NCBI RefSeq assembly: GCF_010614805.1 | Contig: NZ_JAAFZC010000001.1 | Location: forward strand, 970,001 to 1,034,000 | DNA: 64,000 nt | Direction: 5' to 3' | From: Pseudooceanicola aestuarii | GTDB lineage: Bacteria > Pseudomonadota > Alphaproteobacteria > Rhodobacterales > Rhodobacteraceae | Shown: in pieces, positions 1 to 64,000 of the stretch | Position numbering within the stretch: the stretch's first letter is position 1 | Layout: every line of letters starts with the position of its first letter | Program-made: the position numbers and the translations under genes | The notes under the pieces: generated by a model | The model's input: the letters and a program-made list of their open reading frames with translations, nothing else | Databases searched by the model: none | Told to the model about the DNA's origin: nothing

Positions 1-206
1 TTCATCGAAATGAACCAAACCGCCCACATATCTCTTCAGATACCATCAATTTCAAATAGCGTCGAAACAAAATCAACCGGAAGCGCCAATCTACTTTCTG
101 GCGCGACCCGCTTCAGATGCCTCAATGTTTTCTACCGTCTGTCCCTTTAGAGCGTCGCTCCGTCGTTCCGTCTGGCGTTCCGTTGTGCGCCTCAGCGCCG
201 CCGGTG
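1..206 (-). other. Probable 5' leader of an rRNA operon reading leftwards
   Basis: No protein gene is supported here. Read on the minus strand, the stretch resembles the leader that precedes 16S rRNA in Rhodobacterales: a promoter (213-241), a GC-rich initially transcribed segment, then AT-richer sequence ending in a motif of the type GATATGTGGGCGGTTTGG near the window edge, which I recall from roseobacter rrn leaders. The 16S gene itself would lie beyond the left edge, so the call rests on resemblance and on the strong promoter. From about 300 to 500 I see no gene and no repeat. Confidence 0.5.
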
Positions 207-212
207 AGGGGG

Positions 213-241
213 TATTTACGGATAGCACCGGGGGTCCGCAA
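213..241 (-). promoter_or_regulatory. Strong sigma-70-type promoter, leftward
   Basis: On the minus strand TTGCGG (241-236) is followed after exactly 17 bases by TAAATA (218-213). A second candidate lies upstream: TTGACC (299-294) with an ATGTAA box 17 bases on. Tandem promoters in front of a long untranslated leader fit an rRNA operon. This is a sequence-pattern call only. Confidence 0.5.
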
Positions 242-501
242 GCGCTTTTTCAAAAGAAACGTCACTTTTCTTACATGAAGTTATGCGACTATGGGTCAAC
301 TAATTGATTTAGAATAATAAATTACCGCCACTTTCTTCACCTTTCGTGTCGTGCGAGGGGGATGGAACCTGATTTCCGACACTCATCCCCTGTAAAACCC
401 GGCAGTTCGCCCCCTGAATCACCCGGAATCCGACTCGTTCCCGCCGCTCGGGCCGGAATCGGCCCCATGATTCCGGTTCTCGTGTCGCGATTCCGGGGTG
501 A

Positions 502-529
502 TTGCCCGTGCCACCCTCTCTGCTATCCT
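502..529 (+). promoter_or_regulatory. Promoter of the TPP-riboswitch/NUDIX/thiD unit
   Basis: TTGCCC (502-507) and TATCCT (524-529) are separated by 16 bases and sit directly upstream of the TPP aptamer, placing the transcription start at about 536. The fit to Rhodobacterales sigma-70 promoters is good but not exact. Confidence 0.45.
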
Positions 530-627
530 CCCCCGACCGAGGGGGGCCCCGCAGAAGGGGCTGAGATATCGCTGTGGTGCGGTGACCCTTTGAACCTGAT
601 CCGGATCATGCCGGCGCAGGGACGGGT
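530..627 (+). promoter_or_regulatory. TPP riboswitch (THI element) upstream of NUDIX-thiD
   Basis: The two most conserved blocks of the thi-box are present: GGGGCTGAGAT (557-567 region) and ACCCTTTGAACCTGATCC followed by GGATCATGCCGGCGCAGGGA. The order, spacing and helix-forming partners match the TPP aptamer. It lies about 40 bases before the ribosome-binding site of the NUDIX gene, so binding of thiamin pyrophosphate probably reduces expression of the NUDIX-thiD pair, as TPP riboswitches generally do in proteobacteria by hiding the ribosome-binding site. Confidence 0.93.
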
Positions 628-666
628 GTGACGGCTTGTCCCCGCCGGCCTTTCAAGGAGGCCGCA

Positions 667-1101
667 ATGCCACGTGCCGATGTTCCACCCCCCATTCCCG
701 CCGTTCTCGGCGTTGTTGTATATAGAGAGGCCGTCCTCCTGGTGCGGCGGGCCAATCCGCCAGACGCCGGCATGTGGGGATTTCCCGGCGGGAAGGTGGA
801 GCATGGGGAGACCCTGACCGCCGCTGCGCTGCGCGAATTGCACGAAGAGACGGGGGTGAGCGCCGCAGCACTGGATGTCTTCACCGCACTCGATGCCTTT
901 GATTCCGAACGGGACCGCCACTTCATCCTGATCGCGGTGCTGTGCCGCTGGGTGGCGGGCGCCCCCGTGGCCGGTGATGATGCGCTGGACGCGGCCTGGG
1001 TTCCGCTGGACCGGATCGCGGATCTGCCCGGCGGAGTCAGCCGGGACGTCGCGCGGTTGGCACGGCAGGCGGCGCGCGCGATGGCGGAGGAGACGGAATG
1101 A
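667..1101 (+). CDS. NUDIX hydrolase in a TPP-controlled thiamin operon
   Basis: This is a small (144 aa) NUDIX pyrophosphohydrolase. The complete NUDIX box is visible around residues 35-57 ([10 protein letters not shown] followed by RELHEETG), with the Mg-binding glutamates intact. I chose the ATG at 667 because AAGGAGG lies seven bases before it; the frame is open further upstream, but that part overlaps the riboswitch leader. The stop overlaps the thiD start (ATGA), so the two are translationally coupled. Because it is under a TPP riboswitch with thiD, I infer a role in thiamin metabolism or clean-up, for example hydrolysis of a pyrophosphorylated pyrimidine or oxidised or damaged thiamin intermediate. 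The substrate cannot be read from the sequence; generic housecleaning of oxidised nucleotides is the alternative. Confidence 0.9.
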
Positions 1102-1904
1102 TCGCCAACATCCTGTCCATCGCCGGAACCGATCCGACCGGAGGGGCCGGTATCCAGGCGGACCTGAAGTCTTTCGCCGCGCAGGGGGCGCACGGGATGT
1201 GCGTGGTTACCGCCGTGGTGGCGCAGAACACCTGTGGTGTCCGCGGGGTCGAAATGATGGCGCCGTCTTTCGTTGCCGATCAGCTCGACGCGGTGTTTGA
1301 CGACGTGCGTGTCGATGCGGTCAAACTGGGTATGATGGCCAATGCCGGCATCATCGCGGCGGTGGCCGACCGCCTGGCCCGCCACCCCGGCATTCCGGTC
1401 GTTCTGGACCCCGTGATGGTCGCCAAAAGCGGCGATCACCTGCTGGACCCCGACGCGGTTTCGGCATTGCGAGATCTGCTGGTGCCGCGCGCCACTTTGA
1501 TCACCCCGAACCTGCCGGAGGCCGCCGTGTTGCTGAACCGCGCGGACGACTGGACGGCTCAGGACATGGAGGCGGCGCTGCCGGGGCTGCTGCATCTGGG
1601 GTCGGAATGGGTCTTGCTGAAAGGCGGACACCTGGCGGGAGCGGAGACCTCCACCGATCTGCTACATGGCCCGACAGGCACCCATGCCCTGCCCGCGCCG
1701 CGCCTTGATACGGTGAACGACCACGGCACCGGCTGTACCTTGTCGGCCGCGATTGCCGCGCTGGTGCCGCATCATCCGATGGAACAGGCGGTTCGCCGGG
1801 CCAAGCAGTACCTGCATGGCGCGCTGGCGGCTTCTGATCGGCTGGAGGTCGGCAGGGGCCACGGACCCCTGCATCATTTCCACGCGCTCTGGCCGTCAGG
1901 CTAG
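1098..1904 (+). CDS. thiD: Hydroxymethylpyrimidine/phosphomethylpyrimidine kinase
   Basis: ThiD phosphorylates HMP to HMP-P and then HMP-PP, the pyrimidine donor for ThiE. The 268-aa length is normal. The ribokinase-like fold signatures are visible: [15 protein letters not shown] near the N-terminus, [11 protein letters not shown] in the middle, and the anion-hole motif [11 protein letters not shown] near residue 213. The start codon overlaps the NUDIX stop as ATGA. The 3' end runs convergently into thiE and overlaps it by nine bases. It is placed under the upstream TPP riboswitch. Confidence 0.96.
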
Positions 1905-2524
1905 GGCAGACCATTCGCGAGCCAGCGCGCGGGCGGCGCCCTCCGGATCCGACTGACCGCATACCGCCGAGACGAAGGCCATGCCCGCCGCCCCGGCCGC
2001 CCGCGCCGCCCCGCCGTGACCCGGCTTCAGCCCGCCGATGGCCACGGCGGGCAACGGACAGGCGGCGATGATCCGGGCCAGCCCGTCGAAGCCCACGGGC
2101 GGTTCGTGATCAGGTTTCGTCGCCGTCGCATGGACCGGCCCGGCGCCGATGTAGTCCACCAGGGCCGGATCGACCTGCGCGGCCTGCGCGACCGTCTCCA
2201 CGCTCAGCCCAAGTATGGCCTCGGGGCCGATGCGGGCGCGGGCCTCTGCCGCCGGCAGATCGCCCTGCCCGACATGCAGCCCGCAACCGCCGAGTTCCCG
2301 CACCGCCGCGACATCGTCATTGATGATCAGCGTCGCGCCGGTCCCGGCCAGCGCCTGTTGCAGCGCGCGACCCGTGGCGACCATCCGCGCGGTATCCGCA
2401 GCCTTGTCACGCAGCTGCACCATGGTGGCACCGCCACGGACGGCGGCACGGGCTGTCTCCACCACGCCGCGCGCTCCGCACAGCTGCGGGTCCAGCACCA
2501 GGTAGGTCGACAGGTCGAACCGCA

Positions 2525-2528
<4 letters not shown>
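1896..2528 (-). CDS. thiE: Thiamine-phosphate synthase
   Basis: ThiE joins HMP-PP and thiazole phosphate to give thiamin phosphate. The 210-aa protein shows the TIM-barrel motifs of the family: VQLRDKAADT (phosphate/pyrimidine site), LIINDDVAAV, GLHVGQGDLP and the GPVHATATKPD loop, then AIGGLKPG near the end. The ATG at 2528 overlaps the thiM stop (ATGATG), making it the last gene of the thiC-thiM-thiE operon; the in-frame extension further upstream lies inside thiM and is unlikely. It ends nine bases inside the convergent thiD gene. Confidence 0.95.
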
Positions 2529-5151
<2,623 letters not shown>

Positions 5152-5254
5152 TCAGAGCCTCCATGCGCTGTGCAATGAAGACCCAGTTCGCCGCAATGAA
5201 TGGAGGAGGCAGGGGGTTCCCTGCCCGATGGCCCCACGGAACGCCCGCGCAGCC

Positions 5255-5360
5255 GGTTCACCATCCCTACGCCAGTGTGAACTGGATCAGGTTCATCGGG
5301 TCACCGCGCTGCACGTCGCCGCGCCATCGGTATCTCAGCCCCTTGTCGGAACCCCCCGTG
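5255..5360 (-). promoter_or_regulatory. TPP riboswitch upstream of thiC
   Basis: Read on the minus strand, the stretch contains GGGGCTGAGATACCGA, GTGACCCGATGAACCTGATC and CACTGGCGTAGGGA, the conserved blocks of the TPP aptamer in the correct order. A TTGACA box (5398-5393) about 40 bases upstream is a likely -35 element, although the matching -10 (CAGTCT, 5375-5370) is poor. About 105 bases separate the aptamer from the thiC start, leaving room for an expression platform. Confidence 0.95.
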
Positions 5361-5428
5361 TGTCCGCAAAGACTGCGCCCGGCGGCGGGCAATGTCAATC
5401 GGATGGAAAAAGGGGGACGGGAAGACGG

Positions 5429-5505
5429 TGGCGACCCCGGCAGGATTCGAACCTGCAACCTGCCCCTTAGGAGGGGGCTGCTCTATCCAGTTGAGCCACG
5501 GGGCC
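5429..5505 (-). tRNA. tRNA-Arg (anticodon CCT)
   Basis: The minus strand folds into a complete cloverleaf: acceptor GGCCCCG paired with CGGGGTC, D stem GCTC/GAGC, anticodon stem GCCCC/GGGGC around loop CTCCTAA (anticodon CCT), T arm GCAGG-TTCGAAT-CCTGC, and an encoded CCA end. It reads AGG codons. A plausible promoter is ATGACA-N16-TTATGA (5542-5515, minus strand). Confidence 0.96.
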
Positions 5506-5683
5506 ACGGGCCCGTCATAACGCGGCGCGCAGCGCTTGTCATGGGGGTGGAGTGGGGAAACCTGGCCCGCTCTGGCACGGCGGCAGGCGGGGACCTGGGA
5601 GGGCTACGGGCAGGATCACAGGCCGCTTGCACCGGCGAAGCCCGTCGGGATACCATTCCACAACCACGGCGAAAGGATTTCCG

Positions 5684-6712
5684 GTGAAGAAACAACCCCC
5701 TCGCCCCCTGACCCTGCGCGATGTGTCCGAAGCGTCGGGCGTATCCGAAATGACCGTCAGCCGGGTGTTGCGCAACCGTGGCGATGTTTCCGTCGCGACC
5801 CGTGAAAAGGTTCTGAACGCGGCCAAGCAGATGGGATATGTCCCCAACAAGATCGCCGGTGCCCTGGCCAGCCAGCGGGTGAACCTGGTCGCCGTGATCA
5901 TCCCTTCCATGTCCAACATGGTCTTCCCCGAGGTGATGACAGGGATCAACCGGGTGCTTGAGACATCCTCCCTGCAACCCGTGGTGGGCATCACCGACTA
6001 CCTGCCCGAGAAGGAGGAGAAAGTCCTCTACGAAATGCTCTCCTGGCGGCCGTCGGGGGTGATCATCGCCGGGCTGGAGCATTCCGACCCCTGCCGCGCC
6101 ATGCTGCGGGCCGCCGGCATCCCGGTGGTGGAGATCATGGATACCGATGGCACCCCGATCGACGCCGCCGTGGGGATTTCCCATCGCCGCGCCGGGCGGG
6201 AGATGGGCCGCGCCATCCTGCGCGCGGGCTATCGCAAGATCGGGTTTCTGGGCACCACTTTGGGCGCCGACCACCGCGCGCGCAAACGGTTCGAGGGCTT
6301 CACCGAGGCGCTGGCCAAGGGCGGCGTGGAAATCGCGGAGACCGAATTCTACTCGAAGGGGTCCGCCCTGGGGAAAGGTCGGGAGATCACGCAGACCATC
6401 ATGACCCGGCGCCCGGATCTGGATTGCCTCTACTTCTCCAACGACATGATCGGCGCCGGCGGGCTGTTGTGGATGATGGAACAAGGCTACGACATTCCCG
6501 GCAAGGTCGGGCTGGCCGGGTTCAACGATGTGCAGTTGCTTCAGGGTTTGCCGCGCAAGCTGGCCACCATGGATTCCTGCCGCGAGGAGATCGGCAGCCG
6601 GGCCGCGCAGATCATCCTGGACCGGCTGGAGCGCGACGAAATGGTCGTGGAGGACACCAGCAAGGTCGAGCTGTCGCCCAAGATCAGCTTTGGCGACACG
6701 CTTCGCATGTGA
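5684..6712 (+). CDS. LacI/GntR-type transcriptional repressor
   Basis: The 342-aa protein has an N-terminal LacI helix-turn-helix (LTLRDVSEASGVSEMTVSRV, residues about 9-28) and a periplasmic-binding-protein-like effector domain ending with LAGFNDVQLL and KISFGDTLRM. The helix sequence is closest in my memory to the gluconate repressor GntR. I chose GTG at 5684, preceded by GAAAGGA, because the in-frame upstream extension is untypical and overlaps the tRNA promoter region. No sugar-acid genes sit beside it, so its target operon must be elsewhere. Confidence 0.92.
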   Translation: MKKQPPRPLTLRDVSEASGVSEMTVSRVLRNRGDVSVATREKVLNAAKQMGYVPNKIAGALASQRVNLVAVIIPSMSNMVFPEVMTGINRVLETSSLQPVVGITDYLPEKEEKVLYEMLSWRPSGVIIAGLEHSDPCRAMLRAAGIPVVEIMDTDGTPIDAAVGISHRRAGREMGRAILRAGYRKIGFLGTTLGADHRARKRFEGFTEALAKGGVEIAETEFYSKGSALGKGREITQTIMTRRPDLDCLYFSNDMIGAGGLLWMMEQGYDIPGKVGLAGFNDVQLLQGLPRKLATMDSCREEIGSRAAQIILDRLERDEMVVEDTSKVELSPKISFGDTLRM

Positions 6713-6717
6713 CCGGG

Positions 6718-7917
6718 ATGGTGCGCCCGCAGCTGACCAACCGCCAGGCGCGGCGGATCTTTCTGGATCGGCACGGGCTGGCCGATGTGCCTTCAGGGCC
6801 GGGCAAGGGCGCGGACCTGGCGCAGGTGATCCATCGGCTGGGCTTTGTGCAGGTCGATTCGGTCAATACCGTCGCGCGGGCGCATGACCTGATCCTCTTT
6901 GCTCGCCGCCCCGCCTATCGCCCGGCGCATCTGACGCGGCTGATCGAACAGGACCGGGCGCTGTTCGAACACTGGACCCATGATGCGGCGGTGATCCCGG
7001 CGGATTTCTACCCCCATTGGCATTTGCGCTTTCGCCGCGATGCCGACCGTCTGCGCGGGCGCTGGCCGAAATGGCAGGGGCCGGAGTTTCTGGCGGAACT
7101 GGACCGGGTGCTGGCCCATGTCACCACCCATGGCGAGATCTGCGCCGCCGATCTGCGTGACGCGCCCGCGCCGAAATCGACCGGCTGGTGGGATTGGCAC
7201 CCCACCAAGGCAGCGCTGGAATATCTGTGGCGCAGCGGCGCGCTGGCCGTGTCGCGGCGGGTAGGGTTTCGCAAGCAATACGACCTGCCGGGCCGCGTGC
7301 TGCCGCAATCCCGGCTGCGGGCCCCGTCCCAGGCCGAAACGCTGGATTGGCTGATGGGCGCGGCGCTGGACCGGCTAGGTTTTGCCACCAGCGGTGAATT
7401 GGCCGCTTTCTGGGACATCGCCACCCCGGCCGAAGCGCGGGCCTGGTGCGCCGCCGAACGCGCCGCCGGCCGGTTGCAGGAGGTAGCGATTGAAACGGTC
7501 ACCGGCGCGCATCGCATCTGCTTTGCCCGGCCGGGTCTGGCCGAGGTCACGCCCCCCGAACCGCCCGGCCGCCTGCGCGTACTCAGCCCGTTCGACCCTG
7601 CCTTGCGTGATCGCAAGCGGGCCGAACGGCTGTTCGGGTTTCACTATCGGATCGAGATCTTCCTGCCCGAGGCGCAGCGCCAATACGGCTACTACGTCTT
7701 CCCCCTGCTGGAGGGGGACCGACTGGTCGGGCGCATCGACATGAAGGCTGACCGACAGGCGGACGTGCTGAACGTGTCACGACTGTGGCCGGAACGGGGG
7801 GTCAGCTTTGGCAGGGGGCGCACCACCCGCCTGGAGGCAGAGCTGGATCGGATCCGACGCCTTGCCGGAGTGTCCCGCGTCGATTGGGCGGCGGATTGGC
7901 GACAGGCGCCGCGCTAG
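6718..7917 (+). CDS. Winged-helix DNA glycosylase family protein (YcaQ/AlkZ-like)
   Basis: The 399-aa protein belongs to the DUF1006/HTH_42 family, which includes the interstrand-crosslink glycosylases AlkZ and YcaQ. The catalytic-type QVD motif is present near the N-terminus (GFVQVDSVNTVARAHD), and the C-terminal signature SPFDPALRDRKRAERLFGF is clear. It follows the repressor gene by six bases and is probably co-transcribed, though no functional link is evident. I infer DNA alkylation or crosslink repair. The start at 6718 is the first ATG after the repressor stop. Confidence 0.88.
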   Translation: MVRPQLTNRQARRIFLDRHGLADVPSGPGKGADLAQVIHRLGFVQVDSVNTVARAHDLILFARRPAYRPAHLTRLIEQDRALFEHWTHDAAVIPADFYPHWHLRFRRDADRLRGRWPKWQGPEFLAELDRVLAHVTTHGEICAADLRDAPAPKSTGWWDWHPTKAALEYLWRSGALAVSRRVGFRKQYDLPGRVLPQSRLRAPSQAETLDWLMGAALDRLGFATSGELAAFWDIATPAEARAWCAAERAAGRLQEVAIETVTGAHRICFARPGLAEVTPPEPPGRLRVLSPFDPALRDRKRAERLFGFHYRIEIFLPEAQRQYGYYVFPLLEGDRLVGRIDMKADRQADVLNVSRLWPERGVSFGRGRTTRLEAELDRIRRLAGVSRVDWAADWRQAPR

Positions 7918-7939
7918 GGCGGCGCCCGAAGACCGGCGC

Positions 7940-8731
7940 TCAGCCCATTGCCTCGACCGCGCGGCGGGTCAGAACACTGGCCAGGTGGGCGCGGTAGGCG
8001 CCGCTGCCGTGCAGGTCGTCAATCATGTCCTCGCCGTCCAGCGCGGCCAGCGCGGTCACGGCGGCGGGCGCGAAATCCGTGGCCAGCGCCTGCTCCGCTT
8101 CTGCCCAAGCGAAGACGCCGTCGTTTGACGCGCCGGTCACGGCAACGCCCACGCGATCCAAGAACCGCGCCACGAAGACCCCGCACAGCGGAAAGCGGGA
8201 GGCCGGCTGTTCGAACTTCTGGTAATTCGACGCCTCGGGCACCGGGATCGAGATGGCGGTGACAAGTTCTCCGTCCTCCAGCGCGGTGTCGAACATGCCC
8301 TGGAAATACGCCTCGGCGGGGATCTCGCGGGTGTTGGTGATCACGCTGCCGCGCACCGCCATCAGCATCGCGGGATAACAGGCGGAGGGGTCGTTGTTGG
8401 CGATGCTGCCGCCGATGGTGCCGCGGTTCCGCACCGCCGGATCGCCGATCCGCCCGGCCAGCGAGGCCAGGCCCGGAAACAGCGTTGCCGTGGCGCGGGC
8501 GATTTCCGCATGGGTGGTGGCGGCACCGATCCGCAGGGTGCCGCTCTCTTCGCGGACGCCCTGAAGGGCGGTGATCCCCTTGAGCGATACCAGCTTCGAC
8601 GGCATGTTCAGCCGCTGTTTCAGCGTCGGGATCAGCGTCTGCCCCCCGGCCAGCGGCTGCGCGTCCTCATCCTTGAGCGCCTCTATCGCCGCCTCGACGG
8701 TGGCGGGCTTCACGAATTCGAATTCATACAT
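7940..8731 (-). CDS. coxM: CoxM-type FAD-binding subunit of a molybdenum hydroxylase
   Basis: The medium (FAD) subunit carries electrons between the iron-sulfur subunit and an acceptor in CO dehydrogenase/xanthine dehydrogenase-family enzymes. The 263-aa protein has both FAD motifs: LAGGQTLIPTLKQRL (residues about 27-41) and NRGTIGGSIANNDPS (about 101-115). It lies nine bases downstream of coxS. No large molybdopterin subunit (coxL) is present on either side, so the pair is incomplete in this window. CO dehydrogenase is only one possible partner; other aldehyde or purine hydroxylases use the same subunits. Confidence 0.9.
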   Translation of the reverse strand: MYEFEFVKPATVEAAIEALKDEDAQPLAGGQTLIPTLKQRLNMPSKLVSLKGITALQGVREESGTLRIGAATTHAEIARATATLFPGLASLAGRIGDPAVRNRGTIGGSIANNDPSACYPAMLMAVRGSVITNTREIPAEAYFQGMFDTALEDGELVTAISIPVPEASNYQKFEQPASRFPLCGVFVARFLDRVGVAVTGASNDGVFAWAEAEQALATDFAPAAVTALAALDGEDMIDDLHGSGAYRAHLASVLTRRAVEAMG

Positions 8732-8740
8732 GGCAGCCCC

Positions 8741-9223
8741 CTATTCCACCGAAACCGGCGGCACGTCCTGGCCCGATGCGGCAAGGATCGCCTTGACGAT
8801 ATTGTGGTAGCCGGTGCAGCGGCAGATATTCCCTTCAAGGTAGTCGCGGACCTCGCCCTCCGTCGGCTTGGGATTTTCGGCCAGCAGACTGTCGGCGGCC
8901 ATGATCATGCCCGGCGTGCAGAACCCGCATTGCAGCCCGTGGTGGTCCTGGAACGCCTGCTGCAACGGGTTCAGCGCCCCGTCGGCACCGGCCATGCCTT
9001 CGATGGTCTTGACCTCGGCGCCGTCCGCTTCGGCGGCGAACATGGTGCAGGCCTTCGCCAGTTGGCCGTCCACATGCACACTGCACGCCCCGCATTGCGA
9101 CGTGTCACAGCCGACATGCGTTCCGGTCAGGCCCAGGGTTTCGCGCAAAAAGGTCACAAGGAGGGTCCGGCCCTCGACCTCTCCGCTGGCCTCGCGGCCG
9201 TTCACCTTCATCGAGATTTTCAT
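8741..9223 (-). CDS. coxS: CoxS-type [2Fe-2S] subunit of a molybdenum hydroxylase
   Basis: The 160-aa iron-sulfur subunit has both cluster-binding cysteine sets: [21 protein letters not shown] in the N-terminal plant-ferredoxin domain and CGFCTPGM with CRCTGY in the C-terminal helical domain. The start at 9223 ([12 protein letters not shown]) follows GGAGGCAC; an upstream ATG gives an unrelated basic extension and is less likely. coxM follows after nine bases. The gene upstream is an unrelated RTX protein, so the catalytic large subunit is missing from this operon. Confidence 0.9.
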
Positions 9224-9316
9224 GTCTGTGCCTCCTCGAAGCTTGCGCCCAACCTCGCGCCCAACGGGCTGAAGCGCAAGGCCGATTTCCACGTCCCGGG
9301 ACGGTCACGCGCGGGA

Positions 9317-12226
9317 TCACAACACGAAATCCCCGGCATCCAGATCCGCAATGCCGACCGCATCCAGAAAAACTGACCCGGTGCCGCCGAAATCAATCAG
9401 CACGCCACCGGCCAGCGGTTCAAGGTGTTGTGCCAGCAGATCGGCGAAATCCCGGATGGCCGAAACCTCCCGCAGGTCGATCCGCTCATGCGGGTTCAAC
9501 GCGTCGAAATCAATCAGCCGGTCATCCCCGCCATGATCGGCAAAGACAAAGGTATCGGCGTTGAAATCGCCCCACAGCACGTCGTCGCCCGCGCCCCCCT
9601 CCAGCGTATCGAACCCCGCGCCGCCATGCAGCTGGTCATTGCCGGAATTGCCCAACAGGTGGTCATTGTCTCCCCCCGCCCACAGCCGGTCATCGCCCGA
9701 GCCGCCATCGAGGGTGTCGTCGCCCCATTCGCCGAACAGCGCATCATGCCAGGCGCCGCCGACAAGGTCGTCGCCCTGCGCCCCGCCGAACAGCCGGTCG
9801 AAGCCGCCGCCGCCCAGCAGCCGGTCCTCGCCCTGGCCGCCGAACAGATTGTCCGCCTGGTTGCCGCCGTCCAGCAGATCGTCGCCCGATCCTCCCTCCA
9901 GCCGGTCAAATCCGCCCTCGCCCATCAGATGGTCGCCGCCTGCGCCACCATACAACCGGTCCTCCTGTGTACCGCCGGACAGCGTGTCCTGACCTGTGCC
10001 GCCGGTCAGCCGGTCATTGCCGGTGCCCCCGGTCAGGGCATCGTTGCCGCCATCGCCGTACAGCTCGTCCTGGCCATCGCCGCCGATCAGGGTGTCGCGC
10101 CCCTCGCCACCATACAGCCGGTCGGAATTCTCCGCCCCTTCCAGCCGGTCGTCGCCGCCCTCACCATGCAGGGTGTCATGCCCGGCCTCGCCGCGCAGCA
10201 GATCGCCATCGCCGCCGCCGAACAGCGCGTCCTCTCCAGGGCCGCCGATCAGCGTGTCGGCGCCCCAGCCGCCGTGCAGCGCGTCATTGTCGCCGTCGCC
10301 GTTCAGGACGTCGGCTCCGCTGCCGCCGTTCAGGTGATCGCGGCCAAGGCCGCCATGCAGACGGTCATCGCCCCGGTCGCCATGAAGCTGGTCATCGCCG
10401 GAATTCCCCTCCAGCCCGTCGTGGTCGTTGCCGCCATAAAGCAGATCGGCCCCGGCATTGCCGCGCAGCGTGTCATTGCCCCCGCCGCCCATCACCAGAT
10501 CCGCATCGGCGCCACCGTGCAATTCGTCGGCGCCATCCTCGCCCAGGATACGATCATCACCGGCGCCGCCGGCCAGCGTGTCATCGCCCCCCATGCCCTG
10601 GATGGTGTCGGCGCCGGTATCGCCGATCACCCGGTCGTCGCCCGCATCGCCGGAGAAATAGACCAGCGGATCGCTCGCGACGTAGCTTTCCACCGGCGCG
10701 CGGGTGATCTGGATCAGCGCGTCGGCGGGGAAATCGTCCATCCGCAGCGGATCGCCGGTGGCGCTGATCAGGTCGATCTGCTTGCCGGCCACCAACAATA
10801 TCCCACCACGGTCCGTGCTGGAAAAGACCAGCTCCTGAAGCGTCGCGCGCGGCGTCAGGCGGGTCAGATCCAGGCGGTCGCGGCCGACTTCGAAATCCTG
10901 GATCGTCACCGTTTCCTCTCCCGGTGTCAGGACAAAGACATCCGCCCCGGAGCCGCCGGTAAGGTGGTCGAACCCGGCCCCGGCGATCAGCACGTCATCG
11001 CCGCCGCCGCCCGACAGGGTGTCATCCCCCGCGCCGCCGTCCAGCACGTCGTCCTTGCCGCCGCCCGACAGGATGTCCGCCCCGTCCGCGCCCAGCCGCA
11101 CATCGCCCACCCGGCCGAGGTCAAAGGACAGGCGGGTCACGCCGCGCTCGGTCTCGCTCAGCGCGAACACCTCCAGATTGTCACCGATGATCCGCGCCTC
11201 GATCCGGGTGACATTGGCCAGCGACAGGTCCAGCCGGTCCGCGATGGAGACATGGTGCAGCAATTGCCCGCCCGGCAGCAGCTCCAGCAGGGAAAGGCCG
11301 TCATCGCCGCCCCCCGCCAGGACAAACCCGCGCCCCCCCGCGCTGACGGTGGCGATTTCGGCCACGCCGTCGAAGCGGGTCAGCCGGTCGTCGATGACGT
11401 GATCCACCGGTGTCAGGGTGCCGTCCGCATCCAGCCGCACAACGCTGAGTGTCCCGCTCCCCGCCGCGGCGACGATGACGTAGGTCTGCCCGTACAGGGT
11501 CAGCGCCTCCGCATCGGTGGGGGCGTCGATCCAAAGGCCGCCCTCCGCGCCGTGATCGTTCACATGTTGCAGGCTTCCGTCGCCCTTCACCCGGTAAAGG
11601 GTGATGGCATCCGCCGTCGCATGGGTCGCCAGCACGAAATCGGTACCGCCTGCACGGGTCACCAGCAGGTCGCTGACCCGGTGCCCGGCGCCCGGCCCGG
11701 CCTCTCCCTGGTCGCGGTGCCGGTGCAGACCGCCATCGGCCTCGAACTCGAACATCTGCAAGCCCCGGCCCAGGTAGGCGGCATAGGCCAGGACGGACCC
11801 GTCCGACTGCGCCAGTGTGACCATGTCGGTCACCCGGTTCAGCGACAGCCCGTTGACGGTATGGTCCCGGCTGTTGGACAACCCACCATTGCCCGCCAGA
11901 GTCCAGCCGGTCAGCTGTGACCCGCCCAGCCCGGCCACCATCAGCTGCCCGCCCTGTTCCGCCGGCAACCAGGCCAGTTCCGGCGCGATCAGCTGCAACC
12001 TGTCCTGCGCGATGCGGTCCCTGTCGACAATCTGCGCGCCGCCTTGGGTCAGCCTGTAAGTGGTGATGCCACCCCCGGCCCGTGTTGTCGCATAAAGAAG
12101 CGTCTCGCCCGCGAACTCGACCAGTTCCAGGTCGACCGATCCCACCGCGTAGACATCACCCGCGTCCGGCAACATGCCGGCCCCGTTCAGAAGAACACCC
12201 ATCTGCGCCCCCAGCGCCAATTTCAC
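9317..12226 (-). CDS. Large RTX calcium-binding repeat protein with propeller-like N-terminus
   Basis: This 969-aa acidic protein has two parts. Residues 1-370 contain repeated blade-like segments (such as VLAYAAYLGRGLQMFEF and FVLATHATADAITLYRV) suggesting a beta-propeller. From about 380 to 435 and again from 530 to 890 it is built of RTX nonapeptides of the form GGxGxDxLx that bind calcium. The C-terminus ends in a hydrophobic DAGDFVL tail, as in type I secreted RTX proteins, and no N-terminal signal peptide is seen. Secretion by an ABC/HlyD/TolC exporter is inferred; no exporter genes are nearby. No catalytic domain is recognisable, so adhesion or surface-layer roles are as likely as enzyme activity. 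Confidence 0.9.
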   Translation of the reverse strand: MKLALGAQMGVLLNGAGMLPDAGDVYAVGSVDLELVEFAGETLLYATTRAGGGITTYRLTQGGAQIVDRDRIAQDRLQLIAPELAWLPAEQGGQLMVAGLGGSQLTGWTLAGNGGLSNSRDHTVNGLSLNRVTDMVTLAQSDGSVLAYAAYLGRGLQMFEFEADGGLHRHRDQGEAGPGAGHRVSDLLVTRAGGTDFVLATHATADAITLYRVKGDGSLQHVNDHGAEGGLWIDAPTDAEALTLYGQTYVIVAAAGSGTLSVVRLDADGTLTPVDHVIDDRLTRFDGVAEIATVSAGGRGFVLAGGGDDGLSLLELLPGGQLLHHVSIADRLDLSLANVTRIEARIIGDNLEVFALSETERGVTRLSFDLGRVGDVRLGADGADILSGGGKDDVLDGGAGDDTLSGGGGDDVLIAGAGFDHLTGGSGADVFVLTPGEETVTIQDFEVGRDRLDLTRLTPRATLQELVFSSTDRGGILLVAGKQIDLISATGDPLRMDDFPADALIQITRAPVESYVASDPLVYFSGDAGDDRVIGDTGADTIQGMGGDDTLAGGAGDDRILGEDGADELHGGADADLVMGGGGNDTLRGNAGADLLYGGNDHDGLEGNSGDDQLHGDRGDDRLHGGLGRDHLNGGSGADVLNGDGDNDALHGGWGADTLIGGPGEDALFGGGDGDLLRGEAGHDTLHGEGGDDRLEGAENSDRLYGGEGRDTLIGGDGQDELYGDGGNDALTGGTGNDRLTGGTGQDTLSGGTQEDRLYGGAGGDHLMGEGGFDRLEGGSGDDLLDGGNQADNLFGGQGEDRLLGGGGFDRLFGGAQGDDLVGGAWHDALFGEWGDDTLDGGSGDDRLWAGGDNDHLLGNSGNDQLHGGAGFDTLEGGAGDDVLWGDFNADTFVFADHGGDDRLIDFDALNPHERIDLREVSAIRDFADLLAQHLEPLAGGVLIDFGGTGSVFLDAVGIADLDAGDFVL

Positions 12227-12382
12227 CCAGCGCCAGATGACAGCGGGGGCGCGGCGGGAATCAGCCCGAACGGGCGGCGGAAATGAGTCCTTTGCCTCGG
12301 GTTTTCGTCAAATCCCCCCGATCGCGCGGATCAGGGAGGATTGAATGGGCAACCGGGAGGGCCCGGAAGGTGCTGTGCGGAA

Positions 12383-14227
12383 TCAGGCGGCGGTGGCCTC
12401 CGCCGGGTCCGGGGCGCTCTGCATCTCGTCGCGAAAGGCCAGCAGCAGCGCGTAGCCCGATTCCGTCTTCGCCAGCCGCTCCAGCTTGCGCGTGGCGTTC
12501 TCGTAGGTGCGCTGGTACAAGACGCGCCCCTTGGACCATTCCAGAAAGCCCATGCGCATCCCCGGATTGATCGCCAGGAAGACGTCCGACCCCTGGTCGA
12601 TCCGCGACAGGTGGCGTTCGGAATTCACCACCATCGTCCGCGTCAGGACCGAGGCGATGCCCGGGAACCGCAACTTGCCACCCATCCGGCGACCGAAGAC
12701 CAGCCGCCCCATCGCACCGGCACGTCCGGGCAGCAGGGCGTAATCCGTATTCACCCGCCATGGGCTGCGCATCCCGAGGCTGAACACCAGGTTGGGCCCG
12801 GATTTCAGCGTGCGCATCGTCCCGATCGGCACGTTGTCGATCACCGCGCCGTCCACCAGGACTTCGCCGTCGTCCAGCACCATGGGGGGCAGAACCGCCG
12901 GGATGGAGCCGGAAGCCCGCACCGCCCGCCACAAGTCCCCCCGCCGACGCACGACCAGGTCATTCGCCGTCAGACTGGTGGCGGCGGCGAAATAGTTGAT
13001 CGGCAGATCCTCGATCTGGATGTCGCCGTAATGCTTTCGCAATTGCAGGTCGAAAAATTTCTGATCCAGGATTGAGAACAGCGGCACGGTCAGCCGCTTC
13101 ATCGCCTTGGATCGCACGAAAATCTCTTCGCAGCGTTCGACGACCTCGTCCGGGGTCAACTTCATCGCCGTGGCGCCGGCCATCGCCGCCCCTACAGAAG
13201 CCCCGCCCAGCATGTCGAAATGAAACCCGTGTTCCTGCAACGCCTTGACCATGCCCAGATGCGCCGTGCCCAGCGCCCCGCCGCCGCCGAAGACCACCCC
13301 CAGGGAGGTGCCGTTCAGGAACCGCGCCAGGCGTTCGTAATCCGCCGCGACGCCGGTCTGGACATGATGGTGCAGGCTGGCGGGCCAACGTTCCAGATGG
13401 GCTGCGGTGCCGGTGATCTGCGCCCCGTCGGGGCGGAAGATCGCAAGGTGCACGGCATGGGGGAGGAACCGCATCGCCAGCTCCCGCGCCAGGGCTTCAT
13501 CCTCGGGCCGGCCGGTGGCATCTGCATCCACCAGAACGACGGCCATGTCGGTATTATCCATGATTTCAGCGCTGCGGCGCGGATCGCCATCAGCCACCAG
13601 AACCAGCGTCCGGGTCGGCGGTTGCGCCGCGACCCATTCCCAGATCGGCCTATCCATGGTGGCGGTGCGGTACATCCCCACGGCATCGGCACCGCCCAGC
13701 GCGTCAACCATGCGGGCAGCCCGGTCCATGTCCAGCGGTGCGGGCCCCGAGGGCAGCAGCGCCACGATCCGCCCGCCGCGCGGTTTCAGTGCCTCCGCAT
13801 GGCGGACACTGCCCGACAGGCGTGCGGCCAGGGTGCGGATGATCGCATCGGCAACGCCGGGGCTTTGCGTGCAAAGCGCCTTGTAGGCGGCGCGGGAAAT
13901 CACCAGCACCTCGCTCGCCCGGTTGGCGACCACCGTCGCGGTGCGGTCCCCGCCAGAGAAGAATGCGATCTCCCCCACGGGTTCGCCGCTGGCGATTTCA
14001 GCGATCGGGCGCAGGCCGGAGTAGACGGTGAACCGTCCGTTCAGGACCAGGTAGAATTCCTCGGCCTTGCCCCCTTCTTCAACCAGGTTTTCACCGGGCG
14101 ACAGCTGTCGGGGCTCCCCGTGATGCATCAGGGCGGACACCGTGTCCGCATCGAACCCCCCGGCAGTCGCGAGGTGAGCACCGGCAGCGCCCCCGTTTGC
14201 GGAATCGGTCTGTCCAGTCGCCATCAT
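12383..14227 (-). CDS. Cyclic-nucleotide-binding patatin-like phospholipase (NTE family)
   Basis: The 614-aa protein starts with a cNMP-binding domain (about 25-140; PGENLVEEGGKAEEFYLVLN, then GEPVGEIAFFSGGDRTATVV) and ends with a patatin lipase domain. Patatin motifs are complete: oxyanion hole GGGGALGTAHLG, nucleophile GASVGA (GXSXG) and the catalytic aspartate in DGAVIDN. This is the architecture of neuropathy-target-esterase/RssA-type lysophospholipases. I chose ATG 14227 because GGGAGGG stands just before it; the longer open frame adds an unlikely N-terminus. Confidence 0.92.
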   Translation of the reverse strand: MMATGQTDSANGGAAGAHLATAGGFDADTVSALMHHGEPRQLSPGENLVEEGGKAEEFYLVLNGRFTVYSGLRPIAEIASGEPVGEIAFFSGGDRTATVVANRASEVLVISRAAYKALCTQSPGVADAIIRTLAARLSGSVRHAEALKPRGGRIVALLPSGPAPLDMDRAARMVDALGGADAVGMYRTATMDRPIWEWVAAQPPTRTLVLVADGDPRRSAEIMDNTDMAVVLVDADATGRPEDEALARELAMRFLPHAVHLAIFRPDGAQITGTAAHLERWPASLHHHVQTGVAADYERLARFLNGTSLGVVFGGGGALGTAHLGMVKALQEHGFHFDMLGGASVGAAMAGATAMKLTPDEVVERCEEIFVRSKAMKRLTVPLFSILDQKFFDLQLRKHYGDIQIEDLPINYFAAATSLTANDLVVRRRGDLWRAVRASGSIPAVLPPMVLDDGEVLVDGAVIDNVPIGTMRTLKSGPNLVFSLGMRSPWRVNTDYALLPGRAGAMGRLVFGRRMGGKLRFPGIASVLTRTMVVNSERHLSRIDQGSDVFLAINPGMRMGFLEWSKGRVLYQRTYENATRKLERLAKTESGYALLLAFRDEMQSAPDPAEATAA

Positions 14228-14515
14228 CACCCTCCCATTCAAGCGCCCGCAGGATTGCGCGATCCTATGGGTGGCGCTGAATCGATACAAGCAGGCGCAC
14301 AAAAGACGTTACGGGAAATCGCCGAAATTCAACAGGCTGAGGCAAAATCGGCGTCTTCCCGCCGTCGGCCTGCCCCCGCGGCCATCCGGGGTTTTGCCCG
14401 GCACACCGGTCCTGTCCCGGCCAGCGGCCAAGGGGCGCGGCGCGCCGGGACTGCGGGGCGGCCAGACCGGGGGAACCGGCGGCACAGGCGATCGCCGCAC
14501 GCCGGTTCCGGCCCG

Positions 14516-15946
14516 TCATCCGCGTGCGTAGACGTCCTCGTAACGGACGATATCGTCCTCTCCGACATAGGCGCCGGTCTGCACCTCGATCAGGACCATC
14601 GGCACCTTGCCGGGGTTTTCCATCCGGTGCACGGCCCCCAGCGGGATGTAGACGGACTGGTTTTCCGTCACCAGGCGGACCTCCTCATCCACCGTGACCC
14701 GCGCGGTGCCCTCCACCACGATCCAGTGTTCGGAGCGGTGGAAATGGCTTTGCAGGGACAGGGCGGCGCCGGGATGGACCATGATCCGCTTTACCTGGAA
14801 CCGGCTGCCGACCACCAGGCTTTCGAACCAGCCCCAGGGGCGGTGATCCTTGGGGAAACCGGTAGCCTGCGGGGCGGCCTTCTTCTTCAGGGCGGCGACG
14901 GCTTCCTTCACGTCCTGGGCGCGCGACATGTCTGCGACCAGCACCGCGTCGTTCATCGCCACGGCCATCACGTTCTCCAACCCGATGCCGACGATTTCCA
15001 GCCGTTCGCTGTCGGACCGCAGCAGCGTGTCGCGGCAATCAATCGCCGTCGCCTCGCCGGACAGGGCGACGCCCTGATCATCCGGCCCGATCTCACGCCA
15101 GACGGCATCCCACCCGCCCAGATCGGACCAGCCCCCGGTGAACGGCACGACCGACAGGTTCGCCGCCTTTTCCATCACCGCGTAGTCAATGGAGATATCT
15201 TCCGCCTCGGCCCAGGGGCCGGGCGCCAGCCGCAAGAAGCCCAGGTCCACCTGCGCCTCGGTCAGCGCGCCCCGGACAGGGCCCAAAAGCTGCGGGTGAT
15301 GCGCCTCGAAGGCGGCGATGATGTCACAGGCCCGGAACAGGAAGATCCCGGCGTTCCACAGGAAATTGCCGTCCGTCACCATGCGTTCGGCGCTGGCCGC
15401 ATCGGGTTTCTCGACGAAACGCGACAGGCTGACCGGATCACCATCCGAAGGCGCTGCCAGTTCCAGGTAGCCATAGCCCGTTTCCGCCCGCGCCGGCGTG
15501 ATGCCGAAGGTGACCATGTTGCCCGCCTCCACCGCCGTCAGCCCGCGGGCGACCGCGGCGCGGAACGCCGCGCCATCGGGCACGACGTGATCGGAAGGCG
15601 CGACCAGCATCACCGCCTGCGGATCGGTTTCGGCCAGGCGCAGCGCGGCGGCCAGGATCGCGGGGGCGGTGTTGCGCCCCTCCGGCTCGATCAGGATGGC
15701 GCCGGGGTCGACCCCCGCACCGGCCAGCTGCTGCGTGACGATAAAGCGGAAATCGGAGTTCGTCAGGATCACCGGCGCGCTGAAGTCGAGCCCCCCGTCC
15801 CGCCCCGACAGCCGCCGGGCAGACGCCTGGAACAGCGTTTCCTCTCCCATCAATTGCACGAATTGCTTGGGGTAGCTCTTGCGCGATAGCGGCCAAAGCC
15901 GGGTGCCTGAGCCACCACAGAGGATGACAGGAGTAATCTGGGTCAC
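14516..15946 (-). CDS. manC: Mannose-1-phosphate guanylyltransferase / mannose-6-phosphate isomerase
   Basis: The bifunctional enzyme makes GDP-mannose for polysaccharides and glycosylation. The 476-aa protein has the nucleotidyltransferase signature GGSGTRLWPLSRKSYPKQF at residues 11-29, FVEKP in the sugar-binding core, and a C-terminal cupin domain (HFHRSEHWIVVEGTARV) giving the isomerase half. No capsule or exopolysaccharide cluster surrounds it, so it is probably a stand-alone supply gene. The roughly 290 bases between it and the patatin gene hold a long GC-rich inverted repeat (GGAACCGGC...GCCGGTTCC) without a U-tract, and no gene. Confidence 0.95.
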   Translation of the reverse strand: MTQITPVILCGGSGTRLWPLSRKSYPKQFVQLMGEETLFQASARRLSGRDGGLDFSAPVILTNSDFRFIVTQQLAGAGVDPGAILIEPEGRNTAPAILAAALRLAETDPQAVMLVAPSDHVVPDGAAFRAAVARGLTAVEAGNMVTFGITPARAETGYGYLELAAPSDGDPVSLSRFVEKPDAASAERMVTDGNFLWNAGIFLFRACDIIAAFEAHHPQLLGPVRGALTEAQVDLGFLRLAPGPWAEAEDISIDYAVMEKAANLSVVPFTGGWSDLGGWDAVWREIGPDDQGVALSGEATAIDCRDTLLRSDSERLEIVGIGLENVMAVAMNDAVLVADMSRAQDVKEAVAALKKKAAPQATGFPKDHRPWGWFESLVVGSRFQVKRIMVHPGAALSLQSHFHRSEHWIVVEGTARVTVDEEVRLVTENQSVYIPLGAVHRMENPGKVPMVLIEVQTGAYVGEDDIVRYEDVYARG

Positions 15947-16119
15947 GGTTCCGGCCCTTTCGCGTAGATTTGTGGTTCAGCTCCTGCCTGTCTACCCCAC
16001 CCACCCAGCGGATCAAGCCGCAATGCCCGGCATCGGCCACCCCCCGCTACCGCAGCGGGGGCCGTCCATTTCCCGGTTGTACGGGCCACCCGCGGCCACA
16101 ACGGCGCGGAGCGCTGCGG

Positions 16120-17247
16120 TCAATTCGTCAACTGGTAGGGCAAGTAGGCGATCGCCAGCGCGACATTCCCGGCCGCCTGCAAGCCGCCGACCAGGATGTC
16201 CTCGCCCACGTTGCCGTGGATGATCCGCTGCGCCAGTTGACCGCTGCTGAACAATTCCAGCAGCTGCGGGTTGGTGGCAAAGGCGGTATGCCCGGTGACA
16301 GACTGGTCCTGCGCGCCGGTGACATCGATGACCAGCACGCCCAGCCGGCGCATTTCCTCGATACTCTCGTTCTCACCGACGCGGGGATGCTGGCCGGCGA
16401 CGAATTGCGACAGGCGCAGGGCATAGTCCTTTTGCGACCCGATGATGGCGATGGGCGTGTGATCCAGATCGACACGCCTGACCTGCATCTTGAACACGTC
16501 GACGTCGATATCGGGTTCCGCCAGCACCACGCCCGCCAGCCGGTCGATCACCTGGTGATCCTCGACCGCCTCCAGCGTGCGCAGGCTTTCCATCGTCAGG
16601 AAGGCGCCCATGGAATGGGCCAGCACGACGATCGAATCCGCGTCGGAGCGGGCGATCATGCGCAGAACCTCGATAAAACGATCGCGAGCGACCAGCGTGC
16701 TGTCGCGGTCATAGACATAATGCGTCAACCGTCCCGCAGAGGGCCAGGAGAACAGCACCATCGGGCCCGGCACTTCGAAATCATGGGCCATCTGCGCGGC
16801 GCGCAGCACCGCCGCCGGGTAGCTGACGTTGAACCCGTGCACAAATACGGTGACCTGGCGTTCGCCGCGCGGCAGATCCGCGACACTTGCATTGAGCGCG
16901 GCGACGAAATCCGCCTCGTCCCCGAACCGCTCCCGCTCGGCGGTCAGGAATTCGCGGGACGGATCGGGATCGCGACGCGGCAGGCGGATTTCCCCCGGCT
17001 TCCGGTCCGGCGGGATGGAGATGCCATAACGGGCAAAGTCGATGTCATCCGACCGTTTTCCGCCATAGGGTTTCAACGTGCCATCACCGGGCGCCCGCGT
17101 GGTCGCGACCAGCACCTGCTGTATCCGCGCGACATCGCCGGCATAGGGGGTCAGCGTCGGGCGCACCCCGCAGGCGGCCAGCACGAAAACCAGCCCCCAG
17201 ACCAGATGCATCATCCGCGGGGCGCTCCTCACGCGCATCTGACCCAT
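16120..17247 (-). CDS. Alpha/beta-hydrolase lipoprotein (DUF900 family)
   Basis: A lipobox (LVFVLAACG) after a short hydrophobic stretch marks a 375-aa lipoprotein. The hydrolase core is visible: VTVFVHGFNVSYPAAVL and the nucleophile elbow in VVLAHSMGAFLT. This family of lipase-like proteins has few characterised members, so the substrate is unknown. It is transcribed away from pncB, with a short shared upstream region. The start could also be the later ATG pair of MMHLVW, which would give a more compact signal peptide. Confidence 0.82.
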   Translation of the reverse strand: MGQMRVRSAPRMMHLVWGLVFVLAACGVRPTLTPYAGDVARIQQVLVATTRAPGDGTLKPYGGKRSDDIDFARYGISIPPDRKPGEIRLPRRDPDPSREFLTAERERFGDEADFVAALNASVADLPRGERQVTVFVHGFNVSYPAAVLRAAQMAHDFEVPGPMVLFSWPSAGRLTHYVYDRDSTLVARDRFIEVLRMIARSDADSIVVLAHSMGAFLTMESLRTLEAVEDHQVIDRLAGVVLAEPDIDVDVFKMQVRRVDLDHTPIAIIGSQKDYALRLSQFVAGQHPRVGENESIEEMRRLGVLVIDVTGAQDQSVTGHTAFATNPQLLELFSSGQLAQRIIHGNVGEDILVGGLQAAGNVALAIAYLPYQLTN

Positions 17248-17376
17248 TGTCGCCTACTCCTGAACGCGGTCTTGTCGCGCGCGTCTTACACCGTTCTCCC
17301 CCCGGTGCGAAGGCCCCTTGGCTTGCCTCCCCCCCGCCGTGCTGCTTTAACCACGAAAGCCTGAAGGGAGGGCCCC

Positions 17377-18669
17377 ATGGTCGATATTGCAACCCGTGTC
17401 TGGAACCACCGCTGGAAGATCGATCCGATCGTCCGGTCCCTGATCGACACCGATTTCTACAAGCTGCTGATGTGCCAATCGGTGTTCCGCAACAATCCCG
17501 ACACGCAGGTGACGTTCTCCCTGATCAACAGGTCCACCTCTGTCCCTCTTGCCCTGCTGATCGACGAAGGCGAGCTGCGCGAACAGCTGGACCATGTGCG
17601 CACCCTGTCCCTGTCGCGCGGCGAATCCACCTGGATGCGCGGCAATACCTTCTACGGCAAACGCCAGATGTTCCGCCCCGACTTCATGGAATGGTTCGAG
17701 AACCTGTCCCTGCCGCCCTACCACCTGGAACGGCGCGGCGATCAATACGAACTGACCTTCGAAGGCAGCTGGCCCGAGGTCATGCTGTGGGAAATTCCCG
17801 CGCTCTCCATCCTGATGGAGCTGCGCGGCCGCGCCATCACCGACCAGATGGGCCGGTTCGAACTTCAGGTGCTCTATGCCCGCGCGATGACCAAGATCTG
17901 GGAAAAGATCACCCGCCTGCGCGACCTGGACCGCCTGCGCATCGCCGATTTCGGAACCCGGCGGCGGCATTCCTTCCTGTGGCAGGATTGGTGCGTCCAG
18001 GCCATGACCGAGGGGCTGGGCAACCGGTTCAGTGGCACGTCCAACTGCCTGATCGCCATGCGCCGCGACCTCGAAGCCGTCGGCACCAATGCCCATGAAT
18101 TGCCCATGGTCTATTCCGCCCTCGCCCCGGACGATGACGCCCTGGCCCGCGCGCCCTACGACGTTCTGGCCGATTGGCACGAAGAGCATTCCGGCAACCT
18201 GCGCATCATCCTGCCCGACACCTACGGCACCAGCGGCTTCCTTGAGCGCGCGCCCGATTGGCTGGCCGGCTGGACCGGCATCCGCATCGACAGCGGCGAC
18301 CCTGCGGAGGGCGCGGAAACGGCCATCAACTGGTGGATCTCGCGCGGTGAGGATCCCCGGGAGAAACTGATCATCTTCTCCGACGGGCTGGACGTGGAAA
18401 AGATCGAGACACTGCACCGCCAGTTCGCCGGCCGCGTGCGCGTCTCCTTTGGCTGGGGCACCCTGTTGACCAACGATTTCCGCGGCCTCGTCCCCGGCGA
18501 CGCGCTGGCACCCTTCTCACTGGTCTGCAAAGCGGTCGCGGCCGACGGGCGGCCAACGGTCAAGCTGTCCGACAACCCCCGCAAGGCCATGGGCCCGGAG
18601 GCCGAAATCACCCGCTACAAACGGGTCTTCGGAGTAGGGGAGCAGGAGGGGATGGACGTGGTGGTTTGA
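17377..18669 (+). CDS. pncB: Nicotinate phosphoribosyltransferase
   Basis: PncB converts nicotinate and PRPP to nicotinate mononucleotide in NAD salvage. The 430-aa length and motifs fit: DTDFYKLLMCQ near the N-terminus, FGTRRRHSFLWQ, GTSNCLIA, and the PRPP/phosphate loop FGWGTLLTND near residue 360. A clear AAGGGAGG precedes the ATG. It is monocistronic: the lipoprotein gene is divergent upstream and arfB convergent downstream. Confidence 0.96.
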   Translation: MVDIATRVWNHRWKIDPIVRSLIDTDFYKLLMCQSVFRNNPDTQVTFSLINRSTSVPLALLIDEGELREQLDHVRTLSLSRGESTWMRGNTFYGKRQMFRPDFMEWFENLSLPPYHLERRGDQYELTFEGSWPEVMLWEIPALSILMELRGRAITDQMGRFELQVLYARAMTKIWEKITRLRDLDRLRIADFGTRRRHSFLWQDWCVQAMTEGLGNRFSGTSNCLIAMRRDLEAVGTNAHELPMVYSALAPDDDALARAPYDVLADWHEEHSGNLRIILPDTYGTSGFLERAPDWLAGWTGIRIDSGDPAEGAETAINWWISRGEDPREKLIIFSDGLDVEKIETLHRQFAGRVRVSFGWGTLLTNDFRGLVPGDALAPFSLVCKAVAADGRPTVKLSDNPRKAMGPEAEITRYKRVFGVGEQEGMDVVV

Positions 18670-18738
18670 CGCCGCAAGTATCTGCGGCCGCGCCGCGCCA
18701 GATCCCGGTTGGGACAGGTGTCCGGTCGGGCGGCGGCT

Positions 18739-19152
18739 TCACCGCACCCAGCCGCGTCCGTCCTTGACCTCCGCCCGCTGTTTCTTCGCCTCGACCCGCT
18801 TGCGCTTCTGGTTCTTCGAGACTTTGGTGGGCACCCGGCGCTTGGGGACTTCGGTTGCCTTGCGGATCAGTTCTGCCAGCCGGTCGCGGGCGATCTCGCG
18901 GTTGCGGGATTGGGAGCGTTCCTCGCTGACCTGAAGGATGATGGCACCTTCCTTGGTCCAGCGGCGTCCGGCAAGGCGGCGCAGACGGCGCTTGACCGCG
19001 TCGGGCAGATTGGGCGACCGCTCCGCCTCGAACCGCAGTTCGACGGCAGTGGAAACCTTGTTCACGTTCTGCCCACCCGGCCCCCCGGCGCGAATGAACT
19101 GTTCGGTGATTTCCCAATCTTCGATGGTGATGCGGTCGGTGATGTTCAGCAT
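18739..19152 (-). CDS. arfB: Alternative ribosome-rescue hydrolase ArfB
   Basis: ArfB enters stalled ribosomes and releases the nascent chain. The 137-aa protein has the catalytic GGQ motif in IRAGGPGGQNVNKV (residues about 20-33) and the basic C-terminal tail (KNQKRKRVEAKKQRAEV) that occupies the empty mRNA channel. AGGAGG precedes the ATG. Upstream on the same strand lie a transcription terminator (19205-19236) and a structured short-ORF segment, which together might form a leader region. Confidence 0.95.
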   Translation of the reverse strand: MLNITDRITIEDWEITEQFIRAGGPGGQNVNKVSTAVELRFEAERSPNLPDAVKRRLRRLAGRRWTKEGAIILQVSEERSQSRNREIARDRLAELIRKATEVPKRRVPTKVSKNQKRKRVEAKKQRAEVKDGRGWVR

Positions 19153-19204
19153 GGGGGGCCTCCTGTCCCCTTAACGCGTGGCACGGGGGATTGATCCCAT
19201 GCGA

Positions 19205-19236
19205 AAAGGGCCGCCCCGGAACGGACGGCCCTTCCT
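19205..19236 (-). terminator. Intrinsic terminator upstream of arfB
   Basis: On the minus strand AAGGGCCG and CGGCCCTT form a perfect eight-base-pair stem, followed by TTTTCG. It ends transcription coming from the 18-codon ORF and the queuosine-precursor transporter gene, or acts as an attenuator about 50 bases before arfB. Confidence 0.75.
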
Positions 19237-19274
19237 CGAGAATAGGAGGTGGGGTCGGTTAGACATCCACCAAT

Positions 19275-19375
19275 CCGGATGCTATCCGGCCAAGGGCTGC
19301 CTTAGCCGCATATCCTCCGAACTGTCCCGACACCTTTCTCCAATACCTCAATAGACACTAGAGCACCTCCTTTCT
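19275..19375 (-). ncRNA. Candidate structured leader or small RNA with an 18-codon ORF
   Basis: On the minus strand AGGAGG (19371-19366) stands seven bases before a GTG (19358) that opens an 18-codon frame ending at TAA 19302. The stop codon lies inside a hairpin (19288-19307, GGCTAAGG-CAGC-CCTTGGCC with one G-U pair). That hairpin shares two bases with a second, perfect one (19275-19289, CCGGAT-AGC-ATCCGG), and a terminator follows. Further upstream GACACA-AAATC-TGTGTC (19401-19417) is a perfect inverted repeat directly after a TTGACA box. The peptide is not one I recognise; an untranslated small RNA is the alternative. Confidence 0.4.
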
Positions 19376-19429
19376 GAATGTTTCCGATACTCAGGAGGGT
19401 GACACAGATTTTGTGTCTGTCAAAACAAT

Positions 19430-20053
19430 TCACGCAATCTCTGGCGAAATTTTCGTGACGATTGCCCGGAAAGGCAGCAGGGCGATCAGGGCCAGCGACA
19501 GCTTCACCAGCCAGTCCGCCACCGCCAGCGAGACCCACAGCGGCACGACCGGCCCGAGGCCCAGCAGGGGCAGCGCCTCGCCGGCCCAGGACACGTCGTT
19601 GCCCGGCTCCACAAAGGTCAGCGCGGCGGAAAAGGCGATGGTGAAGAAGACCGCCGTGTCCAGCGACGATCCCACCAGGGTGGACACCAGCGGCGCGCGC
19701 CACCAGCGCCCGGCGCGAAACCTGTCGAACACCAGGACGTCGGTCATCTGCGCCAGCAGGAACGCCAGGCCCGACCCGGCCGCGATGCGCCAGGTGACCA
19801 GCGGGCCGAATTCGCCCATGATCTGGGTGCCGATCACCGAACAGATCACGCCGGTGACGAAACCGGCCAGGACGACGCGCCGCGCGGCGGCGGCCCCGTA
19901 GACGCGGTTCATCACGTCGGTGACGAGAAAGGCCAAAGGATAGGTAAAGGCGCCCCAGGTCAGCCATTGGCCGAACAGGAATTGCACCAGTATATTGGAG
20001 GCCACGACGATGGCGGCCATGGCAAGAATGCCGGGGAGGTGAATGCGGGTCAT
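19430..20053 (-). CDS. Queuosine precursor transporter (YhhQ/VUT family)
   Basis: The 207-aa membrane protein has about six hydrophobic segments and the family signatures AFLVTDVMNRVYG (residues about 41-53) and FLLAQMTDVLVFDRF (about 98-112). Members import queuosine precursors such as preQ0/preQ1 for tRNA modification. A preQ1-I riboswitch overlaps its ribosome-binding site, which independently supports the substrate assignment. VUT-family proteins were earlier annotated as vitamin transporters. Confidence 0.93.
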   Translation of the reverse strand: MTRIHLPGILAMAAIVVASNILVQFLFGQWLTWGAFTYPLAFLVTDVMNRVYGAAAARRVVLAGFVTGVICSVIGTQIMGEFGPLVTWRIAAGSGLAFLLAQMTDVLVFDRFRAGRWWRAPLVSTLVGSSLDTAVFFTIAFSAALTFVEPGNDVSWAGEALPLLGLGPVVPLWVSLAVADWLVKLSLALIALLPFRAIVTKISPEIA

Positions 20054-20058
20054 GATTT

Positions 20059-20092
20059 GGTCCGTTTTTTAGACAAGGTCGCGGAGACTTGT
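20059..20092 (-). promoter_or_regulatory. preQ1-I riboswitch controlling the queuosine-precursor transporter
   Basis: On the minus strand the 34 bases fold as the class I preQ1 aptamer: P1 is ACAAG (20092-20088) with CTTGT (20077-20073), the loop contains TCTCCGCGAC, and an A-rich tail CTAAAAAAC follows. The pseudoknot P2 forms between TCCG of the loop and CGGA (20064-20061). The CGGA is immediately before the start codon, so ligand binding would hide the translation start. The 3' partner and the downstream transporter both fit this class. Confidence 0.82.
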
Positions 20093-20119
20093 GCCTCCCG
20101 GCGGGAGGACTTCGGGCGT

Positions 20120-21001
20120 CTACTCCTCCGGGGCTGGCGATGCAAGCGTCACCTCGGTCACGACGTTGCGGAGCAGGGCCATGAAATTGTCGTCCGCCAC
20201 CATCGTCAGGCGCAACGCGCCCGCCCCGTCATGCCAGACGGCCAGCCCCTCAAGATTGCGGTTCAGCCCGCTGTCGCCATGCCAGATGATCGTGCCGGGG
20301 CGGGGAGCATCGGCCGGGGCGGTCAGGTCGAACCGGCGCACGCGGTTGCGGAACCCGAAGAAGAAGGACCGCTCCAGCAGGTAGAATTGCCCGTCGGGGC
20401 CGACATCGGCGCCCACGGGCCGGTAACGCCCCTCCCGTTGGATGCGTGCGATCCGGCTCCAGGCCCCGTTCTCGTACCGGAACAGGGGGAAATCAGTGTC
20501 CCGCGACTGTTCGGCCAGGGTCAACAGCCTGCCCTGCGCATCGACGGCCAGCGCCTCGTAGCCGGTGTTGTCCTCCAGGGCGGCATGATCGGGCGGGTCC
20601 GGCAGGCGGTCCAGGGTCGCTCCGTCGCGATAGACCCGCGCCGGCCCCTCGAAGGAGATGTGGCGCGTCCCGTGCGGCCCGATGGCCAGCCCCTCGCTGT
20701 CGATCTTGAACTCATGGATCAACGTGCCGCCGTCGTCATCCAGCTGGCGCAGGCGGGCAACCCGCAAAGCGGCCAGCTCTCCGGCGTTGCGCTCCAACCG
20801 GCCCTCGACGACCTGTCCCCGGTCGGTCAGCGCGACAAAGGTGCTGCCATCGGCGGAGACTTCGATCGCGGACAGGCCTCCCAGGGGGATCCGATTGTCT
20901 CGTTGCTCTGCCGCGACCTCGCTCAGCCGCCACCCGGCGGGCGGGGCGTCGCAGGACGGAACAAGGCAGAGAATCAGCGCGATTGCAGGACGGAAACGCA
21001 T
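20120..21001 (-). CDS. Esterase-like activity of phytase family lipoprotein
   Basis: The 293-aa protein starts with a signal peptide and a lipobox-like cysteine (LILCLVPSCDAPP). The rest matches the phytase-like propeller family: GGLSAIEVSADGSTFVALTD near the N-terminus, EGLAIGPHGTRHISFEGPAR, ALAVDAQGRLLTLAE and LEGLAVWHDG. Members are annotated as esterase-like but have no well-established substrate. The first 28 bases overlap the end of mepA, so the two are co-transcribed. Confidence 0.85.
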   Translation of the reverse strand: MRFRPAIALILCLVPSCDAPPAGWRLSEVAAEQRDNRIPLGGLSAIEVSADGSTFVALTDRGQVVEGRLERNAGELAALRVARLRQLDDDGGTLIHEFKIDSEGLAIGPHGTRHISFEGPARVYRDGATLDRLPDPPDHAALEDNTGYEALAVDAQGRLLTLAEQSRDTDFPLFRYENGAWSRIARIQREGRYRPVGADVGPDGQFYLLERSFFFGFRNRVRRFDLTAPADAPRPGTIIWHGDSGLNRNLEGLAVWHDGAGALRLTMVADDNFMALLRNVVTEVTLASPAPEE

Positions 21002-21894
21002 TGACCGGGCAGATCGGCGAGCGTCAGCTCCCGCTTGGGCTTGGGCGGGGGGGCATTCGGATCGCGCGGCCTGGGCGGCGGCGGGTTCAGGATGCGGTCC
21101 ACCCAGCCCTTTGCCTCGTCACAGCCGTCACCGGGCGGCGGCGGCGCCTGGTCCACGCAGTCACGCGCCCCCCTGGGACAGGCCAGCCGGACATGGAAAT
21201 GATAATGGTGCCCGTACCATGGCCGGATCTTGCGCAGCCAGGACCGGTCGCCTGTCGCCTCCTTGCACATCCGCACCTTGGCGCCGGGAAAGACGAAGAT
21301 TCGCGCCACCCGTCGGTCGCTGGCGGCAAGTTTCAGCACCTCCATGTGCTGATCGGTCCAGCGGTCGTTGGTATAGGCGCCGCGCGCCCGGCGCGTGGAG
21401 ATGGAGGAGAGATTCTCCCGCTCGGCCCGCGACAGGTTCAGCCGGTCGGGCGGCAGCATCCAGATATCCGCGTCCATCCCCATCTGATGCGAGGCATGGC
21501 CGGTCAGCATCGGCCCGCCGCGCGGCTGGGACAGATCGCCGATATACAGCCCCTCCCAACCCGGCAGGCGCGCCACCTGTGCCGACAGGTCTTTCAGGTA
21601 GTCGATGGTTTCGGGATGGCCCCAGTTGCGATTGCGCGACAGGCGCATCGCCTGCCAGGTCGGTCCCGTCTCCGGCAATTGCACCGCACCGGCAAGACAG
21701 CCCTTGGCGTAGCTGCCATAGGGTTGCGGCGCCTGGGCCGATCCGGCGGGGGCAGCGCCGAAGAACTGCTTGGCCGGTTTGCCCCGCATCGCCGCCGGAA
21801 TCTCCTGCTGGGTCGAGACGGAGACAGCCCGCTCCGTGCCGCCGCAGCTTCCCAGAAGGGCAATCAGGCACAGGGCGGCAAGGGGGCGGATCAT
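20974..21894 (-). CDS. mepA: Penicillin-insensitive murein endopeptidase
   Basis: MepA is a periplasmic zinc (LAS-type) endopeptidase that cleaves peptidoglycan crosslinks. The 306-aa protein has a lipobox-like signal (LCLIALLGSCGG). The zinc-ligand regions are intact: LTGHASHQMGMDADIWM and YGHHYHFHVRLACP. The start overlaps the stop of the MFS gene (ATGA), giving a three-gene operon of transporter, mepA and phytase-like protein. The proline-rich C-terminus (NPPPPRPRDPNAPPPKPKRE) is common in this family. Confidence 0.93.
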   Translation of the reverse strand: MIRPLAALCLIALLGSCGGTERAVSVSTQQEIPAAMRGKPAKQFFGAAPAGSAQAPQPYGSYAKGCLAGAVQLPETGPTWQAMRLSRNRNWGHPETIDYLKDLSAQVARLPGWEGLYIGDLSQPRGGPMLTGHASHQMGMDADIWMLPPDRLNLSRAERENLSSISTRRARGAYTNDRWTDQHMEVLKLAASDRRVARIFVFPGAKVRMCKEATGDRSWLRKIRPWYGHHYHFHVRLACPRGARDCVDQAPPPPGDGCDEAKGWVDRILNPPPPRPRDPNAPPPKPKRELTLADLPGQCVSVLQSR

Positions 21895-23219
21895 GGGCTG
21901 GCGTCTCCTTCGGGTTTCACCCAGCCTAGCAGGATCAACCCGATCAGGAAAAGGAAGATCAGCGGCGTCACGCCGATCTGCTGAGAGGCGCTGAGCGCCG
22001 TGACGATCCCGATCAGCAGCGGCGCCAGGAAGGACGTCGCCTTGCCGGCCAGCGCATAAAGGCCGAAGGCCTCGGCCATGCGCTCGGGATCGGCCTGGCG
22101 CACCATCATCGTGCGGCTGGCGGCCTGCACCACGCCCCCCGCCGCGCCAATCAGCGCCCCCAGCACGAAGAACACCAGGTCGGGCAGGGCCGACCCCTCC
22201 ACCACCGCCACGCCGTAGACCGAGGTGGGAGAGACCAGGACGATCGACACCGCCACGAAAGTCAGCACCAGGATCGCCGCCGTGATCACCGGCTTGGGTC
22301 CGAACCGCGCATCGGCCCAGCCGCCCACCATGGCAAAGACTGCTCCGGCGATGATGGCCACGATGCCGAAGACGCCGATATAGGTCACCGACCAGCCCAG
22401 CACCCCCGAGGCATAGATCCCGCCAAAGGCATACATCCCGTTCAGCGCATCGCGATAGAACATGGAGGAGGCCAGGAAGGCGAACAGCGACTTGCGCTCC
22501 GGCAGGTTGCGCAGGGTTCGGCCCAGGCCGGAGATCGCCTTTTTGACCGCGCCGCGTGGCGGACGGGTCGGTTTGGGATCACGTACGAACAGGAAGAACG
22601 GAATCATGAACACCGCGAACCAGATCGCGGTCAGGGGTCCGACCGCGCGGGTGCCCTCCCGCATCTCCGCATCCAGCCCCAGAATGGGCGGAATACCGAT
22701 CAGCGTGCGCCCGGTTTCCGCGCTTTCGGCGAAAAGCGCCAGCATCAGGGCCAGCGCAATCAGCCCGCCAAGATAGCCAAAGGCCCAGCCATTGCCGGAA
22801 ATGCGTCCGATTTCCTCTTTCGGGCCCAGGTCGGGAAGCATGGAATTGGTAAAGATCGTCGCGAATTCCATCCCGATCATGCCCAGCGCGAACCAGGCCA
22901 GCGTCACGTAGATGTTGAAACTGCCGGGCGCGGCGAACCACAGCATCCCGGCGCCGATGAAATACATCGCGGAGAACAGCCAGATCCAGCGCATCCGGTT
23001 GCCCGACACGTCCGACACAGCGCCCAGCACCGGCGCCAGCAGCGCAATGATGATCCCCGCCGCCGCAATGCCGAATCCCCAGGCGGTCTGCGCTGCGGTC
23101 CCGTCGCCCATCAGTTCCTTCACGTAGGGGGCGAAGATGAAGGTGATCAGCAGGGTGTTGTAGGGCTGGCTGGCCCAGTCAAAGAAGAACCAGCCCCAGA
23201 TCCGCTTGCGCAATGCCAT
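21891..23219 (-). CDS. MFS transporter of the UMF1 (Atg22-like) family
   Basis: This is a 442-aa, roughly 12-helix transporter beginning MALRKRIWGWFFFDWASQPY; the FFDWANQPF-type motif is diagnostic for the UMF1 family, related to yeast vacuolar amino-acid effluxer Atg22. The substrate in bacteria is unknown. I use ATG 23219 because GGGGGAC precedes it; an upstream in-frame ATG adds a non-hydrophobic extension. It leads the operon with mepA. Confidence 0.88.
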   Translation of the reverse strand: MALRKRIWGWFFFDWASQPYNTLLITFIFAPYVKELMGDGTAAQTAWGFGIAAAGIIIALLAPVLGAVSDVSGNRMRWIWLFSAMYFIGAGMLWFAAPGSFNIYVTLAWFALGMIGMEFATIFTNSMLPDLGPKEEIGRISGNGWAFGYLGGLIALALMLALFAESAETGRTLIGIPPILGLDAEMREGTRAVGPLTAIWFAVFMIPFFLFVRDPKPTRPPRGAVKKAISGLGRTLRNLPERKSLFAFLASSMFYRDALNGMYAFGGIYASGVLGWSVTYIGVFGIVAIIAGAVFAMVGGWADARFGPKPVITAAILVLTFVAVSIVLVSPTSVYGVAVVEGSALPDLVFFVLGALIGAAGGVVQAASRTMMVRQADPERMAEAFGLYALAGKATSFLAPLLIGIVTALSASQQIGVTPLIFLFLIGLILLGWVKPEGDASP

Positions 23220-23347
23220 GTCCGTCCCCCGATGTGGTCGCGCCGATATGATCGACAATGCGACGTCGGGGCAAGGGATACCTCCCGCAGGGGGCGCAGT
23301 TTCACACCGCTGTCACCCAAAGGCGCGCGCACGGATCAGGGAGGCGC

Positions 23348-23881
23348 CTACACCCGTGTCGGCGGCCAGGGGCGACTGTCGTCCGCCATGAACAGCGCCG
23401 CCACCCAATCGGGCAGGGAGGGCGACGTATCGGTCAGCCCCAGCGCCTGCAAGACCGCCTCCGTCGGGACCATCCGGCCCTTGCCGGTGACGGCGGTGCG
23501 AAAGATGCCGTGGCTGGCGCAGGTGCCGTCCTTCCACATGGATTGCTCGATATAGACGAACCGCGCGTCCCATCCCAGCAGGCGGCTCTGCATCTCGACC
23601 CGTTCAAACACCGTCATCCTGCGCCGATAGCGCAGGACGCTGCCCGCCACGGTCAGGCCCCAGCCATTTTGTCGCAACACCCGGAACAGACCGGCGCGCA
23701 GGGCAAAGGGGATGCGCCCGAGGTCGTAGATCGACAGGGTGCGCCCGTTGTTCAGTTCCATCATGAAATCCAGATCCCAGGGCCAGATCCGGTGATGAGA
23801 GACATGCACCCCGTCCACGCCCAGTGGCGGCGCCTTGCGGAACTTGATGATTTCCTTGGCCATTCGGACAAAAGGATACAT
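23348..23881 (-). CDS. Hotdog-fold acyl-CoA thioesterase
   Basis: The 177-aa protein belongs to the 4-hydroxybenzoyl-CoA-thioesterase-like group: the substrate-site stretch WDLDFMMELNNGRTLSIYDLG is typical, with later strands YRRRMTVFERVEMQSRLLGWD and FVYIEQSMW. I chose ATG 23881 because AAGGAG lies eight bases before it. It reads divergently from yggT. The specific acyl-CoA cannot be told. Confidence 0.85.
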   Translation of the reverse strand: MYPFVRMAKEIIKFRKAPPLGVDGVHVSHHRIWPWDLDFMMELNNGRTLSIYDLGRIPFALRAGLFRVLRQNGWGLTVAGSVLRYRRRMTVFERVEMQSRLLGWDARFVYIEQSMWKDGTCASHGIFRTAVTGKGRMVPTEAVLQALGLTDTSPSLPDWVAALFMADDSRPWPPTRV

Positions 23882-24015
23882 GCGCCGGGCTCCTTGCTGC
23901 TGCTGTGCCCAAATCAGCGCTGTGTGCGGGGGCGTCAATCGAAACCCTGCGTCCGACTTGCGGGCGGCGTCGGGGGCGCTTACCTGTTGATCCGATTGGA
24001 CAGAAAGGCGCGCCC

Positions 24016-24303
24016 ATGTATTCCGTGTTGCAGATCATCGACCTCATTCTCGATATCGTGTGGTTCTTCGTGATCGCCCATGTGGTGATGAGCTGGCTGA
24101 TCTCCTTTGACGTGCTGAACCTGCGGCAGCCTTTTGTCGCGCAGATCTGGAACGGGCTGACCCGGATCCTTGAACCGCTGTACCGTCCGATCCGCCGCAT
24201 CCTGCCGCCCACCGGCGGGCTGGACCTGGCGCCGCTGATCGTGCTGGTCGGCCTGATGATCATTCGCATCGTCGTCGCCAACAACGCCGCCGCGTTCTAC
24301 TGA
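24016..24303 (+). CDS. YggT family membrane protein
   Basis: The 95-aa protein has two hydrophobic segments (about 8-28 and 71-89) around the conserved loop IWNGLTRILEPLYRPIRRIL, the hallmark of YggT/YlmG. Members affect cell-division or membrane processes, and the mechanism is not established. It precedes recQ on the same strand by about 70 bases. Confidence 0.9.
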   Translation: MYSVLQIIDLILDIVWFFVIAHVVMSWLISFDVLNLRQPFVAQIWNGLTRILEPLYRPIRRILPPTGGLDLAPLIVLVGLMIIRIVVANNAAAFY

Positions 24304-24374
24304 CCGCTCGCTTGCGCCCCGTATAGCGGTGTGGAACAGTGCCGCTTCGGAACGGACCAGAACCGGCGGGGGAC

Positions 24375-26417
24375 ATGGGCAAGGCTGACGCGCTGCTGCG
24401 CGACGTATTCGGATTCGACGGGTTTCGCCCCGGCCAGGAAGAGATCGTTCAGGCGGTGGCGCAGGGGCAGGACACCCTGGCCATCATGCCCACCGGCGGC
24501 GGCAAATCCCTGTGTTTCCAACTGCCTGCCCTGATGCGGCCGGGGGTGACGCTGGTCATCTCGCCGCTGATTGCGCTGATGCGGGACCAGGTGCGGGCGA
24601 TGACCTCGGCCGGGGTCAGCGCCGGCTCCCTGACCTCTGGCAATAGCGAGGAGGAGAACGACGCCACCCGCGCCGCCCTGCATGAGGGCCGGCTGAAACT
24701 GCTGTATCTTGCGCCGGAACGCCTGTCCTCCGTCGGGCTGGGCGACACGCTGCGCCACGCCGATGTCAGCCTGATCGCGGTGGACGAGGCGCATTGCGTC
24801 AGCCAATGGGGCCATGATTTCCGCCCCGATTACCTGCGCATCGGCGCGCTGCGCGAAACGCTGGACGTGCCGCTGGCCGCCTTTACCGCCACCGCCGATG
24901 CCGAAACGCGGGAAGAGATCGTCAGCCGCCTGTTCGGCACCCGCATCCCGCAGATGTTCCTGCGCGGTTTCGACCGGCCGAACCTGCATCTGGCGTTCGA
25001 GGCCAAGAATTCCCCCCGCACCCAGATCCTGAACTTCGCCGCTGCGCGCAAGGGCCAGTCGGGCATCGTCTATTGCGGTACGCGGGCGAAGACCGAATCG
25101 CTCGCCCGTGCCCTGAACGAGTCGGGCGCTCAGGCGATCCATTACCATGGCGGCATGGAGGCGGACGCCCGCCGCGCCGCCGAACTGCGGTTTCAACAGG
25201 AAGACGGGCTGATCGTCGTGGCCACCGTGGCCTTTGGCATGGGCGTGGACAAACCCGATATCCGCTGGGTCGCCCATGCGGATCTGCCCAAGTCGATCGA
25301 GGCCTATTACCAGGAGATCGGGCGCGCCGGTCGCGACGGCGCGCCGGCCGAAACGCTGACCCTGTTCGGCCCCGATGACATCCGCCTGCGGCGGTCGCAG
25401 ATCGACGAGGGGCTGGCCCCGCCCGACCGCCGCGCCGCCGATCACGCCCGTCTGAACGCACTGCTGGGTCTGGCAGAGGCGCAGACCTGCCGCCGCGCCA
25501 CCCTGCTGCGCTATTTCGGCGAGGAAGACGTGACCTGCGGGCGTTGCGATCTGTGCGACACCCCGCCCGAAACCTTCGACGGGACCGAGGCGGTGCGCAA
25601 GGCGCTGTCGGCGATCCTGCGCACCGGCGAATGGTTCGGCACCGGCCACCTGATCGACATCCTGACCGGCAACGAGACCGACAAGGTGCGCGAACGCGGG
25701 CACGATCAGCTGCCCACCTATGGCGTCGGGCAGGATTACAACCGCCGCGAATGGCAGGCGGTGTTCCGTCAGATGATGGGGCAGGATCTGGTGCGCCCCA
25801 ACGTGGACCGTCACGGCGCGCTTTTCATGACCGAGGCCGCCCGCCCGATCCTGCGCGGGGAGGCCACGATCCGCCTGCGTCGCGACACCATTGCCGCCGC
25901 GCGGGCCCGGCGTCCTGCGGTCAAGACTCTGGTGGCAGAGGAGGACGCCCCGCTGCTGTCGGCCCTGAAGGCCAAGCGCCGCGCGCTGGCCGAGGCGCAG
26001 AACGTGCCCGCCTACATCATTTTCAACGACCGCACCCTGATCGAGATGGCCGAAACCCGGCCCGCCACCCTGGACGCCATGGCCCGTGTCGGCGGCGTCG
26101 GCGCCAAGAAGCTGGAAGCCTATGGCGACGCCTTCCTGGAGGTCATCGCCGGCGCGGTGGAGGAAACCCACCCCGCCCGCCGCCGCCTGGCCGGACGCGA
26201 CGCCGGCAGCCTTTACGATCAGCTGATGGAGGCCCAGACCGCCCTGTCGCGGGGCGCCGATGGCATCGACAAGCCGCTGTCGTGCTCCGCCGCGCAGATC
26301 GCCAAGGTGGCGCAGATGCGGCCCCATGATCCCGACGCGCTGGGCCGTATTCTCGGCGACCGGCGCGCGGAACGATTTGGCGATGCCTTTCTGGATATCC
26401 TCCGACAGGCGGGGTAA
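24375..26417 (+). CDS. recQ: ATP-dependent DNA helicase RecQ
   Basis: RecQ unwinds DNA 3' to 5' in recombination and repair. The 680-aa protein has Walker A MPTGGGKSLCFQLP, motif II AVDEAHCVSQWGHDFRPDY, motifs V-VI TVAFGMGVDKPDIRWV and QEIGRAGRDG, the zinc-binding cysteines TCGRCDLC and a C-terminal HRDC domain (NVPAYIIFNDRTLIEMA). I prefer ATG 24375 (GGGGGAC before it) to a GTG 36 bases upstream. Confidence 0.96.
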   Translation: MGKADALLRDVFGFDGFRPGQEEIVQAVAQGQDTLAIMPTGGGKSLCFQLPALMRPGVTLVISPLIALMRDQVRAMTSAGVSAGSLTSGNSEEENDATRAALHEGRLKLLYLAPERLSSVGLGDTLRHADVSLIAVDEAHCVSQWGHDFRPDYLRIGALRETLDVPLAAFTATADAETREEIVSRLFGTRIPQMFLRGFDRPNLHLAFEAKNSPRTQILNFAAARKGQSGIVYCGTRAKTESLARALNESGAQAIHYHGGMEADARRAAELRFQQEDGLIVVATVAFGMGVDKPDIRWVAHADLPKSIEAYYQEIGRAGRDGAPAETLTLFGPDDIRLRRSQIDEGLAPPDRRAADHARLNALLGLAEAQTCRRATLLRYFGEEDVTCGRCDLCDTPPETFDGTEAVRKALSAILRTGEWFGTGHLIDILTGNETDKVRERGHDQLPTYGVGQDYNRREWQAVFRQMMGQDLVRPNVDRHGALFMTEAARPILRGEATIRLRRDTIAAARARRPAVKTLVAEEDAPLLSALKAKRRALAEAQNVPAYIIFNDRTLIEMAETRPATLDAMARVGGVGAKKLEAYGDAFLEVIAGAVEETHPARRRLAGRDAGSLYDQLMEAQTALSRGADGIDKPLSCSAAQIAKVAQMRPHDPDALGRILGDRRAERFGDAFLDILRQAG

Positions 26418-26448
26418 GCTAACCCCACATTTTGAAAAAGGAATTCCC

Positions 26449-27219
26449 ATGCTTTGTGTTCTGTCGCCCGCAAAACGCCTGGACTGGTCGGACCGGCCGG
26501 ATTCCATGAGCGTTCCGGCCTTTCTGGCCGAGGCGAACAGCCTGGCGCGCACCATGCGCAACCGCACGATGAAGGATCTTCGGACGCTGATGAGCCTGTC
26601 CGAAGACCTGGCCCGCCTGAACCGCGACCGCTACCGCGCCTGGTCCGAAACTCCCGAAGATACGATCCTGCGTCCGGCGGTCTTCGGCTTTGCCGGGGAT
26701 ACCTATACCGGGCTGGCCGCCGGCTCCCTTCAGGCGGATGACCTGGCCTGGGCACAGGACCATCTGCGCATTCTCTCCGGCCTTTACGGCGTTTTGCGAC
26801 CGTTGGACGGGATTCAGCCCTACCGGCTGGAGATGGGCACCCGGCTGAAAACCCGGCGCGGCGAAACCCTGTACGCCTTCTGGCGCGACCTGCCCGCCCG
26901 CCACCTGAAAGCCCAGGCCGATGAGCTGGGCACCGACACGCTGGTGAATTGCGCCAGCCAGGAATATTTCGGGGCCGTGGACATCCGCGCGCTGGGCCTG
27001 CGGGTGATCACCCCCGCCTTTCTGGAGGAACAGGGCGGCGTGGCCAAGATGATCTCCTTCAGTGCGAAACAGGCGCGTGGCGCGATGGCGCGGTATATCG
27101 TGACCCACCGCCTGACCGACCCCGCCGCGCTGGTCGAATTCGACAGCGGCGGCTATCGTCATGACCCGGAACGATCCACGCCGGACGGGCCGGTCTTCAT
27201 CCGGTCCACGCCGGGATAG
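26449..27219 (+). CDS. yaaA: Peroxide stress protein YaaA
   Basis: The 256-aa protein is a full-length DUF328 member: MLCVLSPAKRLDW at the start, GLYGVLRPLDGIQPYRLEMG in the middle and MISFSAKQARGAMARYI near the C-terminus. YaaA binds DNA and lowers free iron damage during peroxide stress in Escherichia coli. AAAAAGGAA precedes the ATG, 31 bases after the recQ stop, so the two may be co-transcribed. Confidence 0.94.
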   Translation: MLCVLSPAKRLDWSDRPDSMSVPAFLAEANSLARTMRNRTMKDLRTLMSLSEDLARLNRDRYRAWSETPEDTILRPAVFGFAGDTYTGLAAGSLQADDLAWAQDHLRILSGLYGVLRPLDGIQPYRLEMGTRLKTRRGETLYAFWRDLPARHLKAQADELGTDTLVNCASQEYFGAVDIRALGLRVITPAFLEEQGGVAKMISFSAKQARGAMARYIVTHRLTDPAALVEFDSGGYRHDPERSTPDGPVFIRSTPG

Positions 27220-27297
27220 GTCGCGGGCGGGGGACGAATCCTTGCCTGCGGATCGGGGGAATGCGACCATCCCCACGCTCAGGTAAGGAGAGTTCCC

Positions 27298-30200
27298 ATG
27301 CGCGCCATCCTCGGCACCGTCCTTGTGGCGGCCCTGCTGTCCCTTGTATCGGCCGCACCGGCACAGGACGCCCGGCCAGACCCGTTGATCCCCGATCACC
27401 GCATGGTGGTGACGCCGGATCGCGATTTCTCCGGGGCGGATCTGCAACAGCTGTTCGACACCACGTTCGACGCCTGCCGCAACGCCTGTGCCAGCATCGC
27501 GGATTGCGCCGGCTTTACCTTCAACACCCGCAACAATTCCTGTTTCCCGAAATCCGCGATCACTGGCGAGACTCCCTATGAAGGCGCACGCTCGGCCCGG
27601 ATGACGCCGGTGCCGCAGGCCGCACGTGACCTGGCGGCGCAGCGGGCCGGGGATCTGGGATTCCTGGGTCCCCAGGGGCTGACGGCGGCACGGGATCAGG
27701 CGCGGATGATCGGCGCCCGTCACCCGGCCGGGCAATACGATACCCAGGCCCTGCTGGGCGCCGCGCGGGACCGCATGGCCAGCGGCGACCTGCTGAACGC
27801 GATGCGCTGGATGGGCGGCGCCGTGGCCCAAAGCGACGCCGCCGACCAATGGGCCGAATATGCCCGCCTGCTGCTGGAGATCCCCAAGGATCAATCCGGC
27901 GAGACCCGCGCCAATGCCGCGCGCGCCCTCTCTGCCGCCACCAACGCCTATCTCCGTGCACCCGGCGATCCGGCCCGCGCGCAGGCGCTGACCCTGATCG
28001 CCCGCGCGCTGGAGGTGGCCGACCGGGGCCGCGACATGATCCCCGCCCTGCAACTGGCGCACCGCCTGTCGCCACGCGCCGACATCGCCGAACAGCTGGA
28101 CCGGGCCGCTGGCCTGTACGGTTTTCGCATTACCGATCACCGCGTCGATCACAACGCCACGACCCCGCGCATCTGTGCGGAATTCACCGAACCGCTGGTG
28201 CGCGCCGGGGTCGATTACAGTGATTACGTCCGCCTGCCGGATCGGTCCATGGCCGTAGAGGCCACGGGCAGCGACATCTGCATCACCGGCGGCCAGCATG
28301 GCGAACGCTACAGCGTGACCTTCCGCGCGGGGCTGCCCGCCCGCGACGGCACCGCCCTGGCCCGCGACACAGAGCTGCGGTTCTACATCCGCGACCGCGA
28401 TCCGCAGGTGCGGTTCCCCGGCCGGGGCTACGTGCTGGCGAAATCGGCCGGCGCCGCGCTGCCCGTGACTTCGGTCAATGCCGACACGGTAGAGCTGAAG
28501 CTGCACCGCGTCAGCGATCGCAACCTGACCCGCGCGATCCAGCAGAGCTTTTTCAACCGCAACATCCATCCCTACGAGGAGGAGACCTTTGCCACCCAGC
28601 TGGCGCAGGAGATCTGGACCGGCACCGGAATATTGCAGAACCGGTTGAACCAGTCGATGACCACGCGCCTGCCGCTGGGTGACGTGCTGGCCGACCAGCC
28701 GCCCGGCGCCTATGCACTGACCGCGCAGATCCCCGGCGACGATCCCTACGAGGTGGAGCCGGTGACCCAATGGTTCCTGTTGACCGATCTGGGCCTGACC
28801 ACCCTGTCGGGCAATGACGGGCTGCATGTCTTTGTCCGGGGCCTGTCCGATGCCGACCCCCGCGCCGGGCTGGAGGTTCAGTTGATCTCCAACGCCAACG
28901 CGGTGCTGGGCACGGCACGCACCGATGATCAGGGGCATGCAGTGTTCGCCCCAGGGCTGACACGCGGCACCGGCGGCGCGACGCCTGCGTTGGTCACGGT
29001 GCGCGACGGGGCACGGGACATGGCCTTCCTGTCGCTGACCGATCCGGCCTTTGACCTGTCCGACCGTGGGGTGGCGGGCCGAGCGCCTGCCCCGCCGATC
29101 GACGTCTTCCTGGCCACGGACAGGGGCGCCTACCGCGCGGGAGAGGTGATCCACCTGACCGCGCTGGCCCGCGATGCAAAGGTGCGGGGGCTGGACGGCG
29201 TGCCGCTGACCGCGATCCTGACCCGGCCCGACGGCGTGGAATACGCGCGCCAGACCTCGACCCGCGATGCGGCCGGGGGGCATGTGATCGCCCTGCCCGT
29301 GGCCGAGACAGCCCCGCGCGGCGCCTGGCGGATCGACGTGAAATCCGATCTGGACGCCGCGCCGCTGGCCTCCACCACCGTGCTGGTCGAAGATTTCCTG
29401 CCCGAACGGATTGATTTCGACCTAGCCCTGCCGGAGGGCACGATTGCCCCCGGTGATACCCCCGATCTGACCCTTTCGGCGCGCTACCTCTTTGGCGCTC
29501 CTGCCGGTGACCTGCGGGTCGAGGGAGAGCTGCGCGCCACTCCGCAACGTCAGCTGTCCGAATGGCCGGGCTTTCTGCTGGGGCTGCATGACGCCCCCAC
29601 CCGCGCCGATGGCGAAGGCTTTGCCGGCGGGCGCACCGATGCCGACGGCCAGCTGAGCGCGCCGCTGCCACTGGATTTCATCACCCAGGACGACACCCGG
29701 CCCCGGCGGCTGGACGTGACGCTGCGGGTGCTCGAAGGCTCCGGTCGCCCGGTGGAGCGGCGGTTGACCCGCGAGCTGGCCCCCGCCGGGCCGGTGATCG
29801 GCATTCGTCCGCAAGGTGAAGATGTAATCCCCGAGGGGAGCGAGGCGGCCTTTGACCTCATCGCGCTTGGCCCCGACCTGGCGCCGCGACCGATGCAAGT
29901 GAGCTATACCGTCAACCGCGTGCGCGACCGCTATCAATGGTTCCAGCGCTTCGGCTCCTGGGAATGGGAGAAGTTCACCACCCGCACCGAGGTTACCACC
30001 GGCACCGCCACCCTGGGCCCCGATCCGGTCACGGTGACCGCGCCGGTGGACTGGGGGCGCTACGAGATCGTGGTGGAGCGGATCGACGGCCCCTATACCG
30101 CCTCCTCCGCCGAGGTTTACGCCGGCTGGTACGTGCCCGCCGACCCCGCCGCCACGCCCGATATGCTGGAACTGTCGCTGGACAAGCCCGGCTACCGCCC

Positions 30201-32763
30201 CGGCGACACCGCCGACCTGCGGCTGGTGCCGCGCCATGCGGGCAAGGCGCTGATCACCGTGGTCTCCGACCGGCTGATCGACATGATCGCGGTGGAGGTG
30301 CCGGAGGGTGAAAGCCACGTGTCGATCCCCGTCACCGAGGATTGGGGCGCGGGCGCCTATGTCACAGCGACGGTACTGCGCCCGATGGACGTGCCTGCCG
30401 GGCAGATGCCGGCCCGCGCGCTTGGCCTGTCCTACGCGCCGGTCGATCCCGGCGACAAGGCGCTGAAGGTCACGCTGGACGCGCCCAAGACGGCAAGCCC
30501 CCGTGGTCCGTTGACCGCCGCCGTCCAGCTGGAGGGCCTGCCCGCCGGTGAAACGGCCCATGTCACGCTGGCCGCCGTCGATGTCGGCATCCTGAACCTG
30601 ACCGCGTTCGACACCCCCGACCCACAGGCGCATTATTTTGGCCAGCGGCGACTGGGCGTGGAATTCCGCGATCTCTACGGACGGCTGATCAATTCGCTGG
30701 ACGGCGCGATGGGTCAAGTCCGGTCCGGTGGCGATGCCGGTACGCAGCCCGGCCTGCAATCCCCACCCCCGACCGAGGAACTGGTGGCCTTCTTCACCGG
30801 GCCGCTGCAAGTCGATGGCGACGGCCGGGCCGAGGTCACCATGGAGCTGCCGGAGTTCAACGGCACCGTGCGGCTGATGGCGCTGGCCTGGTCGCCCACC
30901 GGCGTCGGATCGGCCGAGGCGGATGTGCTGGTACGTGACCCCGTGGTGGTCACCGCCACCCTGCCCCGGTTCCTGGCGCCGGGTGACACGTCGCGCCTGT
31001 TGCTGGAAATCGTTCATGCCACCGGACCTGCCGGCGATATGGCGCTGGAGGTCGCGGCAGACGGCGTGACGCTGGACGCCGCAACCCTGCCGGAAACCTT
31101 CGAACTGGGCCCTCAGGGCCGCACCTCTTTCGCCCTTCCTGTCACGGCAGGGGATGTGGGCGACCACCGCGTCAGCGTCACCCTGACCACCCCGGACGGC
31201 ACACGTCTGGCCAAGGATCTGACCCTGCCGGTGCGCGCCAACGATCCCGAGATTGCCACCACCCGCCGGTTCGAACTGGCGGCTGGCGACATCTTCACCC
31301 TTGATGATCAGGTCTTTACCGGGATGCGACCGGGCAGCGGCACGGCCTTGATCTCTGCCGGGCCGCTGGCGCGGTTCGACGCGCCGGGGATGCTGGCGAT
31401 GCTGGACCGCTACCCCTATGGCTGCACGGAACAGGTGACCTCGCAGGCGATGCCGCTGCTCTACCTGTCGTCGGTCGCCGGGCAGATAGGGCTGGAGGAC
31501 GACACCCGGGTCCGTGACCGGATCGACCGGGCCATCACCCGCGTCCTGACCCGGCAGACCGGGGGCGGGGCCTTTGGCCTGTGGCGCGCGCGCGCCGGGG
31601 ATGGCTGGCTGGACGCCTATGTCTCCGACTTCCTGTCGCGGGCCCGGTTGGCAGGGTATACGGTGCCCGACGCGGCCTTTGCCACGGCGATGGACAATCT
31701 GCGCAACCGCGTGAACTACGCCCCGGATTTCGAGGCCGACACCAATGGAGGCGGCAGCGCGCTGGCCTATGCGCTGATGGTGCTGGCCCGCGAGGGCATC
31801 GCCACAATGGGGGACCTGCGCTACTACGCCGATGCCAAAGGCGATGATTTCGCGACCCCGCTGGCCGCCGCGCAGTTGGGCGCGGCGCTGGCAATGTACG
31901 GCGACCAGACCCGCGCCGACGCCATGTTCGCCCGCGCCGACGCGATGATGCGCCACCGCCAGAGCGCCGAAGGGCCGGTCTATCGCGCCGATTACGGCAC
32001 CAACCTGCGCGATGCCGCCGGTGTGCTGGCCCTTGCGGTGGAAAGTGGCTCCACCGCCGTGGACCGGGCGCGGCTGGCCAACCGCATCGCCGCACCGGAG
32101 GGGCGACGCTCCACCCAGGAAAGCGTCTGGACCCTTCTTGCGGCCCATGCCCTGACAGAGGCACCCGGCGGCGGCGGCCTGAGCGTGAATGGCACCCCGC
32201 AGACCGCGCCGCTGATCCGCCGGGAGGAAGCGCAGACCCTGACCCCGCAGCAGATCCGCAACACCGGCAGCCGCGCCACCAGCCTGACGCTGACCACGAT
32301 CGGCACCCCCCGCATTCCCGCCCCCGCCGGCGGTTATGGCTACGGGATCGAACGGCTGTATTTCGACATGCAGGGCAATCGCGCCACGCTGGATGACCTG
32401 CACGCTGGCGATCGGCTGGTCACCGTCTTGCGCGTCACCCCGTTCGAGGAGACAGGCGCCCGGCTGATGATCGACGATGCCCTGCCCGCCGGGTTCGAGA
32501 TCGACAATCCCAACCTGCTGCGCGCGGGCGATCCCGGTGCGCTGGACTGGCTGGACACGGTGGAAACCCGCACCACCGAGTTCCGCGCCGACAGGTTCCT
32601 TGCCGCCGTCGACTGGCGCTCGGCCAAGCCGTTCGAACTGGCCTACGTGGTACGCGCGATCACGCCGGGCCGCTATCACCACCCCGCCGCCGTGGTGGAG
32701 GACATGTATCGCCCCCGCTACCGCGCCCGGACGGATGCCGGCCGCATCACCATCGCGGAGTGA
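27298..32763 (+). CDS. Bacterial alpha-2-macroglobulin with N-terminal PAN/apple-like domain
   Basis: This 1821-aa periplasmic protease trap begins with a signal peptide ending near AAPAQD, followed by a cysteine-containing PAN/apple-like domain (about 38-100; CRNACASIADCAGF), then macroglobulin domains. The reactive thioester motif CTEQ is intact at residues 1376-1379 (YPYGCTEQVTSQ). Bacterial A2M covalently captures attacking proteases and partners with PBP1C, whose gene overlaps the stop codon here (GTGA). The added N-terminal PAN domain is typical of the YfhM-like branch in alphaproteobacteria as far as I recall. Confidence 0.94.
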   Translation: MRAILGTVLVAALLSLVSAAPAQDARPDPLIPDHRMVVTPDRDFSGADLQQLFDTTFDACRNACASIADCAGFTFNTRNNSCFPKSAITGETPYEGARSARMTPVPQAARDLAAQRAGDLGFLGPQGLTAARDQARMIGARHPAGQYDTQALLGAARDRMASGDLLNAMRWMGGAVAQSDAADQWAEYARLLLEIPKDQSGETRANAARALSAATNAYLRAPGDPARAQALTLIARALEVADRGRDMIPALQLAHRLSPRADIAEQLDRAAGLYGFRITDHRVDHNATTPRICAEFTEPLVRAGVDYSDYVRLPDRSMAVEATGSDICITGGQHGERYSVTFRAGLPARDGTALARDTELRFYIRDRDPQVRFPGRGYVLAKSAGAALPVTSVNADTVELKLHRVSDRNLTRAIQQSFFNRNIHPYEEETFATQLAQEIWTGTGILQNRLNQSMTTRLPLGDVLADQPPGAYALTAQIPGDDPYEVEPVTQWFLLTDLGLTTLSGNDGLHVFVRGLSDADPRAGLEVQLISNANAVLGTARTDDQGHAVFAPGLTRGTGGATPALVTVRDGARDMAFLSLTDPAFDLSDRGVAGRAPAPPIDVFLATDRGAYRAGEVIHLTALARDAKVRGLDGVPLTAILTRPDGVEYARQTSTRDAAGGHVIALPVAETAPRGAWRIDVKSDLDAAPLASTTVLVEDFLPERIDFDLALPEGTIAPGDTPDLTLSARYLFGAPAGDLRVEGELRATPQRQLSEWPGFLLGLHDAPTRADGEGFAGGRTDADGQLSAPLPLDFITQDDTRPRRLDVTLRVLEGSGRPVERRLTRELAPAGPVIGIRPQGEDVIPEGSEAAFDLIALGPDLAPRPMQVSYTVNRVRDRYQWFQRFGSWEWEKFTTRTEVTTGTATLGPDPVTVTAPVDWGRYEIVVERIDGPYTASSAEVYAGWYVPADPAATPDMLELSLDKPGYRPGDTADLRLVPRHAGKALITVVSDRLIDMIAVEVPEGESHVSIPVTEDWGAGAYVTATVLRPMDVPAGQMPARALGLSYAPVDPGDKALKVTLDAPKTASPRGPLTAAVQLEGLPAGETAHVTLAAVDVGILNLTAFDTPDPQAHYFGQRRLGVEFRDLYGRLINSLDGAMGQVRSGGDAGTQPGLQSPPPTEELVAFFTGPLQVDGDGRAEVTMELPEFNGTVRLMALAWSPTGVGSAEADVLVRDPVVVTATLPRFLAPGDTSRLLLEIVHATGPAGDMALEVAADGVTLDAATLPETFELGPQGRTSFALPVTAGDVGDHRVSVTLTTPDGTRLAKDLTLPVRANDPEIATTRRFELAAGDIFTLDDQVFTGMRPGSGTALISAGPLARFDAPGMLAMLDRYPYGCTEQVTSQAMPLLYLSSVAGQIGLEDDTRVRDRIDRAITRVLTRQTGGGAFGLWRARAGDGWLDAYVSDFLSRARLAGYTVPDAAFATAMDNLRNRVNYAPDFEADTNGGGSALAYALMVLAREGIATMGDLRYYADAKGDDFATPLAAAQLGAALAMYGDQTRADAMFARADAMMRHRQSAEGPVYRADYGTNLRDAAGVLALAVESGSTAVDRARLANRIAAPEGRRSTQESVWTLLAAHALTEAPGGGGLSVNGTPQTAPLIRREEAQTLTPQQIRNTGSRATSLTLTTIGTPRIPAPAGGYGYGIERLYFDMQGNRATLDDLHAGDRLVTVLRVTPFEETGARLMIDDALPAGFEIDNPNLLRAGDPGALDWLDTVETRTTEFRADRFLAAVDWRSAKPFELAYVVRAITPGRYHHPAAVVEDMYRPRYRARTDAGRITIAE

Positions 32764-34823
32764 CGGCTGTGGCACGGGGCGGATGGCTGGCCGGGCTGGC
32801 CGCCGTGCTGCTGCTTGCGGGCGGTGCACGCGACGGCGTCGACCGCTGGATCGACGCGACCCCGATGCCGGCGCTGGTGCCTGCCACCTCGGTCGAGGTG
32901 CGGGACCGCGACGGCGCGCTGCTGCGGGCCTACACGGCGGGCGACGGGCTGTGGCGGTTGGCCGCCCCGCCTCGCCCGGAGATCGATCCCGGCTACCTGC
33001 GGATGCTGGTCACCTACGAGGACCGGCGCTTTGCCGATCACGCCGGTGTCGATCCCCGTGCGATCCTGCGCGCCGGGTGGCAGGCGCTCAGGTCCGGGCG
33101 GGTCGTCTCCGGCGCCTCTACCCTGACGATGCAGGTCGCGCGCCTTCTGGAGAACAGCGGCACCGGCCAATGGCGTGGCAAGCTGCGGCAGGCGCGGCTG
33201 GCGCTGGCGCTGGAACGGCGGCTGGACAAGGCGCAGATCCTGAACCTGTACCTGACCCTCGCCCCCTATGGCGGCAATATCGAGGGGCTGCGCGCCGCCA
33301 CCCTGTCCTGGTTGGGAAAGGAACCCACCCGCCTGACCCCGGCCGAAGCGGCGTTCCTGGTGGCCCTCCCCCAATCGCCCGAGGCCCGGCGCCCGGACCG
33401 CCACCCCCGCGCCGCCCGCACAGCCCGTGACCGGGTGTTGCAGCGGATGCATCGCGCCGGGGTGATCGACGCCAGCGCCCTGGCTGCCGCATTGTCCGAT
33501 CCGCTGCCGCAGCGGCGCCGGGCCTTTCCCGCGCTGGCGCCGCATCTCTCCGACCGCGCCCGCGCCGAACGGCCCGAGGCGCTGCGCCACGACCTGACGC
33601 TGGATGCCGATCTTCAGGCGCGGCTGGAAGGCCTGGCCAGGGAGGCCCTGCGCGGGCAGGTCTTCGGCCTGTCGGTGGCGGTGCTGGTGGCCAATCACCG
33701 GAGCGGGGCGATCCTGGCCTCTGTCGGGTCGGCGGGGCTGGGCCAGCGGGGACAGGGGTTCGTCGACATGACGCAGGCTGTCCGGTCGCCCGGCTCCACG
33801 CTGAAGCCGCTGATCTACGCGCTGGCCTTTGACCGGGGGCTTGCCCATCCCGAAACCCTGATCGACGACCGGCCGACGGATTTCGCCGGCTACGCCCCGC
33901 AGAATTTCGACGGCGTCTTTCGCGGGCGGATCCGGGTCGCCGATGCGCTGCGTCTGTCGTTGAACCTGCCCGCCGTTCTGCTGACCGAGGCCCTGGGCCC
34001 CGCCAACCTGATGGCCGCCTTGCGCCGCGCCGATGTGACCCCCCGGCTGAGCGGCCCCGCCGGGCTGGCCGTTGCGCTTGGCGGGGTCGGGATGTCGCTT
34101 CGGGACCTGGTGCAGCTCTATTCCGGGTTGGCGCAGGGCGGGCAGGTCCGCGCCCTGCATCACCGCCAGGGCACACCGGCGACGGCAGCCCGCCGTCTGA
34201 CCTCGGCCGCTTCGGCCTGGCAGGTGGGGCATGTGCTGGCCGACCTGCCCCCGCCTGGCGGCGCGCCAGTCCGGCGGATCGCCTGGAAGACCGGCACATC
34301 CTATGGCCACCGCGATGCCTGGGCGATCGGCTATGACGGGGCGCATGTGATCGGTGTCTGGCTGGGGCGACCCGATGGCACGCCGGTGCCGGGGGCCTTT
34401 GGCGCGGACCTGGCCGCGCCACTGCTGTTTCAGGCCTTCGACCGACTTGCAGGCTCCCTGACGGGACAGGCCAGCCCCCTGCCCCCGCCTCCGCCGGAAA
34501 CGCTGTTGGTCGGAGCCTCGTTGCTGCCCGAACCGTTGCGCCAGTTCCGGCGCCGCACAGAGGGGATGCCGCGCGATCCGGATGCCCCGGCGCTGGCCTT
34601 TCCGCCCGACGGCGTGCGCCTGCCGCTGGACGGCGCCCCCCTGCCCGTGCGGGTACGCGACGGGCGGCCGCCCTTTACCTGGCTGGTCAACGGCGCGCCG
34701 GTGCTGACGGGCCAGCGCGGGCGGGAAGCCTTCCTGCCCGGTCTTGGCCCCGGCTTCACCGACCTGACGGTCATCGATGCGGCGGGCCGGTCGGCACGGG
34801 CGCAGGTGCGGCTGGATCCCTGA
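32760..34823 (+). CDS. pbpC: Penicillin-binding protein 1C
   Basis: PBP1C is a bifunctional peptidoglycan synthase partnered with bacterial A2M. The 687-aa protein has an N-terminal anchor (AGLAAVLLLAGGA), a glycosyltransferase domain with catalytic-type VTYEDRRFADHAGVD and STLTMQVARLL, a transpeptidase domain with SPGSTLKP (SxxK), SLN and KTGTS, and the C-terminal BiPBP-C domain (PFTWLVNGAPV). The start is GTG 32760 overlapping the A2M stop; a second GTG nine bases later is possible. Confidence 0.95.
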   Translation: MTAVARGGWLAGLAAVLLLAGGARDGVDRWIDATPMPALVPATSVEVRDRDGALLRAYTAGDGLWRLAAPPRPEIDPGYLRMLVTYEDRRFADHAGVDPRAILRAGWQALRSGRVVSGASTLTMQVARLLENSGTGQWRGKLRQARLALALERRLDKAQILNLYLTLAPYGGNIEGLRAATLSWLGKEPTRLTPAEAAFLVALPQSPEARRPDRHPRAARTARDRVLQRMHRAGVIDASALAAALSDPLPQRRRAFPALAPHLSDRARAERPEALRHDLTLDADLQARLEGLAREALRGQVFGLSVAVLVANHRSGAILASVGSAGLGQRGQGFVDMTQAVRSPGSTLKPLIYALAFDRGLAHPETLIDDRPTDFAGYAPQNFDGVFRGRIRVADALRLSLNLPAVLLTEALGPANLMAALRRADVTPRLSGPAGLAVALGGVGMSLRDLVQLYSGLAQGGQVRALHHRQGTPATAARRLTSAASAWQVGHVLADLPPPGGAPVRRIAWKTGTSYGHRDAWAIGYDGAHVIGVWLGRPDGTPVPGAFGADLAAPLLFQAFDRLAGSLTGQASPLPPPPPETLLVGASLLPEPLRQFRRRTEGMPRDPDAPALAFPPDGVRLPLDGAPLPVRVRDGRPPFTWLVNGAPVLTGQRGREAFLPGLGPGFTDLTVIDAAGRSARAQVRLDP

Positions 34824-34899
34824 CCGGCGCCGCGCGGCCACTGGACATGGCCGGCAAAGGGCGTAGCGTGGCCCAAACTGGCCGCGAAGGAGTCCCGCG

Positions 34900-36252
34900 A
34901 TGAAGGATAACACCACGCTGAAAGAGCTGAACGCCCGCCACCTGTGGCACCCCATGGCCCACCCTGCGGACATGCAGGCCAATGCCCCGGTGATCGTGCA
35001 ATCCGCCGAAGGCAGCACCATCACCGATATCGACGGCCACCGGGTGGTGGACGCGGTCGGCGGGCTGTGGTGCGTCAACCTGGGGTATTCCAACCGGGCG
35101 GTGAAGGACGCGGTCACCGCGCAGATGGATATCCTGCCCTATTACTCCGCCTTTGGCGGTACCACCAACCCCCCCGCGATCGAAGCCGCCGAAGCGGTGC
35201 AGGAGATGTTCGCCGAAGACGGGATGGCCCGCGTCTTCTTTACCTCTGGCGGGTCGGATTCAGTGGAATCCTGCCTGCGTCTGTCGCGCCAGTATCACCG
35301 GCTGCGCGGCGAAATCGGACGGACCAAGTTCCTGTCCCTGAAGAAGGGCTACCACGGCACCCATTTCGGCGGCGCCTCCGTCAATGGCAACAACCGGTTC
35401 CGCACCGCCTACGAGCCGCTGCTGGCGGGCTGTCACCACATCCCCGCGCCCTATACCTACCGCAACCCCTTCGACGAGACGGATCCCGCCAAACTGGCGC
35501 AACGCATCGCCGCCGCCATGGTGGACGAGATCGAATTCCAGGGCCCCGCCACCATCGCCGCCTTCATCATGGAACCGATCCTGGGGGCTGGCGGCGTGAT
35601 CGTGCCCGACCCCTCCTTCATGACGTTGATGCGGGAGATCTGTGACCGCTACGGCATCCTGATGATCGCGGACGAGGTGATCTGCGGCTTTGGCCGGACC
35701 GGTGACTGGTCCGGCTCCCGCCATTGGGGGGTGAAGCCCGACATGATGTCGATGGCCAAGGGTATCACCTCCGGCTATTTTCCGGTCGGGGCCGCGCTGA
35801 TGTCCGACAAAATCGCCGAGGTGTTTGAAAGCGATCAGAGCGGCGAAGGGGCGATCTACCATGGCTACACCTATTCCGCCCATCCCGTCGGCGCCGCGGC
35901 AGTGGTCGCCAACCTGTCGGAACTGCGCCGCCTGGACCCGCGCGCGAACGCGGCGGAGCGCGGGCGCCAGCTGTACGACGGTTGCCTGGCCTTGCAGGAG
36001 AAATACGACATCATCGGCGATGTCCGGGGCGGACACGGGCTGATGACCGGGCTGGAATTCGTCTCGGATCGCGCGTCGAAGACGCCGATGGACGCGGGCG
36101 TTGTGAAGCGGATCCAGAAGGTCGCCTACGACTCCGGGGCCATGGTACGGCCCGGCGCGCCGAATATCCTCATGTCGCCACCGCTGACCATCACCGAGGC
36201 GGAGATCGCACAGGTGCTGGCCGCGCTGGACAAGGGCATCGCCGCCGCCTGA
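34900..36252 (+). CDS. Class III (omega) aminotransferase
   Basis: A 450-aa PLP-dependent transaminase of the aspartate-aminotransferase-family class III group. Visible are the N-terminal HLWHPMAHPADM, GGLWCVNLGYSN, the PLP-site IADEVICGFGRTG (aspartate binding the pyridine nitrogen) and the lysine in MSMAKGITSGYFP that forms the Schiff base. Related proteins act on beta-alanine, putrescine, taurine or aromatic amines, and the substrate cannot be decided here. AAGGAG precedes the ATG. Confidence 0.93.
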   Translation: MKDNTTLKELNARHLWHPMAHPADMQANAPVIVQSAEGSTITDIDGHRVVDAVGGLWCVNLGYSNRAVKDAVTAQMDILPYYSAFGGTTNPPAIEAAEAVQEMFAEDGMARVFFTSGGSDSVESCLRLSRQYHRLRGEIGRTKFLSLKKGYHGTHFGGASVNGNNRFRTAYEPLLAGCHHIPAPYTYRNPFDETDPAKLAQRIAAAMVDEIEFQGPATIAAFIMEPILGAGGVIVPDPSFMTLMREICDRYGILMIADEVICGFGRTGDWSGSRHWGVKPDMMSMAKGITSGYFPVGAALMSDKIAEVFESDQSGEGAIYHGYTYSAHPVGAAAVVANLSELRRLDPRANAAERGRQLYDGCLALQEKYDIIGDVRGGHGLMTGLEFVSDRASKTPMDAGVVKRIQKVAYDSGAMVRPGAPNILMSPPLTITEAEIAQVLAALDKGIAAA

Positions 36253-36326
36253 GCATCCGTTTGCGTTTCGGGCTTGCCGCGCGATCCGGCGGAGCGCCTG
36301 CGGCGCACATCCATTCCGGGATGGAG

Positions 36327-36347
36327 GGGGCCTTCAGCCCCCTTTTG
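36327..36347 (+). terminator. Terminator after the aminotransferase gene
   Basis: GGGGGC-CTTCA-GCCCCC followed by TTTT forms a classic intrinsic terminator 75 bases after the aminotransferase stop. The roughly 250 bases to the petC end also hold the motif GGTATTTGAGCCCGAAGGAGG, a variant of a short dispersed intergenic repeat common in this group, and no gene. Confidence 0.7.
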
Positions 36348-36442
36348 CGCGCCGGGCGCGCAATTCACCCCCAACGGTATTTGAGCCCGAAGGAGGCGAA
36401 GCGTAACGCATAGCAGGTAAATCGGTCCGGAGAATGGGCAGC

Positions 36443-36479
36443 AAAAAGGGCCGGTCGCACGTCGCGACCGGCCCTTTTT
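36443..36479. terminator. Bidirectional terminator between aminotransferase and petABC
   Basis: A perfect 16-base-pair stem (AAAAAGGGCCGGTCGC and its complement around ACGTC) with A-runs on one side and T-runs on the other can stop transcription from both directions: the petABC operon from the right and the aminotransferase unit from the left. Confidence 0.92.
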
Positions 36480-36500
36480 GGATCATGTAGGGGGCGCGTG

Positions 36501-37298
36501 TCAGGCCGACGTCTTGGCCTTTTTCTTGATCGGCGCCCAGATCTTCTTGTTCGTGAGGTAGAGCAGCACGGACAGGATGGTGAGGAAGATCACGGCGGTG
36601 AAGCCCGCGTGTTTGCGCGCCATCATCTTGGGCTCTGCCGCCCACATGAGGAAGGCGGCGACGTCCTCGGCCTCGTGATGCAGCTCGTTGGAATGGCCAT
36701 CGGCGAATTCAATGTCCTCACCGGCCAGAGGCGGAGCCATGGCGATCCAGCCGCCAGGGAAGGCGGTGTTTTCATAGAAGGTGGCACCCGCCTGTTCCTT
36801 CGTCTCCCCGGTGTAGCCGGTCAGGATGGAGACGATGTATTCCGGGCCACCGATGCCCTTCACGAACTGGTTGATCCCGGTGCCGTAGGGCCCGTGGAAC
36901 CCGGCGCGCGCCTTGGCCATCAGGCTGAGGTCGGGTGCGTTTTCCAGGTTGGAGCCGGGGAAATGGTCCGTGGCCTTCGCCGGACGGAAATCATCCAGCT
37001 CCGCGTCGAAGACTTCGAAGTTCTGTTCGGCATAGGCCCGGACCTGATCTTCGGGCAGGTGCGGGCCACCTTCGTCGCCCAGCGTCCGCAGCGGCACGTA
37101 TTGCAGGCCATGGCAGGCGGCGCAGACCTCGGTATAGACCTGAAGGCCGCGTTGCAGCTGGTTCTGATCAAAGGCGCCGAACGGACCCTCGAAGGAGAAA
37201 TCCACGTCGTGGGTGTGGCCCTCGTCGCCCGCCGCCTGGGCCGCGCCGGAGGCGAGACCAAGGGCCAGAAGGGCAGAGAGAAGGGGTTTCATGAACAT
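36501..37298 (-). CDS. petC: Cytochrome c1 of the bc1 complex
   Basis: The 265-aa membrane-anchored cytochrome c1 passes electrons from the Rieske protein to soluble cytochrome c. It has a cleavable signal peptide ([13 protein letters not shown]), the haem-binding site CAACHGLQ near residue 53, the axial-methionine region [11 protein letters not shown] and a C-terminal membrane helix ([16 protein letters not shown]). The start may be 37298 or the ATG six bases later; both follow AAGGAAAGGA. It is the last gene of petABC. Confidence 0.97.
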
Positions 37299-37315
37299 CT
37301 GACTCTGTCCTTTCC

Positions 37316-38656
37316 TTACTCGGCCGGTTTGACAGCGGTCTTGGTGCCGCCGGTCGCCGAGTAATGATTGTTGAAGTCCTCTTCGATGGTTTCCGGCTGC
37401 GCGAGCGGCTTTTCGATGACGCCCAGCAACGGCAGGATGACCAGGAAGTAGGCGAACCAATAGGTGGCCCCGATCAGCGAGATCGTCGAATACGGCGGCT
37501 CTGCCGGCATGGCCCCGGCCCACATCAGCACGATGAAGTCCAGCGCCAGCAGCGCGAACCACCACTTGAACATCGGGCGATAGCGGCCCGACCGCACGGA
37601 GGAGGTATCGAGCCAGGGCGCCAGCGCCATCACCGCGATCGCGCCGAACATCGCCAGAACGCCGAAGAACTTGGCGTCGACGATGCCGCCGGTGATCCAG
37701 CTGGCGAACATCACCACCCAGACATCGCCGGTAAAGGCGCGCAGGATCGCGTAGAACGGCAGGAAGTACCATTCCGGCACGATATGCGCGGGCGTCGCCA
37801 GGGGGTTTGCTTCGATGTAATTGTCGGGATGGCCCAGGTAGTTGGGCATGAAGCCGACGATGGCGAAGAAGACCACAAGGATGACCGCCAGGGCGAAGAG
37901 ATCCTTGATCACGAAATAGGGCCAGAAGGACACGGTGTCCTTTGCCGCCTCTTCCTTGGACCCGCGGCGCACCTCGACCCCGGTGGGGTTGTTGTTGCCG
38001 GTGGTGTGGAAAGCCCAGATATGCACGATCACCAGGCCCGCGATGACGAAGGGCAGCAGGTAGTGCAGAGAGAAGAAGCGGTTCAGCGTGGCATTGTCCA
38101 CCGCCGGTCCGCCCAGCAGCCAGGTCTGGATCGGCTCCCCGATGAAGGGGATGGCGCCGAACAGGCCGGTGATCACGGTCGCGCCCCAGAAGGACATCTG
38201 ACCCCAGGGCAGAACGTAGCCCATGAAGGCGGTGCCCATCATGGCCAGGTAGATCAGCATCCCGATGATCCAGGTGATCTCGCGCGGGGCCTTGTAGGAC
38301 CCGTAGTAGAGGCCCCGGAACAGGTGCATGTACACGGCGACAAAGAACAGCGACGCGCCGTTCGAATGCAGATAGCGCAGCATGTGGCCGCCGTTCACGT
38401 CGCGCATGATGTGTTCGACGGAGGCAAATGCCAGGTCCACATGCGGCGTGTAATGCATCACCAGGACAATGCCGGTGGCGATCTGAAGCGCCAGGCAGAA
38501 GGTCAGGATGATGCCCCAGATCCACATCCAGTTCAGGTTCTTGGGCGTGGGAATCATGATGGTGTCGTAAAGAAGACCGATCACGGGAAGGCGGGAATTG
38601 ATCCAGCGCTCGCCACGGGTCTTCGGTTCGTAATGGTCGTGCGGAATACCGGCCAT
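37316..38656 (-). CDS. petB: Cytochrome b of the bc1 complex
   Basis: The 446-aa protein carries both b haems and both quinone sites. Recognisable are [17 protein letters not shown] at the N-terminus, the paired histidines in [13 protein letters not shown] and [11 protein letters not shown], and the Qo-site [14 protein letters not shown]. It sits 15 bases after petA and 17 before petC, a typical Rhodobacter-type fbcFBC arrangement. Confidence 0.98.
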
Positions 38657-38671
38657 GTGTCCTCTCCTCCG

Positions 38672-39253
38672 TCAGCCCAGAACGATTTCGGTCTCGCCCT
38701 CGAAGCGGGCGACCGGAACGGGCAGGTTTTCAGGAGCCGGGCCTTTGCGGATCCGGCCGGCAGTGTCGTAATGGGAGCCGTGGCAGGGGCAGAACCAGCC
38801 GCCGAAATCGCCGGCCTCGCCCAGGGGAACGCAGCCCAGGTGAGTGCAGACACCCATCATGACCAGCCATTCCTCGGCAGCCTCGCCATCGGCCCCTTCG
38901 GGGGCCAGGGCGCGATTGGCGTCCAGCGCAGGGGCATCACCGTCGATATTGGCGTTGCGCGCCAGCGGGTCGGGCAGCGAAGCGGGGTCCACATCGTTGG
39001 CGGCAGAAACTTCGTCCGGGGTACGGCGGCGGATGAACACCGGCTTGCCCAGCCATTTGACCGTCAGCTGGGTGCCCGGTTCGATCCCGGAAATATCCAC
39101 CCGGATCGAGCTGAGCGCCGCAACATCGGCGGAGGGGTTCATCTGGTTGACGAGCGGCCAGACCGCGGCGCCTGCCGTGACAGTGCCTGCGCCAGCGGTG
39201 GCGTAGAAGAGAAAGTCTCTCCGGGTGCCGCTGTGATCTTCTGCGTGGGACAC
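38672..39253 (-). CDS. petA: Rieske iron-sulfur protein of the bc1 complex
   Basis: The 193-aa protein has a Tat-type N-terminal anchor ([17 protein letters not shown]) and the two Rieske cluster boxes CTHLGCVP and CPCHGSHYD. It accepts electrons at the Qo site and is the first gene of the operon. A RiPP-like or second operon partner is not seen. Its promoter should lie in 39260-39400, where I could not pick a convincing -10 element. Confidence 0.98.
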
Positions 39254-39407
39254 GAACTTGACTCCATTCCTGGGCCGGTGACGGCCGAATACGGGTTTTC
39301 GGGCCGCGTCATGCTCGCAGCCGTTCCGCCGCGGTGTTTAACCGTGTCTCAAAGACCAGTCCAGCATACAATCGCCTGCACCCGGTGAGGGTGCCGATGT
39401 GTCGCGC

Positions 39408-39436
39408 TTGAGCGATAGGATCCAAGGGGGTATGGA
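39408..39436 (+). promoter_or_regulatory. Promoter of the outer-membrane protein gene
   Basis: TTGAGC (39408-39413) is followed after 17 bases by TATGGA (39431-39436), about 34 bases before the start codon of the beta-barrel gene. Confidence 0.45.
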
Positions 39437-39469
39437 CGGGGGAGACACCTTACAGGAACGGACCCCGCC

Positions 39470-40138
39470 ATGACCCATCGCAGCCCGCTTCGATCAACGG
39501 CACTTGGCCTGATTGCCGGCGCCGCCCTGGCCGCGCCCGCGGCGGCGGAGATCGAACTGAACCTCTATACTGGTTACCAGACCTCGCCGCACAGCCGGAT
39601 CGACGGCACCTATCCCGGTGGCGGCTCTTATTCCGCGCTGATCGGCTGGCAGGGCAAGAGCTTCGAGATGCCCCCCTATTACGGCGCACGGGCCACCTGG
39701 TGGAAGAACGAACGTTGGGGTTTCGGCGTGGAATTCACCCATGCCAAGGTCTACGCGCCCGAGGGCGAGATGAAGGCCGCCGGATTCGACCGGCTGGAAT
39801 TCACCGACGGGCTGAACCTGATCACCCTGAACGCCACGCGCCGCTGGAAGGACCAATGGGGCAGCGTGACGCCCTACCTGGGCGCCGGCGTCGGGATCGC
39901 GGTGCCGCATGTGGACGCCACGCCGACCGGCGGGCCGAAAACCTTCGGCTACCAGATGACCGGCCCCGCCGCCCGGCTGACCGCCGGTGCCAGCTACCAG
40001 ATGACGGAGCGCTGGTCGGTTTTCGGCGAATACCAGTTCACCTGGTCCGACAATTCCGCCGATCTGGACGGCGGTGGCACGCTGGACACGCGGATCCTGA
40101 CCAATTCGGTGAATTTCGGCGTCGGCCTGAAGTTCTGA
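39470..40138 (+). CDS. Outer-membrane beta-barrel protein
   Basis: The 222-aa protein has a signal peptide cleaved near APAAAE and about eight alternating amphipathic strands, ending in the C-terminal phenylalanine (NSVNFGVGLKF) needed for BAM insertion. Its overall pattern (YTGYQTSPHS, YGARATWWKNERWGFGVEF, TPYLGAGVGIAVPHV) resembles small barrels sometimes annotated as lipid A oxidase (LpxQ-like). I regard that activity as possible but unproven. Confidence 0.85.
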   Translation: MTHRSPLRSTALGLIAGAALAAPAAAEIELNLYTGYQTSPHSRIDGTYPGGGSYSALIGWQGKSFEMPPYYGARATWWKNERWGFGVEFTHAKVYAPEGEMKAAGFDRLEFTDGLNLITLNATRRWKDQWGSVTPYLGAGVGIAVPHVDATPTGGPKTFGYQMTGPAARLTAGASYQMTERWSVFGEYQFTWSDNSADLDGGGTLDTRILTNSVNFGVGLKF

Positions 40139-40215
40139 GGCGCCCTCCCCCCGGTGCCGCATGAATGATCATGCGGGGCCGCTACTTGCCGAGCGTCACA
40201 GAGCGGATGACATGG

Positions 40216-40240
40216 AAAAGGGGGCATCGCCCCCTTTTTT
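40216..40240. terminator. Bidirectional terminator between barrel gene and GST gene
   Basis: AAAAGGGGGCATCGCCCCCTTTTTT forms a hairpin with A and T runs on both sides and lies between convergent genes. A second perfect inverted repeat (CCGCATGA-ATGA-TCATGCGG) precedes it at about 40157-40176. Confidence 0.9.
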
Positions 40241-40262
40241 GCGTCAGCTCTGGCGGCGTCGA

Positions 40263-40865
40263 TCAGGCCGGAACGGTGTCCTGCATGGCGGGCCGCTGGC
40301 CGAAGCCTTCGGCCCATTGCGCCAATGCCGGACGATCCGCGCGCCAATTGCGGTCGCCGTGGCGGAAATCGAGATATCCCAATGCACAGGCCAGCGCGAT
40401 CTGCGACGCGTCCAGCGGGCCGTTCAGATGGCTGATCCAGCGATCGCCGATTACGTCCAGGGTGCGGGTGATCCTGTTCCACTGTGCCTCGACCCATTCC
40501 GGGAAAACCTTGTCGTCCGGGCGCAGGCGGTATTCGTAGACCATCAGAACGCCGGCCTCCATGATGCCGTCGGCCAGGGATTCGAGGGTCAGAACCTCCC
40601 ATTGCCGCGCCTGGGGATATAGATCCGCACCGGCCACGGCGTTCAGGTAGCGGGTGATCACACGGCTGTCGTGGATCGCGGGACCGTCCTCCCGCAGCAG
40701 CGCCGGGATCTTGCCCAGCGGGTTGGCCGCAATGGCCTCCGCCGCCGGCGCGGTGGCGCTGGTGGCCACCTGCTGCATCTCCACGCGGTCTTGCAGGCCG
40801 CATTCCAGGATGGTCACCCGAACCTTGCGCACGAAGGGCGAGGCGGGTGAGTGAACGAGTTTCAT
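40263..40865 (-). CDS. Glutathione S-transferase family protein
   Basis: The 200-aa protein has the N-terminal thioredoxin-like fold (MKLVHSPASPFVRKVRV, LGKIPALLREDG with the cis-proline, then HDSRVITRYLN), followed by a helical domain. The substrate is unknown; family members conjugate or reduce small electrophiles with glutathione. Confidence 0.9.
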   Translation of the reverse strand: MKLVHSPASPFVRKVRVTILECGLQDRVEMQQVATSATAPAAEAIAANPLGKIPALLREDGPAIHDSRVITRYLNAVAGADLYPQARQWEVLTLESLADGIMEAGVLMVYEYRLRPDDKVFPEWVEAQWNRITRTLDVIGDRWISHLNGPLDASQIALACALGYLDFRHGDRNWRADRPALAQWAEGFGQRPAMQDTVPA

Positions 40866-41069
40866 GAAGGATCCTCCCTTTTGCGGCGGAGGTTAGAGGC
40901 GGTTTGAAGAAGTGTCCATCGGGCTGGATCGGGCGACGGATGGCGCTGCGCGCCATGCCTCCGGCGGCGGTATTTTGACGCCCGAAGGGGGCGGGATCGG
41001 GGAAAAGGAGACGGGGTCGAGGGGAAGATCACGGACCGGCGCAGGAGGGGCAGGACGTGCGGCAACAGG

Positions 41070-41684
41070 TCAATCGGTAACGGCGCGCATCCAGGCGGCA
41101 AGGGCGGCGGCGCCGGGCAGCAGGGCAGCCTGTTCCAGCCCCTCCGCCGCGCCGCGACGCGCGTCTGCGGGTTTGTTCTGGGCCAGCTTCCAGGTGCCTT
41201 CGACACCCGTGAGCTGCATCCGAAGCGGCTGGATCGCCCGCATCAGGCGGGTCATGATCTCTTCGGGCACCTTGTCTGAGGTCCAGATCGGCTTGGGCAG
41301 CAGGCGGCGTTCGTATTCCTCCGCCAGGCGATCCAGCACGGGGCGCAACCTATCCTGAGGCAACGGGTCCACCCGGCCCGTAAGATGCACGGCCACGTAG
41401 TTCCATGTCGGCACCTGGTCCGCCATCCCGTACCAATCGGGAGAGATGTAGCCATGCGGCCCCTGCACGATCAGCGTGGCGAAGGCAGGCGCGGCGCGCA
41501 TCACCGGGTTGGAGCGCATGAGGTGCAAATCCAGTGTGCCATCGTCGTTGAACACGAACGGCGCCTGCGCCACCAGCGGCGCCGCATCGGGAGCCGGCAC
41601 GGCCAGCGCGCCGAACCCGACATCCCGCGCAAAGGCAAGGTTCCGATCCCGGCTTTCGCGGCGGTAGATCGGGTTCGGGTGCAT
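41070..41684 (-). CDS. PaiB-type FMN-binding protein
   Basis: The 204-aa protein matches the PaiB/FMN-binding negative-regulator family: [10 protein letters not shown] at the start, HLMRSNPVMRA, VQGPHGYISPDWY and TWNYVAVHLTG in order. In Bacillus subtilis PaiB was linked to sporulation and protease gene repression; a role here is unproven. The start overlaps the mtaB stop (ATGA), so it is the third gene of dapF-mtaB-paiB. Confidence 0.88.
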   Translation of the reverse strand: MHPNPIYRRESRDRNLAFARDVGFGALAVPAPDAAPLVAQAPFVFNDDGTLDLHLMRSNPVMRAAPAFATLIVQGPHGYISPDWYGMADQVPTWNYVAVHLTGRVDPLPQDRLRPVLDRLAEEYERRLLPKPIWTSDKVPEEIMTRLMRAIQPLRMQLTGVEGTWKLAQNKPADARRGAAEGLEQAALLPGAAALAAWMRAVTD

Positions 41685-42937
41685 CAGGCCGCCAGCCGCT
41701 GGCCGTCATGGCCGGTGATCCGGGCCGGAACGATGCCGCCGATGGCCTGTTCGGTGGCAAAGGCGACTTCGGTGAATTGTTCGGTCCGGCCGAGGCGGGG
41801 ATTTTCCATCAGCACCTGATGATCGCGCCCCACCTGCCCCGCCAGGTGGCTGGCCACGCGCTGCGCCCCCGCCGCCCGCAGCCGTGCGGCGCGGTCGCGG
41901 ATGGCCGTACCATTGACCTGCGGCATGCGCGCCGCCGGTGTGCCCGGGCGCGGCGAATAGGGGAAGACATGCAGCCAGGTCAGGCCGCATTCCTCCACCA
42001 GCTTCAGCGAATTGGCGAACATCGCCTCGGTCTCCGTGGGGAAACCGGCGATGATGTCCGCACCGAACGTCATGTCGGGGCGCAGGCGCACCGCCTCTTC
42101 GCAGAAGCGGATCGCGTCGTCACGCAGGTGGCGGCGCTTCATCCGTTTCAGGATCATGTCATCCCCGGCCTGAAGCGACAGGTGCAGATGCGGCATCAGG
42201 CGGGGTTCGGTGGCGATGGCCTGCATGAGGTTTTCATCCACCTCGATCGAATCGATCGAGGAGATGCGCAGCCGCCGCAGATCCGGCACCAGTTTGAGGA
42301 TCCGCATCACCAGATCGCCCAGCTTGGGCGTGGCGGGCAGATCGGCGCCCCAGGAGGTGAGATCCACCCCGGTCAGCACAACTTCGGCAAAGCCGCTGTC
42401 CACCAGCCGGCGGATCTGGTCGACCACCACCCCCGCCGGGACCGAGCGGGAATTGCCGCGCCCGTAGGGAATGATGCAGAAGGTGCAGCGATGATCGCAG
42501 CCGTTCTGGATCTGCACATAGGCGCGCGACCGGGTGCCGAAGCCGTCGATCAGGTGACCGGCGGTTTCGGTCACGGACATGATGTCATCGACGATCACAC
42601 GCTCTGTCTCACCGATCAGATCGGGGGTCAGACGATTCCAGACCGCGGGCGACATCTTCTCGGTGTTGCCGATGACCAGGTCGACTTCCTCCATCGCGGC
42701 AAAGGTGTCCGGGTCGGTCTGCGCGGCGCAGCCGGTGACGATCACCCGGGCGCCCGGGTTCTCCCGGCGCAGGCGGCGCACCTCCTGCCGAGCCTTGCGC
42801 ACCGCTTCCTGCGTGACGGCGCAGGTGTTGACGATCACGGCATCCTGCACGCCCGCTTCTTCGGCCAGGCGTTTCATCGCCTCCGTCTCGTAGGCGTTCA
42901 ACCGGCAGCCGAGGGTGGAGAACTTGGGCACGCTCAT
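41684..42937 (-). CDS. mtaB: tRNA t6A37 methylthiotransferase
   Basis: MtaB adds a methylthio group to t6A37 of tRNAs reading ANN codons. The 417-aa protein has the N-terminal UPF0004 domain with cysteines ([22 protein letters not shown]) and the radical-SAM CX3CX2C motif [16 protein letters not shown] chose ATG 42937 because it overlaps the dapF stop (ATGA); the longer open frame lies inside dapF. Confidence 0.94.
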
Positions 42938-43788
42938 TCCAGCGACTCCAGGAAACGGGGGGTCAGTTCGGCGGTAAAGACATGGGCGGTGGCCCCGGCC
43001 ATCCAGACACCGTCGTCGCGCCAGTCGAGGTGCAGGATGCCGCCATCGAGCTCCATCGTGACGGCGCGGGGCGTCAGTCCGCGCTGGTGAGCGGCAACGG
43101 CGGTGGCACAGGCACCCGACCCGCAAGCCAGCGTGATGCCGGTGGATCTTTCCCAGACCCGCATCCGGATCGTGCCATCGGCGCGCAGCTGAGCGAATTC
43201 CACATTCGTCGCCTCGGGAAACAGGGGGTCATGTTCGACCGCGCCACCCCATGCGGCGACATCCACCGCCGCCAGATCATCGACGAAAAACACGCAATGC
43301 GGATTGCCCATGCCCACCGCGACAGGATCCCCGTCCAGCGGCAGGTGCAGCAGATCGACCTGGCGCGCCAGGGGGATGGCGGCCCAGTCCAGAACCGGGG
43401 GGCCCATGTTCACCGAGACCACGCCATCCCGCCGCACCGCGTGCAGCTTCCCGCGCGTGGTACGCAAAGACAGCTTGTCGGCGCCCTTCTGGCCCATCAC
43501 ATGGGCCGAGACGCAGCGCGTGGCATTGCCACAGGCCCCCGCGCGCGTGCCGTCGGAATTCCAGAAATCCAGCGTGATGTCCGCGCCATCCGTGCCGTCG
43601 CGAATCTCTGCGAGCTGGTCGAATCCGACGCCGCGATTGCGATCGCCCAGGGCACGCGCCAGCGCAGGCGTGGTCACGGCATCGCCCCCCCGGCTGTCGA
43701 GGACGACGAAATCGTTGCCAAGCCCGTGCATCTTCATGAAGCTCAAGGGCCCGGCGGTCCGGGCGGAATGGGGAGTCAGCTCGCTCAT
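42934..43788 (-). CDS. dapF: Diaminopimelate epimerase
   Basis: DapF converts LL- to meso-diaminopimelate for lysine and peptidoglycan. The two catalytic cysteines are visible in [12 protein letters not shown] and [12 protein letters not shown]. With the ATG at 43788 the protein is 284 aa, a normal size; a start at 43797 is also possible. It is first in an ATGA-coupled operon with mtaB and the PaiB-like gene. Confidence 0.96.
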
Positions 43789-43923
43789 GTCCCGCATATA
43801 AACCCGCACTGACCCTTTGCAAAGCGCCCCCTGACGGCCCAGCCATGTCGCGCGCGCATGGCCGACTTCCGTGTCGTTTCGAGGAAAGCCGCGAAAAACC
43901 CGACGATCCGGAGGATTTTTCGG

Positions 43924-43952
43924 TTGACCTCCCTCGGCCCGCAGCCTAGATC
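43924..43952 (+). promoter_or_regulatory. Promoter of tRNA-Lys
   Basis: TTGACC (43924-43929), a 17-base spacer and TAGATC (43947-43952) lie 12 bases before the mature tRNA 5' end. Confidence 0.6.
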
Positions 43953-43964
43953 GGCGCCTCAAGT

Positions 43965-44040
43965 GGGCCGTTAGCTCAGTTGGTAGAGCAACTGACTTTT
44001 AATCAGTGGGTCGCAGGTTCGAATCCTGCACGGCTCACCA
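43965..44040 (+). tRNA. tRNA-Lys (anticodon TTT)
   Basis: The cloverleaf is complete: acceptor GGGCCGT with ACGGCTC, D stem GCTC/GAGC, anticodon stem ACTGA/TCAGT around CTTTTAA (anticodon TTT), T arm GCAGG-TTCGAAT-CCTGC and encoded CCA. A long hairpin (ACGGGCG...CGCCCGT, 44065-44090) lies 25 bases downstream and may end the transcript. Confidence 0.97.
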
Positions 44041-44064
44041 CTTGGAACCAGAAGATATTGCGAA

Positions 44065-44090
44065 ACGGGCGTCCCATATCGGGCGCCCGT
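44065..44090 (+). terminator. Hairpin after tRNA-Lys
   Basis: ACGGGCG and CGCCCGT pair around an inner CCC/GGG stem, and the flanking CGAAACG/CGTTTCG bases extend the complementarity. There is no U-run, so termination is uncertain. Confidence 0.4.
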
Positions 44091-44162
44091 TCGGCGTTTC
44101 GCGACCTGGCATCGTGGCTGATCGCTGCGGGTGGTCACGGAAATGTGGGATGCGGAATGTTG

Positions 44163-44182
44163 ATAATGAACATTCATTATCC
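44163..44182. promoter_or_regulatory. Perfect palindromic operator upstream of tetR
   Basis: GATAATGA-ACAT-TCATTATC is a perfect inverted repeat with eight-base arms and a four-base spacer, 45 bases upstream of the tetR start. Its AT-rich composition stands out. The size fits a TetR-family homodimer site, so the regulator probably controls its own unit with the SDR gene. Confidence 0.7.
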
Positions 44183-44227
44183 TACCTGCGGGTCAACCGG
44201 GGCAATCCGCCCCAGATGGAGACCCCG

Positions 44228-44797
44228 ATGCCCCGCACGACCAAGGATGCAACCCGACGCAAATTGCGCGACGCCGTGGTAGCGGAGGCGGTGGACAAGG
44301 GCTTTGCCGCCGCTTCCGTCGCCGGCGTGGTGCGGCGGGCACGGGTTTCTGCCGGGACGGTATACGTGCATTTCGACAGCAAGGACGACATGCTGCGCAG
44401 CGTCTACATGGACCTTAAACAGGAATTTCACACCGCCCTGACCGCCGCTGACATGGCCGACAGCGCGGCGATGATCCGGGGGATGTGGATGGGGATGTTC
44501 GAGTTTGTGGCCACCCGGCCGCGCGATTTCCTGTTCCTGGAATACGGTGCCTCCGCTGGGGTGCTGACCGCCGGGGACCAACAGGTGATCGCAGGATATG
44601 CCGCTGAAATCTCTGACCTTTTGCAGCGTGGCGTCGATGACGGGACGCTGGCGCCTCTCGACAGCGGGATGCTGTCCTTGCTGCTGGTGGCGCCGGCGAT
44701 GCAGCTGGCGCGCTCCTCCGTGCTGACCGGGACGGAGGTGACCTGCCAGACCGTGACCACAATGTTCGACCGCGTGTGGCTGTCGATCGCCGCCTGA
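44228..44797 (+). CDS. TetR family transcriptional regulator
   Basis: The 189-aa protein has an N-terminal HTH (KLRDAVVAEAVDKGFAAASV, then RRARVSAGTVYVHFDSKDDM) and a helical ligand domain. I chose ATG 44228 with GGAG seven bases before it. It is followed after 41 bases by the SDR gene, and the pair is probably controlled by the palindromic operator upstream. Confidence 0.9.
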   Translation: MPRTTKDATRRKLRDAVVAEAVDKGFAAASVAGVVRRARVSAGTVYVHFDSKDDMLRSVYMDLKQEFHTALTAADMADSAAMIRGMWMGMFEFVATRPRDFLFLEYGASAGVLTAGDQQVIAGYAAEISDLLQRGVDDGTLAPLDSGMLSLLLVAPAMQLARSSVLTGTEVTCQTVTTMFDRVWLSIAA

Positions 44798-44838
44798 AAT
44801 CTCCACTTCGCTTTACCTTTTCGAAAGGATTCTCCTCC

Positions 44839-45696
44839 ATGACAAAGATCATCCTCGTCACCGGAACTTCCACCGGATTGGGCGTGTCCATCGCAGTTCA
44901 GGCGGCGCAGAACGGGCACGTTGTCTATGCCACGATGCGCAACACCGACCGCCGGTCCACGCTGGACACCGCAGCCCTGGCCGCGGGGGTAACGGTGAAC
45001 GTACTACAGCTGGACGTGCAGGATGCCGCATCGGTGGGCGCGGCCGTCGATCAGATCATCGCCGCGCAGGGGCGGATCGACGTGCTGATCAACAATGCGG
45101 GTATGGGGTTTGCCCGCAGTCTGGAGCAGGCGGAGGAGGAGGATATCCAGCGCATCATGGATATCAACTTCATGGGCGTGGTCCGCTGTACCAAGGCGGT
45201 CCTGCCGCACATGCGCCGCGCGCGCGCGGGGCATGTCATCAACATCTCGTCGGTCGGCGGGTTGGTCGGCCAGCCGTTCAACGAGATCTATTGCGGCGCC
45301 AAGTTCGCAGTCGAAGGGTTCACCGAATCCCTCGCCTGTTACGTGACCCCGCATTTCGACATCCACTTCACTGCGGTGGAGCCGGGGGGAATCGCCTCCG
45401 AATTCGCCAACACCGTATTGAAACAGATCGCGGATACCGGCGGCATGCTGGAGGATGAATACCTGCCGATCCTGCGCAAATACGTCAGCGGATCGCAGCA
45501 ACGCCAGGGCGGTTCCGGCGCCTACCAGACAGCGGAGGAGGTCGCGCAGGTCGTGATCGACGTTCTGTCCTCCGACACGCCACCGATCCGCGTCCGGACC
45601 TCCGACTGGGCTGAGGCCCTGACCGCCCTGAAGACCGCCGCCGATCCCGACGGCCGCAAGATGCAGACCCAGGTGTTTGGTCAGTTCCTCGCCTGA
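44839..45696 (+). CDS. Short-chain dehydrogenase/reductase
   Basis: The 285-aa protein is a classical SDR: cofactor motif TGTSTGLG at the N-terminus, NNAGMG, and the catalytic ISS...YCGAK (Ser, Tyr, Lys). The substrate is unknown. It is the last gene of the ordinary chromosomal part; AT-poorer spacer with imperfect GC hairpins fills 45697-45896 and I see no gene there. Confidence 0.9.
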   Translation: MTKIILVTGTSTGLGVSIAVQAAQNGHVVYATMRNTDRRSTLDTAALAAGVTVNVLQLDVQDAASVGAAVDQIIAAQGRIDVLINNAGMGFARSLEQAEEEDIQRIMDINFMGVVRCTKAVLPHMRRARAGHVINISSVGGLVGQPFNEIYCGAKFAVEGFTESLACYVTPHFDIHFTAVEPGGIASEFANTVLKQIADTGGMLEDEYLPILRKYVSGSQQRQGGSGAYQTAEEVAQVVIDVLSSDTPPIRVRTSDWAEALTALKTAADPDGRKMQTQVFGQFLA

Positions 45697-45896
45697 GCGG
45701 ACGAGGGCAGGGTTCGGACGCGCCGCTGCCCGAGGCGACGCGCCGGGATGGTCTCCGGGCCGGGCCATCGCCCGCCCGGTGGGGGGCTGGTCGGAAATCC
45801 CCCCACCACCGCCCGCTTTCCAACTGAATAGAGTTTTCCGGGAACATCCACCCACTGGAAGGTTGTTGTTCTTCCGAGAACTTCAGGAGAACCCCG

Positions 45897-46009
45897 AAGG
45901 CCTATTCCCGCTTTTTCCTCATGATCGCGACCTCGACCTTGCTGATGCTCGGGCTGATGTATCTGAACACCTACCTCGCCAGTCATGTTTTCTGGTCGGA
46001 AACACGCGC
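45897..46009 (+). pseudogene. Remnant of a DUF305-type membrane protein cut by an IS
   Basis: Translation gives KAYSRFFLMIATSTLLMLGL followed by MYLNTYLASHVFWSETR, which matches the N-terminal transmembrane part of DUF305-type proteins found in metal-resistance islands as I recall them. No start codon is in the expected place (CCG instead of ATG before AAG), and the frame ends at the left edge of the IS3-family element. The remaining part of the gene is not on the other side. Confidence 0.65.
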
Positions 46010-47314
46010 CAGAGGTGGTCGCAGGATTTCGGACCAGTTTCCAAGCGGTAGCGACTGACGAAGGAACACCACCACGTAACGAAGCGGAATCGCTATTCTG
46101 CGGAGTTCAAGGCCAAGATTGCTCTTGAAGCCATCCGTGAAGAGTTGACGACGGCCGAGTTGGCCAAGAGGTACGGCGTCCATCCGACCATGATCAGCGG
46201 ATGGAAGAGAACGGTGATCGAGAACATGGCATCGGCGTTTGGCGGTGGCGCCTCGACCGAGCCGGCGATTTCCGAGAAGGATGTCGAGAAGCTGCACGCC
46301 AAGATCGGCCAGCTGGTCGTGGAGCGGGTTTTTTTTGGCCGATGCCTCCAGTCTCATCCTCGGCGCTGGAGGCAGAAAGCGGTGAAGCACGATCACCCCG
46401 ATCTCAGCGTCCGGCGGCAGTGCAGCCTGTTGTCGCTGGCGCGCTTCAGCCTCTATTATCACCCGCGCGGCGAAAGCGCAGCGAACCTGACGTTCATGGA
46501 GATCATCGATCGGCAGTTCCTGGAAACGCCCTGGTACGGGTCGCGGCAAATGGCCCGTCACATGCAGCGAGAGGGGCATAAATGCGGTCGCCACCGTGTG
46601 CGGCGGCTAATGCGCCTCATGCGTCTTGTGCCGATCTACCAGGAGCCGAAGACCAGCAGGAAGCATCCCGAGCACAGGATTTACCCGTACGTTCTCAAGG
46701 GGCTGGTCATAACCCGCCCCAACCAGGTCTGGTGTACCGCCATCAGCTATATCCCCATGCGCCCGGGCTTTTTGTATCTTGTCGCCATCATAGATTGGCA
46801 CAGCCGGAAGGTTCTGAGCTGGCGGCTGTCGAACAGCATGGATGCAGGGTTCTGTGTCGAGGCGCTGAAGGAGGCGCTGGCCCGATACGGCCCGCCGGAG
46901 ATATTCAACTCTGACCAGGGCTCGCAATTCACCAGCACCGACTTCACCGATGTACTGCATGACGCCAAGGTGAAGATCTCGATGGACGGCCGCGGGCGCT
47001 GGCCCCGCTCTCATCGTTTGCAAGCAAACGACTGCCGCGCAACGGACAACCGGATGATCGAGCGCTTCTGGCGATCCCTGAAATACAAATGCGTCTACCT
47101 GAACGCCTTCGAGACCGGCTCTGAAGCCCGTGAGGGGATCGGCGCCTGGATCACCTATTACAATGAAAAGCGCCCGCACTCACCCCATGGGCTGCTGACG
47201 CCCATCGAGGCATATGATAGTCGGGCCCCGAACCTGAAAGCTGCCGCCTGAAATGAAACCCATGCCATAGCTTAGCCCGGCGGCAAACTGGTCGAAAATT
47301 CAGGACCACCTCTG
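46010..47314 (+). mobile_element. IS3-family insertion sequence (first)
   Basis: The 1305-bp element is bounded by imperfect inverted repeats: CAGAGGTGGTC at 46010 and its complement GACCACCTCTG ending at 47314, with further partial matches inward (GGACCAGTTT against AAACTGGTC). It contains one degenerate orfA/orfB. No target-site duplication is seen (flanks ACGCGC and TAGCAG), so one or both flanks have probably been rearranged. Confidence 0.85.
46055..47251 (+). pseudogene. Degenerate IS3-family transposase (orfA-orfB fused)
   Basis: OrfA begins with a basic HTH region (NRYSAEFKAKIALEAIREE) but an ATG is missing where expected (CTG at 46055). At 46329-46336 a run of eight Ts fuses orfA and orfB in one frame. 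The DDE integrase core is recognisable (NSDQGSQFTS, NRMIERFWRSLKYKC), but the first catalytic aspartate is replaced by alanine (VWCTAISYI, codon GCC at 46739). An unusual 13-14-residue in-frame insertion (PRSHRLQANDCRAT) separates the second aspartate from the glutamate. I judge it inactive. Confidence 0.8.
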
Positions 47315-47416
47315 TAGCAGCGAGAGTCCACACTCGAACACTTTCACAACGTATGACAAACGGGCTTTCTATACACAAGCTTTCAAGAGCAGCAAGCTCG
47401 AGAGCCGTATATGAAC
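47314..47416. repeat. 103-bp direct repeat, left copy
   Basis: The sequence from GTAGCAGCGAGAGTCCACAC to GAGAGCCGTATATGAAC recurs in the same orientation at 62246-62348, with about four mismatches near the right part. It starts exactly at the right end of the first IS element. It is AT-richer than the chromosome and I recognise no gene in it. Confidence 0.95.
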
Positions 47417-47783
47417 CGATCGTCAGTAATTTCGGCGCATCCAGCGATCTCCCGCCGCCAAGTTTCTGCCGAGTTAAGAGGCCACACAATGCTGAAGACC
47501 AGCCGCACCTATCGCCAGATGTGTCACGCCGGTGGATTCCATCTGCTCCAAAACGAGACCAGCGGGTAGCACTCGCGTCTGATCCTGGGCACGGGCTTCG
47601 TCACTGCCGCACTCACGCCCTCCGACCACCTCGACATGATCCACGTCCGCAGCGCCGTCCATCGCCTGCAACGCTGAAGAGCACGGAAATACCCGACCAT
47701 GACGATCGCCGCCCATGATGTGCTCGCAGCCCTGATCGCGATGCCGCCTCGCCCGACTGCAGAAGCGCCCGACGATTGCCGGA
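47417..47783 (+). other. Region without a clear gene; possible broken small ORF
   Basis: An ATG at 47489 opens a 26-codon frame stopped by TAG at 47567, and the same frame continues to TGA at 47675. The joined 62 codons look more coding-like than either part alone (GFHLLQNETSG, then HSRLILGTGFVTAALTPSDH). This may be a small accessory gene broken by an amber codon. I cannot assign a family, and nothing else is evident. Confidence 0.3.
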
Positions 47784-48581
47784 TTGGAAGCACAAGTCAT
47801 TGCACTGGCACCACCCGCTGCGAAGGCATGGAACTTCCGCCGGACGGATTCCTATGCTGAACCCGAGGCCCTCGTCGATGCACTGATCGAGCGGCTTGGG
47901 CTAAGCCCCTTCGAGCGGGCCGCGCTCTCACGCCAGAAGGCCCGCTTCGAAGGCGGTGCCGTCGCGGCGGAGAACGTCTTGCCGCCGTTGCCCGCGGGCC
48001 CCTTTCGCTTCTTTGCCCTCGACGTCGAGACGGCCAACCACGACCGCGCAAGCATTTGCCAAGTTGGTGTCGCCTGTATTCGTCCGGACGACAGCATCGT
48101 CACCTGGGTCACCCTTGTTGACCCGCAGACCCGCCATTGGTCGTTTACCGGGCTGCACGGGATCCACGGCGGCATGGTCGGGGACGCTCCGCGTATCAAC
48201 GAAGTTCTGGAGGCCTTGGAGCCGCTGCTGTCGGGCAGTATGGTCTACCAGCACTCCGGATTTGACCGCAGCGCAATCCGTGCTGCCTGTGCAGGGCTGG
48301 GGCGTTCCGAGCCAGATCGGCATTGGCTGGATAGCGTTGGCGTTGCCCGCCGTGCTTGGCCTGAGCTCAAAGGGAACGGTGGGCACGGTCTGGCATCCTT
48401 GAAACAGTTCCTCGGCCTGTCCTTTGAACATCACGATGCCGGCGAGGATGCCTGCGCTGCTGCTCAGGTGGTTCTGCACGCAGAACGCGGCACGGTCGGG
48501 CGGCACAAAGTGCCGCGCGCGCTCGTCGAGGAAGTCGAGACAACGGCCCTACCCCCCGCCGAGCATCTGCCGACTGGGTGA
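47784..48581 (+). CDS. DEDDh 3'-5' exonuclease
   Basis: The 265-aa protein has an exonuclease domain from about residue 75: ExoI FALDVETAN (D and E), ExoII QHSGFDRSAI (D) and ExoIII HHDAGEDAC (H and D), the DEDDh pattern of DNA polymerase III epsilon-like nucleases. The first 70 residues are a helical extension. There is no ATG; TTG 47784 is the likely start, though the N-terminus could be altered. The reaction is removal of nucleotides from 3' ends; the biological role in this island is unknown. Confidence 0.8.
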   Translation: MEAQVIALAPPAAKAWNFRRTDSYAEPEALVDALIERLGLSPFERAALSRQKARFEGGAVAAENVLPPLPAGPFRFFALDVETANHDRASICQVGVACIRPDDSIVTWVTLVDPQTRHWSFTGLHGIHGGMVGDAPRINEVLEALEPLLSGSMVYQHSGFDRSAIRAACAGLGRSEPDRHWLDSVGVARRAWPELKGNGGHGLASLKQFLGLSFEHHDAGEDACAAAQVVLHAERGTVGRHKVPRALVEEVETTALPPAEHLPTG

Positions 48582-48700
48582 GTGCTTGGTCGGGCGATCC
48601 TCACTGCAGGCAACCTGAAGAACAGTCACTTCTACCTGCGTGCCTTTTTCGACAAGTTCCCGCCCGAACTCGTCGATGCGAGTGAATTGCCCCGCGTTTC

Positions 48701-48846
48701 TCAGACGCCTTCGTGTCTCAGTTTCTGCTGCCGCTCGAAGTCGACCGGCGACAGCATTCCGTTCCGGGCGTGTTGGCGCTTCGGGTTGTAGAACATCTCG
48801 ATGTAGTCGAACACGTCCTGCCTTGCCTCCTCGCGAGTTCGGTAGG
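48701..48846 (-). pseudogene. 3' fragment of another IS3-family transposase
   Basis: On the minus strand the translation LTYRTREEARQDVFDYIEMF continuing YNPKRQHARNGMLSPVDFERQ and a stop at 48701 is the typical C-terminus of an IS3-family OrfB. Nothing of the rest of the element remains; the neighbouring ATPase gene ends seven bases away. This is a footprint of an older insertion in the island. Confidence 0.85.
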
Positions 48847-48852
48847 TCAATC

Positions 48853-50679
48853 TCAGAGGCCCTGCAATAGCATCTTCAGGTCTTCTGCCACTTCTGGATC
48901 TCCTGGAAGAGCTTTCCCCAGCCCATGTCCACCTTTTTGTCCTTTATCTGTGGCTGACCTGCGCACGGCTGAAAGGAGTTCTTTGCCTACATATGTGAAC
49001 TCTCTGCCGCGCTCAGAAAGCTTATCTCGCGCTTCTGCCGTTCCCACATACTCAGCCTCGCCTTTTCGGTAGGCTGGTATCTGTTTGAGCACCTCTGTCC
49101 GTTTACAGTTGAAGCGCTTTGCAGCATCCTCTGCGTCGAGCAGATCGCATGCGTCATTGATCAACTCGCGGGCTTCCTCCGCAGACACTGCAAACTCAAA
49201 TGAAACTACGGCATCATTGATCCAGTAAGACTCAATGTCTGAGCCATTTGTGAACCAGACCGCGATATCTTGATCGCTGTAAGGCTGCGCGAGAAGAGCT
49301 TGTTCCTTTTGCAGCATGAAATCGCAATCCCTGTGGAGCACGATCTTCATTTTATTACCGAACAACTGTCGAAGGCCTGCGATGCTCGCTGCCGGAGGAA
49401 GGCTTGAGCTACCGCGGGCAGGCCAGATTGCGGTCTTCTGAAACAAGGTTGGCCACTGGCTGAGCAGCTTGTTCAACATGCCAACCTTATCATCCTCGGT
49501 TACCAACAGGATGCTCTTGTCCAGCAAGCCCCAACCCATGTCGCGCCGGATTTCATCAGTATTGTCGCTGGCAACCTTTCCTTGTTTCATCCAGATGAGC
49601 GTCGCATCCACAGTAAGAGCTCGAACGACACTGGGGCTGTGCGTAGTAAGGAGAACTTGGCAGTCATACTTGATGGCTGCATCCATGAGAGCGAGAGTAA
49701 GTCGTTCTTGCGCATCGGGATGAAGATGCGAATCCGGCTCATCGACCAAGAGAAGCCGAGGTCGGAAATAAACCAAATATGCAAATATCTGGATGACTTG
49801 TAGAAATCCGATACCGGCCAGCTCCAACGGCTTAAAGCGCTTAGGATCGGCGACTTTCATCGCTTCCGTTTGAAACGCAGCATTTATTTTGTAGTCTTTT
49901 TCATCATCGAAAGTGACTTGGAGGTTTAGTGGCCCCAAGACTCGAGACACAAGTTCCTCGACTTCTGCAAGACCATCCGCTCCATGTGTCGACGCGGTTG
50001 CCTTGAGCAACTCCAATATATTTCTGAGAACCGTATTTGCGTCGCCTGCCGCTGCTTGGCGGTGGACAATCCTCTTAGACCGCTTTTCCTCAGACAATGG
50101 TATGCCCGCAAGTCCCGGAATATATGCGGAAATTTCCCGCTGCTGAGATCGTATTAGCGTAGTGATCAGATTGTTGGAGGGAATATGGACGCTAATACCT
50201 TCGTTTCGTGCGGACTTGATCCACATCGAGCTTCCGATGGTCGGTGCCCCATCAATGCTTGCTTCGATTTCCAAATCCATTCTGGGAGCTGCGGCAAAGT
50301 TGCCATACTCGGTTGAATGAGAAGCATTCTTGTATTCTGGCGACGGCATGTATGTCGCTTCGAGCTCCGAAAGAGTGGAGGCCTCAGCATTTTTTGTCGC
50401 GGTTGCCGGGGATCGTGGCTCCACGCTTAGATTTCGACCACTCTGTAGCATCCAATGAAGAGCTTGCAGGATAGAGCTCTTTCCGCTGCCATTGGTTCCC
50501 ACAATAACCGTGAAATCTGACAACGGAACGGTGGTTTCCTCGATCGCCTTAAAGTTTTTGATCGTGGCTTTCGTCAGCTTCATAGCCCCGGAACCTGAGC
50601 CGGATTTTTCGCCCACGTCGCCATGGACATTGGCAACTTCATCAATCTGGTCGATTTCGGACGTAGTGTTGCCGCTCAT
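48853..50679 (-). CDS. OLD/RloA-type AAA ATPase with C-terminal TOPRIM-like region
   Basis: This 608-aa protein has an SMC/ABC-like ATPase half: Walker A GTNGSGKSS (residues 61-69), Walker B LLLVDEPDSHLHP (about 309-321) and H-loop LLTTHSPSVVRAL. The C-terminal half has ILLVTEDDKVGMLN (E and DD) and VLHRDCDFM (DxD-like), which resembles a TOPRIM/DUF4435-type nuclease region of OLD-family proteins; the divergence leaves nuclease activity uncertain. OLD-family proteins often act in phage defence. The GC content is clearly lower than its neighbours, indicating transfer. The start may be 50679 or the later ATG at 50583 (MKLTKATIKNF). Confidence 0.85.
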   Translation of the reverse strand: MSGNTTSEIDQIDEVANVHGDVGEKSGSGSGAMKLTKATIKNFKAIEETTVPLSDFTVIVGTNGSGKSSILQALHWMLQSGRNLSVEPRSPATATKNAEASTLSELEATYMPSPEYKNASHSTEYGNFAAAPRMDLEIEASIDGAPTIGSSMWIKSARNEGISVHIPSNNLITTLIRSQQREISAYIPGLAGIPLSEEKRSKRIVHRQAAAGDANTVLRNILELLKATASTHGADGLAEVEELVSRVLGPLNLQVTFDDEKDYKINAAFQTEAMKVADPKRFKPLELAGIGFLQVIQIFAYLVYFRPRLLLVDEPDSHLHPDAQERLTLALMDAAIKYDCQVLLTTHSPSVVRALTVDATLIWMKQGKVASDNTDEIRRDMGWGLLDKSILLVTEDDKVGMLNKLLSQWPTLFQKTAIWPARGSSSLPPAASIAGLRQLFGNKMKIVLHRDCDFMLQKEQALLAQPYSDQDIAVWFTNGSDIESYWINDAVVSFEFAVSAEEARELINDACDLLDAEDAAKRFNCKRTEVLKQIPAYRKGEAEYVGTAEARDKLSERGREFTYVGKELLSAVRRSATDKGQKGGHGLGKALPGDPEVAEDLKMLLQGL

Positions 50680-50848
50680 GAAAATATCTCGCTCGCAATA
50701 GGCATCAAACTATCAGTCGCTTTACGCTGAAAAGGAAAGTTGCAACCAGAAGGCAGTCCCCCCTTCAATGTTATCTCTTTTGCGATAAGCCTTTCGCTGA
50801 TGAATGCCAACGGCACCCAAGAACCTGTGCATGCATATCCGCGCTACA

Positions 50849-50897
50849 TTATGGGCAAATCGCGCAAACTTATGGGGACCGCGCAGGATTATGCGCG
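50849..50897. repeat. Three degenerate TTATG-centred repeats
   Basis: TTATGGG, TTATGGGG and TTATGCGCG start at 50849, 50870 and 50889 (spacing 21 and 19 bases), and the first two are followed by GCGCA at the same relative place. The arrangement is like an array of protein-binding sites (recombinase arm sites, iterons or an operator). Confidence 0.5.
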
Positions 50898-50976
50898 ATC
50901 CTACACCCCCATGTAGGCGCGCGCGTAGTGCTTCGCTACGCCCCTTGAGATTTGAATGGGTTAAACCATCCTTTGC

Positions 50977-51015
50977 GCACAAAGGATTTCGCGGACTACG
51001 CACAAAGGTTTTCGC
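50977..51015. repeat. Pair of 16-bp direct repeats
   Basis: GCACAAAGGATTTCGC (50977-50992) and GCACAAAGGTTTTCGC (51000-51015) differ at one base and are spaced 23 bases start to start. The first overlaps a palindrome CCTTTG-CGCA-CAAAGG (50970-50985). Confidence 0.75.
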
Positions 51016-51378
51016 CGTCAGGTTTCAGCACGCACCGGCTCCCATAGTGGCTCTCCATCCCTGCATTTTAGTCCTTTCACAGCGAGCATGGAAGCCCAGT
51101 GCGCCTCGCGACAGCTTCCCGGTCTTCATGAGAAATGGCAGGATACACTCCGGGCCTGCATGCATGCGCTGAGCGGGATCCTCCCGGCGCCCGTCGCGCG
51201 TGCGCGCTTGTATCTGCAACCACCACGGCAATCTGGATTAGGGCGGGCGGTGAGCGGACATTTACCGCCTCTGCATGCCCCGCGTCTGCTTCCCAGCTGA
51301 CTTGGCGGGCATAGAGCCGTAAGGCATGTGCAGAAGCTACAAGTGACTTCGCTGAACTGCGCATGCAGCATCTCAGCG

Positions 51379-53736
51379 TCAGCTCGCACCGTAGATGTCC
51401 ATAAGAAGATCCGGGTTTGTCCCTTCGCCGAGCAATTCCTCCTTGAGATCCCGTAGAATCGGCAAGATCTTGTCGCGTCGCCGCTGGAGGTTGGCACTCG
51501 GTCTACGGCGGCCAATCAGATCAACTTCGACTTCCTCGATGATCGCCAGGAAATCGTCGGCCAAGGGATCAATGCCAGACACCAGGGCCGTGGGGTCTTT
51601 GAGGCGCCACCTGAGAAGACCCGCGAGCAGAAAGGGCGCGTAGTTGAACTTGGTGTATTCTTCACCGATGTTGCGCCTAAAGTCCGTCAGCGTGCGGCTT
51701 GCCAATCTGTCAACGTCCTCCCGAGACAGCAGCATCGGGGTCATATCCGACCGCGACAGCAGAAAGGCCATGCACGCGCTTTGCCGATTCCACACCCAGT
51801 TCTCGACGTCCGAGGACAGAAGCATCTCGACGACGCGCTCAACGGCCTCCTCATCGCGAAGGATCCGTCCCAGCCCCTGGTAGACGAGGACCCAGCTCAT
51901 CTGGTGACGCACGAACGGGTGGGCCCGCCCACACGTCTCGATGCACTCCGTCAACCATTTGACCACGTCGGTCGGACACCGCCGGAACTGCCATGTCAAG
52001 AACTTCAAGGCCGCGTTGTCTTCGGTCCCTGCGCCCGTTTCGCCGGCCAGGCGTCTGCGTGTAACGTCCAGCGCCTTGTCCGTCAGGATATCGAGTCGCT
52101 CAATTTCCTCCCGGCCGATCTCGGCGGGAAGATCTCCATCGCTGGAGATGCAGTATTGCCCGAACGGCCGTTGCGACAGCTTCGCCGCGAGCGTTTCCCA
52201 ATCGGGGTTGATGCGGAAGGGTTCCGACTGGAGAAGACTGAGCAGACCATCGGCGCGAGCGGTGTCTTCCCATGCGGGCATCCCGCATGGAAGAACCAAG
52301 CGCTGCGGGATTGAGACATGGTGCTGTTGGCTTTCGATGATCTCATCCCAAGATCGGGCATCTTCTTGTGCATCGTCCCAGTCGACCGTGAAGATCCGAC
52401 CCAATATTGGCGCTTCCATCAGGATTCTTGCCCGACCGGCCGCCGGTTTCTGCTCGACCCAGAGCGACACGGCCGCCTGTTCCCTCAGCGGCGTGCCGAT
52501 CGCGATGGTCGCCTTTCGCGGTGGTGGTGAAGCTTCCTTTCGAAGATACACGGAGACATTCTCCTGCCCCGCCGGTATCGCGAGCGTTGCCGGGTTAGGG
52601 CTCCGATAAGTGCGGCCGGCTTCAAGCGTCTCTTCCGGTCTAATGAGGTCGAAATTCGCCGCGCCATCAGCCCCGTAGACAATGGTGGACAGCCTGGGCA
52701 AGAAGTCGAAAAAGATCGGCACCCCGTTCCCGGCCCTATGCGCCGCAAGCAAGGCGCCGTGTGCCACGGCCGGTGCCGGCAGCACGCTAAGGGAAACGGG
52801 CGACGAGCTCCCGATACTTGCGGCGATGCGGTCCTTGAGAGCCCCTTCGGTCAGCGTCTCCAGGAGCACCACGTCGCAGCCCTGCAGGTCGAGAACCTCG
52901 TTAAATTCCGTCACCTTGTCGGCAGCTTGGTATCCGCTCAACTCGAGGAGTTCCCAGTCCCCGTTCTGGACCCGAACCATCTCGGGCGGACAAGTCAGTC
53001 CCAAGGCCATCTTTCCGACTGAACGTGCGATGGCGCGATGGGCTGTTCTCGATGTGAGGCCGGCCTGACCGATTGCGACCTTACGCGCGGCATGCACGAG
53101 ATTTTCGTATCCGATACTCCCTGGCGTATGCGTCGCAGCCTCGCGCCGTTCCGGTGCCAGGACGCCGCGTGCCCCCCTGATGATAAGGTGTTGAACGGCC
53201 AGGCCACGCCGGTCGTGGCAGACCACACCCACGCGCTGTCCTTCCGCTACGAGACCATGCTCGATTGCATAGAGCGCCGCGAGAACAGGACGCCAGACAA
53301 GCAAGCCGTTCCGATACTTACCGGCGGACAGCGCAGCGAGCAGGTGTTCCTGTGCCGTCTCGGACCCGTCGGGGCCCTCGTCGATTGACGCGATGTTGTA
53401 GGCGGCCCCCTGGGTCGATCCCGCGAAGCAGGACGCCAACTTTGTGACGTCCTCGTCCTTCATTTCGAGGAGCTCCCGGACCGACATGCGGCGCTCTGGT
53501 GCTCCGACTTCACCCCACCCCCCACCAAGTCCGTGAGGAGCGGCGTCTGCCTGAGCGCCTCCGATCCAACGGCTTGTGCCAGCATTTCCGACATTAACAA
53601 CAGAAGTAAGCGGGCCACTTGGAACGACTTCGACGGGGCCGACCTCGTCTTCCTCCCCCGGCCTTGAGCGCCAATTCCTGGCAACGAAGTCGCGCCAACC
53701 GTTCACGTCAAACCCGCAGAACTTCCTGGCTGTCAT
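51379..53736 (-). CDS. Divergent Hsp70/actin-like protein with helical C-terminus (fifth gene of operon)
   Basis: I do not recognise a named family for this 785-aa protein. In order there is a short CGFDVNG motif near the N-terminus in the place of an actin phosphate-1 loop, then RPVLAALYAIEHGLVAEG with GQRVGVVCHDRRGLAVQHLI (about 149-186) where Hsp70 has its phosphate-2 strand. ETLTEGALKDRIAAS leads to APAVAHGALLAA (321-332), like the conserved end of the Hsp70 ATPase domain. Residues 360-445 look like the Hsp70 beta-sandwich (IRPEETLEAGRTY, QENVSVYL). The last 270 residues are helical. The catalytic motifs are degenerate. The start overlaps the previous stop (ATGA). Confidence 0.6.
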   Translation of the reverse strand: MTARKFCGFDVNGWRDFVARNWRSRPGEEDEVGPVEVVPSGPLTSVVNVGNAGTSRWIGGAQADAAPHGLGGGWGEVGAPERRMSVRELLEMKDEDVTKLASCFAGSTQGAAYNIASIDEGPDGSETAQEHLLAALSAGKYRNGLLVWRPVLAALYAIEHGLVAEGQRVGVVCHDRRGLAVQHLIIRGARGVLAPERREAATHTPGSIGYENLVHAARKVAIGQAGLTSRTAHRAIARSVGKMALGLTCPPEMVRVQNGDWELLELSGYQAADKVTEFNEVLDLQGCDVVLLETLTEGALKDRIAASIGSSSPVSLSVLPAPAVAHGALLAAHRAGNGVPIFFDFLPRLSTIVYGADGAANFDLIRPEETLEAGRTYRSPNPATLAIPAGQENVSVYLRKEASPPPRKATIAIGTPLREQAAVSLWVEQKPAAGRARILMEAPILGRIFTVDWDDAQEDARSWDEIIESQQHHVSIPQRLVLPCGMPAWEDTARADGLLSLLQSEPFRINPDWETLAAKLSQRPFGQYCISSDGDLPAEIGREEIERLDILTDKALDVTRRRLAGETGAGTEDNAALKFLTWQFRRCPTDVVKWLTECIETCGRAHPFVRHQMSWVLVYQGLGRILRDEEAVERVVEMLLSSDVENWVWNRQSACMAFLLSRSDMTPMLLSREDVDRLASRTLTDFRRNIGEEYTKFNYAPFLLAGLLRWRLKDPTALVSGIDPLADDFLAIIEEVEVDLIGRRRPSANLQRRRDKILPILRDLKEELLGEGTNPDLLMDIYGAS

Positions 53737-55238
53737 TTCGATGTCTCGTGGATCTCGCCCTGCACGAAATCGCGCACCGCCTGAAACCCCTGCGCAAGGT
53801 CATTGCCGGAAGGTCCGAGCGCGATGGCCCTGACTGCGACCTTGCCGCGAGTAACGCTCGTGGTTTCAGGTCGGCCTCGAGCGGGAGTAATGATGAGCCC
53901 ATGGCGAAGCACCTCGGTCAGGGCCAGCGGCTGCATCTGGTTCAGAAGGGATGCCGCCTCGATGACGCATTCGTCGAGATCCAGCCGTCGCATCGCGTGG
54001 GGCGTCCAGACCGCAACGCGTCGAGGCAAATCCGTTCGACTGGGATCGGAGATCCGCAATGCCACGTGAGATCGCGCGACGCTGAGCAGAGCTCCCGGTT
54101 TCTCCGGACGAGCCTGGACCTCCACGATCCGGTTCGTGTCGCGGAGCCAGAATACCGCGATCGGTCTATCCTGATCGAACCAACGCCCCCCTGCCGCTTC
54201 CTCGTTCCAGGATATCGGGGACTGAGCGACCAGTTCCGCTTCGTCCAGTTCATCGATTGCGAGGATGATCGCGAGAACGGCAAAATCGGTCCACGTCTCC
54301 GCCTGCCACGCCCACAGATCGTCTTCGGTCCTGCGCCGCAGCAGAAGCCGGAGCCAACAATCGTGAACCTCCCTATAGCTGCGGTCCTGCATCAGGACGT
54401 AATTGGGGGTGATGCCGGCAGGCGCGATCGCGACCCCGAGATCCGCAAGCGTTCTCGCCAGGGTCCGGCAAGATTTCCGGAATGCGTCGACCTGACCGTA
54501 GCGCGCGCTGGACTTGGCGCTTGGATGCTCCCGTATCCATTGCCGGGCCGCATCTACGGCCAGGCGCGCATAGGCATGAAGAACGCGGTTTTCCAGAGTA
54601 TCAAAGTTCTCGCGTCTCACGGTCGCAAGGATCCGCTGCGAGGCCCCTGCACGCTCCGGAATGCTTCGGCCGGGTTGCCGGCTGAGCCAGACCATTGATG
54701 CGCGGTCCATCTCTTGGACGCGGTCGAGAGGTGTCAGTTCCCGGTGTCTGCGCAAGACCCGTCGGACCCGTTTCTCAATTTCCCGAAGCACGGGTTGCAT
54801 TCGCCTCGCCTGCCGAACGATTTCAGCCATCCTCGGGTCGGCCTCGTCCTCGGCGCGCTGCCACGCCTCACGCAGGCGCTCCCACAACATAGCTGGATCT
54901 TCGAGCGCTTCCTCCAACTCCTGGATCCTGGCAAGGACTTCGTTCATGTGCTGAAGCGCGGCCGCTCCCTCTTTCTCGGCTTCCGTTACCGGGTCGTGGC
55001 CGAAGCGGGGGCGAACCGGGAAGTCTTCGCGCTCGGGTGCCACAGCATGGTCGCGCTTGGGATAGGGGACCAGCGCCAGGCCCGTGGGCGTGTTCCTCAC
55101 CATGCCGCTGAGAAGCGTCGCATATTCCAGGCCGCGCGGAGCCTGACCCTGGAACTCGCCGAGCAGGCAATCGTTCGGCCCGAACGCTCCGCCTTCGCCC
55201 AAGGACTTGGCTGACCACGGCCGCGTTATCAGCCGCAT
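53733..55238 (-). CDS. DUF2357/McrC-like protein (fourth gene of operon)
   Basis: The 501-aa protein has a helical region (about 80-170), then ENFDTLENRVLHAYARL (about 207-223), the DUF2357 signature of the type 'xxTPENRFLKxxLExL'. The C-terminal part has a possible PD-(D/E)XK site in WFDQDRPIAVFW and TNRIVEVQARP, where the usual lysine is a glutamine, as in some active restriction enzymes. DUF2357 proteins accompany McrB-like ATPases in the way McrC does. ATG 55238 overlaps the stop of the ATPase gene (ATGA), so I prefer it to the ATG 21 bases upstream. Confidence 0.72.
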   Translation of the reverse strand: MRLITRPWSAKSLGEGGAFGPNDCLLGEFQGQAPRGLEYATLLSGMVRNTPTGLALVPYPKRDHAVAPEREDFPVRPRFGHDPVTEAEKEGAAALQHMNEVLARIQELEEALEDPAMLWERLREAWQRAEDEADPRMAEIVRQARRMQPVLREIEKRVRRVLRRHRELTPLDRVQEMDRASMVWLSRQPGRSIPERAGASQRILATVRRENFDTLENRVLHAYARLAVDAARQWIREHPSAKSSARYGQVDAFRKSCRTLARTLADLGVAIAPAGITPNYVLMQDRSYREVHDCWLRLLLRRRTEDDLWAWQAETWTDFAVLAIILAIDELDEAELVAQSPISWNEEAAGGRWFDQDRPIAVFWLRDTNRIVEVQARPEKPGALLSVARSHVALRISDPSRTDLPRRVAVWTPHAMRRLDLDECVIEAASLLNQMQPLALTEVLRHGLIITPARGRPETTSVTRGKVAVRAIALGPSGNDLAQGFQAVRDFVQGEIHETSK

Positions 55239-57256
55239 CAGCGTGAGACCCCTCTCCACACGAACTGCCCCGTGGCCTCGGACAGGCGCACGGACTCGTC
55301 GATCGCCTCGGCCAGTGGAGCATCGCCCAGATCGCGATCGACAAAGGTCATCAAGTTGGAGAATTGCGGAGCCGCCATGTCGACTTCGACGCCACGGAGC
55401 TTGGGCAGGAGGCGCATCTCGACCTGGTCAGCCAACGCGTCGTCGACGCCGCGACCGCCCTCGACCTCCGGGTAATTCGCCGCGTAGGCCATAATCGCCC
55501 GGCCCAGGCGATGACCGAAGGGACGCTGAAACTCGCGCATTAGGTCGACCATCTGCTCGACCCTTGCGGTCACCCGGGCATCCCCGTCAACGTGGGCGCT
55601 CGAGCGGCCCCACCTCGTCCAGGTTTCTCGCGATAGAGCCCTGGTCGGTTCGACGTCGCCTTCCGCATGACCTTCGTTGATTTTCTTCGGCGCCGCGAAG
55701 CGCAGGATGTTCGCTCGGTCGACGACCTTGTCGGACAGGGACTGCGTGCTTTCGTCCTCGTTCATCGTGCCTGCGAACAGAAGGTTGTAGCCGGGGAAGA
55801 TCCGCGGCGGCATCTGCATGTTCGGAATTTCAAGCTCGATCTCGGCATCCTTGCGTTCATTCGCATCGCCCACATCGCTTGGGCGCGGGCGACTTTCGAG
55901 GCGGCTCAGGAAATCCGAGAAGTAATATTCGACCCGGGCAAGGTTCATCTCGTCCAGCAGGATCATCATCATGCGATCCCGGTCCGCTTCCTCATTGTGC
56001 AGCTCGTCCACGGCCCAAAGCGCGCGCGCCATGTCCGTTGGGCGGAACTTGCCTTCGATGTAGTTGTAGAACCCCATGAGGTCTTGCGGGCTGTCCCAGC
56101 GCGGCTGAACTGGCACCTGAAGAAAGCCGATCCCCATGCCGGCGGCGTATTGCCGTGGCAACTGGCTCTTGCCCGTCCCGGAGATGCCGGCGAGCACGGC
56201 CATTTGGGTCGTCTCATTGACCTTCATCGCGGTATGGAAGGCACGCAGCGTCCGCGTCGGGTAATGGAGGCCTTTTGCGCGAAGCCGTCTCTCCACCCGC
56301 TGGATTGCGTCCGCTTCGTTCTTTTGCGGCGCGGGCTTCCAGGATCGCATCGCCACGACGACCGGAGGCGTTTCCTTGAGTTCGCGCAGCGGATCGGTTT
56401 CGACGGTCTCGCCATCGACAGAGCGGCCTTCGCTGCGTGCGATTTCGGCTTTCAGGTGTGCCAACCTCGCCTCAAGCGTGCTGCGCGTTTCCTCCAGCGT
56501 TTCGATTTCGGCGGTGATGCGCCGCGCCTCCTGGCCCTGTGCCGCGACATCGGCGGCCAGTCGGCCATGCTCGGTCTGGGCCGTGGCCAATGCCTCGCGT
56601 TCCGACGAGACCCGCGCCTCGAGGTTTCCCAGCTCGCTTTCCTGTGCGGCCTGGCGGCCCTCGAGGCGGGAATTGGTCGTCTCAAGCTCCTGCGCCCGGG
56701 CCTCAAGGCGCGAGACCTTCTCGTCGGCCTCTTCCAGTTCCCTTTTCCTGTCCCGCAGCTCGTCGACCTGCGCCGAAAGCGTTCCGTGCTCTTCCTTGAG
56801 AGAGTCGATGCGCCCAACCAGCTCTTCGGCCTTGTTCAGGCGGTCCTGAATTTCGAGGTACTCGGCGCGCAGCGGGGCGATTTCCGTCTCAAGCTGCTGA
56901 CGCTCGACGGCGGCTTCCTCGGTTTCGCGGCGCACCGCCGCGACTTCGTCCCGCCGTTCCCGAAGGCTTTCCCATTCCTGAAGCAGCTCTTCCTTCTGCC
57001 GGCGCAGGCCATCCACTTCGGCCTGCACATCGGCGACCACGGCCATCGCCTCTCGCCGCTTCTCAAGCTCGGCTTCGAGGTCATCCATGAGCCGCTGTTT
57101 TTCTTCGAGCCTCTTCTCGTAGACCGAGAGTTCCTCGATGGGACCGGCGGCGGTGACCGCCCGGTCATGCCGGGTGGCCAAGAAAAGCTGCACCAGCGCA
57201 AGCAGGATCAGGACACCCGCCGTCGCAAGCACGATGATCGTGTTGTCCGTAAGCAT
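55238..57256 (-). CDS. Membrane-anchored coiled-coil McrB-like AAA+ ATPase (third gene of operon)
   Basis: The 672-aa protein has one N-terminal membrane helix (about 7-27), a long coiled coil (about 40-275) and an AAA+ domain with Walker A AGISGTGKSQLP (356-367), Walker B MMMILLDEMNLARVEYYFSD and sensor-type FAGTMNEDESTQSLSDK (494-510). The LDEMNLARVE and GTMNEDE motifs are those of the McrB branch, which uses GTP in McrBC; whether this one hydrolyses ATP or GTP is unknown. The start overlaps the stop of the preceding gene (TAATG). The helix and coil suggest an oligomer tethered to the inner membrane. Confidence 0.85.
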   Translation of the reverse strand: MLTDNTIIVLATAGVLILLALVQLFLATRHDRAVTAAGPIEELSVYEKRLEEKQRLMDDLEAELEKRREAMAVVADVQAEVDGLRRQKEELLQEWESLRERRDEVAAVRRETEEAAVERQQLETEIAPLRAEYLEIQDRLNKAEELVGRIDSLKEEHGTLSAQVDELRDRKRELEEADEKVSRLEARAQELETTNSRLEGRQAAQESELGNLEARVSSEREALATAQTEHGRLAADVAAQGQEARRITAEIETLEETRSTLEARLAHLKAEIARSEGRSVDGETVETDPLRELKETPPVVVAMRSWKPAPQKNEADAIQRVERRLRAKGLHYPTRTLRAFHTAMKVNETTQMAVLAGISGTGKSQLPRQYAAGMGIGFLQVPVQPRWDSPQDLMGFYNYIEGKFRPTDMARALWAVDELHNEEADRDRMMMILLDEMNLARVEYYFSDFLSRLESRPRPSDVGDANERKDAEIELEIPNMQMPPRIFPGYNLLFAGTMNEDESTQSLSDKVVDRANILRFAAPKKINEGHAEGDVEPTRALSRETWTRWGRSSAHVDGDARVTARVEQMVDLMREFQRPFGHRLGRAIMAYAANYPEVEGGRGVDDALADQVEMRLLPKLRGVEVDMAAPQFSNLMTFVDRDLGDAPLAEAIDESVRLSEATGQFVWRGVSR

Positions 57257-58884
57257 TATTGATTTCCTTCTTCACTTGCGGGCTGGGCGGCCTCGTCGTC
57301 CGTCTCGATACCCTCGTCCGAAGGTGCGGTTGCCTCGGCGGGGCTTGCCACAGTCCCGGCCGGCTGTTCAGGTGTTTCCGTCTCCGGCTTCGCTGGCATG
57401 TCGGCCAGCCTCGCGCGGGCTGCGGACAGCGCTTCATGGGCTTCGGAAATGCGGTCGTTCAGCCGCCGAAGCTCGGTATTGCGTTCGTCGATCCGTGCGC
57501 CGAGCTGTTCGAGTTCCGAGCGAACGCTCTGAAGGCTGGCCCGCGCTTCTTCGGCAGCGGCCTCGGCCGTCTCGGACGAAATCCGGAGCCGGTCGCGACG
57601 TTGGACGAGGCGATCGATTTCGGTTTCCAAGCTCGACTCGCGGCCGGTCAGTTCGGCGACGCGTGTCATCGCCGCCTCTACCTCTGCTTCAGCGGTGGCC
57701 AGGCTGTCCCTTGCCTCCTGAAGACTGCTTTCAAGATCCGGCAGGGCGGTTTCGAGCGTCGAGCGGCGCGTCGCCAGACGGTCGACCTCCGCCTGAAGGT
57801 TTCGAAGTTCGGCGCGGCTGGCCTCGAGCGCCGCAAGCTCTTCCTCGGCGGCGGCGACGTCCGCCAGCAGGGCCGACAGTCGGGCGCTGTCGGCGGCGAG
57901 GTCTTCTCGGACAGTCTCGAGGGTTTCGGTCGCCTCTGCGCGTCCCGCCTCGGTCCGGGCCAGCGCGGTCTCGGCCACATCGGCTTCGTTCTGAAGAACC
58001 GAAAGGCGCCGTTCCGCCCCCGCGACAGCCGCCTCGAGGTCGGACTCCTCTGCCGCAAGAGCGTCGACCGCCGCCGCGAGGTCATCGCGGCGCGACTCGG
58101 CTTCTTCTATTTCCGCGTTCCGCGCGCGCAACCGGTCGCCCGATGCCTCGATATCCCGCTCGAGTGTTGCCAGTTCCGCCTCTGCCTCCGCTATGTCCGC
58201 GGTTAGCGCATCCCTGTTGCCGGCAAGTTCGTCCTCTTCCTCCGACAGTCGCTCGACGCGGCGCTCTTGGGCGCGAAGATCCTCGACAGTGGGGGCAAGC
58301 CGATCCACCTCGGCCTGAAGATCCGACCGCCGCTCTTCGAGGGTGTCGAGCGCGCGCCTTTCCGTTTCGACGTCGGTGGACAAGTCCCGCTGTCGGGCAT
58401 CGAGCTGCTCCACGTCGTCTTCCAGATCGGCAATTTCGACGTCGAGATCTGCCTTGCGTTCCAGCGCCGCAGTGGTTTCGCGGTCCAGCCGCTCAGCCTC
58501 GGCAATGATCCGACGTGCTTCCGCAAGGCGTTCTTGAACGGCGGTCAGCTCGGCCTGGCTTTGTTCAAGGCGCGCGACGGCATCGGCTTCGCGCTGCGCG
58601 GCGCTTTGTCGGTTGTTTTCGGCGCTGGCAACCTCCTGATCCAGATTCTGGATCCGATCCGACAGCTCGCGATATTGTTCGCGCGCGATCTCCAGCCGTT
58701 GCTGCTCCGAGTTCAATTGTTCCGTGTAGTACGTAAGGTTCTCTTCGATGCGCCCATATCTGCGATCCAACGAGTTTACCTGCATCACCAAGAAACCGGA
58801 GGCAATGATCGCAGCGCCTCCCAGAAACAGCGCGACCGCGGTGTTTCTGCTCGACTTACGATAGGTCTTGTTCGACTCGGTCAA
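57256..58884 (-). CDS. Membrane-anchored long coiled-coil protein (second gene of operon)
   Basis: A 542-aa protein with one membrane helix (ALFLGGAAIIASGFLVM, about 17-33), an almost continuous coiled coil (about 40-485, rich in Glu, Arg, Leu, Ala) and an acidic, Pro/Thr-rich tail ending ASEEGNQ. I chose TTG 58884 because GGAGGGG precedes it; longer in-frame options lie inside the helicase gene and are less likely. The first 29 bases overlap the helicase gene. No enzyme domain is present. Together with the similar N-terminus of the ATPase it could form a membrane scaffold or partner coil. Confidence 0.75.
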   Translation of the reverse strand: MTESNKTYRKSSRNTAVALFLGGAAIIASGFLVMQVNSLDRRYGRIEENLTYYTEQLNSEQQRLEIAREQYRELSDRIQNLDQEVASAENNRQSAAQREADAVARLEQSQAELTAVQERLAEARRIIAEAERLDRETTAALERKADLDVEIADLEDDVEQLDARQRDLSTDVETERRALDTLEERRSDLQAEVDRLAPTVEDLRAQERRVERLSEEEDELAGNRDALTADIAEAEAELATLERDIEASGDRLRARNAEIEEAESRRDDLAAAVDALAAEESDLEAAVAGAERRLSVLQNEADVAETALARTEAGRAEATETLETVREDLAADSARLSALLADVAAAEEELAALEASRAELRNLQAEVDRLATRRSTLETALPDLESSLQEARDSLATAEAEVEAAMTRVAELTGRESSLETEIDRLVQRRDRLRISSETAEAAAEEARASLQSVRSELEQLGARIDERNTELRRLNDRISEAHEALSAARARLADMPAKPETETPEQPAGTVASPAEATAPSDEGIETDDEAAQPASEEGNQ

Positions 58885-61800
58885 GACACCCCTCCATATC
58901 ACTTGATAGTTCGTCCACCCAGAACCGGCGCACGCGCCAGCCAAGGGATTTCAGTTGATGGTCGCGCCAGAGGTCCGAGGTCTTTCGGCGCCCATCCGGG
59001 CTTTCGTGCCACCTGCGCCCATCCACCTCGAGATCGAGCTTTGTGCCGCTCGCACCGAACAGCGCGAAGTCGAGCCGCCGCCCCGCGATCTCGTGCTGGG
59101 GGTGCGGATCCAGGCCCCGCTCTTTCAGCGCGTGGTAGACCTTGCGCTCCCAATCGCTGTCGAAAACACCCTCGCCTTTTCTGGTCCGCGGCTCAGTGGC
59201 CACCGCAGCGAGCTTCCCGAGCGCCTTCGACTGACCGGTCCGCGCGAACCCGAGATCACCGAATACGATGGCAACGGCGCGAGCGCGAGAAATGGCGACA
59301 TTGAGGCGACGAGTGTCCCTCTGGAAAAACGTCATCCCGGATTGCGGACTGCGTGGCCCGACACAAGGTGAAAAAAGGATTAGATCGCGTTCCTGTCCCT
59401 GGAAACCGTCGACCGTTCCGACCTTGAAGTCGCAGGCCGTCAGCTTGGGCCGGTCGATGGCCGCCAAAATCGCGGTCTCGAGCGCGAGAACTTGTGCTCG
59501 AAAGGGGGTGATTACACCAATGCTGCCACCATATTCTTCGTCCACCAGGAGCTTTCGCAAATGCCGCACGATCGCGGAGACTTCGGCCGGGTTGACATTA
59601 CCAATCTGTGGGATCGCCGGCGCCGGCACATCCTCCCACGCGATGCCCGGTTTGACACCGGCCGGCACCACCAGCCCTCGCGGATCATGCGAGGTCTGCA
59701 GCTGGCCCCCGTAGAAGGTCTCGCTGATATAATCGACGATCGGCCCTGCTGACCTGTATTGATGGCGCAGCGTGATCCTCCGGGCGTCCGGAACCCGCGA
59801 CGCGAAATCGAACAACGACCTACGGCTCTGCGCGAACCGCCCCATTCTGGAGACGGGCAGGCCCTGGGCCTGCATAAGGTTGCGATCCTGGGCCTGGCCG
59901 AGCTGGGGGATGAAGGACAGCTGCCTGTCGTCGCCCACCACAACCGCCCGTTTCGCTCGGGCAAAGAGTGGGATCGCCGTGGCGATATCGCACTGGCTCG
60001 CTTCGTCGAAGATCACGAGATCGAACAGGCCGTCGTCGAGTGGAACGCGCCGAGGGGTCCCGAGGATCGATGCGAGCCACAGGGGCCGATGACTCATCAA
60101 GGCCTTCGAAAGGTCGGATGGCGGATGTCCCTTGCCACCGTTGAACGTCCAATCGTCGTAGTTTTCGGATAATTCCCGCCGCTCGCCCTCGGAGAGGTGG
60201 CACCGGGCCGAAAAGATGACGGGCAGAAGCTGGCCTGTCGCCTCGCGGATCCTCTCGCCCAACTCGATCGGATCTTCCGGATCGCCCAGCCTTTCTCTCA
60301 TCGAGCGCAGGGTCACCAGTGTTCGCCGAAGGTCTGAAAGACTCATGCCGCGACGTTCGAGGTTGTCCGGGATAGCCGCTTCCCCCCGAACGGCTCGGTC
60401 GGTGAAGACCGATCGGAGCCAAGAAATCAGACGCCGCAGGACACCCGTGGACGCCTCTCGGGCCTGTGTTGGCGTGACCTCATCTCGGCCATGCGCTTCA
60501 TGCAGATCAATCCGTTCGAGGACGTCCGATATCTCGCATTCGAGCTCGGCAATACGATCGATCGCATCGACAGCCTCCGTCCGCCGGTGCGCCGTATCGA
60601 TCAGCTTGTCCAAGGCCAATTCGTCTACGGAGGTCGCCCGCGATCGGCTCTCGTTCTCCAAGAGTTTCCTGAGCGCATCCGAAAATCCAGTGTCCGTCTC
60701 GTCATTGGGATTGAGCGTGCGAACCGTGAATGGCACGTCCGGCGCGAGAGACCCGAGGCGATCCTCCACCGCATCAAGGGCCTGGTGGTTCTTGGACGCG
60801 ACCAAAACGCTCCCGCCGGCCGCAAGGACGGAGGCCGCCATTGAGACGATCGCCTGGCTCTTCCCGGTTCCAGGTGGGCCGGTCACGACCGTGAGCGGCT
60901 CCTCGCAGGCACCGCGGACGGCGCGCAATTGCTCCTTGTTCAAGGGGACCGCATCAATGGCCTCGACAGGATTCGCGTTCGTTACGCCTTTGATCCCGAG
61001 CACTTCGCCGAGCGCCGTCCGCGCGATCCGCTCCGATGGCCACGTCGCGATTGTGTCGAGGTCGCGCGCCGCACCTGCAGTGAACGACGAGTCGGTCGGG
61101 AGGACGATCGCCGCGCTGTCATAAATGCCTTGAGCGGAGGCATCGAGCTGGGAAGCGAGATCCTCCCCCACCAGGCGCCCACGAATCTGGCTTGCGACGG
61201 CAACCCTGAGCTTCTCCAGGAAATCATCCGCGCGTAGTCCGAGGCCATCGTCCGCGGAGAAAAGGTCAGCCAGATCTCCACGATTCCAGCCGCTCGCACG
61301 GGCGGCACTCCGCACCCAGTCCGGGTTCAAAAGGACGTCGTCAGCATCGACCGTCAGCACGAGTGTTTCGGCCTCCCGCTTCCAAGCGGCGGCCAACATC
61401 CCGACGGGCTGGAATATCGGCACGCCGCCACGGCGACCCACCGCGATGGGCCAGCCGATTGCGAGCGCGTTCTCATGGCCTTCTCGACGAACGAGAGCTT
61501 CCTGAAAAGCAGGGTTGATTGCAGCAAGATCAATCGAAATTCGAAGGCAACGGTCCTCTCCGGGGTTGATGGGGCCCCGTCCGGAAATGAGCGACCATTC
61601 GATCCCGTGCTTATCGGCTACTTGCGTGATTGCGCCACGTGGATCGGCACGCAGTGCAGAACGCCAGTATCTGATAAGCGCTTGAGGATCGACACTTCCA
61701 TCTCCAGCGCTCTCTACATCAAACGGTTCTACCGAAAGTGGCTCAGACGCGAATGTTGCAGCGGCCGCATGAATGACGGTTTCAGAACCCGCGTCTTTTT

Positions 61801-62029
61801 GTTGCGTGGTTACCGCCACACTTGGCGCACCTGTCGCGAAGTTCATGCGCTTGGCGCGCCAACGCCCATCATGTGCCTTTTCAACAAGGCCATCTCTCAA
61901 TAGCTGGTCCAGCTCAGCGATCGCAGCGAGCCGCTTGTCATGAGAAAAAGCAGCACCGACAAGCACAAGCAATTCTTCGGTAGTTCGACCTCGCGGAAAA
62001 GCCCGCACCATCTTCAATACCAAAGACAC
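58856..62029 (-). CDS. SF1 (UPF1-like) helicase with C-terminal DUF559/Vsr-like endonuclease (first gene of operon)
   Basis: The 1057-aa protein has an N-terminal helical part (possibly winged-helix, 1-65), a linker, and an SF1B helicase core: Walker A TGPPGTGKSQ (383-392), motif II FDEASQCD (674-681), III GDDRQL (699-704), IV LRHQYRS (754-760), V TVDGFQGQERD (872-882) and VI NVAISRAR (910-917). Residues 955-1057 form a PD-(D/E)XK domain of the DUF559/Vsr type: FDSDWERKVYHAL, RRLDFAL (D987), LDLEVDGRRWHE and LGWRVRRFWV. It starts the operon; the next start is inside its last 29 bases. Confidence 0.88.
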   Translation of the reverse strand: MSLVLKMVRAFPRGRTTEELLVLVGAAFSHDKRLAAIAELDQLLRDGLVEKAHDGRWRAKRMNFATGAPSVAVTTQQKDAGSETVIHAAAATFASEPLSVEPFDVESAGDGSVDPQALIRYWRSALRADPRGAITQVADKHGIEWSLISGRGPINPGEDRCLRISIDLAAINPAFQEALVRREGHENALAIGWPIAVGRRGGVPIFQPVGMLAAAWKREAETLVLTVDADDVLLNPDWVRSAARASGWNRGDLADLFSADDGLGLRADDFLEKLRVAVASQIRGRLVGEDLASQLDASAQGIYDSAAIVLPTDSSFTAGAARDLDTIATWPSERIARTALGEVLGIKGVTNANPVEAIDAVPLNKEQLRAVRGACEEPLTVVTGPPGTGKSQAIVSMAASVLAAGGSVLVASKNHQALDAVEDRLGSLAPDVPFTVRTLNPNDETDTGFSDALRKLLENESRSRATSVDELALDKLIDTAHRRTEAVDAIDRIAELECEISDVLERIDLHEAHGRDEVTPTQAREASTGVLRRLISWLRSVFTDRAVRGEAAIPDNLERRGMSLSDLRRTLVTLRSMRERLGDPEDPIELGERIREATGQLLPVIFSARCHLSEGERRELSENYDDWTFNGGKGHPPSDLSKALMSHRPLWLASILGTPRRVPLDDGLFDLVIFDEASQCDIATAIPLFARAKRAVVVGDDRQLSFIPQLGQAQDRNLMQAQGLPVSRMGRFAQSRRSLFDFASRVPDARRITLRHQYRSAGPIVDYISETFYGGQLQTSHDPRGLVVPAGVKPGIAWEDVPAPAIPQIGNVNPAEVSAIVRHLRKLLVDEEYGGSIGVITPFRAQVLALETAILAAIDRPKLTACDFKVGTVDGFQGQERDLILFSPCVGPRSPQSGMTFFQRDTRRLNVAISRARAVAIVFGDLGFARTGQSKALGKLAAVATEPRTRKGEGVFDSDWERKVYHALKERGLDPHPQHEIAGRRLDFALFGASGTKLDLEVDGRRWHESPDGRRKTSDLWRDHQLKSLGWRVRRFWVDELSSDMEGCLDRVEQDLS

Positions 62030-62245
62030 TTTTCAGACCTGAAAATTAAATGAGCTATTCCATCGAAATAGCCGACGATCACGCTGTTGCGCGTGCAGAA
62101 GATAGGTGATGCCCCATCTGATCATGTGGATTTCATTCGCCTTCCACTCCAAGGAGTTATAGCGAGTATCGGGTTTCTGCGCGGAAACATTTAAGACTTC
62201 TTTCAACGATCCAGACACCGCGAGACGGCACCTTTGCTTCCGTCC
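62030..62245 (-). promoter_or_regulatory. Leader/promoter region of the five-gene operon
   Basis: The 216 bases between the helicase start and the right repeat are AT-richer than the genes. On the minus strand TTGAAA and a later TATAAC are candidate promoter boxes, but their spacing is not ideal. A frame encoding LEWKANEIHMIRWGITYLLH exists here and could be a short leader or a gene remnant; I do not support it as a gene. Confidence 0.4.
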
Positions 62246-62348
62246 GTAGCAGCGAGAGTCCACACTCGAACACTTTCACAACGTATGACAAACGGGCTTT
62301 CTATACACAAGCTTTCAAGAGCAGTAACCTGGAGAGCCGTATATGAAC
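62246..62348. repeat. 103-bp direct repeat, right copy
   Basis: This is the same sequence as 47314-47416 in the same orientation. It stops exactly where the second IS element begins (62349). The two copies enclose 14,829 bp. Left of it the sequence differs from the IS that adjoins the left copy; right of the left copy the sequence differs from the IS here. The true repeat may therefore have been longer and was clipped on opposite sides. Confidence 0.95.
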
Positions 62349-62371
62349 TGACCTGCTCCCCATTGAGTCCG

Positions 62372-63228
62372 CTAATTTGGGTTAGCTCTGTTCAGGTTTT
62401 GGTCCTTCTTTGACCGGTTAGCATATTCCGCTGGCGTGAGGCCAGCGAGGCTTGTGTGTGGGCGGTGGTAGTTGAAGTCGGTGCGCCAGGCAGCGATCAG
62501 GTCGCGGGCGTGGCGCAGGCTATCGAACAGGTGCTCATTCAGACATTCGTCGCGCATCCTGCCGTTGAAGCTTTCGACAAACCCATTCTGCATCGGCTTG
62601 CCAGGGGCGATATAGTGCCAGTCGACCTTGCGGTCTTCTTGCCCTTTCAGGATCGCGTTACTGGTCAGCTCGGTTCCATTATCGCTGACCACCATGCATG
62701 GGTAGCCCCGCATTTCGGCAATCCTATCCAGCTCACGACCTACGCGGTCACCTGACCTGAGAGCGAGGTGTCGACCACAGCGGCCAGACATTCGCGGCTG
62801 AAGTCATCAATCACGTTCAAGATGCGGAACCGGCGACCGCACGATAGGCTGTCAGACACGAAGTCGAGCGACCATCGCTGGTTCGGCCCCTGTGGGATCG
62901 TCATGGGTGCTCTGATCCCGATGGCGCGCTTGCGTCCGCCACGTTTACGCACTGTTAATCCTTCTTCGCGGTAGATCCGATACAGCTTCTTCCAGTTCAT
63001 GTGCCAGCCTTCGCGCTGCAGCAGAATGTGCAGCCGACGATAGCCAAACCGTCGACGCTCAAACGACAGTTCTTTCAACCGCCCACGCAGCTCCGTATCC
63101 GCTGGCCGCTTCGACACACGTCGATAGACCCGTGGATCAATACCGGCCAAGGCACAGGCGCGCTTTTGATTGTATCGCTTCTCTTTCATGGCCCAGGTCA
63201 CGGCGTTTCTGCGTGAGCCGGGCCTCAA
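62372..63228 (-). pseudogene. IS3-family OrfB transposase broken by a 5-bp duplication
   Basis: The frame is intact through RWSLDFVSDSLSCGRRFRIL and DDFSRECLAAVVDTSLSG, then shifts. The tandem CCTGA-CCTGA at 62751-62760 (TCAGG twice on the coding strand) adds five bases and ends the frame at 62740; the remainder continues in another frame with VVSDNGTELTS and NGFVESFNGRMRDECLNE. Removing one TCAGG restores a full-length DDE transposase, so this copy is probably recently inactivated. Confidence 0.85.
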
Positions 63229-63491
63229 AAGTTTTTTCCCAGCATTTCCTTGAGCGTCGACACGTCCATCATCTGCTCAGCCAGCAACTTCTTTAGCTTG
63301 GCGTTCTCAACTTCCAGTGCCTTCAGCTTCTTCGCATCAGACACTTCCATCCCGCCATACTTGGACCGCCATTTGTAAAATGTCGCATCGCTGATACCGT
63401 GCTTGCGGCAAAGCTCCTTCGCTCCAAGCCCAGCCTGATGCTCTTTCAATATCCCAATGATCTGTTCTTCGCTGAAACGGCTTCTCTTCAT
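63225..63491 (-). CDS. IS3-family OrfA (helix-turn-helix subunit)
   Basis: The 88-aa protein has the typical HTH of IS407-group OrfA (FSEEQIIGILKEHQAG, ELCRKHGISDATFYKWRSKY) followed by a leucine-zipper-like coil (LKALEVENAKLKKLLAEQM). It overlaps the beginning of orfB and ends GKNF at the A6 run where ribosomes would slip. It appears intact. Confidence 0.93.
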   Translation of the reverse strand: MKRSRFSEEQIIGILKEHQAGLGAKELCRKHGISDATFYKWRSKYGGMEVSDAKKLKALEVENAKLKKLLAEQMMDVSTLKEMLGKNF

Positions 63492-63518
63492 CGTCTGTCT
63501 CCTCAGTTGGAGAACAGG

Positions 63519-64000
63519 CTAACTCAAAACACCGGACGTTTCAGGGGAGCAGGTCAAGATCGTCTCGGGCAGCGCCTCTTCCGCACCTTGTCTCCACAAC
63601 TCGGCCTGCTCCCTACGACGTGCCAAGGTTTCGTGCCACTCTTGGGCCTCGCGATCTTTGAAGAAGTTGGCGTCCGGCGCCAAGCGGTTCACAGCATCTT
63701 CCACCTCCTCCAGGTCGACGCGAAAGAACTCCTTGCGCATATTTGAAACGTTGATCCGGCGGTCGGCGAATTCCCGGTGCAGGGCGTTCTCGAGAGCTGG
63801 CGCCTCGTCCGAATAAATCATGGCGTGCGTGTCGAAGCCGAACGGCACGCTCGCGTCGCCCAACTCCTTCACGCGATCGTCCGGATCAAGGCGTCGGGTC
63901 AGGCCGATCTTGACGACCTCTTCGCCGAAGCTGCCGATGTTCGAGATGATGTAGACGTAACCAGACTTCGTCATCTCGGCCATCGCTTTCGCGCGCTCTG
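63519..64000 (-). CDS. T5orf172/DUF4041-type GIY-YIG protein, C-terminal part, 3' end cut by IS
   Basis: The readable part shows the GIY-YIG-like T5orf172 domain: GYVYIISNIGSFGEEVVKIG, RVKELGDASVPF and EKALHREF-like ENALHREFADRRIN, KEFFRV. The family usually has a longer N-terminal coiled-coil (DUF4041), and the frame stays open through the right edge of the window, so the start is outside. The last about 13 codons (after 63558) come from the IS sequence, so the native C-terminus is lost. GIY-YIG proteins of this kind are common in phage and defence islands; activity here is uncertain. Confidence 0.8.
   Translation of the reverse strand, partial: ERAKAMAEMTKSGYVYIISNIGSFGEEVVKIGLTRRLDPDDRVKELGDASVPFGFDTHAMIYSDEAPALENALHREFADRRINVSNMRKEFFRVDLEEVEDAVNRLAPDANFFKDREAQEWHETLARRREQAELWRQGAEEALPETILTCSPETSGVLS

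Follow-up and report, generated by a model that had tools for sequence, protein, structure and literature searches.

Results

The window, a 64,000-nt stretch of alphaproteobacterial DNA within which all coordinates are given as positions, carries a five-gene operon on the minus strand at 51379-62029 (Table 1). We confirmed that the operon is real and that all five overlapping gene calls of the initial annotation stand, with one correction to its junctions: the 29-base overlap between cnuH and cnuA, the TAATG at the second junction, and the ATGA at the fourth were as described, but the third is TGATG rather than ATGA. The 29-base overlap implies a TTG start for cnuA at 58884, and a TTG start was found in all 30 loci compared, its position being taken from a sequence pattern or, failing that, from the first start in frame. 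Because cnuH and cnuA overlap with no gene between them, there is no separate CnuE.

Table 1. Genes and features of the operon, with their positions in the window
Feature	Position	Strand	Description
cnuH	58856..62029	-	1057 aa; wHTH-like region, SF1 UPF1-like helicase, Vsr/DUF559-type nuclease
cnuA	57256..58884	-	542 aa from TTG; predicted N-terminal transmembrane segment, then a long coiled coil and a tail rich in Pro and Ala
cnuB	55238..57256	-	672 aa; predicted N-terminal transmembrane segment and coiled coil joined to an McrB-like AAA+ GTPase with NxD
cnuC	53733..55238	-	501 aa from ATG; DUF2357/McrC-like, nuclease fold predicted to be inactivated
cnuD	51379..53736	-	785 aa; predicted Hsp70-like NBD and SBD (~3-458), then C-terminal helical array
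CnuH helicase core	59216..60943	-	residues ~363-938; Pfam and PDB sequence matches
CnuH Vsr/DUF559-type nuclease domain	58862..59149	-	residues 961-1056; MTES_1575 E 2.8e-15
CnuA transmembrane segment (predicted)	58783..58839	-	residues 16-34; hydropathy 2.28
CnuB transmembrane segment (predicted)	57182..57238	-	residues 7-25; hydropathy 2.76
Divergent-allele segment versus L003	55817..59090	-	cnuH end, whole cnuA, cnuB codons 1-~480; ends approximate

CnuH matched AAA_11, AAA_12, MTES_1575, and DUF559, all above the Pfam cut-offs, in agreement with the original call of an SF1 helicase joined to a DUF559 nuclease, and its sequence matches in the PDB were UPF1, SEN1, and SMUBP-2 chains (E 2e-15 to 2e-16). 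Its orthologues share 48-97% local identity. Helicase residues K390, D675, and E676 are unchanged in 31 of 31 sequences, with ~285 residues lying between Walker A (384-391) and Walker B (675-676), and nuclease residues E961, D987, E1001, D1003, H1008, and K1016 are likewise invariant (31 of 31). The nuclease motif is intact, as judged from the sequence, and we take the MTES_1575/DUF559 domain to be a Vsr-like nuclease. The first 60 residues of CnuH are conserved and, by eye, resemble a wHTH.

The call of CnuB as an McrB-like AAA+ ATPase fared unevenly: Pfam offered only AAA_5 (E 0.0063; 16.9 bits, below the 22-bit cut-off), and the call is instead carried by a match to PADLOC family PDC-M26A (E 8.9e-49) and by the NxD motif GTMNEDE, found in all 35 distinct CnuB sequences. 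No solved structure matched CnuB by sequence at E 0.01. SMC-type profiles matched its coiled coil at residues ~41-285. CnuB is 30.5% identical over 640 columns to its counterpart in a Phytobacter plasmid operon (L047), whose DUF2357 fusion and CARF, phosphatase, and kinase annotations led us to assign it to Type III-A. For an FtsB-like part in CnuB, the Pfam scan gave only FtsL_2 at E 0.49.

For CnuC and CnuD, predicted structures settled what the family profiles did not. CnuC scored under the DUF2357 cut-off (E 1.4e-4; 21.6 bits against 23.3) and shares 32% identity, across 172 columns, with the CnuCD protein of the same Phytobacter operon; the best fold match of its predicted structure is McrC. 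On this modelling CnuC is McrC-like with an inactivated nuclease fold, having no lysine where the motif expects one. CnuD matched no Pfam family, but its predicted structure finds its best match in DnaK, and CnuD is accordingly modelled as an Hsp70 fold, as the initial annotation of an Hsp70/actin-like protein had it. Residues 498-784 are predicted to form a helical array that lies outside the span of the fold matches. By sequence, the similarity of CnuD to Type III-A CnuCD is borderline (profile 5.8 bits), and the link rests on the fold.

A single N-terminal transmembrane segment was found in all 30 CnuA proteins (hydropathy at least 1.54 in each) and in all 32 CnuB proteins with a complete N terminus; the only CnuB without one, in L025, has a frame that begins at a contig edge. 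These counts omit partial CnuA (L009 and L015), missing CnuA (L011, L014, and L025), and short CnuB (L011 and L014), and duplicates (L026, L033, L034, L048, and L068) were removed before the anchor, motif, and TTG counts. No such segment was seen at the N terminus of any of 10 other McrB-like frames, one of which (L044) is perhaps N-terminally incomplete, or in the Phytobacter CnuB. Hydropathy alone is no proof of a membrane helix: values as high as 1.76 in soluble controls and 2.02 in the helicase core of CnuH exceed the lowest CnuA value (1.54, in L016). Both membrane segments and the juxtamembrane residues are conserved across loci, and it is very probable that CnuA and CnuB are membrane-tethered, as first proposed. 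Topology was read from charge counts and not from a trained predictor. The residues flanking the CnuA segment follow an N-in/C-out pattern in 30 of 30 loci, and on these charges the balance tips slightly towards a CnuA coil lying outside the inner membrane; for CnuB the charge rule is weak (C-in in 20, ties in 10, and contrary in 3; n = 33). A protein search with CnuA returned a single protein, perhaps because the words of a coil are uninformative.

The copy in Tropicimonas (L003) is 97% identical to that of the window in CnuH, CnuC, and CnuD, but cnuA and the first ~480 codons of cnuB form a divergent allele, with a dS of 1.4-2.8 versus 0.06-0.12. The comparison covered 28 loci, including the duplicate L068 and L018 with its partial CnuH (L076, L078, and L079 were added later), and gave six pairs, of which three were usable, one being a duplicate and two too distant (dS >1 over nearly the whole operon). 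Full exchange was seen only in the window/L003 pair, that is, in one of three close pairs; L004/L005 showed a milder rise together with a 136-residue gap, and L049/L051 no rise in cnuA, cnuD rising instead. It appears that operons which are otherwise almost identical have exchanged the anchored part.

The complete five-gene set occurs in 30 of 35 distinct CnuB-bearing loci, the window counted, although in one of the 30 (L018) cnuH is interrupted; the five genes do, then, occur together elsewhere, and it was their never doing so that the initial annotation had named as evidence against its proposal. CnuB is present in 27 of the 34 loci of the homologue set, and seven loci without it, at contig ends or in decayed copies, were not counted (L002, L006, L008, L012, L027, L029, and L032). 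The operon was carried by 14 of 394 genomes of the family and 14 of 390 of the order, its own genome included in each and the two draws overlapping. Across the class it was found in 1 of 385, its own genome only, though rhizobial copies exist, and both same-genus genomes listed lack it. When CnuB was searched across the phylum, 9 of 398 genomes had a match at the 1e-10 threshold, but a full-length one only in its own genome and in G205. Copies were found on rhizobial plasmids and on one viral contig (1 locus among 51 stretches scanned), some copies are decayed, and the near-identical copy is set in largely different surroundings.

Among the neighbours of the operon across the loci are genes of BREX and of Type I restriction systems. 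This PADLOC scan took 87 of 200 neighbour ORFs, hand-picked among those of ~250 aa or longer; it left out some ORFs of that length and all from L005, L009, L048, L049, L051, and L052, and it gives families rather than the number of proteins matching any. The control was a single region with mechanically called ORFs, 21 core ORFs from the window, and no PADLOC family was found among them. From the sequence comparisons, the locus is best described as horizontally moving, patchily spread, and set in a defence neighbourhood. A conserved sixth gene was sought and rejected, since clustering of the 200 neighbour ORFs, a set excluding the window's own downstream side, yielded families of at most 4 members; an OLD-like ATPase (48853-50679), tested separately, had no matching ORF in 34 loci at E 1e-5.

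Discussion

Type III-B CoCoNuT was named in 2024 (Bell et al., PMC11090510), and in the text available to us its antiviral RNA-/DNA-targeting role is a prediction. That text assigns this gene set to Type III-B, names CnuA and CnuD, and includes in its definition the NxD motif, with E or D as the usual next residue. For CnuH it also lists a wHTH at the N terminus, an OB fold, and, behind Walker A, a helical insertion with coiled coil, and for CnuD it lists HEAT-like repeats. The present locus agrees with this description in its five genes, NxD GTPase motif, long coiled coil joined to the McrB-like GTPase in CnuB, helicase-Vsr-type nuclease fusion, separate coil CnuA, separate Hsp70-like CnuD, CnuC without catalytic lysine, and alphaproteobacterial host. 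No TerY-P module was found by Pfam in ten window or near-window neighbours, as Type III-B expects. It is close to certain, on gene content and order, that the locus is a complete Type III-B CoCoNuT with its five genes in the published order. The initial annotation was therefore only partly supported. Its interpretation was right in seeing a CoCoNuT-related, probably nucleic-acid-targeting, membrane-anchored defence operon, but the candidate "undescribed" system has to be given up, because every gene of the locus has its counterpart in a named system, an outcome which that annotation had itself listed as telling against it, and the combination of Hsp70-like subunit and separate coil that it did not recognise is in the published description, as CnuD and CnuA.

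The Phytobacter operon assigned to Type III-A shares homologous CnuH, CnuB, and DUF2357 parts with the window (CnuB E 7e-66, CnuC E 9e-15, and CnuH E 1e-10 by BLAST against a database of four proteins only). It differs in that DUF2357 lies inside a 1348-residue protein (CnuCD by the scheme in the available text of PMC11090510), a separate gene occupies the CnuE place, phosphatase and kinase genes are annotated alongside, and its CnuB has no transmembrane segment. Membership in Mokosh was rejected: apart from the helicase (CnuH core against MkoA of PADLOC, 1.5e-54) none of the five proteins has a meaningful match, MkoC touching the CnuB coil at E 0.15.

What goes beyond the accessible Type III-B text is the presence of anchors in CnuA and CnuB, the placement of the CnuA coil, and the exchanged cnuA-cnuB segment found here. 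In that text "transmembrane" appears six times, never of Type III-B; CnuA is given a coil only, which it is suggested may contact other coils of the system, and no sequence exchange in Type III-B is mentioned. The layout of CnuB, with its coil coming after a transmembrane segment, is what the same source gives for CoCoPALM, whose McrB has an FtsB-like transmembrane and coiled-coil part and which is accompanied by pilus-assembly signal peptidases. By that published description, however, the partner genes differ: no signal-peptidase family was found by Pfam in the ten window or near-window neighbours, and CnuH, CnuA, and a separate CnuD make up the Type III-B set, so that a CoCoPALM is very improbable here. 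It is also improbable, though less so, that the operon is mainly a host machine for membrane stress or for RNA or protein quality control, in which the Hsp70-like protein would serve as sensor beside an AAA+ ring and the helicase-nuclease. The Hsp70-like and UPF1-like parts do come from quality-control families and CnuA and CnuB have membrane segments, but the patchy presence, the plasmid and viral-contig copies, the near-identical copy elsewhere, the decayed copies, and the defence neighbours better fit a mobile defence system. We found no experiment on Type III-B in the open-licence literature and thus infer the antiviral function, which we regard as likely. For the reading as a whole, that the locus is a complete Type III-B CoCoNuT which moves horizontally and acts as an antiviral McrBC-family system anchored in the inner membrane, we estimate a probability of about 0.7.

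In such a system CnuB would assemble into a membrane-tethered GTPase ring of the McrB type, into which CnuC would dock to stimulate GTP hydrolysis without cutting. CnuD may act not as a chaperone but by binding the trigger or target, whether RNA or unfolded protein, and CnuA with the anchor and coil of CnuB may be a fast-changing part for recognition or assembly at the membrane. A signal would then pass to CnuH, which is likely to be the cutting enzyme, its helicase and Vsr-type nuclease attacking the nucleic acid of the phage or, if not that, RNA of the host.

That CnuA and the CnuB coil form the specificity part is a tentative proposal, to which we give somewhat less than even odds, and we weigh it equally with the view that the two are inert spacers, their differences reflecting the tolerance of coils for change, and the window/L003 difference one accidental recombination without functional meaning. 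Coil sequences generally drift fast, full exchange is limited to a single close pair, and cnuD varies too in L049/L051; yet synonymous sites in the segment diverge as much as the protein, which indicates a replaced allele and not drift, and both membrane segments, the juxtamembrane residues, and the TTG start are all retained. More speculatively, and in our judgment unlikely, Type III-B could be a trans-envelope immune sensor in which a periplasmic CnuA coil and a cytoplasmic CnuB ring are joined by their membrane helices, the coil part is a specificity cassette swapped by recombination, and the helicase-nuclease fires inside. Such a swap may be likened to that of the specificity subunits of restriction enzymes, and it is at the membrane that such a system would encounter invading DNA or a signal from the envelope.

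Two membrane subunits change how Type III-B could work. If the CnuA coil does lie outside the inner membrane, the idea of coil-coil interaction in the available text of PMC11090510 needs rethinking. The window and Tropicimonas copies, near-identical except for the cnuA-cnuB segment, offer a natural test of which part of the system sets its specificity.

Results

Gene calls bore out the five overlapping minus-strand genes, and three of the junctions given in the initial annotation (29-base, TAATG and ATGA) were correct; the one between cnuB and cnuC is TGATG, not ATGA. The suggestion that these genes form a candidate undescribed defence system did not hold, as the operon is of a known and already named kind, Type III-B CoCoNuT, for which an antiviral role is predicted. 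In all 30 loci cnuA starts with TTG, within the end of cnuH, and CnuA may be scarce as an effect of this conserved weak start.

The genome carrying the window measures 4.2 Mb and belongs to the same family as Tropicimonas, which would place it in the Rhodobacterales; from about 44 kb onward, G+C is mostly lower than in the earlier part of the window. Two copies of a direct repeat bracket a 15-kb block (Table). In L003, the Tropicimonas copy of the operon, an exonuclease-type gene lies immediately upstream of cnuH, across the 109-base repeat, whereas its like in the window is at the far end of the block, and because the gene sits at opposite ends the two arrangements look circularly permuted about the repeat. 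The OLD/AAA_15-type ATPase gene is possibly a second defence gene; no similar ORF was found at E 1e-5 in the 34 loci matched by the CnuD profile. The Rhizobium tropici copy, too, has annotated DUF4041 and GIY-YIG genes nearby.

Table. Features of the window and of other loci (L-numbers)
Feature	Coordinates	Remarks
tRNA-Lys	43965-44040	
IS3-type transposase genes, both sides	46145-47251 and 62372-63491	rve and HTH_21 domains; IS3 is an interpretation
Direct repeat	47311-47419 and 62243-62351	109 bases, 95%
Exonuclease-type gene	47784-48581	
OLD/AAA_15-type ATPase	48853-50679	PADLOC AriA, NsnB and Old profiles, 3e-32 to 1e-29
cnuA start	58882-58884	TTG
DUF4041 + T5orf172 (GIY-YIG type) gene	63519-64000, then L052:1620-3071	L052 continues past the window end
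cnuC-cnuD single frame	L014:3190-7068	1292 residues
CnuH/CnuD frame	L032:9422-11278	matches to both
Lone CnuD-like gene	L050:13034-15352	Jannaschia plasmid; 35% identical

CnuH, CnuC and CnuD are each 97% identical between the window and L003, and the flanks differ save for the displaced exonuclease-type gene. Synonymous divergence (dS) between the two was 0.12 for cnuH, 0.06 for cnuC, 0.10 for cnuD and 0.28 for the GTPase part of cnuB, and it reached 2.14 in cnuA, 2.80 in cnuB codons 1-40 and 1.38 in codons 41-300. Measured over windows of 60 codons, the proportion of synonymous differences was 0.61-0.82 across cnuA and 0.41-0.74 over cnuB codons 1-480, then 0.04-0.09; elsewhere in the operon it was 0.00-0.27, except for a rise in the last cnuH windows (0.38, 0.57). 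Faster drift as the cause of the difference is ruled out by the raised synonymous divergence. Judged from these comparisons, the cnuA-cnuB segment is a replaced allele. The full effect appears in one of three close pairs: L004/L005 has a cnuA dS about doubled, along with a gap of 136 residues, and in L049/L051 the rise is in cnuD and not in cnuA. Two metagenomic clusters hold a CnuB 99% identical to that of the window, and the longest contig of one of them is of the same length (20079) as that of a 95%-identical CnuD; the allele may thus be present elsewhere too, with this equal length as the only link. Of the parts compared over 28 loci, the CnuA coil is conserved least, with a mean identity of 30%; the values are 57 for CnuH, 69 for the CnuB GTPase, 59 for CnuC and 46 for CnuD.

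CnuA carries a single N-terminal hydrophobic segment in every one of 30 loci (hydropathy over 19 residues at least 1.54), as does CnuB in all 32 complete N termini; such a segment was found in none of 10 other McrB-like frames, including the Type III-A one (L044 may be incomplete there). Hydropathy alone is no proof, as internal stretches reach 1.76 in other McrB-like proteins and 2.02 in the CnuH helicase core, so the case is built on position, conservation and charge pattern. Under the positive-inside rule, the positively charged flank of a membrane segment lies inside. Mean net charge in the 15 residues flanking the CnuA segment is +2.73 before and -0.83 after, and because the N side is the more positive in every one of the 30 loci, an N terminus inside with the coil outside is the slightly favoured prediction. 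CnuB flanks lean the opposite way (20 of 33, with 10 ties and 3 against), which agrees with its GTPase having to be cytoplasmic.

The CnuD profile matched 34 loci in GTDB species genomes. With the window's own genome counted, it matched 14 of 394 genomes from the family, 14 of 390 from the order (a draw overlapping that of the family) and 1 of 385 from the class; both same-genus genomes listed in the order-wide draw were without a match. Rhizobial plasmids carry copies, and one copy is on a viral contig. Of 35 distinct loci with CnuB, 30 have the full five-gene set, the rest stopping at a contig edge (L009, L015, L025) or having broken genes (L011, L014). In L014, where cnuB is split, cnuC and cnuD form a single frame, as in Type III-A. 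The frame in L032 is apparently a scar left by a large deletion. cnuH is interrupted in the Rhizobium copies L018, L026, L033, L034 and L048, with an IS21 pair directly ahead of the remaining part in L048. The lone CnuD-like gene of the Jannaschia plasmid has nitric oxide synthase oxygenase and radical SAM genes nearby, and none of the other four operon genes appears by name among the 16 annotated genes there.

No sixth recurrent gene emerged, as no family exceeded four members among 200 neighbour ORFs. Best matches of the 87 neighbours scanned with PADLOC, a defence-family profile set, include BrxL and PglZ (both E 0), PglX, a Type I restriction enzyme (E 0), Cas3e (1.4e-188) and ZacB (5.6e-162); 21 core ORFs of the window, scanned as a control, matched zero families at 1e-10. 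A gene annotated as a Shedu nuclease adjoins one rhizobial copy.

Discussion

In one open-licence library we found no later experiment on Type III-B CoCoNuT; a 2025 preprint (PMC12458937) places Druantia I and II among the Type IV CoCoNuTs. Because the nuclease residues of CnuH are kept in 31 of 31 loci and CnuC has no lysine at the motif place (judged by eye) in 24 of 24, CnuH would likely be the nucleic-acid cutter and CnuC likely a stimulator of the CnuB ring rather than a cutter, by analogy with McrC, which stimulates McrB according to PMC11090510. An argument in that paper has CnuD as probably the recogniser of RNA or protein. Since CnuA and the CnuB coil are both membrane-placed and exchanged, we suggest that recognition or assembly would occur at the inner membrane. 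PMC11090510 uses "transmembrane" six times, none of them about Type III-B. To this named system our analysis adds the membrane segments, the opposite topologies predicted for CnuA and CnuB, and the exchanged segment.
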